From Paramacrobiotus metropolitanus (lineage: Eukaryota > Tardigrada > Eutardigrada > Parachela > Macrobiotidae), in NCBI RefSeq assembly GCF_019649055.1, contig NW_026570283.1, positions 744,001 through 808,000 of the forward strand: a DNA stretch of 64,000 nt, read 5' to 3'. Both the position numbers and the translations under genes were made by a program. The notes beneath the pieces were generated by a model. It saw nothing but the letters and a program-made list of their open reading frames with translations, was not told the origin of the DNA and searched no databases. Shown here piece by piece: positions 1 to 64,000 of this stretch; positions within the stretch are counted from its first letter, which is position 1, and every line of letters starts with the position of its first letter.

Positions 1-3000
1 CTGGCGGCAGCCACAGATTCCCGTATTGAATCTGTAGCTGTTTCTGGACCAGGGCTGGCATTCGTGACCTTTCCTGAAGCGGCCAGTTTGATGTGGGGAT
101 CTCATTTCTGGGCAATACTTTTCTTCCTTATGTATGCAACATAACTTTCCTAAATTCGAATCCAACGTTTTATTCTACATTGTGCTCGCAACGCCGTTAA
201 TGCAATACCAAAACACCGTAAAATGTTTCTTTTACCTTTGTTAATTTGTGTTTTCAGGTTGTTCACTCTCGGTTTAGGTATGTTCATAATGATCTTAGCT
301 CATGTTTATAGCAAAAGTAACACCTGTCCTGCTGTCTTAAAGCAATACATAACATACTTTTGTAAAACAAACCAAAAGTTTTCCGAATGTAAATGGATAG
401 CGGGAAGCCTGAATATTGGAAACGTTCTCCTACAAGACTGCTGCTAGTTTATTCCTTATTTCGCAACGGTGATTTTTCGTAACTGTTGAAATAGTTACTG
501 ATTATTTTACAGGCTCTCAAATTGGTACTTTGGAGACCGTGCTGACTGTATTTTACGATCGATGGCCATCACTACGAGCGAAAAAGCCACTGATGTGTGG
601 GATATTTTGTTTTGGGTGCTTCATCTTGGGACTTCCCTTTATGCTGCAGGTGTAGTAATAATAATTAATAAGCCATATCAGCTTCATTACCACTCCGCGA
701 TGTTGAAGAAATTCCAGTTACATACAAGTGTGTATTATGTATTAAGCCGATGGTTTTATAAACATTTGCACTGCATTTATAAACACCGATTTACCATTTG
801 CATTGCTAATTTAGCGTAGCTACGATTTCCATGTGATTTTTGAGATCTGCTATTTTATTCACTCTCTTTAGATTAGTTCACTGTGAGTTTTCGCTAATGA
901 ACGAGTATTTAAGAATACGTATTTTGTTATACGTATACTTTTATTAAAAGGGTGGTCTTGACCTTTTCGACATCATCGATTCCTACGCCGGTGGATTCAG
1001 TGTGCTTTTCACCGCATTTTTTGAGGTTGTAATTATTATGTGGGTGTATGGTCTTAGCCGGTTCATTGATGACCTCAAAGATATGCTTGGCAAGCGAGGA
1101 GACGTTGGCTATTACTGGAGGTAAGGGTTTTAACATTATATTTTATTTCATTGAAACGCGGTAACATCACAGTTATAAACAGGTAATCATAAAAACAAAA
1201 TTTCGTTTAATGACGCCGCTCCTTCCATTGTTCCGAGCACGGAAGCGGCGTTTCCTCGCTGGATTTCCAGTGACAGTCGCTGGCGGAGAAATTCGTGCGA
1301 GCGTGGCTCTCCCGTGTGCTGCTGAAGCCGCTTGCCAATTTCTTTCACTAAACGGGTAGCTGACTTTCCCCATGGGCCAAGTGTTTCGAAAGCCAGCGGT
1401 GCGAAAATGTATCTACCGTCCAGATACAAATAAAATCGCACTTTCTTCTCTTCCGCTTGTGCGGCAGCGGATCCTGCTGTCGTTGATGTTGATCGTAGGT
1501 GTGACACAGCGACAGTGTCCACACATGTCACGTCCCATGCCAAGCACATCCCGCGTTTCCAAGCGAAGGTGGTGCAACCATCTGGACGTCTATCTGACGT
1601 GTGGGAAGTTCCCCGGGGTTCCACTTTGGCGGGGATGCCTGCTGATACCAACGCTCTACACACAATACTGTTTAAGCCACCGTGGCGAGCATGTCTTCCG
1701 GCCGAAAAAGAGCAGGATAAGCCGTGATGGCCGTACACGTCGACCGGCTTGTTGCATTTAGCGCACAGATGAGGCTCACAGATTGCAGCTCCCAGTCTCA
1801 GCCCGATCGATATCATTACGGTGTCATCGTCGAGAAGATTACCGATATGCGCGGAGGGCAAGGCATTCAGCCATAACCCGGCTTCTGGAGTCGACTGACC
1901 CAGGAGTCGAGCCCTATTTACTTCGTCATGGCGGAAAACGTCCAGAAGTGTCGATAGCGATGCATTACACAGCGGTAAATCCCAGGACCGTTGTAACTTC
2001 CGAAAGTTAGGCTCGGGAAGATCAGTGAGGCGCGCGTTCGCTTTCCACAATTCCAAGGCAGCGGAAGTGTCAACGGGGGGTGACCAGGTAGCAGCTTAGA
2101 CATTAAATCGGACGCGGAGTGAATCGATGCCAAATAGGCAGGGAGTGCTAATTCCTCCGCTCGACGGATGCCTATGCCACCTCTGCTCACTGGTAGTGTC
2201 GCCTGCCGCCAGCACGGGTAGTCGTCATGGTTGGTACGTACATTGCACAGGGACTGAAAGCAGCTGCGCATAACTTCGTCCAGTTGGTACAACTGTTGCG
2301 GTTGTTTCCAGGCGTTGCAACAACGGAGCATGTAGACAATTTTGGGAGCTCCTAGACAGCTTTTCAGGAGAAAAAGAGCGTGATGTCGTGGTAAGAGTGC
2401 CAAACGCTCGCATGCTATCTTCAGGGTGGAGGATTTCTCGGCAACTGTTGGCCCAATGGCTCCATCTAGAACCGGTGCTCCTAACAGCATAAAATCAGCG
2501 TTTGCAAGGATGCGAAGTTTCGGGTATTTCTGCAGAAAGTCTGCAATGATGTCACTCCGTGCTTTTTCCGTTCCCCCGGAAACGTATAGCTCGCACTTTG
2601 CTTCGTTTACCACGAGGCCAATGGCGCGTGCTCTTGCTGTAACCTGGTCGAAGGCATGCGCTACATCCGCTGGCTTGCCGCCCAGGGTTCCGTCGTCGAG
2701 AAACCACGCGTTTAGATCAACATTTAGGGAGTCCACGATTGGCTGAAGTGCAAGGCAAAACAGCAATGGGCCCAGCGGATCTCCCTGCTGCACTCCCGAC
2801 TCGGATGACATTATTAGCTGTTCGATGAAGAGACAAGAATGACTACCATATGCAGATCGAAAAAATGCGCTGTATTCCGGTAAATGGCGTTCCACTGCGG
2901 CTAGAATAGTCTCTCTGGAAACGGTATTGAAAGCGTTTTTAAAATCAATCTTCAACACTGCTGTTGGCTCCAGTGGCGAAGATTCCGCAAAAGCTCTGGC

Positions 3001-5198
3001 AGCGTGCACAATGGCTTCAGCGCCGCCCCGTACATTGAATCCGAGCTGCTGGGGCGTCAAAACAGGAGTTATGCGATCAGCCACTCGGTGGCATATGATC
3101 TTGGCTGAAAGGCGGCGCAGCGTAAGTCCTACCGCTATCGGGCGGAGGCCGCCATCTTTTTTTCTGAGGGCGAGCAATTTGCCACCGAAAAATATCGGTC
3201 GGATCTCGGCTGGGATTTTTCCACTGACCGACAAATTTAACACAGCGGCAAGCGCTTCACATAACGGGCTGCTGTGTTCGTTCAACTTGTGACCAACCAT
3301 GTCCAGAAGGTGCTGCGGGCGTAAGCCATCTGGACCTGCAGCTGAGCCGCGGGGGAAAGTGTGGACCGCGGAAAACACTTCTGCCGCTGTGATAGGTGGC
3401 GCTGCGTCTGCGGGCGGAGCGAGCGGAGCCGTTGTTGGGGGCGGTGGGCATTCTGGATGTTTCTCCCGCAGCTCCTGTAGCACAACGGGGGAAGGGGCTA
3501 CAACGGCGTCAGTTGAAAGAATTAGGCGCATGGCTCCAGAAATGCTGCCGTCGTCAATTTTTTGTCCGACACGGCGTACCAAGTCATCTTCGGCAGATTT
3601 CTTCTTAGGGGCGGGCGGGGGCGGTGTCGGGGGCAGTTCGGTTCCCCGATCGTAGGCGCCCACATTCCGTTTCACAATTGTCGCCAGAGATTCGGTCCGG
3701 TCTGACTTGGCTTTGGGCGGAGCACGGAGCGCGGTAGGGGCAAAGGAGAACAGCTTTTCCCAGGAGGACTTGTCATTCTTGATGGCGACCTGCTGCAGCG
3801 CCGTCCTAAGTGAGTCCCTTGCCGTGGTACGGGCTCCGTGAGGAATGCGACGCATTACTCGCTCCTTCGACGGCTTAAAGCTTTCCGTCGATGGCGGCGT
3901 AGGGGCTGCTCCTGCGGAATTGTCAGCGGCACCCGGAGTAGCAGGAGAGGACGGAGAGTCGGCTGGGCGCAGTGGACACTTCTTCTTATGTCTCGTGAGG
4001 CCTCCTCCTCTGCAATACAGTTTCTTGCAGTAGGGACAGGGGACTTTCTCGTTGCTCATTGTGTAAAACGGTCATATGGAGAGCGACTAACCTGATTAGT
4101 CCTGAAACGAGCAGGATGCTTGGAGGACCGGGTCGCTGCAAGCAACGAATCCCGAAGCGTGCAAACGGGTCCCCTTCTGCGGCGCAGCCCCCGAGCAACG
4201 TTTACATCCTCCAAGCCACCCTTCAGACCAAGAGGGTTCCTTCCCCGATTTGGTCGGTGTAGGGAAATTAAACACCAGAATGAGCACAGAATACGGATCC
4301 CAACTTAGACATAATTATCGTTTTATCAGACGGGTAAAGTTCTTAATTGCTTTTTTTTTATAGTAGATTAGTAGTAAATCGGCACTAGTGCTGAGTGCTG
4401 AGTAGGGTTTTAACCCAGATTAAGCAGACAAGCGCTCCTCTGTATGAGCCCAGCGCTGGCGGTCCATGCACATGTTCCCTTTGCTCACTATTTGATGATT
4501 TTACTATTTTACTAAAATCGCAAACCGACTGTCCAATTTGCACGCGTTTAGTTCTGTATTTGTAATCGAAGTACAAATTTTAATGTTGTGCAAACCAACT
4601 TCCGTATTTCAGTATAATTTTGTAGTTTGTTTGTATGTTTTGATGTGGAAGATTGATTATTACCTATATTGTGGTAACTTATTGTGGCACATATGTTTTC
4701 AGAACCACTTGGGGCTTCCTGGCGCCACTGACTTTATTCGTGAGTTATAAACTGGTTGCAAAATCAGAACTCGAACATTGCAGATCTGATGTCGTGGTGG
4801 CGGTTACCGCATAATTTTCGTCATGATTTCAGTTTATTCTGGTTCTTTCATTTATCTTCTATGCGCCACTTAATCACGGCGATACGCTGCCCGAATGGGC
4901 CGATTTCCTTGGATGGGGACTCGCTCTGTCCTCCATTATACAGATTCCCGCCTTTGCCGTTGTTGTAGTATGGCAGACGCCGGGAAGAACGTTCTCTGAG
5001 GTATGATAATAACGGTTCGCAAATTGGCACTACCCCAGTCGTAAGCTGAACTCTGGATATTTAACGTTGCAGAAATTACACGAAGCTATGTGGCCGCGGG
5101 AATTTTTGCAGAACAAGACGACCGTTTCACCGAATGAAATACCTTTGTCGGAAATGCAAACGGCTAAGTATTTTGACAATAAACGCTTGGAACAGTAG
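1..5198 (+). CDS. SLC6-family sodium-coupled transporter, C-terminal half (gene A)
   Basis: Plasma-membrane solute carrier family 6 transporter (neurotransmitter, amino acid or osmolyte symport; substrate unknown). Seven exons give one continuous frame: 1-131 (runs off the left edge), 258-277, 513-649, 951-1120, 4703-4739, 4833-5000 and 5073-5198, with stop TAG at 5196-5198. All junctions are GT-AG and the phases agree. Seen motifs: SGPGLAFVTFPEA, then FFLMLFTLGLGSQIGTLE formed across a 20-nt microexon, GLPFMLQGG, FTAFFEVVIIMWVYG, and IPAF near the last helix. These follow the order of SLC6 helices 7 to 12. The cytoplasmic tail ends NKRLEQ. The 3.6-kb intron 1121-4702 contains a retroelement in the opposite orientation, which does not disturb the exons. 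The family call is firm; the substrate is not deducible. Confidence 0.9.
1150..4300 (-). mobile_element. RT-endonuclease (R2-like) retroelement, copy 1
   Basis: Non-LTR-type retroelement inserted antisense in an SLC6 intron. The coding part is 1187-4059; the outer limits are approximate because I found no clear target duplication. It is GC-rich compared with its surroundings. See the coding entry for domains. A second, strongly divergent copy lies at 28128-30967 and a fragment at 12262-12520. Confidence 0.75.
1187..4059 (-). pseudogene. Reverse transcriptase with C-terminal restriction-like endonuclease, one frameshift
   Basis: The ORF starts at ATG 4059 with a CCHH zinc finger (CPYCKKLYC then HKKKC). 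The RT domain has the active-site box FLDD and the preceding SGVQQGDPLGP. The C-terminal part has a Cys-His motif (CAKCNKPVDVYGHHGLSC) and an endonuclease-like RPDG followed by WDVTCVD, as in RLE-bearing elements. The frame breaks at a run of six G at 2075-2080: the first part (713 codons) runs out of frame and ends at 1918, while the correct frame continues from about 2056 to the stop at 1187. A single indel in this homopolymer explains the break and could be real decay or an assembly error. The order ZnF-RT-CCHC-RLE is the R2-type plan. The exact clade is not certain. Confidence 0.85.
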
Positions 5199-5763
5199 TG
5201 TGATCGCGCCAACCGGGGATTCATTTAAACTGTGGGAAGGAAGCAGCAGAGAGAACTTCATTCTACCCAGGGCGTATAACATAAACCGAATTTCAGAATG
5301 CGTCTGTTGCCATCGTCCAAAATTGGATGTTAGTTGGTTGGATTAAAATAAGAAAGCGATGCACAATGTTGGTTAAAACCAAGAGCTACGAGACAATTTC
5401 TCTTAAATAGCGAGAAAATTTGCAGAGACAAACTGCGGATGGCAGTAAATAACCGTTCGGCAGGCGTGTATCGGTGATTTAGGTAAACAGCGTGATGCTA
5501 AGGCATCCCGTTATGACACTGGTTACCATTAGAACCGCCAAATGCTTCCCTCGTGCGTCCATCGTCTGCCTGACCGGGTCTGGTTATGTTGCAAGTTTCC
5601 GAATTGTTTGACTCGGTATGCAGACTAGATCCACCGATCTCCTGCAAAGAAAAATTAAACCAAATTACGTTTAAACTTAAATGGAACTGCTAAGCAAAAT
5701 TACAGTACATCTTAGGCTGAGAAAACATTCTACGTTATTATACTGTCACTGCTTTGTTTATTT
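5199..5763. other. Intergenic, no gene seen
   Basis: Between the SLC6 stop and the distal tail of G1. About 5590-5830 resembles 53865-54075, the 3' flank of the sister gene G4, so part of it is old paralogous flank. No ORF of interest. Confidence 0.6.
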
Positions 5764-8413
5764 CTAATGTCGTGCATTCACCGGAACCATCGGATGGGTG
5801 CCGCCGTTGCCAGTTAAACGAGCGTCTACATGCCGCATTATCATCTCAAGAACAATAGACCAGATGCGCATAGGCGCTTCGGGGACTTACTTACAACGCT
5901 TTTCACCCTTTACATACAGACATCGAACGCAAAACCGCGCCCGTTTACGCGTCTTGCATGTATGTATGTACGGGCTAAACTCGACCGCATGCGCACAACA
6001 GTCAGCACATACAGACTGACAGTTAATATGCGTGCTGTGCTGACATTATGCTTCTAACGATAAACTGTAGCACTACATTTCTAAAAGTTAAACAATGACA
6101 TATAAGTTGATATAACCTGTTTAAAAGTAGCAAAACAAGGCGCGCTAAGGTACTGCTATGCAGTATTATTTTAAGCTAAAATAAACAAAAAAATACAACA
6201 AGATATACTAAAAATACTTCTGGGTAGCCAGATCACAGCGGGAACCCGCCACACGGTCAAGCAAAACATACAATTCTCTGTCAAAATATACGGACGAAAA
6301 ACCAAAAATGGGGTTGTCCAGGAGTATAAATCGTAGTCGGATTTCCACATCCGATCAGGAATTCAAGCACAGAATGCACTGCAATCAACACCCACAGCTG
6401 GGTAGCCAGCGCGCAGGGTTCCCTGCGATACGACGGCAGTAATACATGACAAGTATACCACAAATCGTTAGAGACAGCCACAAGGATTCATGGACCTTTT
6501 GGCAAGTCGGAATCAATTTGTAATACGCTAGTCAGCTGCGGTGGGATTCAAATTAATTTAAATTGAACGATAATCAGGTAGCAAGCGATCAGTATAAACA
6601 GGAGTGCATCTGGCCAAACACTATACTGCACCGTCTTATCTGGATTCCCAGAACACAGGCTTCCCTGCACTGTAGATGCATATCAGTTTCATATTTCTGA
6701 TTTCAACAACAAACTAGAAGGCAAGAACTTAAAAAACTTAAAAAAAGACGGAAAACCCTGTCGTTTTACTGTTTAACCGTCGCTGTCAGCCCAAAGTATG
6801 GAGAAACGATCACGTGGTTTTGAATTTTGCTATTGGCGGTGGGCAGCCTCGATCTAACTCAGAATGCTGACCCACCATTAAAAATCGCGGAAACACGAAG
6901 TTTGTAAGTACCTGGGCGTCGCTTAGACCCGTTACAAGGTACGCCCATGTTGGTAACGGTTTTCGTCGACGCCTAACGACAGACATCGAGCAAAAAGCGA
7001 CTTACATCGAAGCCCAGCCAATTGGGACTTGGTACGCCTATTTCTCGTTTCGATGTAAGTCGCAGATGCTCGATGTAAGTCCGCGTTTTGACTCTGCGCA
7101 TCTTCTGGAATATCCGACAATTTCCGCTTCCTTTGACGAGTTGATCCAATACAGCCGTTATCAACCTGTTACATCAGTACTGTGCATTTGGATTGAACTG
7201 CAGTAACTGTTAATATAAGCCTTTATGGGTATCCTGCATTACCTTCTTCCGGTCGTTTTCGACGTACTGCCAGAGCAGGGATAAAAGCACCAGAAAAAGT
7301 ACCACTAGCAATATAATACTAAAGGCTATTCCTGCCGCCACACCTTCCGAAAAGCCTGCAAAGTAATTGGCAAAATTCAGGAAAACCTTGAGCTCGAAAT
7401 GGAGAAATACCGCTGTCTTACTGGATTTCCCCAAGACACTGGGTAAGGTGTGTGTATTACACACGCTGCAGCACTGAATGATACACAGTCACTGTGTATC
7501 ATTCAGTGCTGCAGCGCCAAAACAAATTATTCAGTTTCTGTGGTTATGCAGTACATAAAATGCCAGGTTATGGGATTACACTGCATAGTTTCCGGATAAA
7601 GGATGTAGCTCTTGGCCTGCTGGTGAATGTTGACAATAACCGAGTCATTTCCCGGATTCAGGTAACCTTTCCGCTGTGCACACTTTAGCAAATTATTGGC
7701 GGCCTTAGCGGCCGCGTACGTTAGCGCTCTGTAGCCATCGCCTGCAGTAAAGATACGCAGTAATAAGGACTGATATTGAAACGCACACTGTTTTTGAGTT
7801 TATCGCGAAAACTATGTTGGTATTGTGCGTACCGGTTGTGGGAATATTTTCAATGAAGGCGGTAACGATGCTCTGGTCGTTGTAATCTCGATGGTAATCG
7901 GCTCGCCGATCCCAGCCGCGTCCTTCGAAAACACTGCCGTCCATTCCGATGAGGAAGCTGTGTATATTAATGCCGGGTAACTTTGGGTTCCGTTTAAATT
8001 ATAACCAGCAAAATTTTTCCTACGTACTTGTAGAAGATTTCGGGTACAAAGTTAGCTGAGGTTTGTGCCGTCCACGTCGTAGTATCCGTGTGGAAGTCCC
8101 GGATGGCGGTAACCACCGCCCGACACATGTCGAATTCCGTACAAGCTTCTCCCTTGGTGTCGGTGTATACCATGGACCGTACCGGATGGAGCAGATACGG
8201 AATACTGGCGTTTAGAGCCGGTGCGCCCCAGTCAGAGCGTGTGGTTATGTTGATGCCTGGACAGTCCATGCTGCTTGATGCTCTGTGTTTACTAGAACAT
8301 TCACTGGCAATTTTTGCTGCATCAGCGTAATATTGACTACTACGCTGCGAAAGAGCGTTAATAATTTGTGCTGACAACTGGACTATTAGGGCAAACAAAT
8401 ACCGAGGATGCAA
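5764..8413 (-). CDS. G1: single-pass membrane PGRP with short tail, tail exon split by an insertion
   Basis: Peptidoglycan recognition protein with a C-terminal membrane anchor. Exons on the minus strand: about 8344-8028 (PGRP N half, ITTRSDWGAP), 7957-7833 ([16 protein letters not shown]), 7741-7580 or 7582 (YAAAKAANNLLKCAQ), 7465-7422 (linker), 7355-7243 (transmembrane, GIAFSIILLVVLFLVLLSLL) and 7165 onward (basic tail, STRQRKRKLSDI). The linker exon is 44 nt, one less than in G2 and G4; the frame is kept only with the donor at 7581. The last exon is interrupted near 7107; sequence matching the end of the G4 tail (VDARL to the stop) reappears at 5850-5764. Read through the insert, translation would stop at 6932. 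His is replaced by Asp in the YTDTKG segment. The signal-peptide exon was not found. It lies head to head with R1. Confidence 0.75.
5853..7107. mobile_element. Non-autonomous element inserted in the G1 tail exon
   Basis: Comparison of G1 with G4 shows about 1.25 kb of extra sequence inside the last exon. Its ends are imperfect inverted repeats sharing AGATGCGCA and a GGACTTAC block (left near 5865-5895, right near 7070-7100). A short AATA or ATA may be the target duplication. Near the right end, inverted blocks (GACTTACATCGA and its complement) can fold at 6995-7080. No coding capacity was recognised. Class unknown. Confidence 0.55.
7464..7516. repeat. Perfect 25-bp palindrome with 3-nt loop
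   Basis: Arms 7464-7488 and 7492-7516 around TCA; each arm contains CTGAATGATACACAG or its complement. It sits at the acceptor side of the G1 linker exon (7465-7422) and changes that exon start relative to G2-G4. It probably arose by local inverted duplication. Confidence 0.85.
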
Positions 8414-8817
8414 CGTGGTGTGCCCGTAGTTATCAAAGGTTCCGCTTGGTTATCAAAGTATGTCGCTGGACTGTTTGTTCAGTGAGGTATCATCGTGCAC
8501 ATGTAACCGCGGCATCGGCTTCCGCACCTTTGTGCAAATATTTTGGCTGCTTCTTATCTGAGTTTCACCAGTTACCTAAATTCTACGCTACGCAGTTACC
8601 TAATTTCAACAAGAGCGGCTAATGCAGAAAATAAATACCAGACAACCGGTGTTGCAGTTAACGGGAGTAGTTCAGATTGACTTACGTACAAGCCACCGCG
8701 CTGATGCTATTTAACGATAATGCTGATAGTACTACCCATTCAAAGCCCTTTGCACAATAACTGAATTAATTTTCTTGATGTAACCACTAAACCATTTACA
8801 GGTGGTTTATTTCAAAC
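8414..8817. promoter_or_regulatory. Shared upstream region of the divergent pair G1/R1
   Basis: About 450 bp separates the first recognised exons of the two divergent genes. It holds two blocks found again upstream of other pairs: CGCACCTTTGTGCAAATATT at about 8523-8542 and CGCAGTTACCTAATTTCAAC at 8591-8610. Their conservation in otherwise unalignable sequence suggests promoter or 5' UTR function for both genes. Part of this region may be 5' intron. Confidence 0.5.
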
Positions 8818-11800
8818 ATGACGACGCGCTGCTCAGAAGTGGATATCATCTCGCGCTCTGCATGGGGCGCCCGTCCTGCCCGCGTGGCAAATATGACAAA
8901 GCTACCACAGCCCGCCAACGGTATGGTGTTCACGCATTCGTTTGGCGACGCCTGCTATGATGCCCGCAACTGCTCCCTGATCACGCAGCCCATGCAAAAC
9001 TATCATATGGAGACTAACGAAATTTCCGACGTTGCTTACAAGTAAGTTGTTTGGGTCGTCCACACTTTGTACTTTTTATTAGAAATATAAGGCGCATTAA
9101 AATTCAGTCTACACTAAGAGTCAGTCTACCGTGAGACCTTCAGATGTACGTAGTATTCAATTTCAGTAAACCAAGGGTTGACAGCAACATCAGAAAAACA
9201 GTCAAATCCAAAAATTTGACATGTATTTCGGTAGCAGTCGATTTCCTGCTTCCTAGCTGGCTTGATGTAGTAACATGAAAGGATCAGAGCTGAAAACCGG
9301 AATTGAAGGAGAAAGTTCCGACGCTGCCCGGTTTGGCGACTTAAAGCACATTTTATTTATCTTGGAGAACTTCAAAAATTCCCATTATTTTCCATTCTGA
9401 TTTTTTTTACCAGAACACAGCAAACAGGACTGTGCGAGAAAAGCGAACGTGACAAAAGAAGCGAGTAGTCAATTTATTATGCTAATCCTTGCTACTGTGA
9501 AAGGATAGGACGTACCTTGCACCTATAGTAGCTTGTGCGCCCAAAACACAATGGGCATAGCGTGTCATTGTCGGACCAGTGGAAGCCGCCAGTATAGTCC
9601 GGAAGACTGGTTTACGTAACGTAAACCTTTCTGTCTTTCTTCTTTGATCGTAACCAACAAACGTTTCTGCCGGCTATAATCGCAATAGCATAAACAACGC
9701 TGGGGTTAACTGCAGGTAGAACTGCAAGTTTACCAATTCCTTCTGCTCAATTTGCAATATTTTTGTCGCAGTTTCTTGATTGGCTACGATGGGTCAGTAC
9801 TTGAAGGACGAGGATGGTTATATCGACCGGCTTTACATAAAAAGTACAATGCGTTCAACTTTGGAGTGGCGTTCATTGGTAAATATCCGCCGTCGGGAGA
9901 CTACTTCACGAAAATGCCGTATCGGCTAATGCTCTGATTCAGTGCGCCCAATCACAAGGCTGGTTAAATCGGAACAATCACTCCGTGGTGACATTTCGGA
10001 TTAATCCCATCATGCGAAACTATATAACAAATCCCCGCCTGTTATTACGTAGGTGTTTTCTGTAGTGCAATGCATTTTCGCGATTTCATGATGGTTCGCT
10101 GCTTGTGATTCTAGCACCGCCCGTGATACCATCACCACCCATAGAACCACAAGGTTTGATGGAATGTTGCCGCCGTCAAAGCGGGCAAAGTTTGAGAGAA
10201 AATTATGCATTTAGTTGTTTCTTATATATGTTTTCGTTCTTATTTATGGTTCTTTTACATTTGAAACAAGGTTTCAACATTGATTTTAGCGAGTGTGCAG
10301 CGAAGCATGTTGAAATGTTTTACAACGGAAAATATTTGTTAAAATAATAAATGCAATAAACTCTTACTAAAAAAAAATTCATGGAATCACATAAAACTTG
10401 ACATAAATCCATAATAAATATATTCAAAAGGAACGGAAAAATTGGAAATCTTGAACATTTTGACGCCCTAGTTAAAGCAAAAACTTTCGCACAAATATGA
10501 TTATTATTGTTGTTTGAACAAATTTTTATTTTATTATTTCGAAGTTGTGAATTCCATTTGACCCCATTTTCGATAAATTTTTGTATTTTGTATTGTTAAA
10601 TAGCATTTCGCGATGGGTTTATCGCCGGATCGATAATGGCGCTGCTAATCGGTGTGATCCTGTTAGGTATCGTTTACTGGCGGGGAAAAGAACAGCGAAA
10701 AAGGTTCAAGGTGTGTTTGTTAGCTCCATCGGTCCAGTACTAACACGTTTTCACCCCTTTCTGATGCTATCGCAGCACTTCTGCCGCGCTACCGACTATA
10801 CTATCGCAACGAACTGCAGAAAACTATTCCAGCGGAAACAGTTGATCACTTTCTGATACCGCGACGTTCCATCGATATAAGTAACCAGGAAAAGAACGCT
10901 AACGACAAACGTCATTCTGTGCTTACGATGCGATTTAGTGTGATTGTATTTTGTAGAAAACGAACACTTAGGGAGCGGCCGCGATGGCCATGTTTTCATG
11001 GGATCCATGCAGTGCAAAGACATACGGCGCGCTAGTTGGTCATCCACGGGCACATCGGGTTCATGGCCCGTGGCGGTGAAGATGCTACGGGATTTCCCTC
11101 GGAACCAGTCAGCGACTAACGCATTTCTGTCCGAAATGGCCGTTCTGATGAAAGTCGGACGACATAGCAACATAGTCAGCTTAGAGGGCGTGGTTCTGCA
11201 AAGTGCACCTAACCATTCTGACACTGGCCAATGGAACCAAAAAGCCAGTCTTATAATGGTATTTTACAGGAAAACTAATGATGGTTATGGAGCACTGCGA
11301 ACTACGATCCTTGGAGTCATATCTATACACTATGCGAACCTCTACAGGACCTTTACAATCCGAATCGTCCAGTGAAGACCCCATTTCCAAAATTGCTCCA
11401 CAAGAACTGGTCAGTTTCGTCTACCAGATTAGTCGGGGCATGGAGTTCCTCGCCAGTAAAAGCGTCATACATCGCGATCTGGCCGCTCGCAATGTGCTGT
11501 TGGATGCGCAGAAGGTTGCCAAGATCGCCGATTTCGGGATGGCAAAGGAGCAACCTATCTACACACTAGAACGCGATAAAGTAACCACAGATATAAGGTT
11601 TTGCACTCGAAGACCCATCTGCAACGCGCGACCTGTCGTTTACAGCGCGAACAACAACTAAAGTGCTGTGACCTTTAGGTTCCTCTGCCTGTCCGTGGGT
11701 TAGCGCCTGAATGTCTGCAGCCAATCGTGCCATCTTTTCCACTGCCAGCGATATGTGGTCCTTTGGCGTACTGGTCTGGGAGATTTTCACACTCGGTGCA

Positions 11801-12100
11801 GAGCCGTACGCTATGGAATTCCCCAATGGTATCTGGTACGATCAGCTGTGTGCATTTCTTCGAGATGGCACACGCCTGAACCTTCCTGAACGATGTCCCA
11901 CCGAAATGTACGTGACTGTTGCTACAAATACGAGCGTATCCTGCATCGTTTCTTTCAGACGTCAAACGACCCTGGAATGTTGGGAGTTTTGGTCGGAACG
12001 GCGTCCCGATTTTTCCACGATTCGTAATCGTGTGGAACCTCTTGTGCCAATGATCGCAAAGTACATCGCTTGTGATGCGGCGATCGGGGCGCCAAATTGA
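8818..12100 (+). pseudogene. R1: PGRP-receptor tyrosine kinase, degenerate
   Basis: Same nine-exon plan as R2: 8818-9041, 9772-10048, 10115-10153, 10604-10710, 10776-10880, 10957-11202, 11270-11580, 11679-11907, 11959-12100. Recognisable parts include [22 protein letters not shown], the transmembrane exon ([18 protein letters not shown]), [23 protein letters not shown] and ADFGMAKE. Lesions seen by comparison with R2-R4: a deletion of about 13 nt near 9915 in the second PGRP exon, a 5-nt duplication (ACTAT) near 10793-10804 in the juxtamembrane exon, a 1-nt deletion near 11721 in the kinase C lobe, and Trp to Gly in the VRWLAPE motif. Each indel shifts the frame. Splice sites are mostly intact, so it may still be transcribed. 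Confidence 0.85.
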
Positions 12101-12261
12101 TGGTCTCGCAAATCCCATGAGGCTTGAGGCTCTGATAAGCGAAGGACTATTATTAACTTAGTGGATGACCTTAGCACAGTCGGCAGTTAGAACTTAGACC
12201 TATCTTTATAAACGTGTAAGGTAACCCCGCAACTCTCGGATGGCTGGTTGTCTGAGATTAT

Positions 12262-12520
12262 CTTCGCAACAGAAACATAGCCTACTGCGAGAGAATGGAG
12301 AGCGTCCAGACGTTGTTCCCATTGCATGCGAGACATGCACTTGGTGTGATGTTACAGTACCTTTGTTAAAGAAAATGGGTAAGAAACTGTTCATTAGAAC
12401 GGGCGAGAGCCGCTCCACTTGTTTTTTGTTTCAATGTTTAAGTTTGGAGATTATGCGTGGTAAAGCTATGAGCGTATTGTGCACAGTTCTTTCTCGTGCA
12501 AATTGGGATAGGTTCCTCAT
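12262..12520 (+). mobile_element. Fragment of an RT-endonuclease retroelement (third copy)
   Basis: In one frame, RENGERPDVV and a WCDVTV segment match the endonuclease region, followed after an internal deletion by the C-terminal GESRSTCFLFQCLSLEIMRG. This aligns with GEPRSHEFLRQRLSLEIQRG of copy 1. Only the 3' end of the element is present, as expected of 5'-truncated copies. Confidence 0.7.
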
Positions 12521-13260
12521 TTGATCGGATTTACTGAGCCGTGTTCACTGTTGTCCATATTGTGAAATAAATGAATATAAGCCTACTGGCATATACTGTT
12601 TCTGCTGCAACGCCCACATTTTCTGCTTCCGGTGTATGCCAACGGCGGAGGAGCTTTTGTGTTGCCTTATTTGAGCCTACTGCTCGTTGCAGCAAGTCGA
12701 TGTATATGATGGAAAGAGCATTTGGTCAGCACTATCAATGAGGGGTCGGTGGCCATATGGCATTGAACAAATGGTCATCCAGTTTCTGATGGCCATGTGC
12801 TATCGCAAGCAGACGCAAAGCACAGCTGAACTGGTGAAGAATAGTAGCAGAATTCAGAATTTCTGTATGCCCTGTATTGCTTCTAGTTACCATTGTGGCA
12901 TGGACAATGCATGATTTCTGATAAGCTAATGGTTAGGGTCCTTACGAAAGGCATAATACATACTACCCTAGGGAAAACGCAGTAGATGTTTTGTATTAGG
13001 TGTTACTATGTCTAACTGCTGGTGTAGAACCACAAATGCACATGTTCATGGAGGGTGGAACACACTGAACAACAAGTTGTGTAAGCAAACAAACGCAAAA
13101 CAGCGCCCGCACACACGCAGGTATGCCTCCAAACCCCCAAAGGTCTGCGCTGCTGCCACCGCCAGTAACTGCCTGCTGCAAATCCTGCACTGCGCTGCCG
13201 CAAAAGTCTGCTGCCAAGTTACCTGCCCCGCGGTTTCTTTAGGTTTTATAATATCACACT
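12521..13260. other. Intergenic, no gene seen
   Basis: Short unrelated ORFs only. No conserved motif recognised. Confidence 0.5.
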
Positions 13261-13520
13261 GAGCCACCTCACGGTGGCTCAGTGGTCATGGTCATGCCAT
13301 ACGGACAGCAAGCGAGAGGTACGGAGTTCAATCCCCGCTCTGGTCGAATATTTTGCAAAAAGGGTGTCGCTGGATGACCATCTGGAGGGTACAGTCAGCA
13401 TCAGCGCTGACCGTACTGAGTGGCGTGTACGTTTCTTCGACGTCTGGGCTTGAACAGATCCTCCATGGTTCAACTCGTTCGTCGCATCAGGATAAAGCAC
13501 CCGCGCTCCATTTTCTCACT
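13261..13520 (+). repeat. tRNA-derived SINE-like sequence
   Basis: A Pol III A-box-like TGGCTCAGTGG (13275-13285) and a B-box-like GAGTTCAATCC (13324-13334) are about 45 nt apart, as in tRNA-derived SINEs. It starts with a hairpin TGAGCCACC-TCAC-GGTGGCTCA. The body after the head is not recognised, and the 3' limit is a guess. Confidence 0.5.
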
Positions 13521-13676
13521 CAACTACGGATACGGGCCATCATACGGCCAAACGATACGGATCTTGTTGTCTAAGGCGTTTATTCTGCGTGCTTTATACA
13601 CGTTTATGTCAGTGCTTAGCCATTGTCTATTGTGCCAGTGCATGGGTCTAATAATGCTTGCAATTCTGAGCTGTAG

Positions 13677-13815
13677 TGTGTCATATGCCTTCTGTAGCGG
13701 ATTTGGTAATGAGCGTGTGTTGTGTTCGGCCAGGTTTAAATTCCCATGCTGTGTATGCAAAACACAGCAGGTTTATGGGTTACCTGCTACCGAGATGAAA
13801 CTATTAAACACATAA
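13677..13815 (+). repeat. Dispersed repeat, copy 1
   Basis: About 135 bp resembling 52305-52440, with GGCCAGGTTTAAATTCCCAT and GGGTTACCTGCTACCG in common. Both copies lie downstream of a PGRP-kinase gene, so this may be old paralogous 3' flank rather than a mobile repeat. Confidence 0.6.
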
Positions 13816-14599
13816 ACAGAAAAACAATGGATTACTCGCTGGATGCCTGCTGCAATGTTCCGCGCTATCCTATCTGTTGCGCTATCCGGTCAGTGCCGAA
13901 AAATGAGAACAAAATTTCAGCGGCGAGCGAATTTGTGGGATCAATAAGGAGGAAACGATTCTTTTTGCCTTTTGAAAAGACGCACTGAAAAACCAAAAGA
14001 AAGGGGCAGCGCTTTCTCTTGGCCGGTGGCTGGCAGAGAAAGACTTGACCGGTCCCAAAGGTAATTACCGTCATAGTGCTTCGCGTTATCGAGACTAAAT
14101 TCCTTGGGCATGTTGTGCACAACACTTTACAGAACGTGTATACTTAATGATAATCGAACATTATGGTACTATTAATACCTTACTTTACACTGTTTACAGT
14201 TAATATTGTATCTCCGCTCACGCTTCGCCAGGCCAGAATGCAGACTGGTTTGTTGCTGATTTCTTTACAGTACATCTTTGATTTACCGCAGTGCTACCCG
14301 AAATGCCGACTACGCCTACGTAGTGCTATAAGCATTATTGTACACCGATGTACGGTATGAGCGGTCTGCGTAATTTCATCGAGCACAATACAGCAAGCTG
14401 AAACTTGCTTGAAGCAAAAACTGGAGCTGCTATGAAATTTATTTTCTAGTGACACAAACAGTTGCATAACAGCATTCTCCACCAAAAGCTGGACGGTTGC
14501 TTTTCAGCGATCTGCATGTAGCATATCGCATGCCCACGATATAGACCGGTTTTCTACCGACAGGCACACTGCTGCGCTCGTCTACGATTTTGTTAAGCT
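13816..14599. other. Intergenic / upstream of the astacin-LRR gene
   Basis: No gene recognised. Presumably contains the promoter of the gene starting at 14600, but I see no convincing element. Confidence 0.4.
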
Positions 14600-17500
14600 A
14601 TGCACTGTTTTCAGATAATTGTGGCCTTATGCGCTCTGTTCCTCGTTGCTGCCTTTTGGGACGACAGAGATTACCACGACGATTGGGACGATGATGCAGA
14701 GCAGCTGCCTGACGGTAACAAATCGTAATACCAAAGAAGCGTAATTAAATCTGCTCAGAACTGAGACGACACAGATGAAAATAGTAATTAATGAGAATTT
14801 AAGTTTTGTGCGTCGGATATTAGGAGTCTTGTGAGTGAGATTTAGAGATAGTAGCAGACAGCAGAAAAGGTCACAAGGATGACCATATTTGCTCAGTACT
14901 GTCTGTCAATGCCAGCCATTCACATAGGTAAGCACGGCATATACTACAAATACACGTTGGACCGACGTTTTAGCCGACGCAACCTTTGAACTGAAGTAAT
15001 TTTCTTTCCACCTTTCCAAACTATCGCATTCTGATGAAGAATTCAGTTCCTGATAAGTGTTCCGTTGACAAAATTTTCAAACTAGCACGATGAAGCGCTT
15101 ATTCAAATGTGGAAAAATCTTCTCATATTTGGCCTGATAAAAAACAGCAATGTTGTGCTACGAAACATTAAGCTAGTCGGTGTGCTAACATTTCCAATAA
15201 CTGCTGAATAGTTAATTATTACATAGTAATTTAAATGAACATTTCTCTACGAACCACGCTGTCGAACGCATTTTGTAGACTGGGAAAGTCGTATCGATCC
15301 TGACACCATGCAAACTCATCTGTCCAATCTGGACCGTCGTAACGTTCTTGGTGATGACATCCTGTTTGCTGACGCAGGCATTGGCTCTGGTGCAGGAAAC
15401 TTCTCAGGTATCAATTAACTGGTGTTCAGTAATGTACTCTGTACACCAATTTAAGCAAATACAGTAGTTAAGCAACCAAAGGTAGAGTAAGGAAGGTATT
15501 TTGCTTCTAGAGTAGCTGTTAAAGCTATCAAAACAACTCGTAGTCAGCTGCTCCGCTAGTTTGTGCACAGAGTGATAATATTTTGCAGGAGCGAGAAACC
15601 TTACGTTATGGAAAAATGCGAAAGTTCCTTATGAGATCAACAGAGCATTTGGTAAGCGTGCAACTTTGCAGTGATGCAGCATAATCCGGTCCACTGAAGC
15701 ACTAGTCCTTTACTCTTGCACTGGGCAGTGCTGTGCACAATAATTATGCATAGGAACGGCTGCGCCGAGCAGGTCCTCGGGGGTCTTTTGGTCGTGATGC
15801 GTTTCGCCATAGACCGAAGGCCATGGGGGGTATCCGTCGTGACAGGTGAGCCAGTCGCCGGCAGGACATTTATATTGAACTTTAAAAGAATTTCGCACAC
15901 CAGAGGCTATCATACAAATATAACGGCTGTCCTTGGGATTTCAGCGAAGGGAGGGCGATTAGATGAAGTCGTAGTTTGTTTGTTTAATCAGTTTAATCAG
16001 CAGCGGAAATAAATCTCAGAAAATGGCTCTGTGACGGAATCGAACCACCGGCTACCGAGTGTGATCCACGTAGCACAGCCACTGTACGGTGACAGAGCCG
16101 CAATGTTAACAGACATCAAGATAGTCGTGCTTGAGCTTGAACGAACCAGGCAGACGCGGTCACATGGTGGTTGTCATAAGCGCAGGACTTATCTGTTCTG
16201 ATATTCGCCTAGCAAATAACCATAAACTCTTCGTTAATTTCCCTGCTCCCAAAAGTCGCGCGAATCGGCGCGACCAAATCTCAAGTGGCGAAACGGTTTG
16301 GTGACAAGTAGTCGCAAAACAGAATGTCGCAGCCCACTTGGGTTGTCGCCAAAGCAACGGAAGACGCTACTACGCACATGAACTTTGATGTTGCTATTGA
16401 GAGGACGACGCGGAACGTCGTCCGAGAAAGGGGAATGTTGGGCGTTGTGAGCTATTGGGCTACGTTATGAAAGCTGGAGAGTACACGGGATCGTGGTGAT
16501 TTTTATTAAAATTTAATAAACACTTCGTAACGCTGTAAAAACCGACCAACTGAAGAACTGCCCTTCCAAGTCGCATAACACGCGCCAAACTGATCAGCTT
16601 TTGTGTCGGGTGAGTAAGCTGGTTAGCCTGTAACGGGGGTTTGGTCTGAGATGCTGATTGGCCTGCAATTGTCTGGTACAGAGTTATGCAAAGCTGATTG
16701 TTCCGCGGTTGAGTTTGTATATATGCGTACGGGATTTTGATTTTTCCACGTAAAAAGGGAGGAAAAAGGGAATTTGAGTCGCGCCAACGGCACAAGGCCA
16801 TCGGGCAGATTTTGATTATCCTGACCACTTAGCAAGCGTGCCTGTCACTATACCACATAGTACAATCTCCAAGAACAATTTATTTTATAAACTACAGCAG
16901 CGAACATGGGATATTAACAAATGTCAACTTTTTTCAGCACGTTTAGCAAAAGGCACGGGCTTACACTGACATAATCATAATGAAAAGTCCATTTCAATTA
17001 CTGTAACTGTCACGTCTTCACAAAGTCATTAATTCACTCGGCTCTTCACAGCACATACTGGCAGCGTATTATGCTGCTGCTGTTCACAATACTATACGTT
17101 GCTATGTCACATCATCACACCTTCCCCAGTGTGTGAAACACACTAAAGAAAATGCACGATAACTGAACATAAAATTCCAGAATTATCACCAAATTAATCA
17201 GAAAATAAATCCAAAATATCATCGGTATCTTTCAGTGCTTCCTTCTTTTTCCGTTTCTTCTCCCGCTTCATTTGGCTGCGAGTCTTAACCAGTACACTGC
17301 TTGAAACCGTTCCCATTTCCTTCTCGGATACGCTTCCGATTGGCGGGATATCATTTTCTGGCTGTTCGATACTGACCCCGTCAGTGTTTCCGCCATCGCT
17401 GACTGCCACCACGCTTTGCTGAACGTCGCAGTCTTCTGCCATGTCGATCGCCGCTAGTTCCTCTACGCTCCGGTTCTGCTCCGGCTGATAACGCCGATGC

Positions 17501-20500
17501 TCCACCGGTCTCCAATATCGCGGAGTCGCTTCTGTGCTCCGTCGTGTCATTTCGTCCACCTTTATACGCAAGGCAGCCAACTCGCCCAGCACAGTATCCA
17601 GAACAGCATCTCCGTCCTTGCTGCACCTCCAAGGGCGGCTGCTGGCTCGCCTGGTATAGCTAGGCCGACGTTTAACCATACAGTCAAAATCATCATCCCC
17701 ATTAACCTGTAGCACATCGAACTCTTCTGCAATCAGATTGGTGCGCCGTGCACCATCCCTCTGCTGTTCTTTCTCCTTCGGATCGGCGCGACAGGCCCTG
17801 GCAATGTGGCCTAACTTACCACAATTGCTGCACCGCAATTCTTTTGCCCAACATTCGGCCTTGCGGTGGTCGCGCTCTCCGCATCCGTAACAGCACCCAC
17901 CATTATATGGCCATCGCGGCGTCTCGCTTCCCCCTTCGTGGTCTCGCTCCCCACTGCCGCTCCTGCCGCGGCGGTTTTCATCTTGACCTTCTCGCCATTT
18001 CGGCCTTTCTCCACGGCCAGTAGGTCCATGACCTTTACTCGGGCCACGCCCATCACGAACTCGAGCCACATCTACCGCCTCCGTGGTCTTTTTCGTCTCC
18101 CGGGCGAGCTCATACAGCTCGCAAATTTCCAAGCACTCCTCCAGCTTGGTGCGGGATTTAGACATCAGGTGCAGTCTTGTGTTCTCGCTTGCCAGTCCGT
18201 TCGTGAACGCGGCCATCATGTTTTGCTCCAACACCGTCGCCGGAAACCCCACCACCGTGGGCTTTCGACGTAGTCTGTTTGAGAACTCAAGGAGCGTCTC
18301 TCCAGGTTCCTGCTTAATCCTAAAGTATAACGCCCACTCCGTCTCCTTCAGCGTTTTCTTCACAAACGCTTGCTCCAGTTTATCTGCCAGCTGGCCAGCG
18401 GTGAAATCGTCCGGACTGCCAGGCAGACACATAGAAATAAGGATTTCCAGCGCCTCCACGCCTAAGGCGTCCAGCAGCACCGCTTTTTGCTCGGCCAAGT
18501 CCGTGACCTTGTGCAGTGCTACATAGTTTTTGTATCGATACTGCCAGGATCGCCAGGTCATTGCGGCTGGCTCAAATCTCATCAATCCACCAGTGTCCTC
18601 CTTTCTTCCTCCCGACAGCATGGCTGCGCCACTTCCCGAAGGCATAACCACACTGTTCGTAAACACTTTTTCACTCTAAACGGCAACGAGCTCGATTCCT
18701 CACGCCAGATTGTCACGTCTTCACAAAGTCACAGCACATACTGGCAGCGTATTATGCTGCTGCTGTTCACAATACTATACGTTGCTATGTCACATCATCA
18801 CAGTAACATTAGACGGAAGTTACGGATCAATTCTAAAAATACTTTAAGGATTACCGCGTTGAATCTCGAGGCCAAAATACGGAAAATGAAGCAAACAATT
18901 ATTCACTAAAGCAATTAATAAAATTTAATTATTTCTTTATTCGCAGGCGCACAGGATAGATTCATCATTGAGCAGGCCATGCGGATAATCGAACGCAAAA
19001 CCTTTCAATGTGTGACCTTCAAGCTGCGAGAGAAAGAGACGGATTACATTGAATTTAAACCTGGGGACAAGTAAGTTGATATACTTCTATGCGCACTAAC
19101 GGAAGTGTTAGTGAGTGACAGCAAGAACGTATCCGGTGGTTATGTGGGAGTTTAGTTTGAATAACGCTTGAATTGAAAAAGTTCAATCATAAACACCCTC
19201 GCGCGCCGGTCGCGAAGTGAGCGGCCAGAACTGCGCAAAGTTTTCAAGTAATGCGTAAAACTTTAGTGTTCGCTATTAATTTCCAAACCACTGCAACGCA
19301 CAAAGCTCCCGCGTGAGTGTGAAACGATGCGAAGTTATGAATAGATTACTAATCGATGTATGAACTAAATGTAGTAATTACTCGTCGTGATTTCGACCTT
19401 ACTTTGTACACAAAAAATGCTGTTTTTTCTCCGTAGCTGTTCGTCTTGCGTTGGCGTTTGCGACGGCATGCAGCCCATATTTCTGGATCGTGCACAATGT
19501 ATGCAGCTAGGCACCGTTCAGCACGAGATCCTGCATGCCCTTGGCCTTTACCACGAGCACAGCCGCAGTGATCGCAACAGTAGTGTGATCGTCTACGACG
19601 ACGAAATACTGGACAGTCATAAAGCCAATTTCCGTGTTATTCCGCAGATGCCCACCTTTGGAACGGCCTACGATCTGGACTCCATAATGCACTATGGACC
19701 GTACGACTTTGCCCGCAGCATCAACCGACCGACGATGATCCCCCGTGCCGACGGGGCCAACTATCGCATGGGCCAACGCAACGGACTAAGTGTCCGGGAT
19801 GTGGCGAAGCTGCGCAATGCCTACAAATGCCAGGTTGAGGAGCGAGAAGGGCGCAGCGAGCCTCTGTCGTTCCCGGGGTTCTCAGGGGAACCCATGACAC
19901 AGGAACAGTGCGGCCTGCAGTTCGGGCGACATTGTTACGCGAGCCAAAGCACGCCAGCTAACTGCAGTGCCATGCTTTCGCTGGAGATCACGTGCGATGA
20001 TGCGGTGAGCATCAGCGAAGTGCAGCAAATGACCGCGGCGATGGCGGCGCCGCCACTGCGATATGTGCAGATCACAGTAGTGGAACATGTTGTGACCACC
20101 GATGCGCTGTCGGCCGTGGCGCAGCAAACCGTTGCCCTAACGGCAATGCGTTGTTACATACGCGATCCCACCGCCAAACTCCCGCTTTTTTCGTTTACCA
20201 ATCTCCTGTTGTATCACTTAATGCAGTGCATAGATATCCGCATCAAAAGATCCGATTTTCAGTTTCTGCCCAAGCTGAAAGCGGTACTGTTTACCAATGT
20301 GACCATCCTGTACTTAGAAGAAGGTACCTTTACAGCATTACCAGATTTGCAGATATTGGCCTGGCACAAAGACCTGCCACGGCACTTTGGGGTCCTTAGT
20401 GCAAGCAATTCATCAGTCGACAAAGACCATGATGATCAGGAGCTGGGGATGGCGCGACAAGCATATCTGCAACGTCTGCACTGTGATTGCGAACTCGCCT

Positions 20501-21876
20501 GGCTGCGCAGATGGCTGCAACACAATACCAAGCTCCGACGTAGCGCTGCTCCATATGAACTTTTCTGGTTGTCCGATGGTCTGACCAACATAAAAGTCTC
20601 CGCGACCGATGTCTATATACCAATTAACTGCGCAGTGCAACCTTTTCCTTCCGACTTGACCATGATTAACCTCACTCAAACCGCGTTCTCTATCAACGAG
20701 CCCCGCTGCGCGACGAATGTCCATAACCGCACCTACGATAGCTTGAAGCTGCGACGCACTTTTTCCTCCGCCCCCCTCGATCCCGTGCAGTGTCTAACGC
20801 AGTTCAGCAAAACCTGCCGAGCGGTCATTGTTCCGTACGCGACCATGGATGCTATTAGTGTATTTCTCTTAACCTACTGTTTAAACCAGAAGGATTTGAC
20901 CGGTGCCCGACAGCATCTACAGATTAACTGCTGTGGTAACGATACCACCATCAGGGAGCTACAGGACATGACCTTTGCCATGGCCCGACCGCCGTTACGC
21001 CGTGTGGATCTGCTTCTGACGGACGGGGACCATATCGTGTACCGAGCTTTTGCTCCCATCATCACTCAGGTCTTCAATATGCATCTCTTCGACTGCAAGG
21101 ATCAGCGGCCCACAGCTAAACTGTCGCAGTTGGGATTTGGCAGTTTGATCCAGTTCACGCTAACCAACTGTCGGGATCTGGTTGTGCGCGCCGCGGATTT
21201 TGTGCGGGTTCCAAATATCCGTGTGATGCTGTTCCTGTCGTCAACCGTCAGCGATATCACCCCGTCCAGCTTCAGCTCTCTGCCTGCATTGCGGGTGCTG
21301 TCGGTGGAGTACAAACTGAACTATGTACTGCCGGATATGGGCCCGCACTTTCGCCAATATCTGCATAAACTGCACTGTGATTGCCAGTTTGCACCTTTCC
21401 GAGACTGGCTACAATCGCAGATAATCCAGTCTCTGGAGATCTGGCATGACGATGTTATTTATGGTGATACTAATCGGACTTTGCAGGCACTGTGTTCCAG
21501 TGCAGTACCGCAAACCGGGCGGGTTATTGTTCCTCTGGATCTTGATGAACGCTCGCACCACGTTGCAGGTCAATATCTCTGTCTGGACAAAGCAGAACTG
21601 TACCTGCCTTTTGACTGCTCCGCTATCAAAGACCCCGACATGCCTCTACCGATAAATTTCGACCAGCATAATTTCTCTGTCAACGTCCCGGCCTGTAACA
21701 ATAGCACAATGCCTCGGTGTGCATTGTTGGATTCCGATACCGCCAACTGCTTTTCCGGGAGTGAAGAGGAAGGGAAAAGGGGTAATCTGGAAGTAACTAA
21801 CAAAAGCGTTAAGACGAAAGATGGCTCTCCTTACTTGCTGGGCCAGATCTATATTAAAATGTTTTCCAAATTTTAA
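14600..21876 (+). CDS. Secreted astacin metalloprotease with two C-terminal LRR-like modules
   Basis: Exons 14600-14714, 15279-15407, 15589-15651, 18947-19070 and 19437-21876 join in frame (956 codons). Residues 1-19 form a signal peptide (MHCFQIIVALCALFLVAAF). The propeptide has a GDDIL motif resembling the astacin inhibitory FxGD. The catalytic domain follows (about residues 90-275): the zinc motif HEILHALGLYHEH includes the catalytic Glu, with the Met-turn SIMHYGPYDF. Then come two related modules (about 295-575 and 600-890), each with degenerate leucine-rich repeats and an LRR C-cap (LHCDCELAWLRRWL and LHCDCQFAPFRDWL). No transmembrane helix is seen, so it is likely secreted. A possible donor at 21692, matching the splice position of the paralogue at 25912-36871, raises the chance that lost 3' exons once encoded an anchor. 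An astacin-LRR fusion is unusual. Confidence 0.85.
16023..16098 (-). tRNA. tRNA-like sequence (pseudo-tRNA or SINE head)
   Basis: On the minus strand a perfect 7-bp acceptor stem (GCTCTGT with ACAGAGC) encloses a D-arm-like GTAC-AGTGGCT-GTGC and a T arm with loop TTCGATT and a 5-bp stem. Four instead of two nucleotides separate the acceptor and D stems, and the anticodon arm does not fold canonically, so a functional tRNA is doubtful. It lies in an astacin-gene intron. Confidence 0.35.
17008..17119 (-). repeat. 3' LTR of the gag-only element
   Basis: 112 bp, TG...CA, carrying a 20-nt stretch absent from the other LTR. Very short for an LTR. Confidence 0.88.
17194..18666 (-). CDS. Retrotransposon Gag with two CCHC zinc knuckles
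   Basis: One uninterrupted 490-codon ORF. The N-terminal half has the gag/capsid-like pattern of LTR elements (FRIKQEPGETLLEFSNRLRR, and an AFTNGL segment). An Arg/Gly-rich stretch leads to two zinc knuckles, CYGCGERDHRKAEC and CSNCGKLGHIARAC, for RNA binding. The C-terminal part is charged and ends near KKRKK and DLFSD. No protease motif follows. Intactness without any pol suggests it is kept or recently inserted, with pol supplied in trans by a related element. Confidence 0.9.
   Translation of the reverse strand: MFTNSVVMPSGSGAAMLSGGRKEDTGGLMRFEPAAMTWRSWQYRYKNYVALHKVTDLAEQKAVLLDALGVEALEILISMCLPGSPDDFTAGQLADKLEQAFVKKTLKETEWALYFRIKQEPGETLLEFSNRLRRKPTVVGFPATVLEQNMMAAFTNGLASENTRLHLMSKSRTKLEECLEICELYELARETKKTTEAVDVARVRDGRGPSKGHGPTGRGERPKWREGQDENRRGRSGSGERDHEGGSETPRWPYNGGCCYGCGERDHRKAECWAKELRCSNCGKLGHIARACRADPKEKEQQRDGARRTNLIAEEFDVLQVNGDDDFDCMVKRRPSYTRRASSRPWRCSKDGDAVLDTVLGELAALRIKVDEMTRRSTEATPRYWRPVEHRRYQPEQNRSVEELAAIDMAEDCDVQQSVVAVSDGGNTDGVSIEQPENDIPPIGSVSEKEMGTVSSSVLVKTRSQMKREKKRKKKEALKDTDDILDLFSD
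18711..18802 (-). repeat. 5' LTR of the gag-only element
   Basis: 92 bp, TG...CA, otherwise near-identical to 17008-17119. GTAAC follows directly at 18803-18807. Confidence 0.88.
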
Positions 21877-22757
21877 AATTTATTTTAGAATTCAATATCG
21901 TGCCAAAACTTCGAGCCATGGTTTCGTGTCAAAACACTTGAGCAAATTTTGAAAATTTTTGGTTTACACATAACAGGACCTTAGTGCATCGGTATGTTAT
22001 ACCTTTGAAATTTTACTTCAGCTACAGAGTAGGTCCTGCCAACCCGATGCAGCGCGCATGTAGCCGGCAGGAATGTTGACGGGTTGATGGTTGATGATCA
22101 GTGAAGGTCATCAAGTTTTCTCTAAGGGTCATACGTGAACCCACTCAACCCAGTGGACAGCAAACTGAGCAAAGCTCTCAGAGATGCACTGGTCAAGGAA
22201 AGCAGCAAAAGAACTTTACTGCCGGCCAGTGCCAGCCATAACGCATGCAACCGCAGGAAGGTGGACGCTCAATTAAATTGCATCCATTTTCCTGCCGAAG
22301 TCCGGCAGAAAGTAGGCGACCTATCCACCTTTCTGCGGATTTCATCCATCTTCCTGCCGAAATCAGGCAGAATGGTGTACGACTTAACCACTGATCTGCG
22401 GAACCAATTCTTCGCCGTCGATTGATCTAACAATGACGCCATGGACTGCATTCAAACCCATTGTGAAATCAATGAATGCCGTCGGTATTGTTCATACAGA
22501 ATGGGAATGGTTTTATATAAAACCACCTGATCAACTTTTTAAAGGGCAAATACTTGGTAGTATTTTGAAACCAAAAGTTTCTGAGTCTAATAAAAACTGC
22601 GAGCAAGTCTTTGAAAAGTGAATTATCTCTGATTTACTTCGTTCGTCACAATTAGCAGCTTGTTCGTACCAAAATACTTTTAAATGTGCTCTACCTTTTT
22701 GAATGTACATTGTACATTTGTTAGTTCTATCTAGGACTGAATCAGAAGAAAGGGTGT

Positions 22758-22842
22758 GAGATACAGAGATAACCAGCTAGCTACAGAGATAACGAGGCTA
22801 CAGAGATAACGAGGCTACAGAGATAACCAGCTAGCTACGGTA
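22758..22842 (+). repeat. Short tandem repeat, 17-bp unit
   Basis: Units of CTACAGAGATAACGAGG or CTACAGAGATAACCAGC repeated four times with small variants. Confidence 0.8.
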
Positions 22843-23143
22843 GCTGAACAGCGTTGTGATTAGTATGCTCGTTGTATGATTTTACTTATGTCGAACATTT
22901 AATTTAACGAAAGTGCAATGCGCCCGGAAAATTCTTGGCGCGTAGTCAAATGGGTTTTTATTTACTAACAGAGCGCACAAATCTTCCTACAACAACGATT
23001 ATTATTCCCACAACAGAACTAAACGTTTCCATAAACTAGGGGATTAGCAACTTAATTTTTCCTCTGATCCACTTAATTTTTCCTCTGATGCACATATCTT
23101 TTATTTTGGAATTTTTAACAGTTATATGTGTACAACAAGCGTA

Positions 23144-23350
23144 AAATACGAGGAGATGATGGTAGCGCATTTCAGTAATCCCCTGTATTGCTGCCGTCAC
23201 TCGCCTGGAGTGTGACGTTACGGCAGCACATATGGCTAAATCTGGCGTGGTACATAAGCACCATGTTTAGCCATAACGTCAAACTCCAGCCGACTTACGG
23301 CAGCTAGTACAGGGAGTGCTGAAATGCGCTACCGTCGTCCCCTCGTATTT
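23144..23350. repeat. MITE-like hairpin nested in the larger element
   Basis: Near-symmetric inverted repeat: 23144-23175 (starting AAATACGAGG, including GGTAGCGCATTTCAG) pairs with 23319-23350, and the pairing continues with mismatches towards the centre near 23250. About 207 bp, no ORF. Confidence 0.75.
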
Positions 23351-25911
23351 GTTCGCTAAAATTAGAAGTCCTCGTGCTGCATGTTATTTGCGAACAGAAA
23401 TGCCTTTGTGTAAATTTACGGGCAGTTATCCGCACCAGGAATGAGTTATAAATTCAAAAACAATTTTGAAAATCTGGTAACAACAGTCTTTGAGCTTTGG
23501 GATGGGAAAAACATCTAGTCAGTACTAATGCTGTTTTTTTAAACGCGCCCAGTGCAACCGAAAGTCTAAAATTCAGATTCAGTTGGTTCAGATAATATTC
23601 AGATGGTGTACAATGCAAGTTGCCAGCCTTCCGGGCAAATTTCCGGGCGCATAGCAAACTGACTACGCACCAGGGATTTTTGTGGCGCAGAGAATGACCT
23701 TAATTTAAACCTTGATTATAAACTATTAAACTTGAACCTTGATTATAAACAATTAAACTTGGAGAAAAATACGAGGAGGATGCAAGTAGAGTGATGCATC
23801 CACCTTTATGTAAAGGTCATCAATCTTTCTTTAAAGGTCATCAACCTGTCTGTGAAGGTAATCGCCTTTATATATCCGTCATGGAGACAGCCAGCTGACT
23901 AGCTTAACGGCGACGTGACTGCTATGCTCCTCGTCGACCTCTAAAGTTTAATTCAATATGCGTACAGAGGGTGATTTCGCAATATGCTTCCACTTTCTTT
24001 ATGAATTTATTGCCATCCTCTCCGTGCATATTTTATTTTTAAAGCCGTTAAGTTGGAAAGCCCTTTCTTTTAGCAATCATAACAAATTAATTGTAAGAAA
24101 TAGAAAACAATTCAGACTACGGTGGGTCCGGGTGGGATTTTGCAAACCGACAAGGGTCTGTCTGTGCGCAACACTGTAACAATTCGCAGAACGTTTTCCA
24201 ATGCTTTCCATTAAAAATTTGCTAAAAAATAGTCATCAATTTACAATCTATGGGTGCCAGGTTTAGTAAACTTTTACATCATGTGGCCTTCAGAAAACAT
24301 CTGGCTTCGTGAGAGTCTAGGCACTGGTACGTTGTGTTAGCTTTGTGAACTGGGAGATAGCCATTTTGACTGTTCCCCTTGCGTTCCTCCCCGGGCTGCA
24401 AATCCAGGTTGCTTTTTCTGAGAAGTTTTTTAAGCGAATTTTCAGTATAGGCATCTACGGTGGTTTTAACACTGGGAGGGACCACATGCACTGCATTATT
24501 GTCCCGGTAAATAATTTCGGAAAAAAAAACATCATTCGTTTTCGTTTTTTACCAAATTTTGATTTTTTGTTATTACGATACTTAAAAGTGGCAGCACGGA
24601 ATTTTGTATCTCCCGTCCGAATAAAGAAGCTGCATCTGCGCCTCACCGATTGCGAAGGTCTATGTCAAATTTCAGAAAATAAGGAAAGTGGCAAAAAGAT
24701 TTCCTCGTCAAAAATTTGTTTCAGTTTAGAAAACTGGGCGTTCCGCTTTAAAATCACTTTTGAGTGCCATTTACTTCGCTTTTAGAATTTCAACTAACAA
24801 TGAATTATCAAGCACGTATTGAAGTATTTTTAAGCGACAAGAAGTGAAGGAAGGAACAAGGGGGAGAATTACTGCAACTTTGTGTCCATGCTGGAAGCAT
24901 ATTGCGAAACCACCCTCTGTAAATTAAGAACCTGTCAGGAGATGGAAAACGAGGGGTACGAGAGATGTGAGAAATGTGATCGGCGTATCTACACGATTGC
25001 ATCCTCCACCTTTCTTCCGAGGCAGTGACGGCTTGTACTGATCTCATATTGGGCCTGAATGCACTCATTGGCGTCATTATTTGATACATCGGCGCCGACA
25101 GGTTGGTTCAACAGGAAGGTGGACTAGCCGTTAATGTCTGCCAGACTGGCAGAAAGGTAGATGCAATTTCACTGAACGTCCACCTTTCACCAATTTACCT
25201 TCTTGCCAGTTTCAAACGCACATTTGAAGACAGAAAATTGGAAAACCCGGGCAGAGATTCTGCAGTTTAGCGATTCGTTTTTAGACCTATCCAACGCATG
25301 CGTTTCGGCCCTTTTGCGGGTCAGCTGATATCAATAACAAACACGGATAGCAGTGTAAGAAGAGATGGCGACATCTCTTCTAGTGTGCACGAATTTTTAT
25401 TATTAGGTTGTTTTATCCTCGTAAAAAATTCATGGACTGCCGAAAACGTGGATGAGGTTCAACAAAAATGCATGAGCACATTGCAAAAATGTGAATGACT
25501 TTTGCCAGAAACGTGTATGACCTTCAGGAAAAGGTTGATGATCTAAAGAGAAAAGTTGCTAGCGTTTGGCAGAAAGTTGATGACGTTTAGAGAAAGGTTT
25601 ATGACCTGTGGCAAAACGATTGATGACCCTCATTGATCATCAACCATCAACCCGCCACCATCCAGCCGGTTACACGTGCACAATTCGTTTTTTGCACCCG
25701 GGGTTAAAATAGTATGTGCGACTATTCTCTATAGATCGGCGAAAGTAGTATCTTAAAAGATCCCTTATACGGGTGCAATGGGATTAGCCGATAACGATAA
25801 GCGTAGGAAAAAGTTTGTTGGCGCTTACCCAGCACGAAAACTTACGCGTTTGGGTACCTTTGCAAAATCTAGTCTTCATCAAAAGCCTTATATGTCCAGG
25901 TTTTACAACAG

Positions 25912-28900
25912 CTCTTAATCAGCCGATTATAAAAGAACGCAGATCTGAACTAACGGCTTGGGCGGTTGACGCAGCTGGTCACGCCTACCTCTACGACGAT
26001 CAAGATCTACAAAACGATCCGGTCATCCACCACCGTGGCTACCTTCCGGAGAGCCGATTCTGGCCTAACCAAGGCAGAAATATCCCTTACATAATTAGCG
26101 AAGCTTTCGGTAGGCACACCAGTTGCTGTAGATGAGCGGCGGAGCCTCACAGATTGCTGATAATATTGTACAAAAATTACCTTCCTAGTTATGTCTATTT
26201 CCAAGATTAACGCCATTTTACATTTGAAGATTACTCCGACAAAGCAGAAATCGAGGATGCGCTACAGTCCATTGCATCTTACACTTCGCAGTGTATAACG
26301 TTCGCAACGCGTGATAAGGAAACAGACTGGATTGAGTTCCTGCCAGGACAAAGGTAACTGATTAATCCTTGTTTATTAATTCAACTGCTTCCCGCGGCGT
26401 AGTAATATCCTGAAGGTATGCAGAAATTGATAGAATTACAAGATCATGCGATCCAATCAGCAGTGTAAATACGTGAACGAGCGCAAGCTTGTCCGATAAT
26501 TTTCGACGAATCAGTAGGAGTACAGAGGAACAGACAAATTGACGTGTTACGCCAAGCTCCATACTACGGCGCGTCATGCCACACTGTTTCTACACGTAAG
26601 ATTCATTTGGCTGGCTCGTGGCTTGGTGACTGGAACAAGCCAGATAATTTATTGAGAATAATAGTAACTGTCTGGCGGAAGGTGGCTAGAAAATGATCGA
26701 TGAAATAAGGCACAATTTAACTGCGGAATGTATTTAGCCAAAAAAACGATGGCCACTTCACCGGTTTATCGGGAAAATAAGCGTGGTCGAAATATAGCCA
26801 TCGTTTTTAAGCGCTAAGTTTGCGCTAGCTGTACCTTAACGACAGAAATTACCGGACAAGCTTGTACATCAACAGAAAACGTCATGGAGAAACACGTACA
26901 AAACCAGTGAAACTCAAAGAGTTGGCGAAAATTGATGAAACGTACAGTCTTACCTTTACTGGAAAAGATGTGGCAGATGTACATATTGTTTTTGATAATT
27001 TGATTTAATTTACTGTATGTTGAATTGCTGTACGTATTCTTAAGTTGATTTGAATCAGAGCAGATAGTCCATTTCCATTCCCGACGGAAGTGACAACCTA
27101 GCACGAAAACCTAGCCGGAGAAAGTTTAGATTGCACTTACAACATAATGCTGAAAGACTGGCCAAAACTCTGAGAATTCCATCTAGCGCTCATCAAAAAC
27201 TAAACAAAAAGCAACAGTGTGCAATGCTCCGCAAGCGGTTATCTGTGCAAAAGTGTGCAAACGTACAAATGTTATGTCAAAAGTAAGAAAGAACTTTTGG
27301 AAGAAAGAACTTTTATGTGGTCAAAACTAAGAAAGAAGTTGTAGAAGAAAGAAGTTTTCGTAGGTCAATAGTAAGAAAGAAATTTCTCCAGTCAGAAGTA
27401 AGAAAGAAATTTTTGTTATTGTTGCTGCAATGTATCGCCTTCTTTCTACATTGAAAACACATTTTACTACCGCGCACAGTACTTTGTATGCACAGTTCAC
27501 AATTTGTGTGACGATTTGCTCTCCACAAAACTTTTATTCTAACCAGAACCAAAACACACCAAAACAGCTAAAAGGGTTTTTTAGCTGACAAAACCCATTT
27601 GCCCACAAACTGCTTAAAACCAGGCTTAAGTGAATTAAAAAAGGGTAAAAAGTGAAAATAATTGCGTCCGCTGAACTTGTCTATGCATGAATAAAAAAAG
27701 TACAAAATGAAGTAGCGACACATCAAGAAATGAACTACGGAAAAACAACCGTGGCACGCACAATCGAAACGTAAAAAAGATGCGGTTGTAAAAAGCGCAA
27801 TTATAAAAATAAAAAGCTACTCGTACTACTCGTACTTTATTGGTAAATTAATTACAATTTACAGCAGTAATATTCACAAGAAACCTGATATTTTGATTTC
27901 GGCTTGTTATTATTGCCCCTGAATGGCAAATTTCCCGCCGTTCAGTATGGAGGGTGGCTGCGGGACCTGAGTCTGGTAGACTGGTGTTCTCCAGAGGCTG
28001 TGTGGTGGCAGCTGTCCCGCAGACATCCAGCGACCGCCAACGGAGACCCAGTAAGTTTCTCCTCCTGCTGTTTGTTTTTCTTTGATTTTTGGACACGGAC
28101 TGCCGCCTTGTTTTTCGTTTTATTCTCATGGCGACAAACGGCCAGGCTCAGCTACGAAAAAAGAAGGATGGCTCTTTGGACATGCGCTTCAAAGCCTCCA
28201 AGGACCACGTGGCCAGTCAAGATGGGCAGTCCGCCTCTAAGCAGCCTTCACCTGGTGCTGATCTCCAGGAATTGCTAACCGGACCGCGCGTGAAGATATC
28301 TGCCAGGATCCCCAAAGCTGTCAAACACCTTTGTGCGTTGGAATTTCTAAAGAGAGTCCGTCGCTGTGTGCAGCAGAATGACGTGGCAACCTGGAGCGCA
28401 GTGCTGAATTTTTCTAGGTTCGCACTGGCACTACCCGAGTCAAAAGCCCTTCGAAAAGATTCTTTGAGCACTATCATCAAAAAGAATCTGCATGCGATGG
28501 AGGAGAGCATTAAAGACACCGAACGCGCCAACAGTCGACCAACTCATAAAGCGCCACGAGGAAACAAGGGAAAGAGAATGGATGATACAGAGCAACTTCG
28601 TAAACGAGTGGCGCATATGTTTCAAAACGGGCGGACCAAGGACATTGTGAAATTCCTTTCCTCTGAAGATACAGTAGCGGGGATGAACGCTGAAACCTTA
28701 GCTGCACTAAGGGATAAACATCCTCAGCGGCCGACCAACGAAAATTTTCCTACTCTCGCTGCAGTGCCACCAGTAATACCGCGTGTCTCTCCTGCGGAGT
28801 TATTGGACGCCGTTTTCAGTATGCCCGCCGGTTCTGCTGAAGGTTTTACGGGAATGAAGCCCCAACACTTGAAAGACATGCTGAACCGTAGGGATGATGT

Positions 28901-31900
28901 AGAAAGCGAGCTATGTTTGGCAATGACGGGCCTAATGGACATTGTACTCAACGGTAAAGTGCCAACCGAAGTGCGACCATTTCTGTTTGGAGCCAATTTG
29001 ATCGCTCTAAAAAAGCCCACAGGAGGAACTCGTCCCATCGCAGTTGGCGAAGTGTTACGCAGAGTAGCTTCGAAAATCGTCAGTGCGAGGTGTCAGGAAC
29101 AACTTGGTGCACTATTCCGCCCCATCCAACTGGGATATGGCACAAAAGGGGGTGCGGAGGCAATCGTGCACGCAGCGCGAAGTTACTTGGAAACGGATCA
29201 CGGAGGAACACCCGTAATGGTGAAATTGGACTTAAAAAATGCCTTCAACATGATCAGTAGAAGCGTAGTGTTGGAAGAAGTGCAGGCGTTCATTCCGGCG
29301 TACCATCCTTATTTCGATCAGGCATACGCACCCGTGTCTCATCTTGCCTGTCAAGATACCGTCATCGCTTCGGAAAGCGGCGTACAGCAGGGCGATCCAG
29401 GAGGACCGTTAGCATACTGCCTGGTAACATTTCCATTGCTACGAAAGTTAAAGAGCCAATTTAAAGCCGGCTTTTTGGATGACGTAACTTTAGCGGGACT
29501 GATTGAAGAAGTAATGGCAGATATTCGAACAATAGAAGAAGAGGGGAAAAAGATTGGCCTCGTGTTAAATTACAGCAAATGTGAAGCCTTTTTCTTTGGC
29601 GGAACTGAAGAAGAGCGAGCGGCCGCCAAGCACCGTTTGGTTTGGGAACGGCCGGATTTTGAAATTTTAGAAAGCAAAAGCCTGACGCTACTGGGAGCAC
29701 CTGTTAACTTAGTCGCAGTGCCAACCTTCTTGAGAGGCAAAATTCAACAGATCCAGCAATTGGTCGAAAAGCTGAAACTGTTGCCGTCCCAACAAGCACT
29801 GTACCTGCTCCGAAATTGTCTCAGCGTGCCAAAATTAATGCATACGTTGCGCAGCAGCCAGTGCTACGAACACCCCGAGGCCCTGCGGGAATTTGATAAC
29901 TTATTGTGAAGCGCGGTCACTGCAATTGTTAATGCCCATATCGACGACAAGAGCTGGATACAAATGACTCTTCCGGTCGGTTGGGGAGGTCTGGGAATAC
30001 GGCGGGCAGAGGAGCTAGCTTTGTCGGCGTTTATCGCTTCGGCGTCCTCGGTTTTGCCAGTGTGCCTGGAAATGCTTCCCGTCGACCGGTTATTTGGTCT
30101 AGATCAGGCTATGGAGAAGTGGGTTAAGATGTATAAGTGCGAAATGCCCCCGGAAAATTTAAGAAAGCTTCAGAAAAGCTGGGATTGGCCGGTCGTGGAA
30201 CGTAAATACTCCCAGATACGCCTACAAGCGAAGGCCAGCGGTAAGCCGCAAGTAATGGCAGCACTATTAGCGGCATCTGAGAAGGAGTCAGCGGCATGGT
30301 TGCACGCGTTACCGGCAGCGTGCTTGGGAACGGTGGTAAACGACGAACAAGTTAGAGTGGCCGTAGGATTACGATTTGGCTTGCAAGTGGTGGCACCGCA
30401 TGAATGCGCAGGATGTGGCTTCCAAGTAACCCCTGACGGTCACCACGGATTGTCCTGCCTGTACAGCAAAGGTAGATGGAGCCAACATACAGAATTGAAC
30501 AGTATACTGGAGCGGGCATGTATAGCAGCGGGGTTTCCATGTGAGCTGGAACCCAAAGGTGTATTCAGGACAACGGAAAACGCCCGGATGGAATGACACT
30601 GGTGCCAGTGCGAGAGGGAAAGCAGCTGGTATGGGACGCCACCTTTGCAGACACGTTAGCACAATCTTACCTGATACGGTCAGCAAAGGCGGCGGGCGCA
30701 GCGGCACATCAAGCGGAAATCCGTAAACGACACAATTATCGGGGTCTGGGCGACCAGTATTGGTTTTATCCTTTTGCCGTGGAACCCCTCGGAGTGCTTG
30801 GCGAAGCAGCTAGAGAAGTGGTCAGCTTTTTCGGGCGGAAAATCAAGGACAGATCTGGAGAAAGCAGATCCACGGCATTCTTAAAGCAGCGTATTAGTCT
30901 GGCTATTATTAAAGGCAATGCGGCTGCGGTTTTAGGAACTTTATCGGGCAAGAATAAACTTGTTGATAGTACTTCGCTTACTGCCTTATATGGGCTCCCC
31001 TTATATTACTCTCCCTTATCTGGGCTCCCGGGCAATATGAGCAACCCTCTAAATCGGCGGCTACGTTATTACTCACAGTTTTGCAGCTGTTATCTAAGTG
31101 TTATGACTGAATGAAAATTTAGATTTATGTAAAATACTTATTTCGCCATTACTTTTGTAGCATTGAGTGTATTTTAATTTAATTAAGATATATATAGATA
31201 ATAAGATATAATTAAAATATATATAGATAATATAAGTATATAAATATAATTCGGATGTGAAATTTCGGAATTCTTTGGTGTGCTCACTTGTAAATCCGGT
31301 TGAAAGAAGTAGAAAAGGGTTCTGCTATAAATTCGATAAATAATTTGACGGGTATTGCTCACTAGCCGGGAGCCCAGATAAGGGAGAGTAGTGTAAGGGG
31401 AGCCCATATAAGGCAGGAAGCGAAGTACTGATTTTGGGTGTTTTTTTAATTCTTGAGTGGGTAATGCTGGCCGTAGGGATTTGACTCATGACTGTTATGT
31501 CGCGACGTAAAACTAATAAATCAGTCTATACTGAAAATAAAAACAAAATCAGTGGCATATTAGAGCAAATCTCTTACGCCGGATATGCGTCTTCGTCGCT
31601 GCTTGCATCTTCAGTTTCATAACCTTGCTCCATGTTAGCCATTGCTGAGCGAATGCTACTTAATGCAAAGCTATCGCTTGGCGATTTCCAAGATGATTTC
31701 CAAACACGGGTTAAAACAGGCAGCACAGGATTTCGGCAGATTTGATTGTCAAATTCTGGGCTTAATTTGTGCAATTTATATTTTGAGAAAAACATGTTCA
31801 CCCATATTTATATTAAAGAAGCAGCGGCAATGCGCTGCACACAAGAAACGGCTTAGCATCTGCAGACTTTGTGAATTGCATTGCGCACACACACGGGTGC

Positions 31901-34900
31901 ATTGCATGTTTGCATAACGACTGTGCTATCTACGCCGGGAGAAGGCAGACCTGTGCCGCGTGCCCGTCAGCTGTACTGGTCTAGACTGGGAAAATTTTTT
32001 TGTTTTGAGGATGATCATAAGGAATCAGACCAGATCACACCTGAGTGTCACCGCAGGAATGCTTTATCCAGCATGTTATTTGCCGCTTTTGATATCGCCT
32101 TGCTTCCCGCTCTTCGGTGTACAGTGTATGCCACTATATATACTTCTACTATAACGTGCACTAGCGGTTGTATTCAGTTCATCGTTCCAGTGAGCCAGCC
32201 AGCAATACATGTACTGTACACGTCTATAAATTTAATTTTTGTTGTACATAATAAATTGGCATCGACAAAATTTCTTTCTTAATTTTGACTGGAGAAATTT
32301 CTTTCTTACTATTGACCTAAGAAAACTTCTTTCTTCCAAAAGTTCTTTTTTACTTTTGACATTGGCCCTCAAAAGGCCAAATTTTCCAAGTCTAGACCAG
32401 TACAGCTGACGGGCACGCGGGCACAAGTCTGCCCTCTCCCGGCGTAGATAGCACAATCGTTACGCAAAGATGCAATACACCTGCATGTGTGCGCAATGCA
32501 ATTCATAAAGTCTGCAGATGCAAAGCCATTTAGTCACACAAATTAATAAATTGTGAACTGTGCATACTGTGCGCGGTAGTAAAATGTGTTTTTAATGTAC
32601 AAAGAATGCAATACATTCCAGCCCCATAATAAAAATTTCTTTCTTACTTTTAACTGGAGAAATTTCTTTCTTACTATTGACCTAAGAAAACTTCTTTCTT
32701 CCAAAAGTTCTTTCTTACTTTTGACATGACTTGTGTACGGAATGTGATAAGCAATGCAAAATAGGGTTCAGAATTGCGAAAACGAAATTTCCCGTAAATG
32801 TATGAGTATTTTGTGCGACAAAACATACCAGTTCTCATGAGAAACGTAAAAAAACGTCGTTTACCGAATCCGCCGAAACGCAGGCTGTCGGTCAGAAGGT
32901 ATAGTATTTTGGGTAAGCAGTATACCAGTTAGTGAAGTAGAAAACAGAAAACAATGAACGATACTACGAGACCAACCGCTAAATTAGTTTTCGACCTTCT
33001 TCGACAGTGTAAAAAAAAATGTACTTCCGCTTTACAACCTCAGTTGATATCATAGCACGCAAGACGCCAGTGATAGCCAGTAAAACACTTTTTAACTGGA
33101 CAAAAGTATATTAAAAAAATATTCATAGTACCAAATCGCACGTGTCGTAATCATAAACCTGAATGTGGTGGCTGTGCGAGATGAGCTCTTTCAAGGTGTT
33201 CGTTCCAGAGGGATAAAGGGAGAAAATCTTTAGTTCATAAATTACTCGCACGGTCGCTCGGTTGGCCACCTGTGGTAAGTAAATGGGCGATGGGCGTTCA
33301 AAGTGGCCACCTTTTATTACAAATTCCACAAACCGATTTCCTTCCTGTTTTCTTCTTTACCCAGTTCAGCATAACGTACTCTATACATAGTATTTGGAAT
33401 TTTTGAAATATCTTCAACCGTTTTCATGCAATTGCGACGTTAAAAAAACAGTGACGAAACGATTAAGCCACGCCACGCGAGCCACTGCACTACACAATGA
33501 TTACTGCAGTCACCGCCTGACAGGTGCGGCTGCGCTGTCTCTGTGTAAATAACACATGTGCACAGTGAAAGTGAATATGCCTAACGAACAATTTTCAACA
33601 AATAAATAAGGGTGACATGACGCTATAGCCATCCCAAACACCCCAGTTTTTTATAGCCAAACCTTTTCCGCACCCCGTTAATTAGAGGCACCCTTTTTTA
33701 ATTATTTAATTAATTTTTTAGGCTCCCTGTTTTTTATAGGCACCCCTTAAGTAAGTGCAAAACTTGTACGAGTTCTTTACACGTTAAATACGGTTTATTG
33801 CCATGGTCGCTCGATTTATAATATGGAAATTAAGCATCTTGATACGTTCACTGCATGGCTATATAAAAAGGGTGGCTATAAAAAACAGGGTGCGAAAATG
33901 GGTGGCTATAAAAAGCGGGGTGAAAAAGGGTGGCTACAGCGATTTCCAATAATTAAAGTAATCAAATTAAAAATACGTGAATGCGGTGAATCTGCATTAT
34001 TCTGCGCAGCCGCACAAACGTGGCGATTACTGCAATAAACATGGCATAGTGCAGTGGCTCGCGTGGCGTGGTTTAAGTGTTTCGTCACTGTTTTTTTAAC
34101 GACGCATTTGCAAGAAAACGGTTCAAGATATTTCAGAAATTCCAAATATTATGTATAGAGTACGTTATGCTGAATTGGGTAAAGAAGAAGACCGGAAGGA
34201 AATCGGTTTGTGGAATTTGTAATAAAAGGTGGCCACTTTGAACGACCATCGCCCATTCACTTACTATAGGTGGCCAACCGAACGACCGTACGGGTAGGCG
34301 ATGATGCATGAAGACAACTAGCTGCGCTTTATAGATGCGAATCAAAAGTTGGAAAGCAAGGTGGGCAGCAGAATATTCAGTTGTCGCCGGCGTGCATTTT
34401 TCGAGGCGGCATTCAGCATTTAACCCTACATGCCCTGGGGTTTTTTCACGAACATCACCGGCCGGATCGTAATGCGTATTTGCAAATATATTACAATCGA
34501 ACAAACCTGCTGCCAGCAGATGTCATCCTTCGTAAATTGCCGCGGATGCCCACGTACGGCGTGGAGTACGACCTGGAGTCCATTCTGCATTACGGTGCCT
34601 TTGATTTGACGGATCGCCAGCAAGCTGATCTGCCGGCATTCCTTCCTAAAACCGGTTCCCAGGGCAAACGCGTAAAGATGGGTCAGCGACGCACTTTAAG
34701 CGCTAAAGATATCGTTAAGCTCTATACGGCTTACAACTGCACGGCTAACAGCGATTCGCTGCTGGAACCAGTTCCCAATTTTATACGGAGTCCTATGTCT
34801 GCGCACGTGTGTGAGACACTGGCTTACGCAAAATGCGGAGAACCATTAACCGTCGACTGCAGCACATCCAAAACCATAAGGCTTTTGTGCAACGCTAGCA

Positions 34901-36871
34901 CAAGCGCACGGGATTGGCAGGACACCGCAGCGACCGTAGCCAGGCTTCCCTTGCATGCGGTCTCATTATATTTGTTTGACAATATGGCGTTGTATGATGC
35001 ACCGGACGCTTTCCGTCTCATTCGCCGACAAATTCTTCTTATGCATTTTATTTTCTGCAAAGACTGCTATTCCACATCCGTGTTCTCACTGTTGGGTTTC
35101 GTTAACCTGGCGAAATTAGAGCTAGAGCTGTGCTACGGGCTGATTATCAAGAAGGCTGATTTTCACGGACTGAACCGACTGCAAATTTTAATCTTTAACA
35201 CCAGCACGATCAGCAGTCTTGAACTGGGCACCTTTACCAATTTACCAGCTTTGGAAGTACTAAGTCTGGAGAGCAACATCTTCGACAGAAGCCCACGCAT
35301 GTTCTTCAATAACGATAGTCGCGTGGCGTTTGGACTGCGGATGGACTATCTGCACCAGCTGCACTGCAGCTGCAGGTTTGCGCAGTTTCGTCAATGGCGG
35401 AACAATAACCGGGTCCTGCGACAAGAAGTTCATAGAGGGGGGCTACACTATCTCGATGGTATCATGGTCAATGACGAATATACCAGGAAGGATTTGTACT
35501 ATCCTGTGGACTGCAGCGCCGAGTCGTTTCCAATAACGGAGGCGGCGGTTAACATTTATCAACTGGAATATTCTATCAACGAGCCGCAATGTAAGATAAC
35601 AGATTTGCTCTTTTCCATTGTTCTAGCGGCGTTGTCGAAGAGTCATAACGGCAGTTCATGATATTTTGCGCAAGCGCTTCGTAATAAATGTGTTTGTTCC
35701 CTTCTTGCTTATACAGGTAATACCGACGCCGATGACGTCACAACTGAGGAGGCGTGCATTATCCAGATAGAAGGCATTGGGTCTATCGAAAAGTTAGTCA
35801 AATGCGACGGTATGTCAAAAAATGTTAAACCATTAATTTGGCTACACCATTAATTATTGTTGCCAATTGAATGATGTCTTCCTGGTACAAGTGGTGTGCA
35901 TGCCCGCTGACATTATTTTTCTTTCAGCAGGAAATTGTAGCTATCACCTACCGACAAATATAAGTGAATTTGCACCCCATATCAAACATGCCATACAAGG
36001 TACGATTGTTTTTCAATCCTAAACAAGTTAATTACGTTTGGATTAAGCGGTGACTATGATACTGAATAGCGGCAGCAGCCAGCAACATGCACAACGCGAC
36101 ACCAATTCACCATGGTTAGTACGCTCTCTCTCATTGTTCAGTGGTTTTCGATGTAACACCGTCAACTTTTGTTAGCTATGTCACCTTACGCGGCGGATTA
36201 TAATCTCTTTCCAGATCGTCTGTCCACACCACCTTTGCCACGAAATGGTAATTTGTTCAACATGGTCGTTTCTTTATTTTTTTTAATGAAGCCCAAGGTT
36301 ACTCTTTATTCGTCAAGCCTTCGAGGTGGTACTATACAGCAATCTTCACTGGTAACAGTGTTAAGAGAGATTCCACAAGTTTAGGAAAAAATAAAAGAGA
36401 TATCTAAATTACGGGAGAGTGAATCGGGCCGGGGCACTAGTACGTTATGTGTCTTGGGTATCTTGTGGTTGTGCTGGAAGAGTTTATACATTTCCGTACT
36501 TCTCCACAGACAATGATCAAACGAGATTATCCCCGCCTACTAATCCACCACACTGGCTGTATGGCTGCATTGCGGCACTGGCTGGTGTCGGTATCTTATT
36601 CGGGATGGTCTACGCCGCGCGTCGGCGTATTTTCAGCTGCTGGCAACGACATGGGAGAGTCCGTCCTCTGGAGCACGACCATCGCGCGGTGTCGCTGTTT
36701 GGCAATGAGCAGAGTCCGTCTCATTCATTGCAATCCATTGCGTTAATTAGTCATAACCACCGCGACGCACAGGAGGGATTGGAATCGGCATCGAACATGT
36801 CGGAGTCGACTGTAATGTTGGCTGTCGAAATGAGCAGCGACGATACGCCAGAAGACTGCCGTTCGTTTTAG
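25912..36871 (+). CDS. Membrane-anchored astacin-LRR protein, catalytically dead (5' exon missing)
   Basis: Exons 25912-26109, 26230-26353, 34335-35590, 35717-35809, 35931-35999, 36070-36114, 36176-36247 and 36510-36871 join with consistent phases. A first exon with signal peptide is not seen. The astacin domain is clear (DYSDKAEIEDALQSIA, GGQQNIQL), but the zinc motif reads HLTLHALGFFHEH, so the catalytic Glu is replaced, and the Met-turn Met is Leu (SILHYG). One LRR-like module with C-cap (LHQLHCSCRFAQFRQW) follows. Five small exons then encode a Ser/Pro/Asn-rich stalk, a transmembrane helix (IAALAGVGILFGMVYA), a basic stop-transfer ARRR and a tail of about 85 residues. It is probably a receptor-like or substrate-binding pseudo-protease. 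The acceptor at 35931 is a tandem CAGCAG. The intron 26354-34334 is packed with mobile elements. Confidence 0.85.
28128..30967 (+). pseudogene. RT-endonuclease retroelement ORF, copy 2, with stop and frameshift
   Basis: Starts at ATG 28128. There is no N-terminal zinc finger, unlike copy 1. The RT domain has ESGVQQGDPGGP and the active box FLDD. The frame is interrupted by an in-frame TGA at 29907-29909, with homology continuing in the same frame (GGLGIRRAEELAL at about 29986). The Cys-His motif CAGCGFQVTPDGHHGLSC follows. A 1-nt loss in an A run at 30577-30580 moves the frame, after which RPDG, WDAT and the C-terminal ISLAIIKGNAAAVLGTL appear. The 3' end is cut at 30967 by a MITE. Copies 1 and 2 are strongly diverged, so they are different families. 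Confidence 0.85.
30968..31429. mobile_element. MITE with 64-bp terminal inverted repeats
   Basis: Arms 30968-31031 and 31366-31429 match at 61 of 64 positions (starts AGTACTTCGCTTACTGCC). The interior is AT-rich (TATATATAGATAATA repeats). The trinucleotide GAT precedes and follows the element (30965-30967, 31430-31432) and is a possible 3-bp target duplication. It is inserted at the 3' end of retroelement copy 2. Confidence 0.8.
32741..33243. other. Intron sequence, nothing recognised
   Basis: Part of the long astacin-gene intron. No coding or structured feature found. Confidence 0.5.
33244..34296. mobile_element. Foldback-like element with arms of about 290 bp
   Basis: 33244-33530 and 34005-34296 are imperfect inverted copies; GGTTGGCCACC, AAGTGGCCACC and CAGTGACGAAAC recur as complements. 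Its right end lies 38 bp before an astacin-LRR coding exon. A second element (33610-33947) sits in its centre. Confidence 0.75.
33610..33947. mobile_element. GGGTGGCTATAAAAA-type MITE, copy 1
   Basis: The left end has CTATAGCC and TTTTTTATAG; the right end has several GGGTGGCTATAAAAA units, an inverted arrangement. It ends GATTTCC. AATAA flanks both sides. The related, larger copy at 50086-51194 shares both ends. Confidence 0.65.
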
Positions 36872-37426
36872 TCGCGTAAAAGACATCCTGATTTGATAGA
36901 TGGTACCCTCATGAGCATGTAACTTGTAGCATGATTGAATGGACAGCCGGCTTCATGCATGCATTTTACGTTTTTCGAGTTTCGGCATAATTTGCTGGGA
37001 TGTTCATACAAGCTTGTGCAGAAAATGGAAGTTTGTAATGGTCGGTATGGTCGGGCACTGCACATTCCAGCATGGCGGTAGATGTGGTCCAATAAATTTC
37101 TGCCCAACCAGTTTTACTAATCGTGGTTGCCGTCGTGAATACATTCCGGGGCAGGAGAAGAAAATTATTGTTATTGGTCTTAAATTGAGGCTGCTTTTGT
37201 GGTATCCACTTATCTATCAATTACTAAATCATAAAGAAGATGTTTCTTTATTTTCCAGTTTTGCTGGGTAGTCAGTGCAATACCTTTGTTTTTAAGTCCT
37301 TATGCACTGTACACTCACAGCGTTTGCTTTGGTTGGTTATGTTTTGCCGAACTATTATAGAATTGAGCGTTTTTATGGTTAGGACCATAAAAACGCCCAA
37401 TGGTGTTGTTTGACAGTTGACACCCA
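36872..37426. other. Intergenic with one perfect hairpin
   Basis: 37367-37396 is a perfect 13-bp hairpin (GCGTTTTTATGGT, loop TAGG). Nothing else recognised. Confidence 0.55.
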
Positions 37427-38540
37427 TGTCGCGGTGCCGGTGGCATCGCCTGGTTCCAAACGGTCAATCTCGCTGTTATCCTGTCGTTAGTCAAGGTATG
37501 CCAACGAAAACTGTATTTCTAACAAATAAGGTAGTTCTGGGCTTTACTAAAACTTAAATTAATATGTATAATATAACCGAAAGTGGTTTGTATTGCTTTC
37601 AGCGCATCAAATCAGCGGGAAAGGTACCTGCTTCTCCGCATCCGTTTCAATATTATACTGTTTTATTTCTACATTGACTCGGTAAATAAAGGTCGTGTAT
37701 GTCGCCTCAACTCTCCCTTTCATTGTGCTCATTATTCTCCTCGGGATAGGTAAGTGAAAAATGCATAATTTAATGACTAGGCTGGATAGCTAAATACTGT
37801 ATTAGTACTTACTACAGTAGTTACTACAGAACTTTAGGCTGCAGGAAACCATGTGTGCTGCTAGAAAGCTTGACAAAACGTATTACGCGCTAAAGTGTTT
37901 GTGCTGAACTCTGTAGATAAAACGCGTCAACCGTTGGCATTTAAAATATAGTATTCTTTATTAACCTGATCTTACAGGAGCTGCACAAGAAAACGCAGCG
38001 GAGGGGATAATTTACTTCATCACACCCAGTTCAGCAGACTGCTGAAAATCAATGTAACTCTTTATTGCCACTGACTACGGTTTTTATATGGATACTTTTT
38101 ATACGGATATGTTTTTATATGAAGTATCCATCTTACATTTTTAGACATGGCGAGATGCTGCTGAGCAAATATTTTACTCCCTGTCCGTTGGTTTTGGATC
38201 GTTAGTAACGCTAGGTACTTTTGCAGGCGAAAGGTTTGTGCGGGTACTCATGGTCTGTTACTCAAAATAGCGTTTCAGGATCGTACAACCAAAGGAACAA
38301 CAATTGTTACCAGTGAGTGTGCCTTATTACATTTCAAAAATAGTTATATAAACATTTGGTAGCGCCGATATATGCGATTAACAAACTAACATCAAAAATG
38401 GTGTTTATCAACACGAACGCTCTGGTTACTCTGGTAGTTTCCGTTGCGGACACATTAACCAGTGTCACGGCCGGTCTAAGTCTTTTCGCCATCTTGGGTT
38501 ATCTGGCGGCGGCAACAGGCTCTCCTATCGAATTGGTGTG
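37427..38540 (+). pseudogene. SLC6 transporter fragment (gene B), helices about 4-7
   Basis: Exon-like pieces in SLC6 order: 37427-37495 (GGIAWFQTVNLAVILSLVK), a 21-nt microexon 37603-37623 (RIKSAGK), 37692-37749 (VVYVASTLPFIVLIILLGI), 37979-38053 (GIIYFITP), 38145-38226 (WRDAAEQIFYSLSVGFGSL), about 38280-38310 (SYNQRNNNCY) and about 38352-38540 (TSVTAGLSLFAILGYLAAAT). Defects: a frame break before LLKIN in the 37979 exon, a GC instead of GT donor at 38227, and a phase mismatch into the last piece. Both ends are missing. The last piece overlaps the start of gene A at this window's left edge (LAAAT), so A and B are paralogues. It lies directly upstream of pair 2, as A lies upstream of pair 1. 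Confidence 0.75.
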
Positions 38541-40507
38541 TCTCGGGCTTCATCTTCAACTGAAAACTCATATTTTAATGCTTAGGATCCCGCAAGCAAG
38601 ATTTGATCAGAACTGATTATCTGGGGCATCCCAGGACTGTACGGCTAACGATTTAAGGAGGTCATCCTGCAGTTTAACAGTGCCCTCAGTCATATTGCAA
38701 AGGTCATGGAACCCTGGCGGAATTAGGGTGCAGTCTAGTATTATTTTGAAGAGCATTAAATAGCAAACAATATAAAGTTAACGTTTTCGGATTGCGGCAT
38801 CAACAGAATTTATAAGTAGATTTTGAACGAGACGAAGGCAACCAAAGCAGAAGGGTCGAACCGTTTTTATAAGCAGGTCTGCTCTTGTTTTGCTCTCGCC
38901 GTAATCTGAAAAACGCTTTCAGAGTGGAAGTCATAAATCAAGAAGATGTTTGATATATACTGTGATCATGTGAAAATGAAACATTAGTTAGTTTGTCGAC
39001 CGGAGACCTGTGGCAATTTTTGGAAGAAACTGCCCGCGTGTGGTGGAGCAGGGCTGTATATTGTCGCACGTACGAGTAAGTTTAATAAACCGTAATAAAC
39101 AATGTTGCACGTTTATTTACATGGTCAAAAGCAGCTACGGGGCTGGCTTTTTTAACCATTATATCCTTCCGCAATTTTAATTTAATTTTTGATTAAAATA
39201 CATAATAATTATGACTAAAAATGCAAAAATTACAGCTTTGCTTTAACAGAGCGAGGAAGATTGGGAGGCTTGCAGGACGACGCAGCAGCAGACTTATATG
39301 ACTACTGAACTCTACACTCTATAGCAGGGGTATTGTGACAAAATCACAGCACTTTATGGTCAGTGAGGCTTTTTATCTCGTGATTTTAATAAGACTGCGT
39401 CAACTGACAAGGAAAAAGAGACAGACTAGCGAAACCTGGGTGGTTAGTGTGGAAAGTATTGGCTGTTGATAAGATAGTGTCATTCAAAACTAAAATGTTA
39501 AACCGGAATTTTTTATTGCAACTTGTCATGTAGCCAAAAAGTTTAACAAAAAATAACCATAAAAATCAAATAAAATAAATCAAATCAAATAAATCAAATA
39601 ATCAATCAAATCACCTGCATTTTTTGGAAACGTCACATGTGCGCAACGCCGCAAACTGCATAGCTCGTCCAGCGCGAGCAGCGTATCCACAAGTTGGACC
39701 ACAACTGCTTTAAAAGAAGAGGTATTCCTCTAAACAAAACAGCTGAAAATATTCAAAACGCCCGTACGTGAAAGAAATGCCACGAGATAACATGTTTTGC
39801 AACCTGGGACACGAAAAACGTCCGCACGATTTTAATTGGCAGCGCTGCAAACGAGCGTAGGTTAATTTTATCAAAAAATTTTTGATTTCGGGGGCTAACA
39901 TAATTATCTATCGAACGAGCCTAAGTAGTTAACGGTACGGCAGCCGGTTCGCGAGAAACAAACCAAAACAGTAGACCGACGTTTTGTTCAGCCACCCGGT
40001 AGTGTACCTACTGGTACACCCTATGACGATGGCCTGACCACTCCAGCCACTCGTACCCCAATAAAAAAGTAGGAACATATAGAGAGAACATTCATGCAGG
40101 GTTAAAGATCAAACTGAAAACAGACACCCAGTCTCACCAGGTGTTTCCCGTCTAACACCAGCACCACTTGGCTCTGTTCCCGTTCTGCTGCCCATCGGAA
40201 AACAGTCTGAGTCATCTTGCACTCGCGATTTTGGGATTTCCTGGATGTAAAAGCACAGTAAGAAACAAATTTAATTTGAAGCGGTGGCTACACCTTGACG
40301 TTTTCGCAACTTCATTAACTACTTTACAAAGGCTTAATCGTTTACCTAATTTGTATAAAAAAATAGTAGTAAAGATCGTTTGCAGTTACCTACCTTAGGG
40401 CAGGCGAACGATCGAGAGGAAATCAGCCGCAGGGCCACTTGTATCATAACACAGTAACACTAGACATCTTTCTCGTCAGGTGACTTTGCGCTCCATGGCG
40501 GCCTTCA
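38541..40507. other. Intergenic, no confident gene
   Basis: Contains a low-complexity AATCAAAT tract (39545-39612). A possible last exon at about 39997-40071 reads PPGSVPTGTPYDDG to TPIKK-stop after a plausible acceptor, but I cannot assign it to a gene. Confidence 0.4.
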
Positions 40508-41978
40508 TCAGTCTGTCGCGTCAGTACGGTAGGTTGTTATTCTGGATATAATATTAATTTTCATACGAGTATTAATGAGTGTCGACTTTACCCTAATGAT
40601 CCATTCGCCTTCGCAGTGCTGACAAAGTAAAGCCAACAGCACAACAGCAAGAACCGTTAGCAAAATAATTCCGAAAGCTATTCCTGCCGCGACCCCTTCC
40701 GAAAAGCCTGCAGAAGCAATGCCATCAAAAACTTCCAGCCTAGAAAAAAGACATAATGCTGAATCTTGCGTTGTTTACTGGGTTCTTCAAAGGCAGTGGA
40801 AATAACTGTTGTGTCGTTCGGGGCTGTAAAGTCACAAAAACGTTTTTTTAGCAAGATGCATGATGTTGTGCTCTAAGGATCTAAATATGTACACTGCATG
40901 GTTTCCGGATAAAGGATGTAGTCTTTGGTCTGGTGGTGAATATTGACGATAAGCTTGTAGTCCAGATCGAAGTAGCCATTTGACCGGGCGCAATTTAACA
41001 GGGAGTTGGCGGCCAGGGCGGCTGCGTAAGTTAGTCTTCTATATCCGTCCCCTATACGAGTAGTATACGTATGTCAACCAGCTGCTGTTTATTATTAAAA
41101 ACTGAGCAGACGGTTATGGAAATTATCAAGGCCACCAACTGCGCAGCCCCACGTTGCTCGCATTTTACCCCAGTCTCACGCTTCGCACCAAAAATAAGAA
41201 ACTGTTAACAAACTCCTACCTGATACAGGAATATTCTCGATGAAGGCAGTTACAAGAGCGTGTTCATCGTAATCACGATGGTACTGCGCTCGGCGATCCC
41301 AGCCGCGTCCTTCAAAAACACTACCGTCCATGCCAATAAGGAAGCTAAGAAAAAAATAACTTTTTGTGTCCGCCTAATCATCCTTGATAATGGGCGTAAT
41401 TATTACTTGTAGAAGATTTCCGGTACAAAATTTGCTGCAGTCTGTGCCGTCCACGATGTGACATCGGTATGGAATTCACGGATGGCAAGCACCACGTCCC
41501 GACACGTTTCCCAACCCGTACAGGCTTCGCCCTGGGTGTGGGTGAACACCATATACGGCACGGGAGGGAGGAGATACGAGATGCTAGCGTTTAGCTCGGG
41601 AGTGCCCCACATGGACCCTGTGGTTATATTAACGCCTGGACAGTCCATGCTTGGTACACTACATTTTGTGCGTGGTGACGTCGCAACTATGAACACCAGT
41701 AGAAGTACTGCTGCAACGTTTGTATGGGTCAATCGGGTTATTAGGGCAGGCAAACAGAAATGTTGTAGCAGGTAACGCCGTAGTTGCGCTTCGTAATTGA
41801 TTTGGCCGTTGGATCGTTTGTTCAGTGAGCGAAGACGAACGACACAGTAATAACTATATGATAACGTAGACGGCTCGATGTGCTTTAACTGCGCAATATC
41901 GGCCGATAGCGGCAGGAAATATGCCGGCATGCTGCACCTTTGTGCAAATATTATGTCACTTTTTATCTCTACAAACAA
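40508..41978 (-). CDS. G2: single-pass membrane PGRP with very short tail
   Basis: Minus-strand exons: up to 41407 (PGRP N half; CPGVNIT, MVFTHTQGEAC), 41344-41220 ([16 protein letters not shown]), 41051-40893 (YAAALAANSLLNCARSNGY, IVNIHHQTKDYILYPE), 40823-40779 (linker with NDT), 40707-40592 (transmembrane GIAFGIILLTVLAVVLLALL). Phases agree throughout. His is present at the first zinc position, but the C-terminal amidase His and Cys are absent. After the membrane helix only about 7 to 30 residues follow, depending on use of a weak intron; no basic STRQ motif is seen. The ORF is open to 41978, but a splice acceptor near 41697 and a conserved block at 41934 suggest the true 5' end differs. 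Head to head with R2. Confidence 0.82.
41934..41953. promoter_or_regulatory. Conserved upstream block of pair G2/R2
   Basis: GCACCTTTGTGCAAATATTA, about 56 bp before the proposed R2 start codon (42009). Matches blocks at 8523 and 55539 upstream of pairs 1 and 4. Confidence 0.5.
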
Positions 41979-42008
41979 TTAACGGATAATGCCGGTGCGG
42001 CGATTTGG

Positions 42009-45000
42009 ATGCCGCAGTGCCGCTCTACCGTGATTGTCGCGATTGTTGTAGTTTTGTCAGTCTGAGTGTTTACGGTGCCTTTAACTGCAAGTACGAAGTC
42101 ATTATTGAGATTACGATATTATTTACGGAAGTACAGATTCCACACGGGAATTTATGTAGCGAACGGTATCTGTGTTGTACTACGATGACGCCTCTGTGTC
42201 CGGAAGTAGCCATCATTTCCCGAAAGGCCTGGGGTGCCCGAGATGTCCGCGTGACGGAGATGGATATGCTGCCGCAACCTGCCACCTGCATGGTGTTTAC
42301 GCATTCGTATGGCGCTCGCTGTTTTGATGCCCGCAACTGCTCCCTGATCACTCAGGCCATGCAGACGTATAATATGGACACCAATAAAAGGCCGGACATT
42401 TTTTATAAGTAAAGTTATTGTACCGTTCACTTTGACTTCTAGTGTAGGATCATTACCCATCGAGGAACATACAATGGACTACAAAATTAATTTTGACGCT
42501 AACCGATATATGTAGCCAAAGAAGCATCCATTGTAGCCCTCTGTGTATTATTTTACTTCCGATTTACGCTAGATAGCAAACTGACTACCGTACATGGCAT
42601 GCAAAAACTATAGTTTTAAAGGTGGGATGTAACAAGCCATTTTGCATTCTAGCTTCCTGATTGGTTACGATGGTTCGGTCTTCGAAGGAAGGGGCCGGAC
42701 TTACAGGCCGACGGTTAACTGGAAGTACAATGCCTACAGTTTGGGAGTCGCTTTCATTGGGAAATATCCTCCATCCGGGGACGACTTCACTAAACTGTCG
42801 TATCAAGCCGCGGTATCGGCCAGTGCCTTGCTGCAGTGCGCGCGCTCGCAAGGCTGGTTAGATGCCAATAATCACTCTGTGACGACATTTCGCATTAACC
42901 CCATCATGCGCAAGTATATACTGAACCCCAGTCTACTATTACGTAAGCATTCTATGATGTACTCGTATATCGGGCAGCAAAAACTGGTGAAATGTAATTG
43001 ATGTAATGGGTGGATTTTGCTCGTAGCGCTTCAGGTTCCGGCACAACCGGCAAAAGAACCTCAAGGTAAACGGGAATGGCAGCGAGTAACGTTCTACCAA
43101 CTGATGGATAAAATCTAAGTTTTGTATGTGATCAGTAATGTTATTTAACCGATTTCGCAGCGTTCCGGGATGGGTTCATCGCGGGATCGATCATGGCGCT
43201 TCTAATTGGTCTAATCCTTCTTTGTGTTGTCTACTGCCGCGGCAAACAACAACGAGAAAATTACAAGGTGATTAGACTGGGGGCCGAAAACTGCCCGGCA
43301 TACTGTATTAAGGTCTTAAGCAGTATTGTTGTTTTGAAATCTTTCGAGCTTAGCTTATGTAGAACCGTTGTCGAATTTACTCGCACTAAAAAATGAGTCT
43401 AAAAAGAAGTCGTTTTGCAATAACTTAATCTTCTGACAAGCCCTAATTCCCCATACCTCATCATTCAGATGGAGGGCATCGTCGGGTTTTACAGCAACGC
43501 ATGGAATCATTTTACTAACGTAACGAAGGATTGCAGTGCCAACAGTCGCTCGAGAAATGATATTCAAAGCACGTAAAAGAATTGTACAACTTTATTTTAA
43601 AAACATCCTATAAGCAGTAGTTGACCTAACCCTTGTTACTGTTATAGCATTTCTGCCGCGCTGCCAATTATCGAGAAGAACTTCTGAAGACGGTCCCATC
43701 GGAAACTGTGGATTACTTTACGATACCACGACGTTCAATCGATATAAGTAAATTAAAACAGGCACTGCAATAATTCTTGTCGGTTGCTAACAGCAAAATA
43801 ATCCAGGTAATTTTAGAGGATGAACACTTGGGAAGTGGTCGAGACGGACATGTTTTTGTGGGTGCCCTGCACTCCAAAGAACTGCGGCGCTCCAGTTGGT
43901 CTTCCACCGACACATCGGTCGCATTGCCCGTAGCCGTGAAGATGTTGCGGGAATTATCCGCAAACGGGCCAGCGGCAAGCGCGTTTCTTTCCGAGATGGC
44001 CGTCCTGATGAAAGTCGGGCGACATACCAATATTGTCAATCTGGAGGGTGTTGTCCTACAAGGTATTTCTCGTCGCCTTTCTTGCAGAGACAAATTGATA
44101 ATACTGAATTCTCATTAATCGCATAACCACTGCTTAGGCAAACTCATGATGGTTATGGAACACTGCGAACTGCTGTCCTTGGACTGCTACTTGCACACTC
44201 TGCGAACTTCGACTGAATCTGTACAATCCGAACCATATAGCCAAGATCCGAACCATCAAGCCTCAACAGTCATCGTACAGGAACTGAACAGTTTCGTTTA
44301 TCAGATCAGCCGTGGCATGGAGTTTCTCTCCAATAAAAGCATCATTCATCGGGATTTGGCTGCGCGCAATGTGCTGCTAGATGCGCAGAAGACTGCCAAG
44401 ATCGCCGATTTCGGGATGGCTAAAGAGCTTCCTGTGTACACTTTAGAACGCGACAAGGTAACTTGTTACCAAAACCAAGCAAAGACAGCATAGTTACTGC
44501 ACTGGGAAACTGTTCTGCCATATACGGTCCAAACAGCAAATCCTTGTCTCCTGACTAATGAGTAAAGACTAAAAGTTTTGTGAACTTCAAGGTTCCTTTG
44601 CCCGTCCGCTGGCTAGCTCCTGAGTGCCTGCAGCCAAATCGTGCCGTATTTTCCACCGCTAGCGACGTTTGGTCCTTTGGGGTGATTGTCTGGGAGATAT
44701 TCACGTTTGGTTCAGAGCCGTACGCTGTGGAATTCCCGAACGGTATCCTGTATGATCAGCTGTGCGAGTTCCTACGGCAAGGCTCTCGCCTGAACCTTCC
44801 AGAAATATGCCCCACCGAAATGTAGGCGATTTTGCATGCTTATGCGATGGTTTCATGAAGCTCTTTCTTGCAGACGTCAAATGGCTATGGGATGCTGGGA
44901 GTTTGAACCGGAACGGCGTCCAAGCTTTTCCACCATTCATCGTCGGGCGGAGGCTGTTTTGCCGGTATCTACCAAGGATGTCTATGTCACTTGTGATGTA

Positions 45001-45087
45001 GAGAGCTGCACGCCAAATGATCAGTCTGAAACGTTACGCGTGATCTTGAATAGCGAAATGCCGGTTATCAAGATTCAGTCGCTTTAA
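42009..45087 (+). CDS. R2: PGRP-ectodomain receptor tyrosine kinase, intact
   Basis: Exons 42009-42055 (proposed signal peptide, [15 protein letters not shown]), 42160-42408, 42653-42942, 43027-43065, 43161-43267, 43648-43747, 43817-44062, 44138-44457, 44592-44821 and 44874-45087 give 613 codons without a stop. Ectodomain: [10 protein letters not shown], the FTHSYG zinc-site segment, a C-x5-C pair and [14 protein letters not shown] of PGRPs; the C-terminal amidase His and Cys are missing. Then come a Pro/Gln-rich stalk exon, a transmembrane helix ([17 protein letters not shown]), a 33-residue juxtamembrane exon and a tyrosine kinase with [44 protein letters not shown] and [17 protein letters not shown]. 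The activation loop has one Tyr (PVYTLERDK). The tail ends VIKIQSL. The first exon is a proposal; the others are strongly supported by paralogue comparison. Confidence 0.92.
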
Positions 45088-45961
45088 TAAAATAGTGTTG
45101 CGACAGTTATTCTATGCTGCATATAGCAGCTGATCGACTGAGCTACATAAGCAATGTGCACTGGACGTGGTTGTTTTGTTTGAATTCCTTTAAAAGTGAA
45201 TCCGTGCACATCCGTCATTATATGTTCTAGCGTAGGAATGGTTGCGACGATAGTCGGTATTCAGCGACGTAGATCGGAAGTTAAGTACGAGTATCTCCAC
45301 ATAACTACAAGCCCATCCGGAAACAAGAGCAAAGAGTGTAAGCGGGAAAAATGAAAAGCCATTAGAAAAACTACCTTGAGCCATTAGAAAAACTACGGCA
45401 TGTTACGCCAGTACGGGTTCACTTATGCTCTTGTTTCCGGATGGGCTAGTATTACGTTTGGATGTACAGTTGTTTCAATGTGGTAAAGCGACGTAGTGCC
45501 AAGCCGCCGCCCGCATTTGTTCACAAACCATAGAAAATACCAAGCAAAGCAAGATGAGCCAGAGTCAAACAAAGCTGCGATAAAACTAGGATTTGAAATA
45601 ATTTTGCCGTGGGATCGTCGATATCAGACAGTCACTGATCGCCAATTCCGGCCAGTTCGACAATATGCACTAGCAATATAAAGTATTTGTGGAGCCAGTA
45701 GAAGCTATGAAATTCCTGAAATTTCTGAAATTTCTTTCCTACTTTTGGCATTTGCCTCTTTTGTATAAAATATACCAACTCTTCACGATTCTGCATTTAG
45801 ATTTGGTTACATCAGGGGTACAATCATAAGAACATAGTGAACATGACTGTCATGACAGTTCGTAACCATTTAAGCTCTGTGCAGGGAGCCGCACACGGCG
45901 GCCACGCTTAATTCCGCCATACGCAAATATTGAAAGGCTTTTCACAGAGTTTAGTTAACGA
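45088..45961. other. Intergenic between R2 and G3 with a 21-bp inverted repeat
   Basis: Tail-to-tail gap. 45310-45330 (AGCCCATCCGGAAACAAGAG plus C) is the exact complement of 45427-45447; a direct repeat of AGCCATTAGAAAAACTAC lies between. A fragment near 45725-45750 resembles the AAGAAAG-type repeat ends at 27262 and 32740. Confidence 0.65.
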
Positions 45962-47434
45962 TTAGGGTGCAGTGGCGGGTTGATGAGGTGGACTATGGTG
46001 CGCTTCTTCCACGTGGCCAACATCAGATTGACCCCTTTTCGTCAGGCTGTTCAGCATCACATCATTGGAGTTCTCACATCGGCTGGATTCAGCGAAACCC
46101 TGTAAATATAACCACAGTGCTGATTGGTAATAAATTTCGTTTTCACAAATGAAATCTCGGTTTCTAATCGGTGCACTCGTCACTTTCACAATCTGTAAGA
46201 TTTGTGGGTTAATAGTTTTGTCTTCATTTACCAAAACCACTTCATTCTTGGCGATCGCAGGAACATGAAAAAGTCGGGTTAACTCCGTCCAGATTATATC
46301 AGGCCAATTCCGATTCCGGTGGCTTCGTGAATCGCTACCGACGTTATCAGCCTGTGAGTCAACGCTGTCAGTTGTGCTAGTGGTTTGACATTTATGCCGG
46401 CAGAATGTATACCTGTTTCCAGGTGCTGTTGGTGTGCTGCCAGAGCAGAGCCAAAAGCGCCAGAGCAAGCACCACTAATAGTATGATACCGAAAACAATT
46501 CCCGCCACCACGCCTTCCGAAAAGTCTGGCACGAGTTATAAACCGAAACTGTCAACAGAGCGACACCATCGTCATTTGTGCGTTCTTACTGGGCTTTTCC
46601 GCAACAAAGGGCGCATCTGTGTCATTCCGCGCTGCAATGTCATTATGATGATTTGCCATTAGTTTGTTATGTGCAGGAGATCATACTCAAAAGAAGACAT
46701 TAGCCCTACGTTTCAGTGTTTCAGGGTGTAAAATGTAGTCTTTGGCCTGCTGGTGAATATTAACGATAACCGAGTCCTTCATTGGATTCAAGTAACCATT
46801 TGACCGGGCACAGACTAAGAGAGCATTCGCTGTTTTCGCGGCAGCGTAAGTTAAAGCTTTATAGCCGTCATCTATAACCAAGCAAAAACGCATGTTTGGA
46901 TCGGGATGTTGCCGAAAAAATTCAGAATCATACGTACTGGAAATAGGAATATTCTCAATGAAGGCGGTAACAATGCCCTGCTCGTTGTAATCCTTGTGGT
47001 ACTCGGCTCGCCGATTCCAACCACGTCCTTCGAACACGCTCCCGTCCATGCCAATCAGGAAGCTGAAAGCGAACATTGGGAGCACGTCATACTGCATTAC
47101 GACGCATCCAGTACAAACCGGAGAATTTTTGGGCTTACTTGTAGAAAATTTCGGGAGTAAAGTTGGCGGCCATCTGGGCAGTCCACGAATTAGGATCCGT
47201 GTGAAATTCCCGGATGGCGGCTACCACCGTCCGACACATGTCGAAATCGGTACAGGCCTCCCCTTTGGTATGCGTGTACACCATGTACGCCACAGGATGG
47301 ATCAAGTAGGGTATGCTAACGCTCAGATCGGGGGCGCCCCAAGCGGACCGTGCGGTTATGTTGATACCGGGACATTCCATGTTTGCAGCGTTGTATCTGC
47401 AGTAAGTATTAGTATTCAGCCGGCACGTGTACAA
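45962..47434 (-). CDS. G3: single-pass membrane PGRP with 129-residue cytoplasmic tail
   Basis: Minus-strand exons: about 47396-47139 (CPGINITARSAWGAP, MVYTHTKGEAC), 47062-46938 ([16 protein letters not shown] region), 46871-46710 (YAAAKTANALLVCARSNGY), 46631-46590 (linker NDTDAPF), 46525-46413 (transmembrane GIVFGIILLVVLALALLALL) and 46351-45962 (tail). All phases agree. The tail starts ADNVGS like the G4 tail (ADNECIGS) but is much longer and unrelated after the first 20 residues. It contains INPQILQIVKV and a Tyr pair in ENEIYYQSALWLYL. No kinase, death or TIR domain is recognisable. The signal-peptide exon was not identified. Head to head with R3. Confidence 0.83.
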
Positions 47435-48058
47435 TTGAACAGCGTTAGTAAGGCATTAGTGTCATTTACTTCGAAACACCGCTACTTTGTTTGCAGCTGC
47501 AATTCGGTTAATAGGGTAAGCAAATACAAGAGATGCAGCGTATTGCCTTGGTAGTTCCGCTATGTAATCAAATTAGGCGCTGGAATTAGTGGAATTGTTT
47601 ACTTAACGAGTACAAACAAGCGCCATTCGGATCAGTGAGCATTCTGTGATCGTCCGCGCATAATCAAAACATGGGCATTCTGTATCTTTCGGTAAACATT
47701 ATGACCACGCTTTATCTAATGTTACAACGTAGTTTACCTAATTTCAACATGTGAACAGAACAAACACAAACATATCGTGCCGCCATTGCTGGGGGACCAG
47801 GAGTGTCCGAAGTTCAGATTAGCGTCCGACGCATGGATATGAATAATAATACAACGAAGTAATTGTGCTTATGAAATCTAATTTCTGCTGTTTAGTTTGC
47901 ACTGCTCAAATTTTCAAAATTTCAGTTAGTGGAAATTCGCGAAGGCGTATTCGTATCGGCAATGTATATTGTATGGTACTGGCTGTAGACTATAGCCGAA
48001 TGAATTAAGTGGATCAGGCATTACTTTGATATTAAGTAATACCAATTGATTTTTTTGT
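47435..48058. promoter_or_regulatory. Shared upstream region of pair G3/R3
   Basis: Holds AGTTTACCTAATTTCAAC at about 47731-47748, matching the second conserved block of pairs 1 and 4. The TTTGTGCAAATA block was not found here. Confidence 0.4.
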
Positions 48059-48072
48059 TTGACAAGGAATTA

Positions 48073-51000
48073 CAGCCGCGGAAGACGGATGGCGGCACAG
48101 TGCTCGGAAGTGGACATCATTTCGCGCTCGGCATGGGGCGCTCGAGTTGTCTCCGAGGAGGACATGTTTGATTACGCCATGACACTGCCCGCCACCTGCA
48201 TGGTGTTCACGCATTCGTATGGCGCTGCCTGCTATGATGCCCGCAATTGTTCCCTGATCACTCAAGCCATGCAGATCTATCATATGGACACCAACGAGAT
48301 TGCCGATATTGCATACAAGTAAAGTAGCAACAAGTACAATGCTACAATGGTAAAGGCGCGCATATACCGATACATTCAGGGCGTAGTCGTTTGGTAAATC
48401 AATAGCTTTAATAATTTTGTTACAACATTTTTTAACTGCGGACTGACTGGTCAATTTCCTCTATTTCAATCATAAATCGCTTATCATGAGTCATCGCTTA
48501 TGTGTCGCAGCTTTTTGATCGGCTCCGACGGATCGGTACTCGAAGGGAGAGGCTGGCTTTACCGGCCATCACTGCACCGCCAATATAACGCGTACAGTTT
48601 CGGCGTCGCATTTATTGGGAAATACCCACCCTCTGGAGACGACTTCACCAAAATGTCGTACAAGGCGGCTATCTCCGCCAACGCCCTGATACAATGTGCT
48701 CGCTCACAGGGGTTTCTGCAACCAAACAATCGTTTCGCGCTCCCGACGACATTCCGCATCAATCCCATTATGCGAAACTACATAATGAATCCCCATTTAC
48801 TGTTGCGTAGGTGTTTGTTAAAAGCCAATGCTGCAGTCAGTAGTGAATGTAGGATGCAAGTTTGTGTTTCTAGCGCCTCCCATTTCGCCGTCACCACCCG
48901 CAGAGCCTCCAGGTACGCCGAAAGGTCAAACTGGACTTACTGGAGTAAAACTGGGAAATTCAATGAATAGTGTTGTACTTATCAATTAAACGCTCGCAAC
49001 TGATTCCCACAGCGTTTCGCGATGGATTCATTGCCGGATCAGTTATGGCGCTGCTCATCGGTGTGTGCCTATTTGGTATAGTGTACTGGCGAGGCAAACA
49101 GCAACGCAGGAGATACAAGGTGAGTACCGCGGTCCTAAATTGACTAACGCTGGTCCAGCGAATCACCATTAATTTTGCACACTTGTTGCAGCATTTTTGC
49201 CGCGCTGCTGATTATCGCAAGGAGCTTCTGCAATCCGTCCCATCGGAGCTTGTGGATAACTTCATGATACCACAACGTGCAGTCGATATTAGTCAGTTAA
49301 ATATGTTACTAGACATGTCGTCGTTGTTATAAAGACGTAATCTGTATACGAGTACTTGTAGAAGATGAACATTTGGGAAGCGGTCGTGATGGCCATGTGT
49401 TTACGGGTGTCCTGCAGTCAAAATATCTGCGGCGTACCAACTGGTTATCTAACACAACAGGGACATCCGGCTCCTTTCTCGTGGCTGTAAAGATGTTGCG
49501 CAGCTTATCCAAAAACGGAGCAGCGGCAAGTGCCTTTCTGTCGGAAATGACTGTCTTGATGAAAGTTGGACCACATCGTAACATTGTCAACTTAGAGGGT
49601 ATTGTTTTGCAAGGTAAGTTTTCTATTCAATGGAAAATAATTAATCCACAGAAACCTCTGTACACTGAAAAAACTACAAATCGGCACTGCGTAAACTACT
49701 TTCGATTCGCTGCGTTTTACCTCCTGTGACATCTACTGCATTACCGGTCTACCGTGATCAATTTTGCTTTTCTTCCCCACCATTCGTTAAGCGTACTACC
49801 ATGGTACCGTGTGCCGTATGGTACCATTCGGCAGCTGCATGGCATTAAGAACGTTGAATGACTGTATTAGTCTTCATTGTTGCAATCACAGAAGATTTGC
49901 GTCTTTTTAACTTTTTTAGTTAGTGATGCAATGCGGCTTTGGCATCGTCATGGCCAATCTTTATCCTATCCAGATACGATGCTGACAATTTTATTTCATT
50001 TCCGTCAAAAAAACTTCTTTAAAAAATCCGCCAGAAATCTTCTAATGGAAAACGTGATGTAACCGCATTAAGCATTTATTTTGCCGGGTGACACTATAGC
50101 CACCCTTAAACCCCCCCCCCCGTTTTTTATAGCCGCCCCTTTTCCGCACCACGTTAATTATAGGCATCCTTTTCTCAGTTAATTAATTAAGTTTTCAAAC
50201 ACCCTGTTTTTTATAGGCACCCCTTTTATAGGCATTTTTGCGTAACTTAATTATATTAGGATGCTGTGATGTCTGTGCTTGTACAGTTGCTCGGACAATG
50301 AAGGAGCCCTTTCCGCTCTTCTAACATGTGACGTTCGCTCACTAATATACTGACCTGTTCGAGGACGACAATGGTATGGACTGCGTACAGGCACTGTACG
50401 GTTCCCACTCTTTTGTGCTTCCACGTAAGGTGGCACACGAATACTTCGTGTGACTTCGTGTGAGTCAGTGAATGTATAAAAGCCTTAACAGTGAGCTTTC
50501 GCCACACGTCCTTCTCCAGTTATCCATGAGACCATTTGTGTGGAGGTGAAGTGGATGAAATAACTGCACGATTTCGTGTGGTTCAGTTGCAGACAGCTGA
50601 ATCCAACCAGTGCGGTCCGCTGGTATGCTCATTCATGGCCGATATTGATTACGGGCCGTGGACGAGACCGTGTTTGCAAAAGCCGAAGCCCAGCGCAAAT
50701 GGCTTGCGGAAGCGCTTAAAAAGAAAGAGATCGCGCGTTGTCCTAAGAGTACTGGACGAAATCCAGTCAATGAACTGAATCAACTGATTAAGAAAAGAGT
50801 TCGAATATGTGCGCGTAACGGCCGTAGCAGGCTGCTGTTATACGGTCCATGTTATCTGATCAGTCTAACACACCCACTGTTGGGTGATTAAGGCTTAAAA
50901 CAACTGATAATTTGAAGTCCTCAGATAAATTATAAAAATTAATTAGAAAGGGGTGTCTATAAAAAACAACAACGGGGTGTCGTTATTTGATGAATAGTAA

Positions 51001-52233
51001 AAAAGGGTGGCTATAAAAAACAAGGTGCGAAAAGCCAAAAGGGGTGGCTATAAAAAAGGGGGTGATTATAAGGGGTGATAGGGGGTGTTAGGGGGTGATT
51101 TTATTATAATTGTGGAGCGAAGCTCACTTTGTACATACTGAGAAATAAAATCCATGTAAAAAGGGGTGAAAAGGGGTGGCTATAGTGATTTCCTATTTTG
51201 TTATCATTATGTTTTCCAGTAATATAGTAGCTCACCGAGTGAAAGGGTTGCGGAAAATAACGAGTGTACAGAATTGTTAACAACAAAAACATATAAGGGA
51301 TGATTTCCGACAACTAGGTAAGCTTATGGTGGTTTTGGAGCACTGCGCACTGCGATCCTTAGAGATCTATTTGCAAACTACCCGAACCTCTACCGAATCT
51401 GTGGAATCCGGATCACCTAGCCAGAATTCCATCTCACCGGATGTCGAGAAGGAAATGGTCAGTTTCGTTTACCAGATTAGCCGGGGCATGGAGTTCCTCG
51501 TCAGCAAAAGCATAATCCACCGCGACCTGGCCGCGCGAAATGTGCTTCTGGATGCGCAAAAAACGGCCAAGATCGCCGATTTTGGAATGGCGAAGGAGCA
51601 ACCCATATACACTTTAGAACGCGACAAAGTGTGTAACCAACCAGACATTTCAGCTTGCACTCGCAAATCTTGCAGTCTAAACTCCTCGTAAACGAGTAAC
51701 GACAAATAATATTTTTGTGACCTTAAGGTTCCTTTGCCCGTCCGCTGGTCAGCTCCTGAATGCCTGCAGCCGAATCGCGCCGTCTTTTCCACCGCTAGCG
51801 ACGTGTGGTCCTTTGGGGTGGTTGTTTGGGAAATCTACACGTTCGGTTCAGAGCCGTACGCTGCGGAATTCCCGAACGGTATCCTGTATGATCAGCTGCG
51901 CGAGTTCCTACGGCACGGCTCTCGTCTGAACCTTCCAGAAATATGCCCCGCCGAAATGTAGGTGTGATTTTGTTTGCTTTGTAGGTGATTTTGCCTGTTT
52001 CATTAAGCGTTTCTTGCAGACGTGATATTGCTATTGGATGCTGGGAGTTTGGACCGGAAAGGCGTCCAAGCTTTTCCACCATTCGTCATCGTGCGGAGGC
52101 TGTTTTGCCGGTGTCTGCCAAGGATGTGTATGTCGCTTGTGATGTAGATTGCTGTACGAAAAATGATCAATCTGAAACATTACGTGTGATCATGGACAGC
52201 GAAATGCCGGTTATTAATGTTCAGTCGCTTTAA
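48073..52233 (+). CDS. R3: PGRP-ectodomain receptor tyrosine kinase, intact
   Basis: Exons: from about 48076 (acceptor TTACAG; first Met 48089) to 48318, 48511-48806, 48874-48912, 49013-49119, 49192-49291, 49362-49613, 51318-51628, 51728-51957 and 52020-52233; from Met 48089 this gives 592 codons with no stop. Ectodomain motifs [31 protein letters not shown]. The stalk exon is proline-rich ([14 protein letters not shown]). Transmembrane [18 protein letters not shown]. Kinase: [70 protein letters not shown]. Tail ends VINVQSL. Intron 49614-51317 is expanded by a 1.1-kb element. No signal peptide in the listed exons; a separate first exon is expected in 47435-48060. Confidence 0.92.
50086..51194. 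mobile_element. GGGTGGCTATAAAAA-type foldback element, copy 2
   Basis: The left end (CACTATAGCCACCC) and right end (GGGTGGCTATAGTG) are inverted. Many TATAAAAA units lie inside both ends. TATTTTG occurs at 50077-50083 and 51195-51201, a likely 7-bp target duplication. The interior (about 50540-50780) encodes a short segment, [18 protein letters not shown], that resembles the C-terminal active-site region of Ulp1-type cysteine proteases, followed by a basic KRLKRKRSR stretch. It sits in the kinase intron of R3 and leaves the exons untouched. Confidence 0.7.
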
Positions 52234-54022
52234 TGAATATTACGAGTATTACGAATATGTACAGTCACTGTATGCTTCACGTGCAATGCTGAGGTGTGTT
52301 GCATCACATGCCTTCAGTAGCAGAGTTTGGTAATGAACCTGTATTGTTTTCGGCCAGGTTTAAATTCCCATACTGTGTATGTGAAACACAGCAGGTGTAG
52401 GGGTTACCTGCTACCGTGATGAAATTATTATTAAACTATTATTTAATGTTCCCCGCTTCCGGTGTCCACTATCGGCGCTGACACCCGGGCTGTAGGCAGC
52501 TGGTACTCTCGTGATCGGCTACGTGCGGTGACCGGGGGGCAGCGACAAGCCGACCGACCGAAGGTCGGCGGAAGAGAGACCAGTGCCCTGCGCAACCGAA
52601 TGCCCAATTATACCCCAAACAACATCCAGGATCAGACGCAAGGACTAACTCCATCCGTTGGAATTTGGATACAGACATAGGTGGCGAAACAGTTGTTTTT
52701 CCAGCGTTCCAGGCACCGGATTTTATTGTCATTGCATCCTCCAGTAGCTGATGTTATGGAGCCGCCGCTGCGGAAGCTTCGAGTTCCGTAACGAGGATGT
52801 CAGACAAGAGACGCAGCAGGTCATCCAGCGATCGATCAACGCTTTGACGAGTCAGGTAGGCTCTTCTGAACAACAAGAAAGCGTTTTAAGCTTACTTCCG
52901 AGTTCAAGTCTTGACGCCGCGTATGTTGTAAAAGCACGAACTGGACAGACTGAACCTGGCCCTGCCTTACGCAGTTGCAGTTTATAACCGTGACTGTATT
53001 GGTTGGTTTCAGACGATTCAAGAGACTTTGTGACGGTGTCGGCGCTCAGTTGGAGGTCCTTGAGGATCAGCGTACGTATGCTACTGCAGGATGTCGGTAA
53101 TGGTGCCGTGTATACGAGGACAATTGGGTGCTGTGAACATACCCTGCACGATTAGGTTGCGATGAACAGCCGGCTAAATTTAAGCCATTTGCATTCAGAC
53201 TGTGATATCGGTAGCGTTGCGAGCTACGGCTAACCAGCTGTTCATCGCAGCCTAATCGTGCAGGGTATGTTCACAGCACCCAATTGTCCTCGTATTCGCT
53301 AGCTCTGAGAAGGCCGGCATATGCGATGTTGAAGGATGCATAGTACGAGACCATAGTGCAATCGATCTTCATAGTACAATCTATAGAATCTTCATAGTAC
53401 GATCTTTTAAGAGCCGCATGACGTCGAGCGCTATGGCAGGCTTTGACCACGAGGCGTCGGTGCTAGCCTCTGATAACCTTGGAGCGCATGGGTAAGTGCA
53501 GCATGGCGATTCGAAATCGCCAAACTGTATGCGGCGACAATTTGTAATGGTTGCGATTTTGTTTATTTTAATAAACATACGGTTCATCGTAAAAGCTTGG
53601 CAATTAACCTAGATCTGAGCAAAGCAATGGCGACAACTCAGCAAATCTGCCCCATGCTGCCGGAATGCAATTTTCATATGAAATAGGTGATGTTAATACC
53701 GGGTGCAGCCATTTGTAAAAACGTACTGGGCAATTGAGCTACTGAAATCGGATTGAAACACAGGTCTGACCGTGCAGAATAGAATTCGCTGGCAACTTCA
53801 AAGCGAATCACCACATCTTTCCGCAAAGCAATCGCCGGCCCCTTGTCTGACTATGTCCACGCTGTACAGTACTGTGGTAAATTTCTTGACTCGGTATGCA
53901 CATGAGACACAGCAATTTCCTGCAAAAAAAACCAAAACACACCTTAATTTAAGCGAAACTGCTGATCGTGTTTACCGTTTAAGCCTGGCAAGACATTCGT
54001 ACTCGTATTACGCTGTCTCTGC
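52234..54022. other. Intergenic between R3 and G4: dispersed repeat, then unrecognised sequence
   Basis: 52305-52440 is copy 2 of the repeat at 13677-13815. 52450-53100 and 53300-53860 hold nothing I recognise. 53865-54022 resembles 5590-5770 beyond the end of G1 and is shared 3' flank of G-type genes. Confidence 0.55.
53112..53295. repeat. Long near-perfect hairpin, 59-bp arms
   Basis: 53112-53170 and 53237-53295 are complementary with one mismatch (starts ATACGAGGACAATTGGGTGC), separated by 66 nt. No ORF. Could be a MITE or a structured RNA source. No target duplication found. Confidence 0.85.
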
Positions 54023-55235
54023 TTAATGTCGTGCACTAACCGAAACCGCGGGGTCGTTGCCGCCTAAACGAGCGTCAACAAGTCGCATTAACGTCCCTAA
54101 CATGATGTCAGACAACTTCCGCTTCTGTTGACGAGTTGACCCGATACACTCGTTATCAGCCTGTTGTGTCAGTTTTATGCATTTAGATCGAATTGCAGTT
54201 AGCATAAGCCTTTTATCAATGTCGTGCATTACCTTCTTCCAATCGTTTTTGATATACGGCCAGAGTAGAGATAAAAGCACCAGAAGAAGTACCACTAGCA
54301 ATATAATACTGAAGGCAATTCCAGCGGCCACACCTTCCGAAAAGCCTACAAAGGGAAATTCCGGCCTACAAGATTTTCGGCACAATTCTAGGGAACGCTG
54401 AACCTAAAATGGCATCACGACAGACTGCTGCCGTCTTACTGGGCTTATCCAGGGTGCTGGGCAAAGTGGGCGTGTCGTTCAGAGCTGCAACGCCATAAAA
54501 AATATGCAGATTTTTCCAGATATGGACTTAGTAGGAAAAATGACAGTTTATAATATTACACTGCATAGCTTCGGGGTAGAGAATGTAGTTCTTGGCCAGC
54601 GGATGAATGTTGACAATAACCGAGTCGTTCCCCGGATTCAGGTAGCCCATCCACTGTGCACACTGCAGTAAATTATTGGCTGCTTTGGCAGCCGCGTACG
54701 TTAGCGCTCTGTAACCGTCCCCTGCGAAAACACACAAGAATGAATGATAATCGCAGTTTTATTGTTTCGGATTTCGTCGTCCAAAATATGGCATTACACA
54801 GTACATACCGGCTGTGGGAATCTTCTCAATGAAAGCGGTAACGATGCCCTGTTGATTGTAATCGCGATGGTAATCGGCTTGCCGATCCCAACCTCTGCCT
54901 TCGAAAACACTACCGTCCATTCCGATCAGAAAGCTAAATTAATAACCGGCAGTTACAATTTGCAGAACCAGAAATTTCATTACATATGTACTTGTAGAAG
55001 ATTTCCGGCACGAAGTTAGCGGCGGTCTGGGACGTCCACGACGTAGTGTCCGCGTGGAATTCGCGGATTGCCGCGACCACTTCCCGACACATGTCGAAAC
55101 CCGCACACGCATCCCCCTTGGTGTCGGTGTATACCATGTACCGCACCGGGTGGAGCAAGAACGATATAGTAGTGTTTAAAGCGGGAGCGCCCCAGTCAGA
55201 CCGTGTAGTTATATTAACGCCTGGACAGTTCATTT
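54023..55235 (-). CDS. G4: single-pass membrane PGRP with short basic tail, intact
   Basis: Minus-strand exons 55235-54992, 54933-54809, 54721-54560, 54484-54440, 54345-54233 and 54160-54023; from Met 55233 they give exactly 274 codons. PGRP motifs: NITTRSDWGAP, MVYTDTKGDAC (His replaced by Asp at the first zinc position), [31 protein letters not shown]. The linker has NDTPTLPSTLDKPS. Transmembrane GIAFSIILLVVLLLVLLSLL. Tail of about 45 residues with STRQQKRKLSDI and ending SVSARH. The Met may not be the real start; an acceptor just upstream suggests an unseen signal-peptide exon. Lacks the C-terminal amidase His and Cys. Head to head with R4. Confidence 0.87.
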
Positions 55236-55762
55236 CTGTTCGTATGAGAAGCGATTAAAGGGCATCAGTACCAATCATCTCCCTAGTACAACATTAATTA
55301 ATGAATGACTTATGGCTTATGGTTGTGGTTCCGGCTTATTAGGCCAAAATACCGATGCAAAAGCCCATAGCTCCGACAGTTCCGGTTGCTAATCAAATTA
55401 TGGCACTGGATTGTTTGTTCATCCAGCAAAGTCAACCGACGTATTGATACAAACGATAGCGGCTCCGCTTGAGCTTGCATTCTGTCAATTTCTGTGATAG
55501 TACACGGAAGTCTACAGTTGTGTCAAAACTTATTCTTCCGCACTTTTGTGCAAATATTATTGTTAGGTTTTACCTGGGTTTAAAGACGCAGTTACCTAAT
55601 GTCAACACTGCGCCATGACCAGTACAAACAACTGATACCATAACAATGGGATAGTTTAGAATAGCGAATGATACATACCGTCACTGTGTCTTAATGATTA
55701 CGCTGCTTAGTAATAATATCACTGACGTCCGTAATACTTTGTAATTATTCTCGCTTCCGCAT
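55236..55762. promoter_or_regulatory. Shared upstream region of pair G4/R4
   Basis: Contains both conserved blocks: CGCACTTTTGTGCAAATATT at about 55539-55558 and CGCAGTTACCTAATGTCAAC at about 55587-55606, in the same order and orientation and at nearly the same spacing as upstream of pair 1. Confidence 0.5.
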
Positions 55763-58118
<2,356 letters not shown>

Positions 58119-58136
58119 GACTGGCTCAATCCGTAC

Positions 58137-59357
58137 CAGACCTGGGCAGTTAATTTTAACTATTTAACTTAACGCGAGTTTTTTTCGAGTTAACGAGTTA
58201 TAACTTAACTTTGAAGCTTAACTCGCCAGGACGAAAACTTAACTCTAGCGCAACTCAAAAAAAATATAGCGCAACTCGAGTTTAACGTAACTCTGCGGGT
58301 TTCAGTTGAAAGCAAAAATGAAATAAAAATATAGAAAATATCAGAAAAAAAGGCATTTTAACCGTGGATCGGATAAAATGCCATAATTACAAAAGTATGT
58401 GTGTACCCGAAATTTCTCGAGCCGACGTACACTATGACCGCCCAGGGCTTTGTCTAGATGATTATGCTCAGGGGAGTCCATGCTGACAGTGAGTGTGGTC
58501 GTGCAATTTGAGCTAAATTAACAGCGTGCAGAGAACGTAATTTTTTGCGGAGCAAAATTTTGCCAACGCGAGGACAAATCATGTTCCGCACCAAAATCAC
58601 ACGCGAATTGATCGTCTGTGCGTCTTCGCTACCTGCCCATTAGGGAAGCGTAATAACGCGGTCAACACTGTCAAACAGCTACACTAACTTCGGTAGCCTT
58701 GTGAAGCTAAATCATATTAAAAAAGTTCAGCGTTGCCGGCGCTCGGCCGTAAAAAGCCAGGGTCAAATAGAGGGAGGAATTTTGAGAAGGAGGAATTTTT
58801 GTGTGGTTAAAAAGAGGCAGAAATTTTGTCAGATAAGGACTTTTCTTATGTTTGATTTTTTCTTGAGGGAGAGAGATAACAATAAGAAGAAAAAACAAAA
58901 AAACACAAGAATGTTTTCTTGTGTTTCTTTCTTTTGTTTCATTCTTATTTTTTCTTATGTTTCATTTATATTTTCTTATGTTTCATTCTTTTGTTTCTTT
59001 CTTATTCTTTCTTATGTTTCATTTATATTTTATCTTCCTCCCTCAAGAATAATGCGTCTCTCGGTCTCTCCCTCAGGAAAAACATGAAAAAGAAACCTAA
59101 GAAAAAGCATGAATTTCAAAATCAGTTTTAAGAAAAAAAAATTAATAATGGTCTGTGTCTCAAATCTGGTGAAAGTGATATCGGCATGCATAAAAGACTA
59201 CTTGAAGTTGATTAATAAAATCATGATTTTTTTTATTAGAAGTTAACTCCAGTTAACTCTAGTTATTGCGGCTAACTTAATTCGTAGCGTAACTCGCGAG
59301 CTGCGAATAACTCTTAACTCTAACTATGAGTCGAAATCTCATAACTGCCCAGGTCTG
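58137..59357. mobile_element. Non-autonomous hAT-like element with 8-bp target duplication
   Basis: Terminal inverted repeats CAGACCTGGGCAGTTA at 58137-58152 and its exact complement at 59342-59357. The 8-bp duplication ATCCGTAC flanks it at 58129-58136 and 59358-59365. The subterminal regions are rich in GTTAACT/AGTTAA motifs. There is no transposase; the interior carries a TTTCTTATGTTTCATT-type simple repeat (58915-59035). The 8-bp duplication and CAG-type ends are typical of hAT. Confidence 0.92.
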
Positions 59358-59394
59358 ATCCGTACCAAGATAATGCGTTGCGCGACAATATCGG

Positions 59395-60280
59395 CGCAAC
59401 ACAGCTTATAAGCCGCAACACGCAGCAACGGGCCGCAACAGTGCTGCCGTGCTTGGCTGGGCTATGCCAGCGCAACGTCGCAACAGGCGCAACACGACTT
59501 ATTAGCCGCAACACGCAGCAACGGGCCGCAACAGTGATGCCGTGCTTGGCCGGGCTATGCCAGCGCAACGCCGCAACAGGCGCAACACAGCTTATAAGCC
59601 GCAACACGCAGCAACGGGCCGCAATAGTGCTGCCGTGCTTGGCTGGGCTATGCCAGCGCAACGCCGCAACAGGCGCAACACGGCTTATTAGCCGCAACAC
59701 GCAGCAACGGGCCGCAACAGTGCTGCCGTTTGGTCAATATGCCAGCGCAACGCCGCAACAGGCGCAACACGGCTTATTAGCCGCAACACGCAGCAACGGG
59801 CCGCAACAGTGCTGCCGTGGCCAGGCTATGCCAGCGCAACGCCGCAACAGGCGCAACACTGGCTTATAAGCCGCAACACGCAGCAACGGGCCGCAACAGT
59901 GCTGCCGTGCCGGGCTATGCCAGCGCAACCCCGCAACAGGCGCAACACGGTTGTATTAGCCGCAACACGCAGCAACGGGCCGCAACAGTGCTGCCGTGCT
60001 TGGCCGGGCTATGCCAGCGCAACGCCGCAACAGGCGCAACACAGCTTATAAGCCGCAACACGCAGCAACGGGCCGCAACAGTGCTGCCGTGCTTGGCCGG
60101 GCTATGCCAGCGCAACCCCGCAACAGGCGCAACACGGCTTATTAGCCGCAACACGCAGCAACGGGCCGCAACAGTGCTGCCGTGCTTGGCCGGGCTATGC
60201 CAGCGCAACGCCGCAACAGGCGCAACACGGCTTATTAGCCGCAACACGCAGCAACTAGCCGTAACACGGCATTAAATTGC
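59395..60280 (+). repeat. Minisatellite, 93-bp unit, about 9.5 copies
   Basis: Units start at 59395, 59488, 59581, 59674, 59763, 59852, 59941, 60035, 60128 and 60221, with periods of 93, 89 or 94 bp. Each begins CGCAACACGGCTTATTAGCC or a close variant and contains CGCAACA motifs. Because 93 is a multiple of 3, both strands stay open for up to about 160 codons (31-residue periodicity), but frames change at the 89-bp units. I read this as tandem DNA, not a gene. Confidence 0.93.
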
Positions 60281-60976
60281 CCAACGGGCCTTAAGTATAA
60301 ATACCATATTAAGGGCAAGATGCATTCACTATGACATAAATGCTGTAGCAGTCGAACTACTGCAGCAGACAACGCACGAAGTGGTGCAGCAAATGATGCG
60401 CGTTACGTAAGTGATTATGATGTACATAGAAAGAAGACGGTGGAAGCTTTCTGCGGATCTTGGCTTCCATACCGGACTGATCATCCACGGTTAGCAAGAT
60501 TTATCTAAATTTTGTCCAAATTTACTCTAGAAGTTATCGACATCAACGCCTCTTCTGCGTTATTGTCCAACTGTCTATGAAAAACTGTTAAGCACACTAG
60601 GCGGATTATGCCGACTATGCTCATTGGCTGAACTGAAATTTGGCACCGTTCACAGCGAAAACAAACCTAAATAAATACCTAAATACAGCGAAAATCTTTA
60701 GAGTTTTACAGGTTTTGTTGTAGGCATTGGATCAAAATTAATGTTTGTACAAGTGAATTCAGGCTCTTTACCCGTTTACCAACAGCTTTTGGTCCAACCG
60801 CAAGTTATAGCGATAATGCACAGAAATGCTAACGATAAAGAGTAAAGTCAAAAGCTAAAAAAAACATGCATTGTTTCCTTTAAAAAAGCACTGGCGTTAT
60901 CTCTAGAAATATGCGTATTGGTTCGACTGATTCATGATTTCAAACAAACACGGTAGTCCTATTTGCAGGACTGACA
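60281..60976. other. No gene seen
   Basis: AT-rich sequence between the minisatellite and the foldback element. Nothing recognised. Confidence 0.5.
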
Positions 60977-60985
60977 CTTATACGC

Positions 60986-62384
60986 GGGTAATACTAATGA
61001 ATGTTACTGGTACTGGCAGTGTTACTGGTAGTGGTACAATATAATGTTACTGGTACTGGTAGTGGTAGTAAAAATGGTACTGTTACTGTTAGTGGTACTG
61101 GTTGTGTTAGTGGTATCACGTAATGGTACTGGTACTGGTAGTGGTAACACTTACGATAGTTACCGCCGATTGTGTTACCGGCAGTCGGCACAACTAGACA
61201 CCTTAACGGATGCTGAGCCGCAAGGCTGGTACACAATAACTTTAATAATGCGTTATTAATAACGAGCTATTATTATTAACGAAATATTACTTCAAGGCAA
61301 TATCCGGTTTACCCAGAAGTATAACAGCAGAAAAAGTAGACTGTCATAATAATTATAAAATTTATCCGGCATTTATCCGACGTAACGTCGTGATTTCACA
61401 AGTATATCTTCTAATCAAAATGCTAAATAATTCTTAAGTGGTCATCTCATCATAATGGCAGACCGAGAAGATAATTATAAGACCATAACAATTTCCTAAG
61501 TAAATGCGAGGTGCGTTAAAAAAATTACTAACAACTCTATTCGAAGCGGCATATCATCATTTTTTTTTAACTTTCGTGTGCAGCCACAGCATTTCGCGGT
61601 ATTTTCCGTTTGCTTATCAGGTGAAATTGTTATGCAAGGCGTTTCGATCTCAGCACGCTTGCGCTTACGTGCGCACGGAGCAGCAGTCGCCTGCGTAGTC
61701 AAAGACGAAGAAGGGCAGACTGTTGATACTCGAAGCACCGACGTCGGTGCAGCCGAACGAGTATTTGATCCCATTCCTCTGCTTGTACCTTGTGGTTTTC
61801 TACAGGCATTCGCTGGAGCTGCCGACTCTATCAAACTGGACATACCGAACCGACTGCAACTCTGCAGCGCTGGAGAGTTTAACAACGCCACCAATTTATC
61901 CACTGCTTTTTGATGAATAGCTACCGCCAAAACCTCAGGGCACACTCCAAAATGCCGCAAACGATTTGCAGCTTTTGTCGCACTTTATTTTTTGTTTAAC
62001 TGTATCGAGTTTCACCTGATAGGTGAAACTCGATACAGTACATGTCAGGTAACAAAAGTGGCACATTAAAACATAAGAACTGCACTAAAACATTAAAAAC
62101 TGCTCGAAATTGTTTAAACCTAAATTTGTAAAAGGTCAACAGGTGTTATACGGCAACAATGTTATATGAAGTTGTTCTCCAATACAACATATCCTAATAA
62201 ATTTTATTTTTAACGTTACCATAACAGTACCACTGTACCAGTACCATTACGTGATGCCACTGCCACAACCAGTACCACTACCAGTAACAGTACCATTTTT
62301 ACTACCAGTACCAGTACCAGTACCATTATATCGTACCACTACCAGTAACACTACCAGTACCAGTAACATTAATTAGTATTACCC
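60986..62384. mobile_element. Foldback-like transposon, long GGTACT-repeat arms, 9-bp target duplication
   Basis: The arms at about 60986-61155 and 62215-62384 are inverted and built of short degenerate repeats (TTACTGGTACTGGTAGTGG type). The 9-bp direct repeat CTTATACGC flanks the element at 60977-60985 and 62385-62393. The interior of about 1 kb has overlapping ORFs of up to 154 codons (minus, 61496-61960) with no recognised domain. Long simple-repeat arms plus a 9-bp duplication is the pattern described for Drosophila Foldback elements. Confidence 0.85.
61999..62039. repeat. Perfect 19-bp hairpin inside the foldback element
   Basis: ACTGTATCGAGTTTCACCT, loop GAT, then the exact complement. 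Could be a terminator, a nested insertion site or a structured RNA; no further evidence. Confidence 0.85.
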
Positions 62385-62393
62385 CTTATACGC

Positions 62394-63141
62394 TCTCTTC
62401 TTTGCGTCCGTTAGCCTGCCATTCACATCTCCGCATTTCAAATGAAACACAAGCTTGCATACCGTACATGCAATCCCTGAATCCTTGATTTCCAGCGCAA
62501 GCCCACACCTAGCGCACTAAACAAACAATGCACTGGTAACACTGACACAGTGGCATGAAACAAAATGTATAAAGACTGATTTACTGACCTTTGCGACATC
62601 ATCGTTCGAAACGACTCGAACCTTATGCTTACTGGCTCGTGTTGTTGGAGGAGATCCTGTGTACGAACAGAAAACCACGATGCAGCTTCAGTCAAAATTC
62701 ACCATTACACAGATCAAAGGATGCGAGTGACCGCGGCATGCGTCATGATCACTTGTCCAGATTAACACACTGCCATCTGCAGGGGGTACTACAACACTAT
62801 ATTACCATGCAGGCCCATGCTATTCCAAGATTTTAACTTCGGTTAACATTTGTGCGTTTATTTTGTTCGACCTCGCACACATCCGATTTTTATCGCTTAG
62901 TGGTACTACCGAAAGCTGTGCACTGATCTCTAATTCCAATGCACAGCTACCGCCATGCCGTTCTCATGAAACACGTACAATTAATTTTAACAGGCTAACG
63001 TCTTACCCGTGCTGGCAAGCTTGCGCTTTTTCGCTTTGCCTTCCGGTTCAGGAATTTCTGAAACGAGAAGTAGAAATATATTTTTAAATTCAGAGCAGCT
63101 CATAAAACTTCATTGCTATCAGTTATGCTTTTATTTGTAAA
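62394..63141. other. No confident gene
   Basis: On the minus strand about 63052-63003 looks like a small exon (acceptor TTTCAG, then EPEGKAKKRKLAST with a nuclear-localisation-like KKRK, then a GTAAGA donor). I cannot join it to other exons. Confidence 0.3.
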
Positions 63142-63450
63142 TCAAGCAATTAACAGTTGCAGGCAATCATTGGGAAGTAGTTCGTCACCTTCAGCAGAAG
63201 ACTCGTCCTCCGAAGATTTGGGCTCGGTATGGGGACAACCAATGCTGCTACCCTTTACGGTTTCCGGCGATGCAATCCGTTCGTGCAGCGGGACACGTCC
63301 ACCCGCTGAACAGGACTGCTCCGTCACATCCGTGTTGTCTGCCAAAACGGAACTTGACGGCGCGATGTTGATGCCGATACCCAATTCAGTGATCCCTCCT
63401 GGATTGGCGCTGGTGGGCACGGCAAGACTGCTCTGCTGATTAGCGGAAGA
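63142..63450 (-). CDS. Possible last exon of an unidentified gene
   Basis: An open frame on the minus strand encodes a Ser/Asp/Glu-rich end (KSSEDESSAEGDELLPND) and stops at 63142. An AATAAA polyadenylation signal lies about 10 nt after the stop. The frame is closed upstream near 63455, so an acceptor in 63440-63455 would be needed. No domain recognised; the plus strand is also open here, so the call is tentative. Confidence 0.35.
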   Translation of the reverse strand, partial: SSANQQSSLAVPTSANPGGITELGIGINIAPSSSVLADNTDVTEQSCSAGGRVPLHERIASPETVKGSSIGCPHTEPKSSEDESSAEGDELLPNDCLQLLIA

Positions 63451-64000
63451 GGCCGAAGGCTTTTCGTTCGTAGGGGAGATTGGTCAGGACCGGCAGCGGC
63501 CGTGCCTGAGATACCTTAATAGCAAAATATAACTATTTTGAAGGATAACTTCATTTCACTTGACAGCATCACTTTGCAATGTACTGTTTACAGCAGCTAA
63601 TGGATTAGTAATATAGTGGAGCGAAGCGAAGGTCTTCCTAGATTTTCTGTTTTAAAAACCATTGCTCCTCAGTTTGTAAATTACGGTGTCGGGACAAACA
63701 AAACGATTTCCCAATTCGTCCTCTTTCGGAAATAGTACTTAGTTTGTTGGATTACGAGGTTTCTTACTGGCATGAGAACATGAGCGTAACTGCGCACATA
63801 TTTGAATGTTGGTTTCGAAGTAGGATACAAACAATAAGTCTAAAAAATGACTTATTGTGGACAAAGAAAATGACGCGTCAAACTAATAGTTTTACCTGAT
63901 TTTTTATACAAACTGCGCTGATCTACGTATGTCTGCTTACAAAAATTTCAGTATAAAAATCAATGAATCATTACGAGTACTGGTATGGTACACCAGGTCT
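63451..64000. other. No gene seen
   Basis: AT-rich right edge. Exons of the gene ending at 63142 could lie here or beyond, but none is recognisable. Confidence 0.4.

Follow-up and report, generated by a model that had tools for sequence, protein, structure and literature searches.

To our knowledge, animal peptidoglycan recognition proteins (PGRPs) serve as amidases, as secreted sensors or as membrane proteins that signal via adaptors. Drosophila PGRP-LC is a type II protein whose PGRP domain lies at the C-terminus. Receptors of the VEGFR, KIT, PDGFR and FGFR types have immunoglobulin ectodomains. Plant LysM receptor-like kinases unite an ectodomain of a bacterial-wall-binding type, a transmembrane (TM) helix and a kinase in one chain, and work much as is proposed below for a tardigrade protein.

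Among the membrane PGRPs of flies, PGRP-LF has been reported, in the available part of the source, to compete with PGRP-LC dimerisation (PMC3724876). For tardigrades, the available text of a survey based on P. richtersi transcripts, and not on the genome used here, reports PGRP homologues only in eutardigrades, Richtersius excepted, and describes tardigrades as possessing Tir-1/Nsy-1/Sek-1/Pmk-1 and as being without Relish and without intracellular Toll components (PMC7056985).

The window analysed here is a stretch of 64,000 nucleotides of Paramacrobiotus metropolitanus (C63:744001-808000), and the genome searched was the assembly of 169,799,020 bases in 533 contigs. A query with a CAHS protein, a eutardigrade marker, has 20 matches in this assembly (the best at 65% identity, E 3.0e-69). 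On the plus strand of the window, a gene that we call R2 joins a PGRP domain, a proline-rich stalk, one TM helix, a juxtamembrane segment and a complete tyrosine kinase in a single open frame. Its nine coding exons (42185-45087) yield 589 aa, and its introns are all GT-AG, with phases 2,1,1,0,1,1,0,2. Two PGRP exons are followed by stalk, TM and juxtamembrane exons and by four kinase exons:

42185..42408, plus strand: coding exon 1, encoding the PGRP domain's first half from the proposed start Met onward (ATG conserved across copies)
42653..42942, plus strand: exon 2, second half of the PGRP domain (gene model, PDB match)
43027..43065, plus strand: exon 3, stalk rich in proline, 39 bases long in each of the four window copies
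43161..43267, plus strand: exon 4, TM helix with basic stop-transfer
43648..43747, plus strand: exon 5, juxtamembrane segment
43817..44062, plus strand: exon 6, N-lobe of the kinase (GSGRDG, VAVK)
44138..44457, plus strand: exon 7, kinase insert
44592..44821, plus strand: exon 8, kinase motifs APE and SDVWSFG
44874..45087, plus strand: exon 9, kinase end and tail with the conserved Tyr

An initial, sequence-only reading of this locus had known of no animal membrane PGRP with a kinase. Literature text searches, with subscription papers and protein databases outside their scope, leave that statement uncontradicted: no title or abstract among the matches listed describes a PGRP-kinase receptor, and the available text of PMC4158122, in which ‘PGRP domain’, ‘tyrosine kinase’ and ‘kinase domain’ occur together, treats these as belonging to separate proteins.

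Nine exons and 589 aa are likelier for R2 than the ten exons and 613 codons proposed at first; the model comes to 622 aa with the additional exon at 42009, and the figure of 613 was not reproduced. This exon (42009-42059), previously read as encoding a signal peptide, would provide one for R2 alone. It has no recognisable counterpart 5′ of three other window copies (R1, R3 and R4) or of the copy on contig C6, and it was dropped from the model on these grounds and on account of the conserved ATG at the next exon. Since an ATG lies 3–5 codons 5′ of the first PGRP Cys in all 12 PGRP-tyrosine-kinase copies having the first PGRP exon (R1-R4, C6, C89A-E, C118B and C118C), translation of R2 probably begins at 42185. 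The proposed start of C89A comes immediately after a stop codon; the ATG before the first PGRP Cys is shared by five kinase-less PGRP-TM genes and absent from the five Ser/Thr-kinase copies read (see below). By eye, the nearest upstream AG is 16, 48, 13, 24 and 9 bases from the Met in R1, R2, R3, R4 and C6, respectively, and these differing distances leave no common phase for an upstream exon; single copies may nevertheless have a non-homologous upstream coding exon.

Joined R2 matches the Pfam families PK_Tyr_Ser-Thr (E 3.1e-71) and Amidase_2 (E 4.7e-6; 27.4 bits, cut-off 26), as does joined R3 (6e-67 and 1.7e-7, respectively). Amidase_2 exceeds its cut-off in R2, R3, C89A and C51d, and falls below it in the kinase-less M3 (24.4 bits, cut-off 26). 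The top PDB match of the R2 PGRP part is human PGRP-I-alpha (5.8e-20). For the kinase, the best single-domain scores are those of VEGFR2 (178 bits), then KIT, PDGFR-alpha and FGFR1, and the top whole-sequence E-value belongs to a chain in which the EGFR kinase domain occurs twice (115.7 bits for each). All canonical tyrosine-kinase motifs are present in R2, as the sequence-only reading had stated; among the tyrosine-kinase copies of the genome, the first three motifs tested (DFG among them) occur in 13/13 and APE in 12/13. Of the 12 tailed copies, 11 retain a tail tyrosine (Y-[VI]-x-x-D), and C89C has Phe instead.

With these motifs and a single TM helix between ectodomain and kinase, R2 is predicted to be a receptor tyrosine kinase. 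A TM-like stretch with basic residues toward the kinase is found in 11/13 PGRP-tyrosine-kinase copies. Its hydropathy is 2.2-2.9, and in six copies the kinase side of the helix carries 5–7 basic residues vs 0–2 on the other side. Against the model speaks that R2 probably lacks a signal peptide, so that secretion of its 170-residue N-terminal domain needs an unusual topology. We infer that the protein is inserted N-out via its TM helix, without a cleaved signal peptide and with the positive side to the kinase.

R2 had been described as one of four occurrences of the same exon plan in the window. The plan is indeed present four times, but while R2 and R3, both with GT-AG introns, have an unbroken frame, R1 has frame breaks (exons of 277 for 290, 105 for 100 and 229 for 230 bases) and R4 a stop. 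A kinase-less PGRP-TM gene on the opposite strand faces each of the four, as well as the C6 copy:

8818..12100, plus strand: R1, pseudogene, its frame broken in three exons
48089..52233, plus strand: R3, the other intact copy, 592 aa from nine exons, with one intron of ~1.7 kb
55796..58118, plus strand: R4, last exon with premature stop at 58118
7225..8269 (ends approximate), minus strand: M1, kinase-less PGRP-TM gene, head-to-head with R1
40600..41648 (ends approximate), minus strand: M2, kinase-less PGRP-TM gene, head-to-head with R2
46400..47380 (ends approximate), minus strand: M3, kinase-less PGRP-TM gene, head-to-head with R3
54220..55233 (ends approximate), minus strand: M4, kinase-less PGRP-TM gene, head-to-head with R4
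41937..41952, plus strand: CCTTTGTGCAAATATT in the R2 head-to-head intergenic region

The last of these elements, which we take to resemble a C/EBP or POU site, recurs at 8527-8542 and, with one mismatch, at 55543-55558, and is therefore found in three of the four head-to-head intergenic regions of the window. These are its only matches in the window, where 0.10 would be expected.

Further features of the window are an insertion-like sequence 3′ of the R4 stop (58103-59340), with a similar short stretch at either end by eye, and two long ORFs, 1918-4071 (minus strand) and 28086-31114 (plus strand), which by eye resemble reverse transcriptases of non-LTR elements. Two plus-strand ORFs, 34312-35661 and 19378-21876, combine an astacin metalloprotease domain (Pfam 9.1e-29 and 3.5e-39) with subsequent LRR-like sequence (LRR_8 below cut-off), an unusual combination; the former is possibly continued by a TM segment and tail at 36395-36871.

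The PGRP-kinase family extends beyond the four window copies. A genome search with the Pfam profile PF01510 had the soluble C25 PGRP as its sole match and missed the exon-split divergent PGRPs, which is why protein queries were used for the genome counts. The protein PGRP query yielded 59 exon matches, confined to eight contigs (C63, C6, C89, C118, C51, C388, C58 and C25), and the genome holds about 25 PGRP genes in total. Thirteen are PGRP-tyrosine-kinase copies with same-strand exons at four loci (four on C63, one on C6, five on C89 and three on C118), five are kinase-less PGRP-TM genes (M1-M4 and one at C6) and one is soluble (C25). Another five join a PGRP and a TM stretch to a Ser/Thr kinase (four on C51, one on C388), and C58 has a probable sixth, with exons across about 24 kb that were left unjoined; in the C388 gene, the TM stretch is apparently divided between frames. 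This second kinase has matches to NEK2 (1.2e-15), MAP3K2 and ULK1; it has HGDLKPGN, with DLD replacing DFG, and belongs to a large family in this genome (109 exon matches).

Judged by sequence, PGRPs have thus certainly acquired two distinct kinase partners. As to whether the tyrosine-kinase fusion arose once or several times, the trees do not decide. In a kinase tree of 26 domains, which included 12 of 13 other kinase loci (C26 was left out, its matches being fragmentary), the PGRP-tyrosine-kinase label has to change twice (once is enough in 8% of bootstraps), and C37, an LRR-like receptor tyrosine kinase, and others fall within the comb of the PGRP-linked kinases. The PGRP tree likewise needs two changes (one in 10% of bootstraps); here the Ser/Thr-kinase set is one clade (100/99), and the tyrosine-kinase set does not form a resolved clade. 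No PGRP-profile match was found in the 13 other kinase stretches, of 3–4 kb each, beyond which a PGRP would escape. C37 itself (minus strand, 5999-2242 of its stretch) combines a related tyrosine kinase and a TM helix with an ectodomain that is LRR-like and rich in S/T (LRR_8 at 18.5 bits, under the cut-off).

The R2 model rests on splice signals and homology, which leaves room for the idea that a gene for a membrane or secreted PGRP and a neighbouring, separate kinase gene were joined in error. We consider this highly improbable, and the earlier view of R2 as a single gene holds up well. In 6/6 copies measured, 168-555 bp lie between the end of the PGRP and the TM exon (R2 218, C6 168, C89A 256, window copies 179-555), and within the window this interval contains the conserved 39-base stalk exon, in phase on both sides. 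The R2 TM exon, like the stalk exon before it, starts within a codon (phase 1), and within the TM exon no ATG lies ahead of the helix. The order of PGRP and kinase is repeated on the same strand at three further loci (C6, C89 and C118). Finally, the dN/dS ratios of the R2-R3 pair are low throughout, at 0.20 for stalk and TM, 0.21 for the juxtamembrane segment, 0.19 for the kinase, 0.31 for the tail, 0.17 overall and 0.10 for the PGRP part, the last being only rough because the PGRP dS of 1.77 is close to saturation. From these ratios, the joined PGRP-TM-kinase architecture is conserved by purifying selection. The same result weighs against a decaying family made up mostly of relics, of which R2 and R3 would be late survivors. 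Six of the 13 tyrosine-kinase copies do have lesions or missing pieces (R1, R4, C89C, C118A, C118B and C118C), but the other seven are lesion-free in their matched exons (R2, R3, C6, C89A, C89B, C89D and C89E; C89B requires an extra intron in the HRD exon) and selection acts on every part of R2 and R3, so that general decay has very little to recommend it.

More serious is the question of what the ectodomain binds. At the position that we take to be the first amidase zinc ligand, all 16 kinase-linked or M-type PGRPs compared have Thr or Arg, and the soluble C25 has His. None of the 16 therefore carries the zinc-ligand set of a catalytic amidase, and the loss suggests that they are sensors and not enzymes. 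The kinase-linked PGRPs also lack the TECPG-like Cys, in a region where the C-terminal zinc-ligand columns aligned poorly; at the GHR site, the C6 copy still reads THR. The disulfide pair of the PGRP domain is complete, with both Cys, in 11/11 aligned kinase-linked or M-type rows, and EGRG is invariant in 12/12 aligned PGRPs, although in R2 it is followed by Arg (EGRGR) and not by the Trp of the other PGRPs (EGRGW), and the ligand of R2 may differ as a consequence. These proteins could then be ordinary receptor tyrosine kinases whose borrowed ectodomain no longer binds the wall, and instead binds a host ligand or only dimerises. The vanished zinc ligand and the Trp missing from R2 fit this idea, as does the membership in the same receptor group of C37, whose ectodomain resembles LRRs (18.5 bits against a cut-off of 27); the fly proteins PGRP-LF and PGRP-LCa are reported, in the available text, not to bind peptidoglycan (PMC3724876). 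Against it stand the strong constraint on the PGRP core (dN/dS about 0.10), the unchanged EGRG and an expansion in tandem clusters that fits immune receptors. On balance, we hold the loss of wall binding to be unlikely, albeit far less so than the two preceding alternatives.

The reading that we prefer, and regard as likely on the sequence evidence, is that R2 is a single-pass receptor with a non-enzymatic PGRP outside, linked through a short stalk and a TM helix to an active intracellular tyrosine kinase, that it has an M-type partner and that it partly replaces PGRP-to-Imd signalling. R2 would be transcribed, bind its ligand and be active as a kinase, and would couple wall detection to tyrosine phosphorylation, as first suggested for this locus. 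Peptidoglycan fragments would cluster or dimerise the PGRP domains, upon which the kinases would phosphorylate one another and the conserved tail tyrosine, which in turn would recruit downstream adaptors. The kinase-less PGRP-TM protein encoded on the opposite strand could pair with the receptor, either as a co-receptor or, by analogy with PGRP-LF, as a decoy. R2-type receptors would take the place of PGRP-to-Imd signalling at least in part. A search of the genome for Rel homology domains (RHD) gave one match, in an exon-wise search that may miss others; judged by eye against NFAT sequence, it looks NFAT-like.

If true, a PGRP that brings its own kinase would sense the wall as a self-contained receptor and parallel, in an animal, the receptor kinases of plants, which could explain how water bears without the insect-type pathway sense bacteria. 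The tardigrade response to bacteria, with PGRPs kept and Relish reported missing in the available text of the survey (PMC7056985), becomes testable, as does the manner in which immune receptors arise through ectodomain swapping on a kinase family; the head-to-head pairs of kinase and kinase-less genes are a ready test of decoy vs co-receptor control. A bolder reading is that bacterial sensing was rebuilt on receptor kinases as in plants, with PGRPs joined to kinases of two unrelated kinds (VEGFR/FGFR-like tyrosine kinase and NEK/MAP3K-like Ser/Thr kinase), 18 or 19 of 25 PGRP genes ending in a kinase and kinase-less partners expressed from shared divergent promoters, in a lineage without Imd-Relish; we see the chances of this as evenly balanced.

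Compared with the known systems, R2 shares with Drosophila PGRP-LC and PGRP-LF a non-catalytic PGRP, one TM helix and the adjacency of signalling and non-signalling members; PGRP-LC, however, signals via a RHIM in its intracellular part (PMC3724876, available text), whereas R2 has a complete tyrosine kinase after the TM helix in place of a RHIM-bearing cytoplasmic part. The PGRP domain of R2 is N-terminal, unlike that of PGRP-LC. With the soluble amidase PGRPs (C25 and human and fly PGRPs), the PGRP fold is common by sequence, but C25 keeps HHTAG and GHRQ...TECPG, whereas in the kinase-linked PGRPs the first His is replaced by Thr or Arg and TECPG is absent. R2 resembles the VEGFR/KIT/PDGFR/FGFR receptors in its kinase, the insert between the lobes, the juxtamembrane segment and the tail, and departs from them in that its ectodomain is a PGRP. 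Plant LysM kinases differ in that their ectodomain is unrelated, Amidase_2 being the only Pfam domain outside the kinase in joined R2 and R3, and in that the tardigrade sets are built on a tyrosine kinase and a NEK/MAP3K-like kinase.
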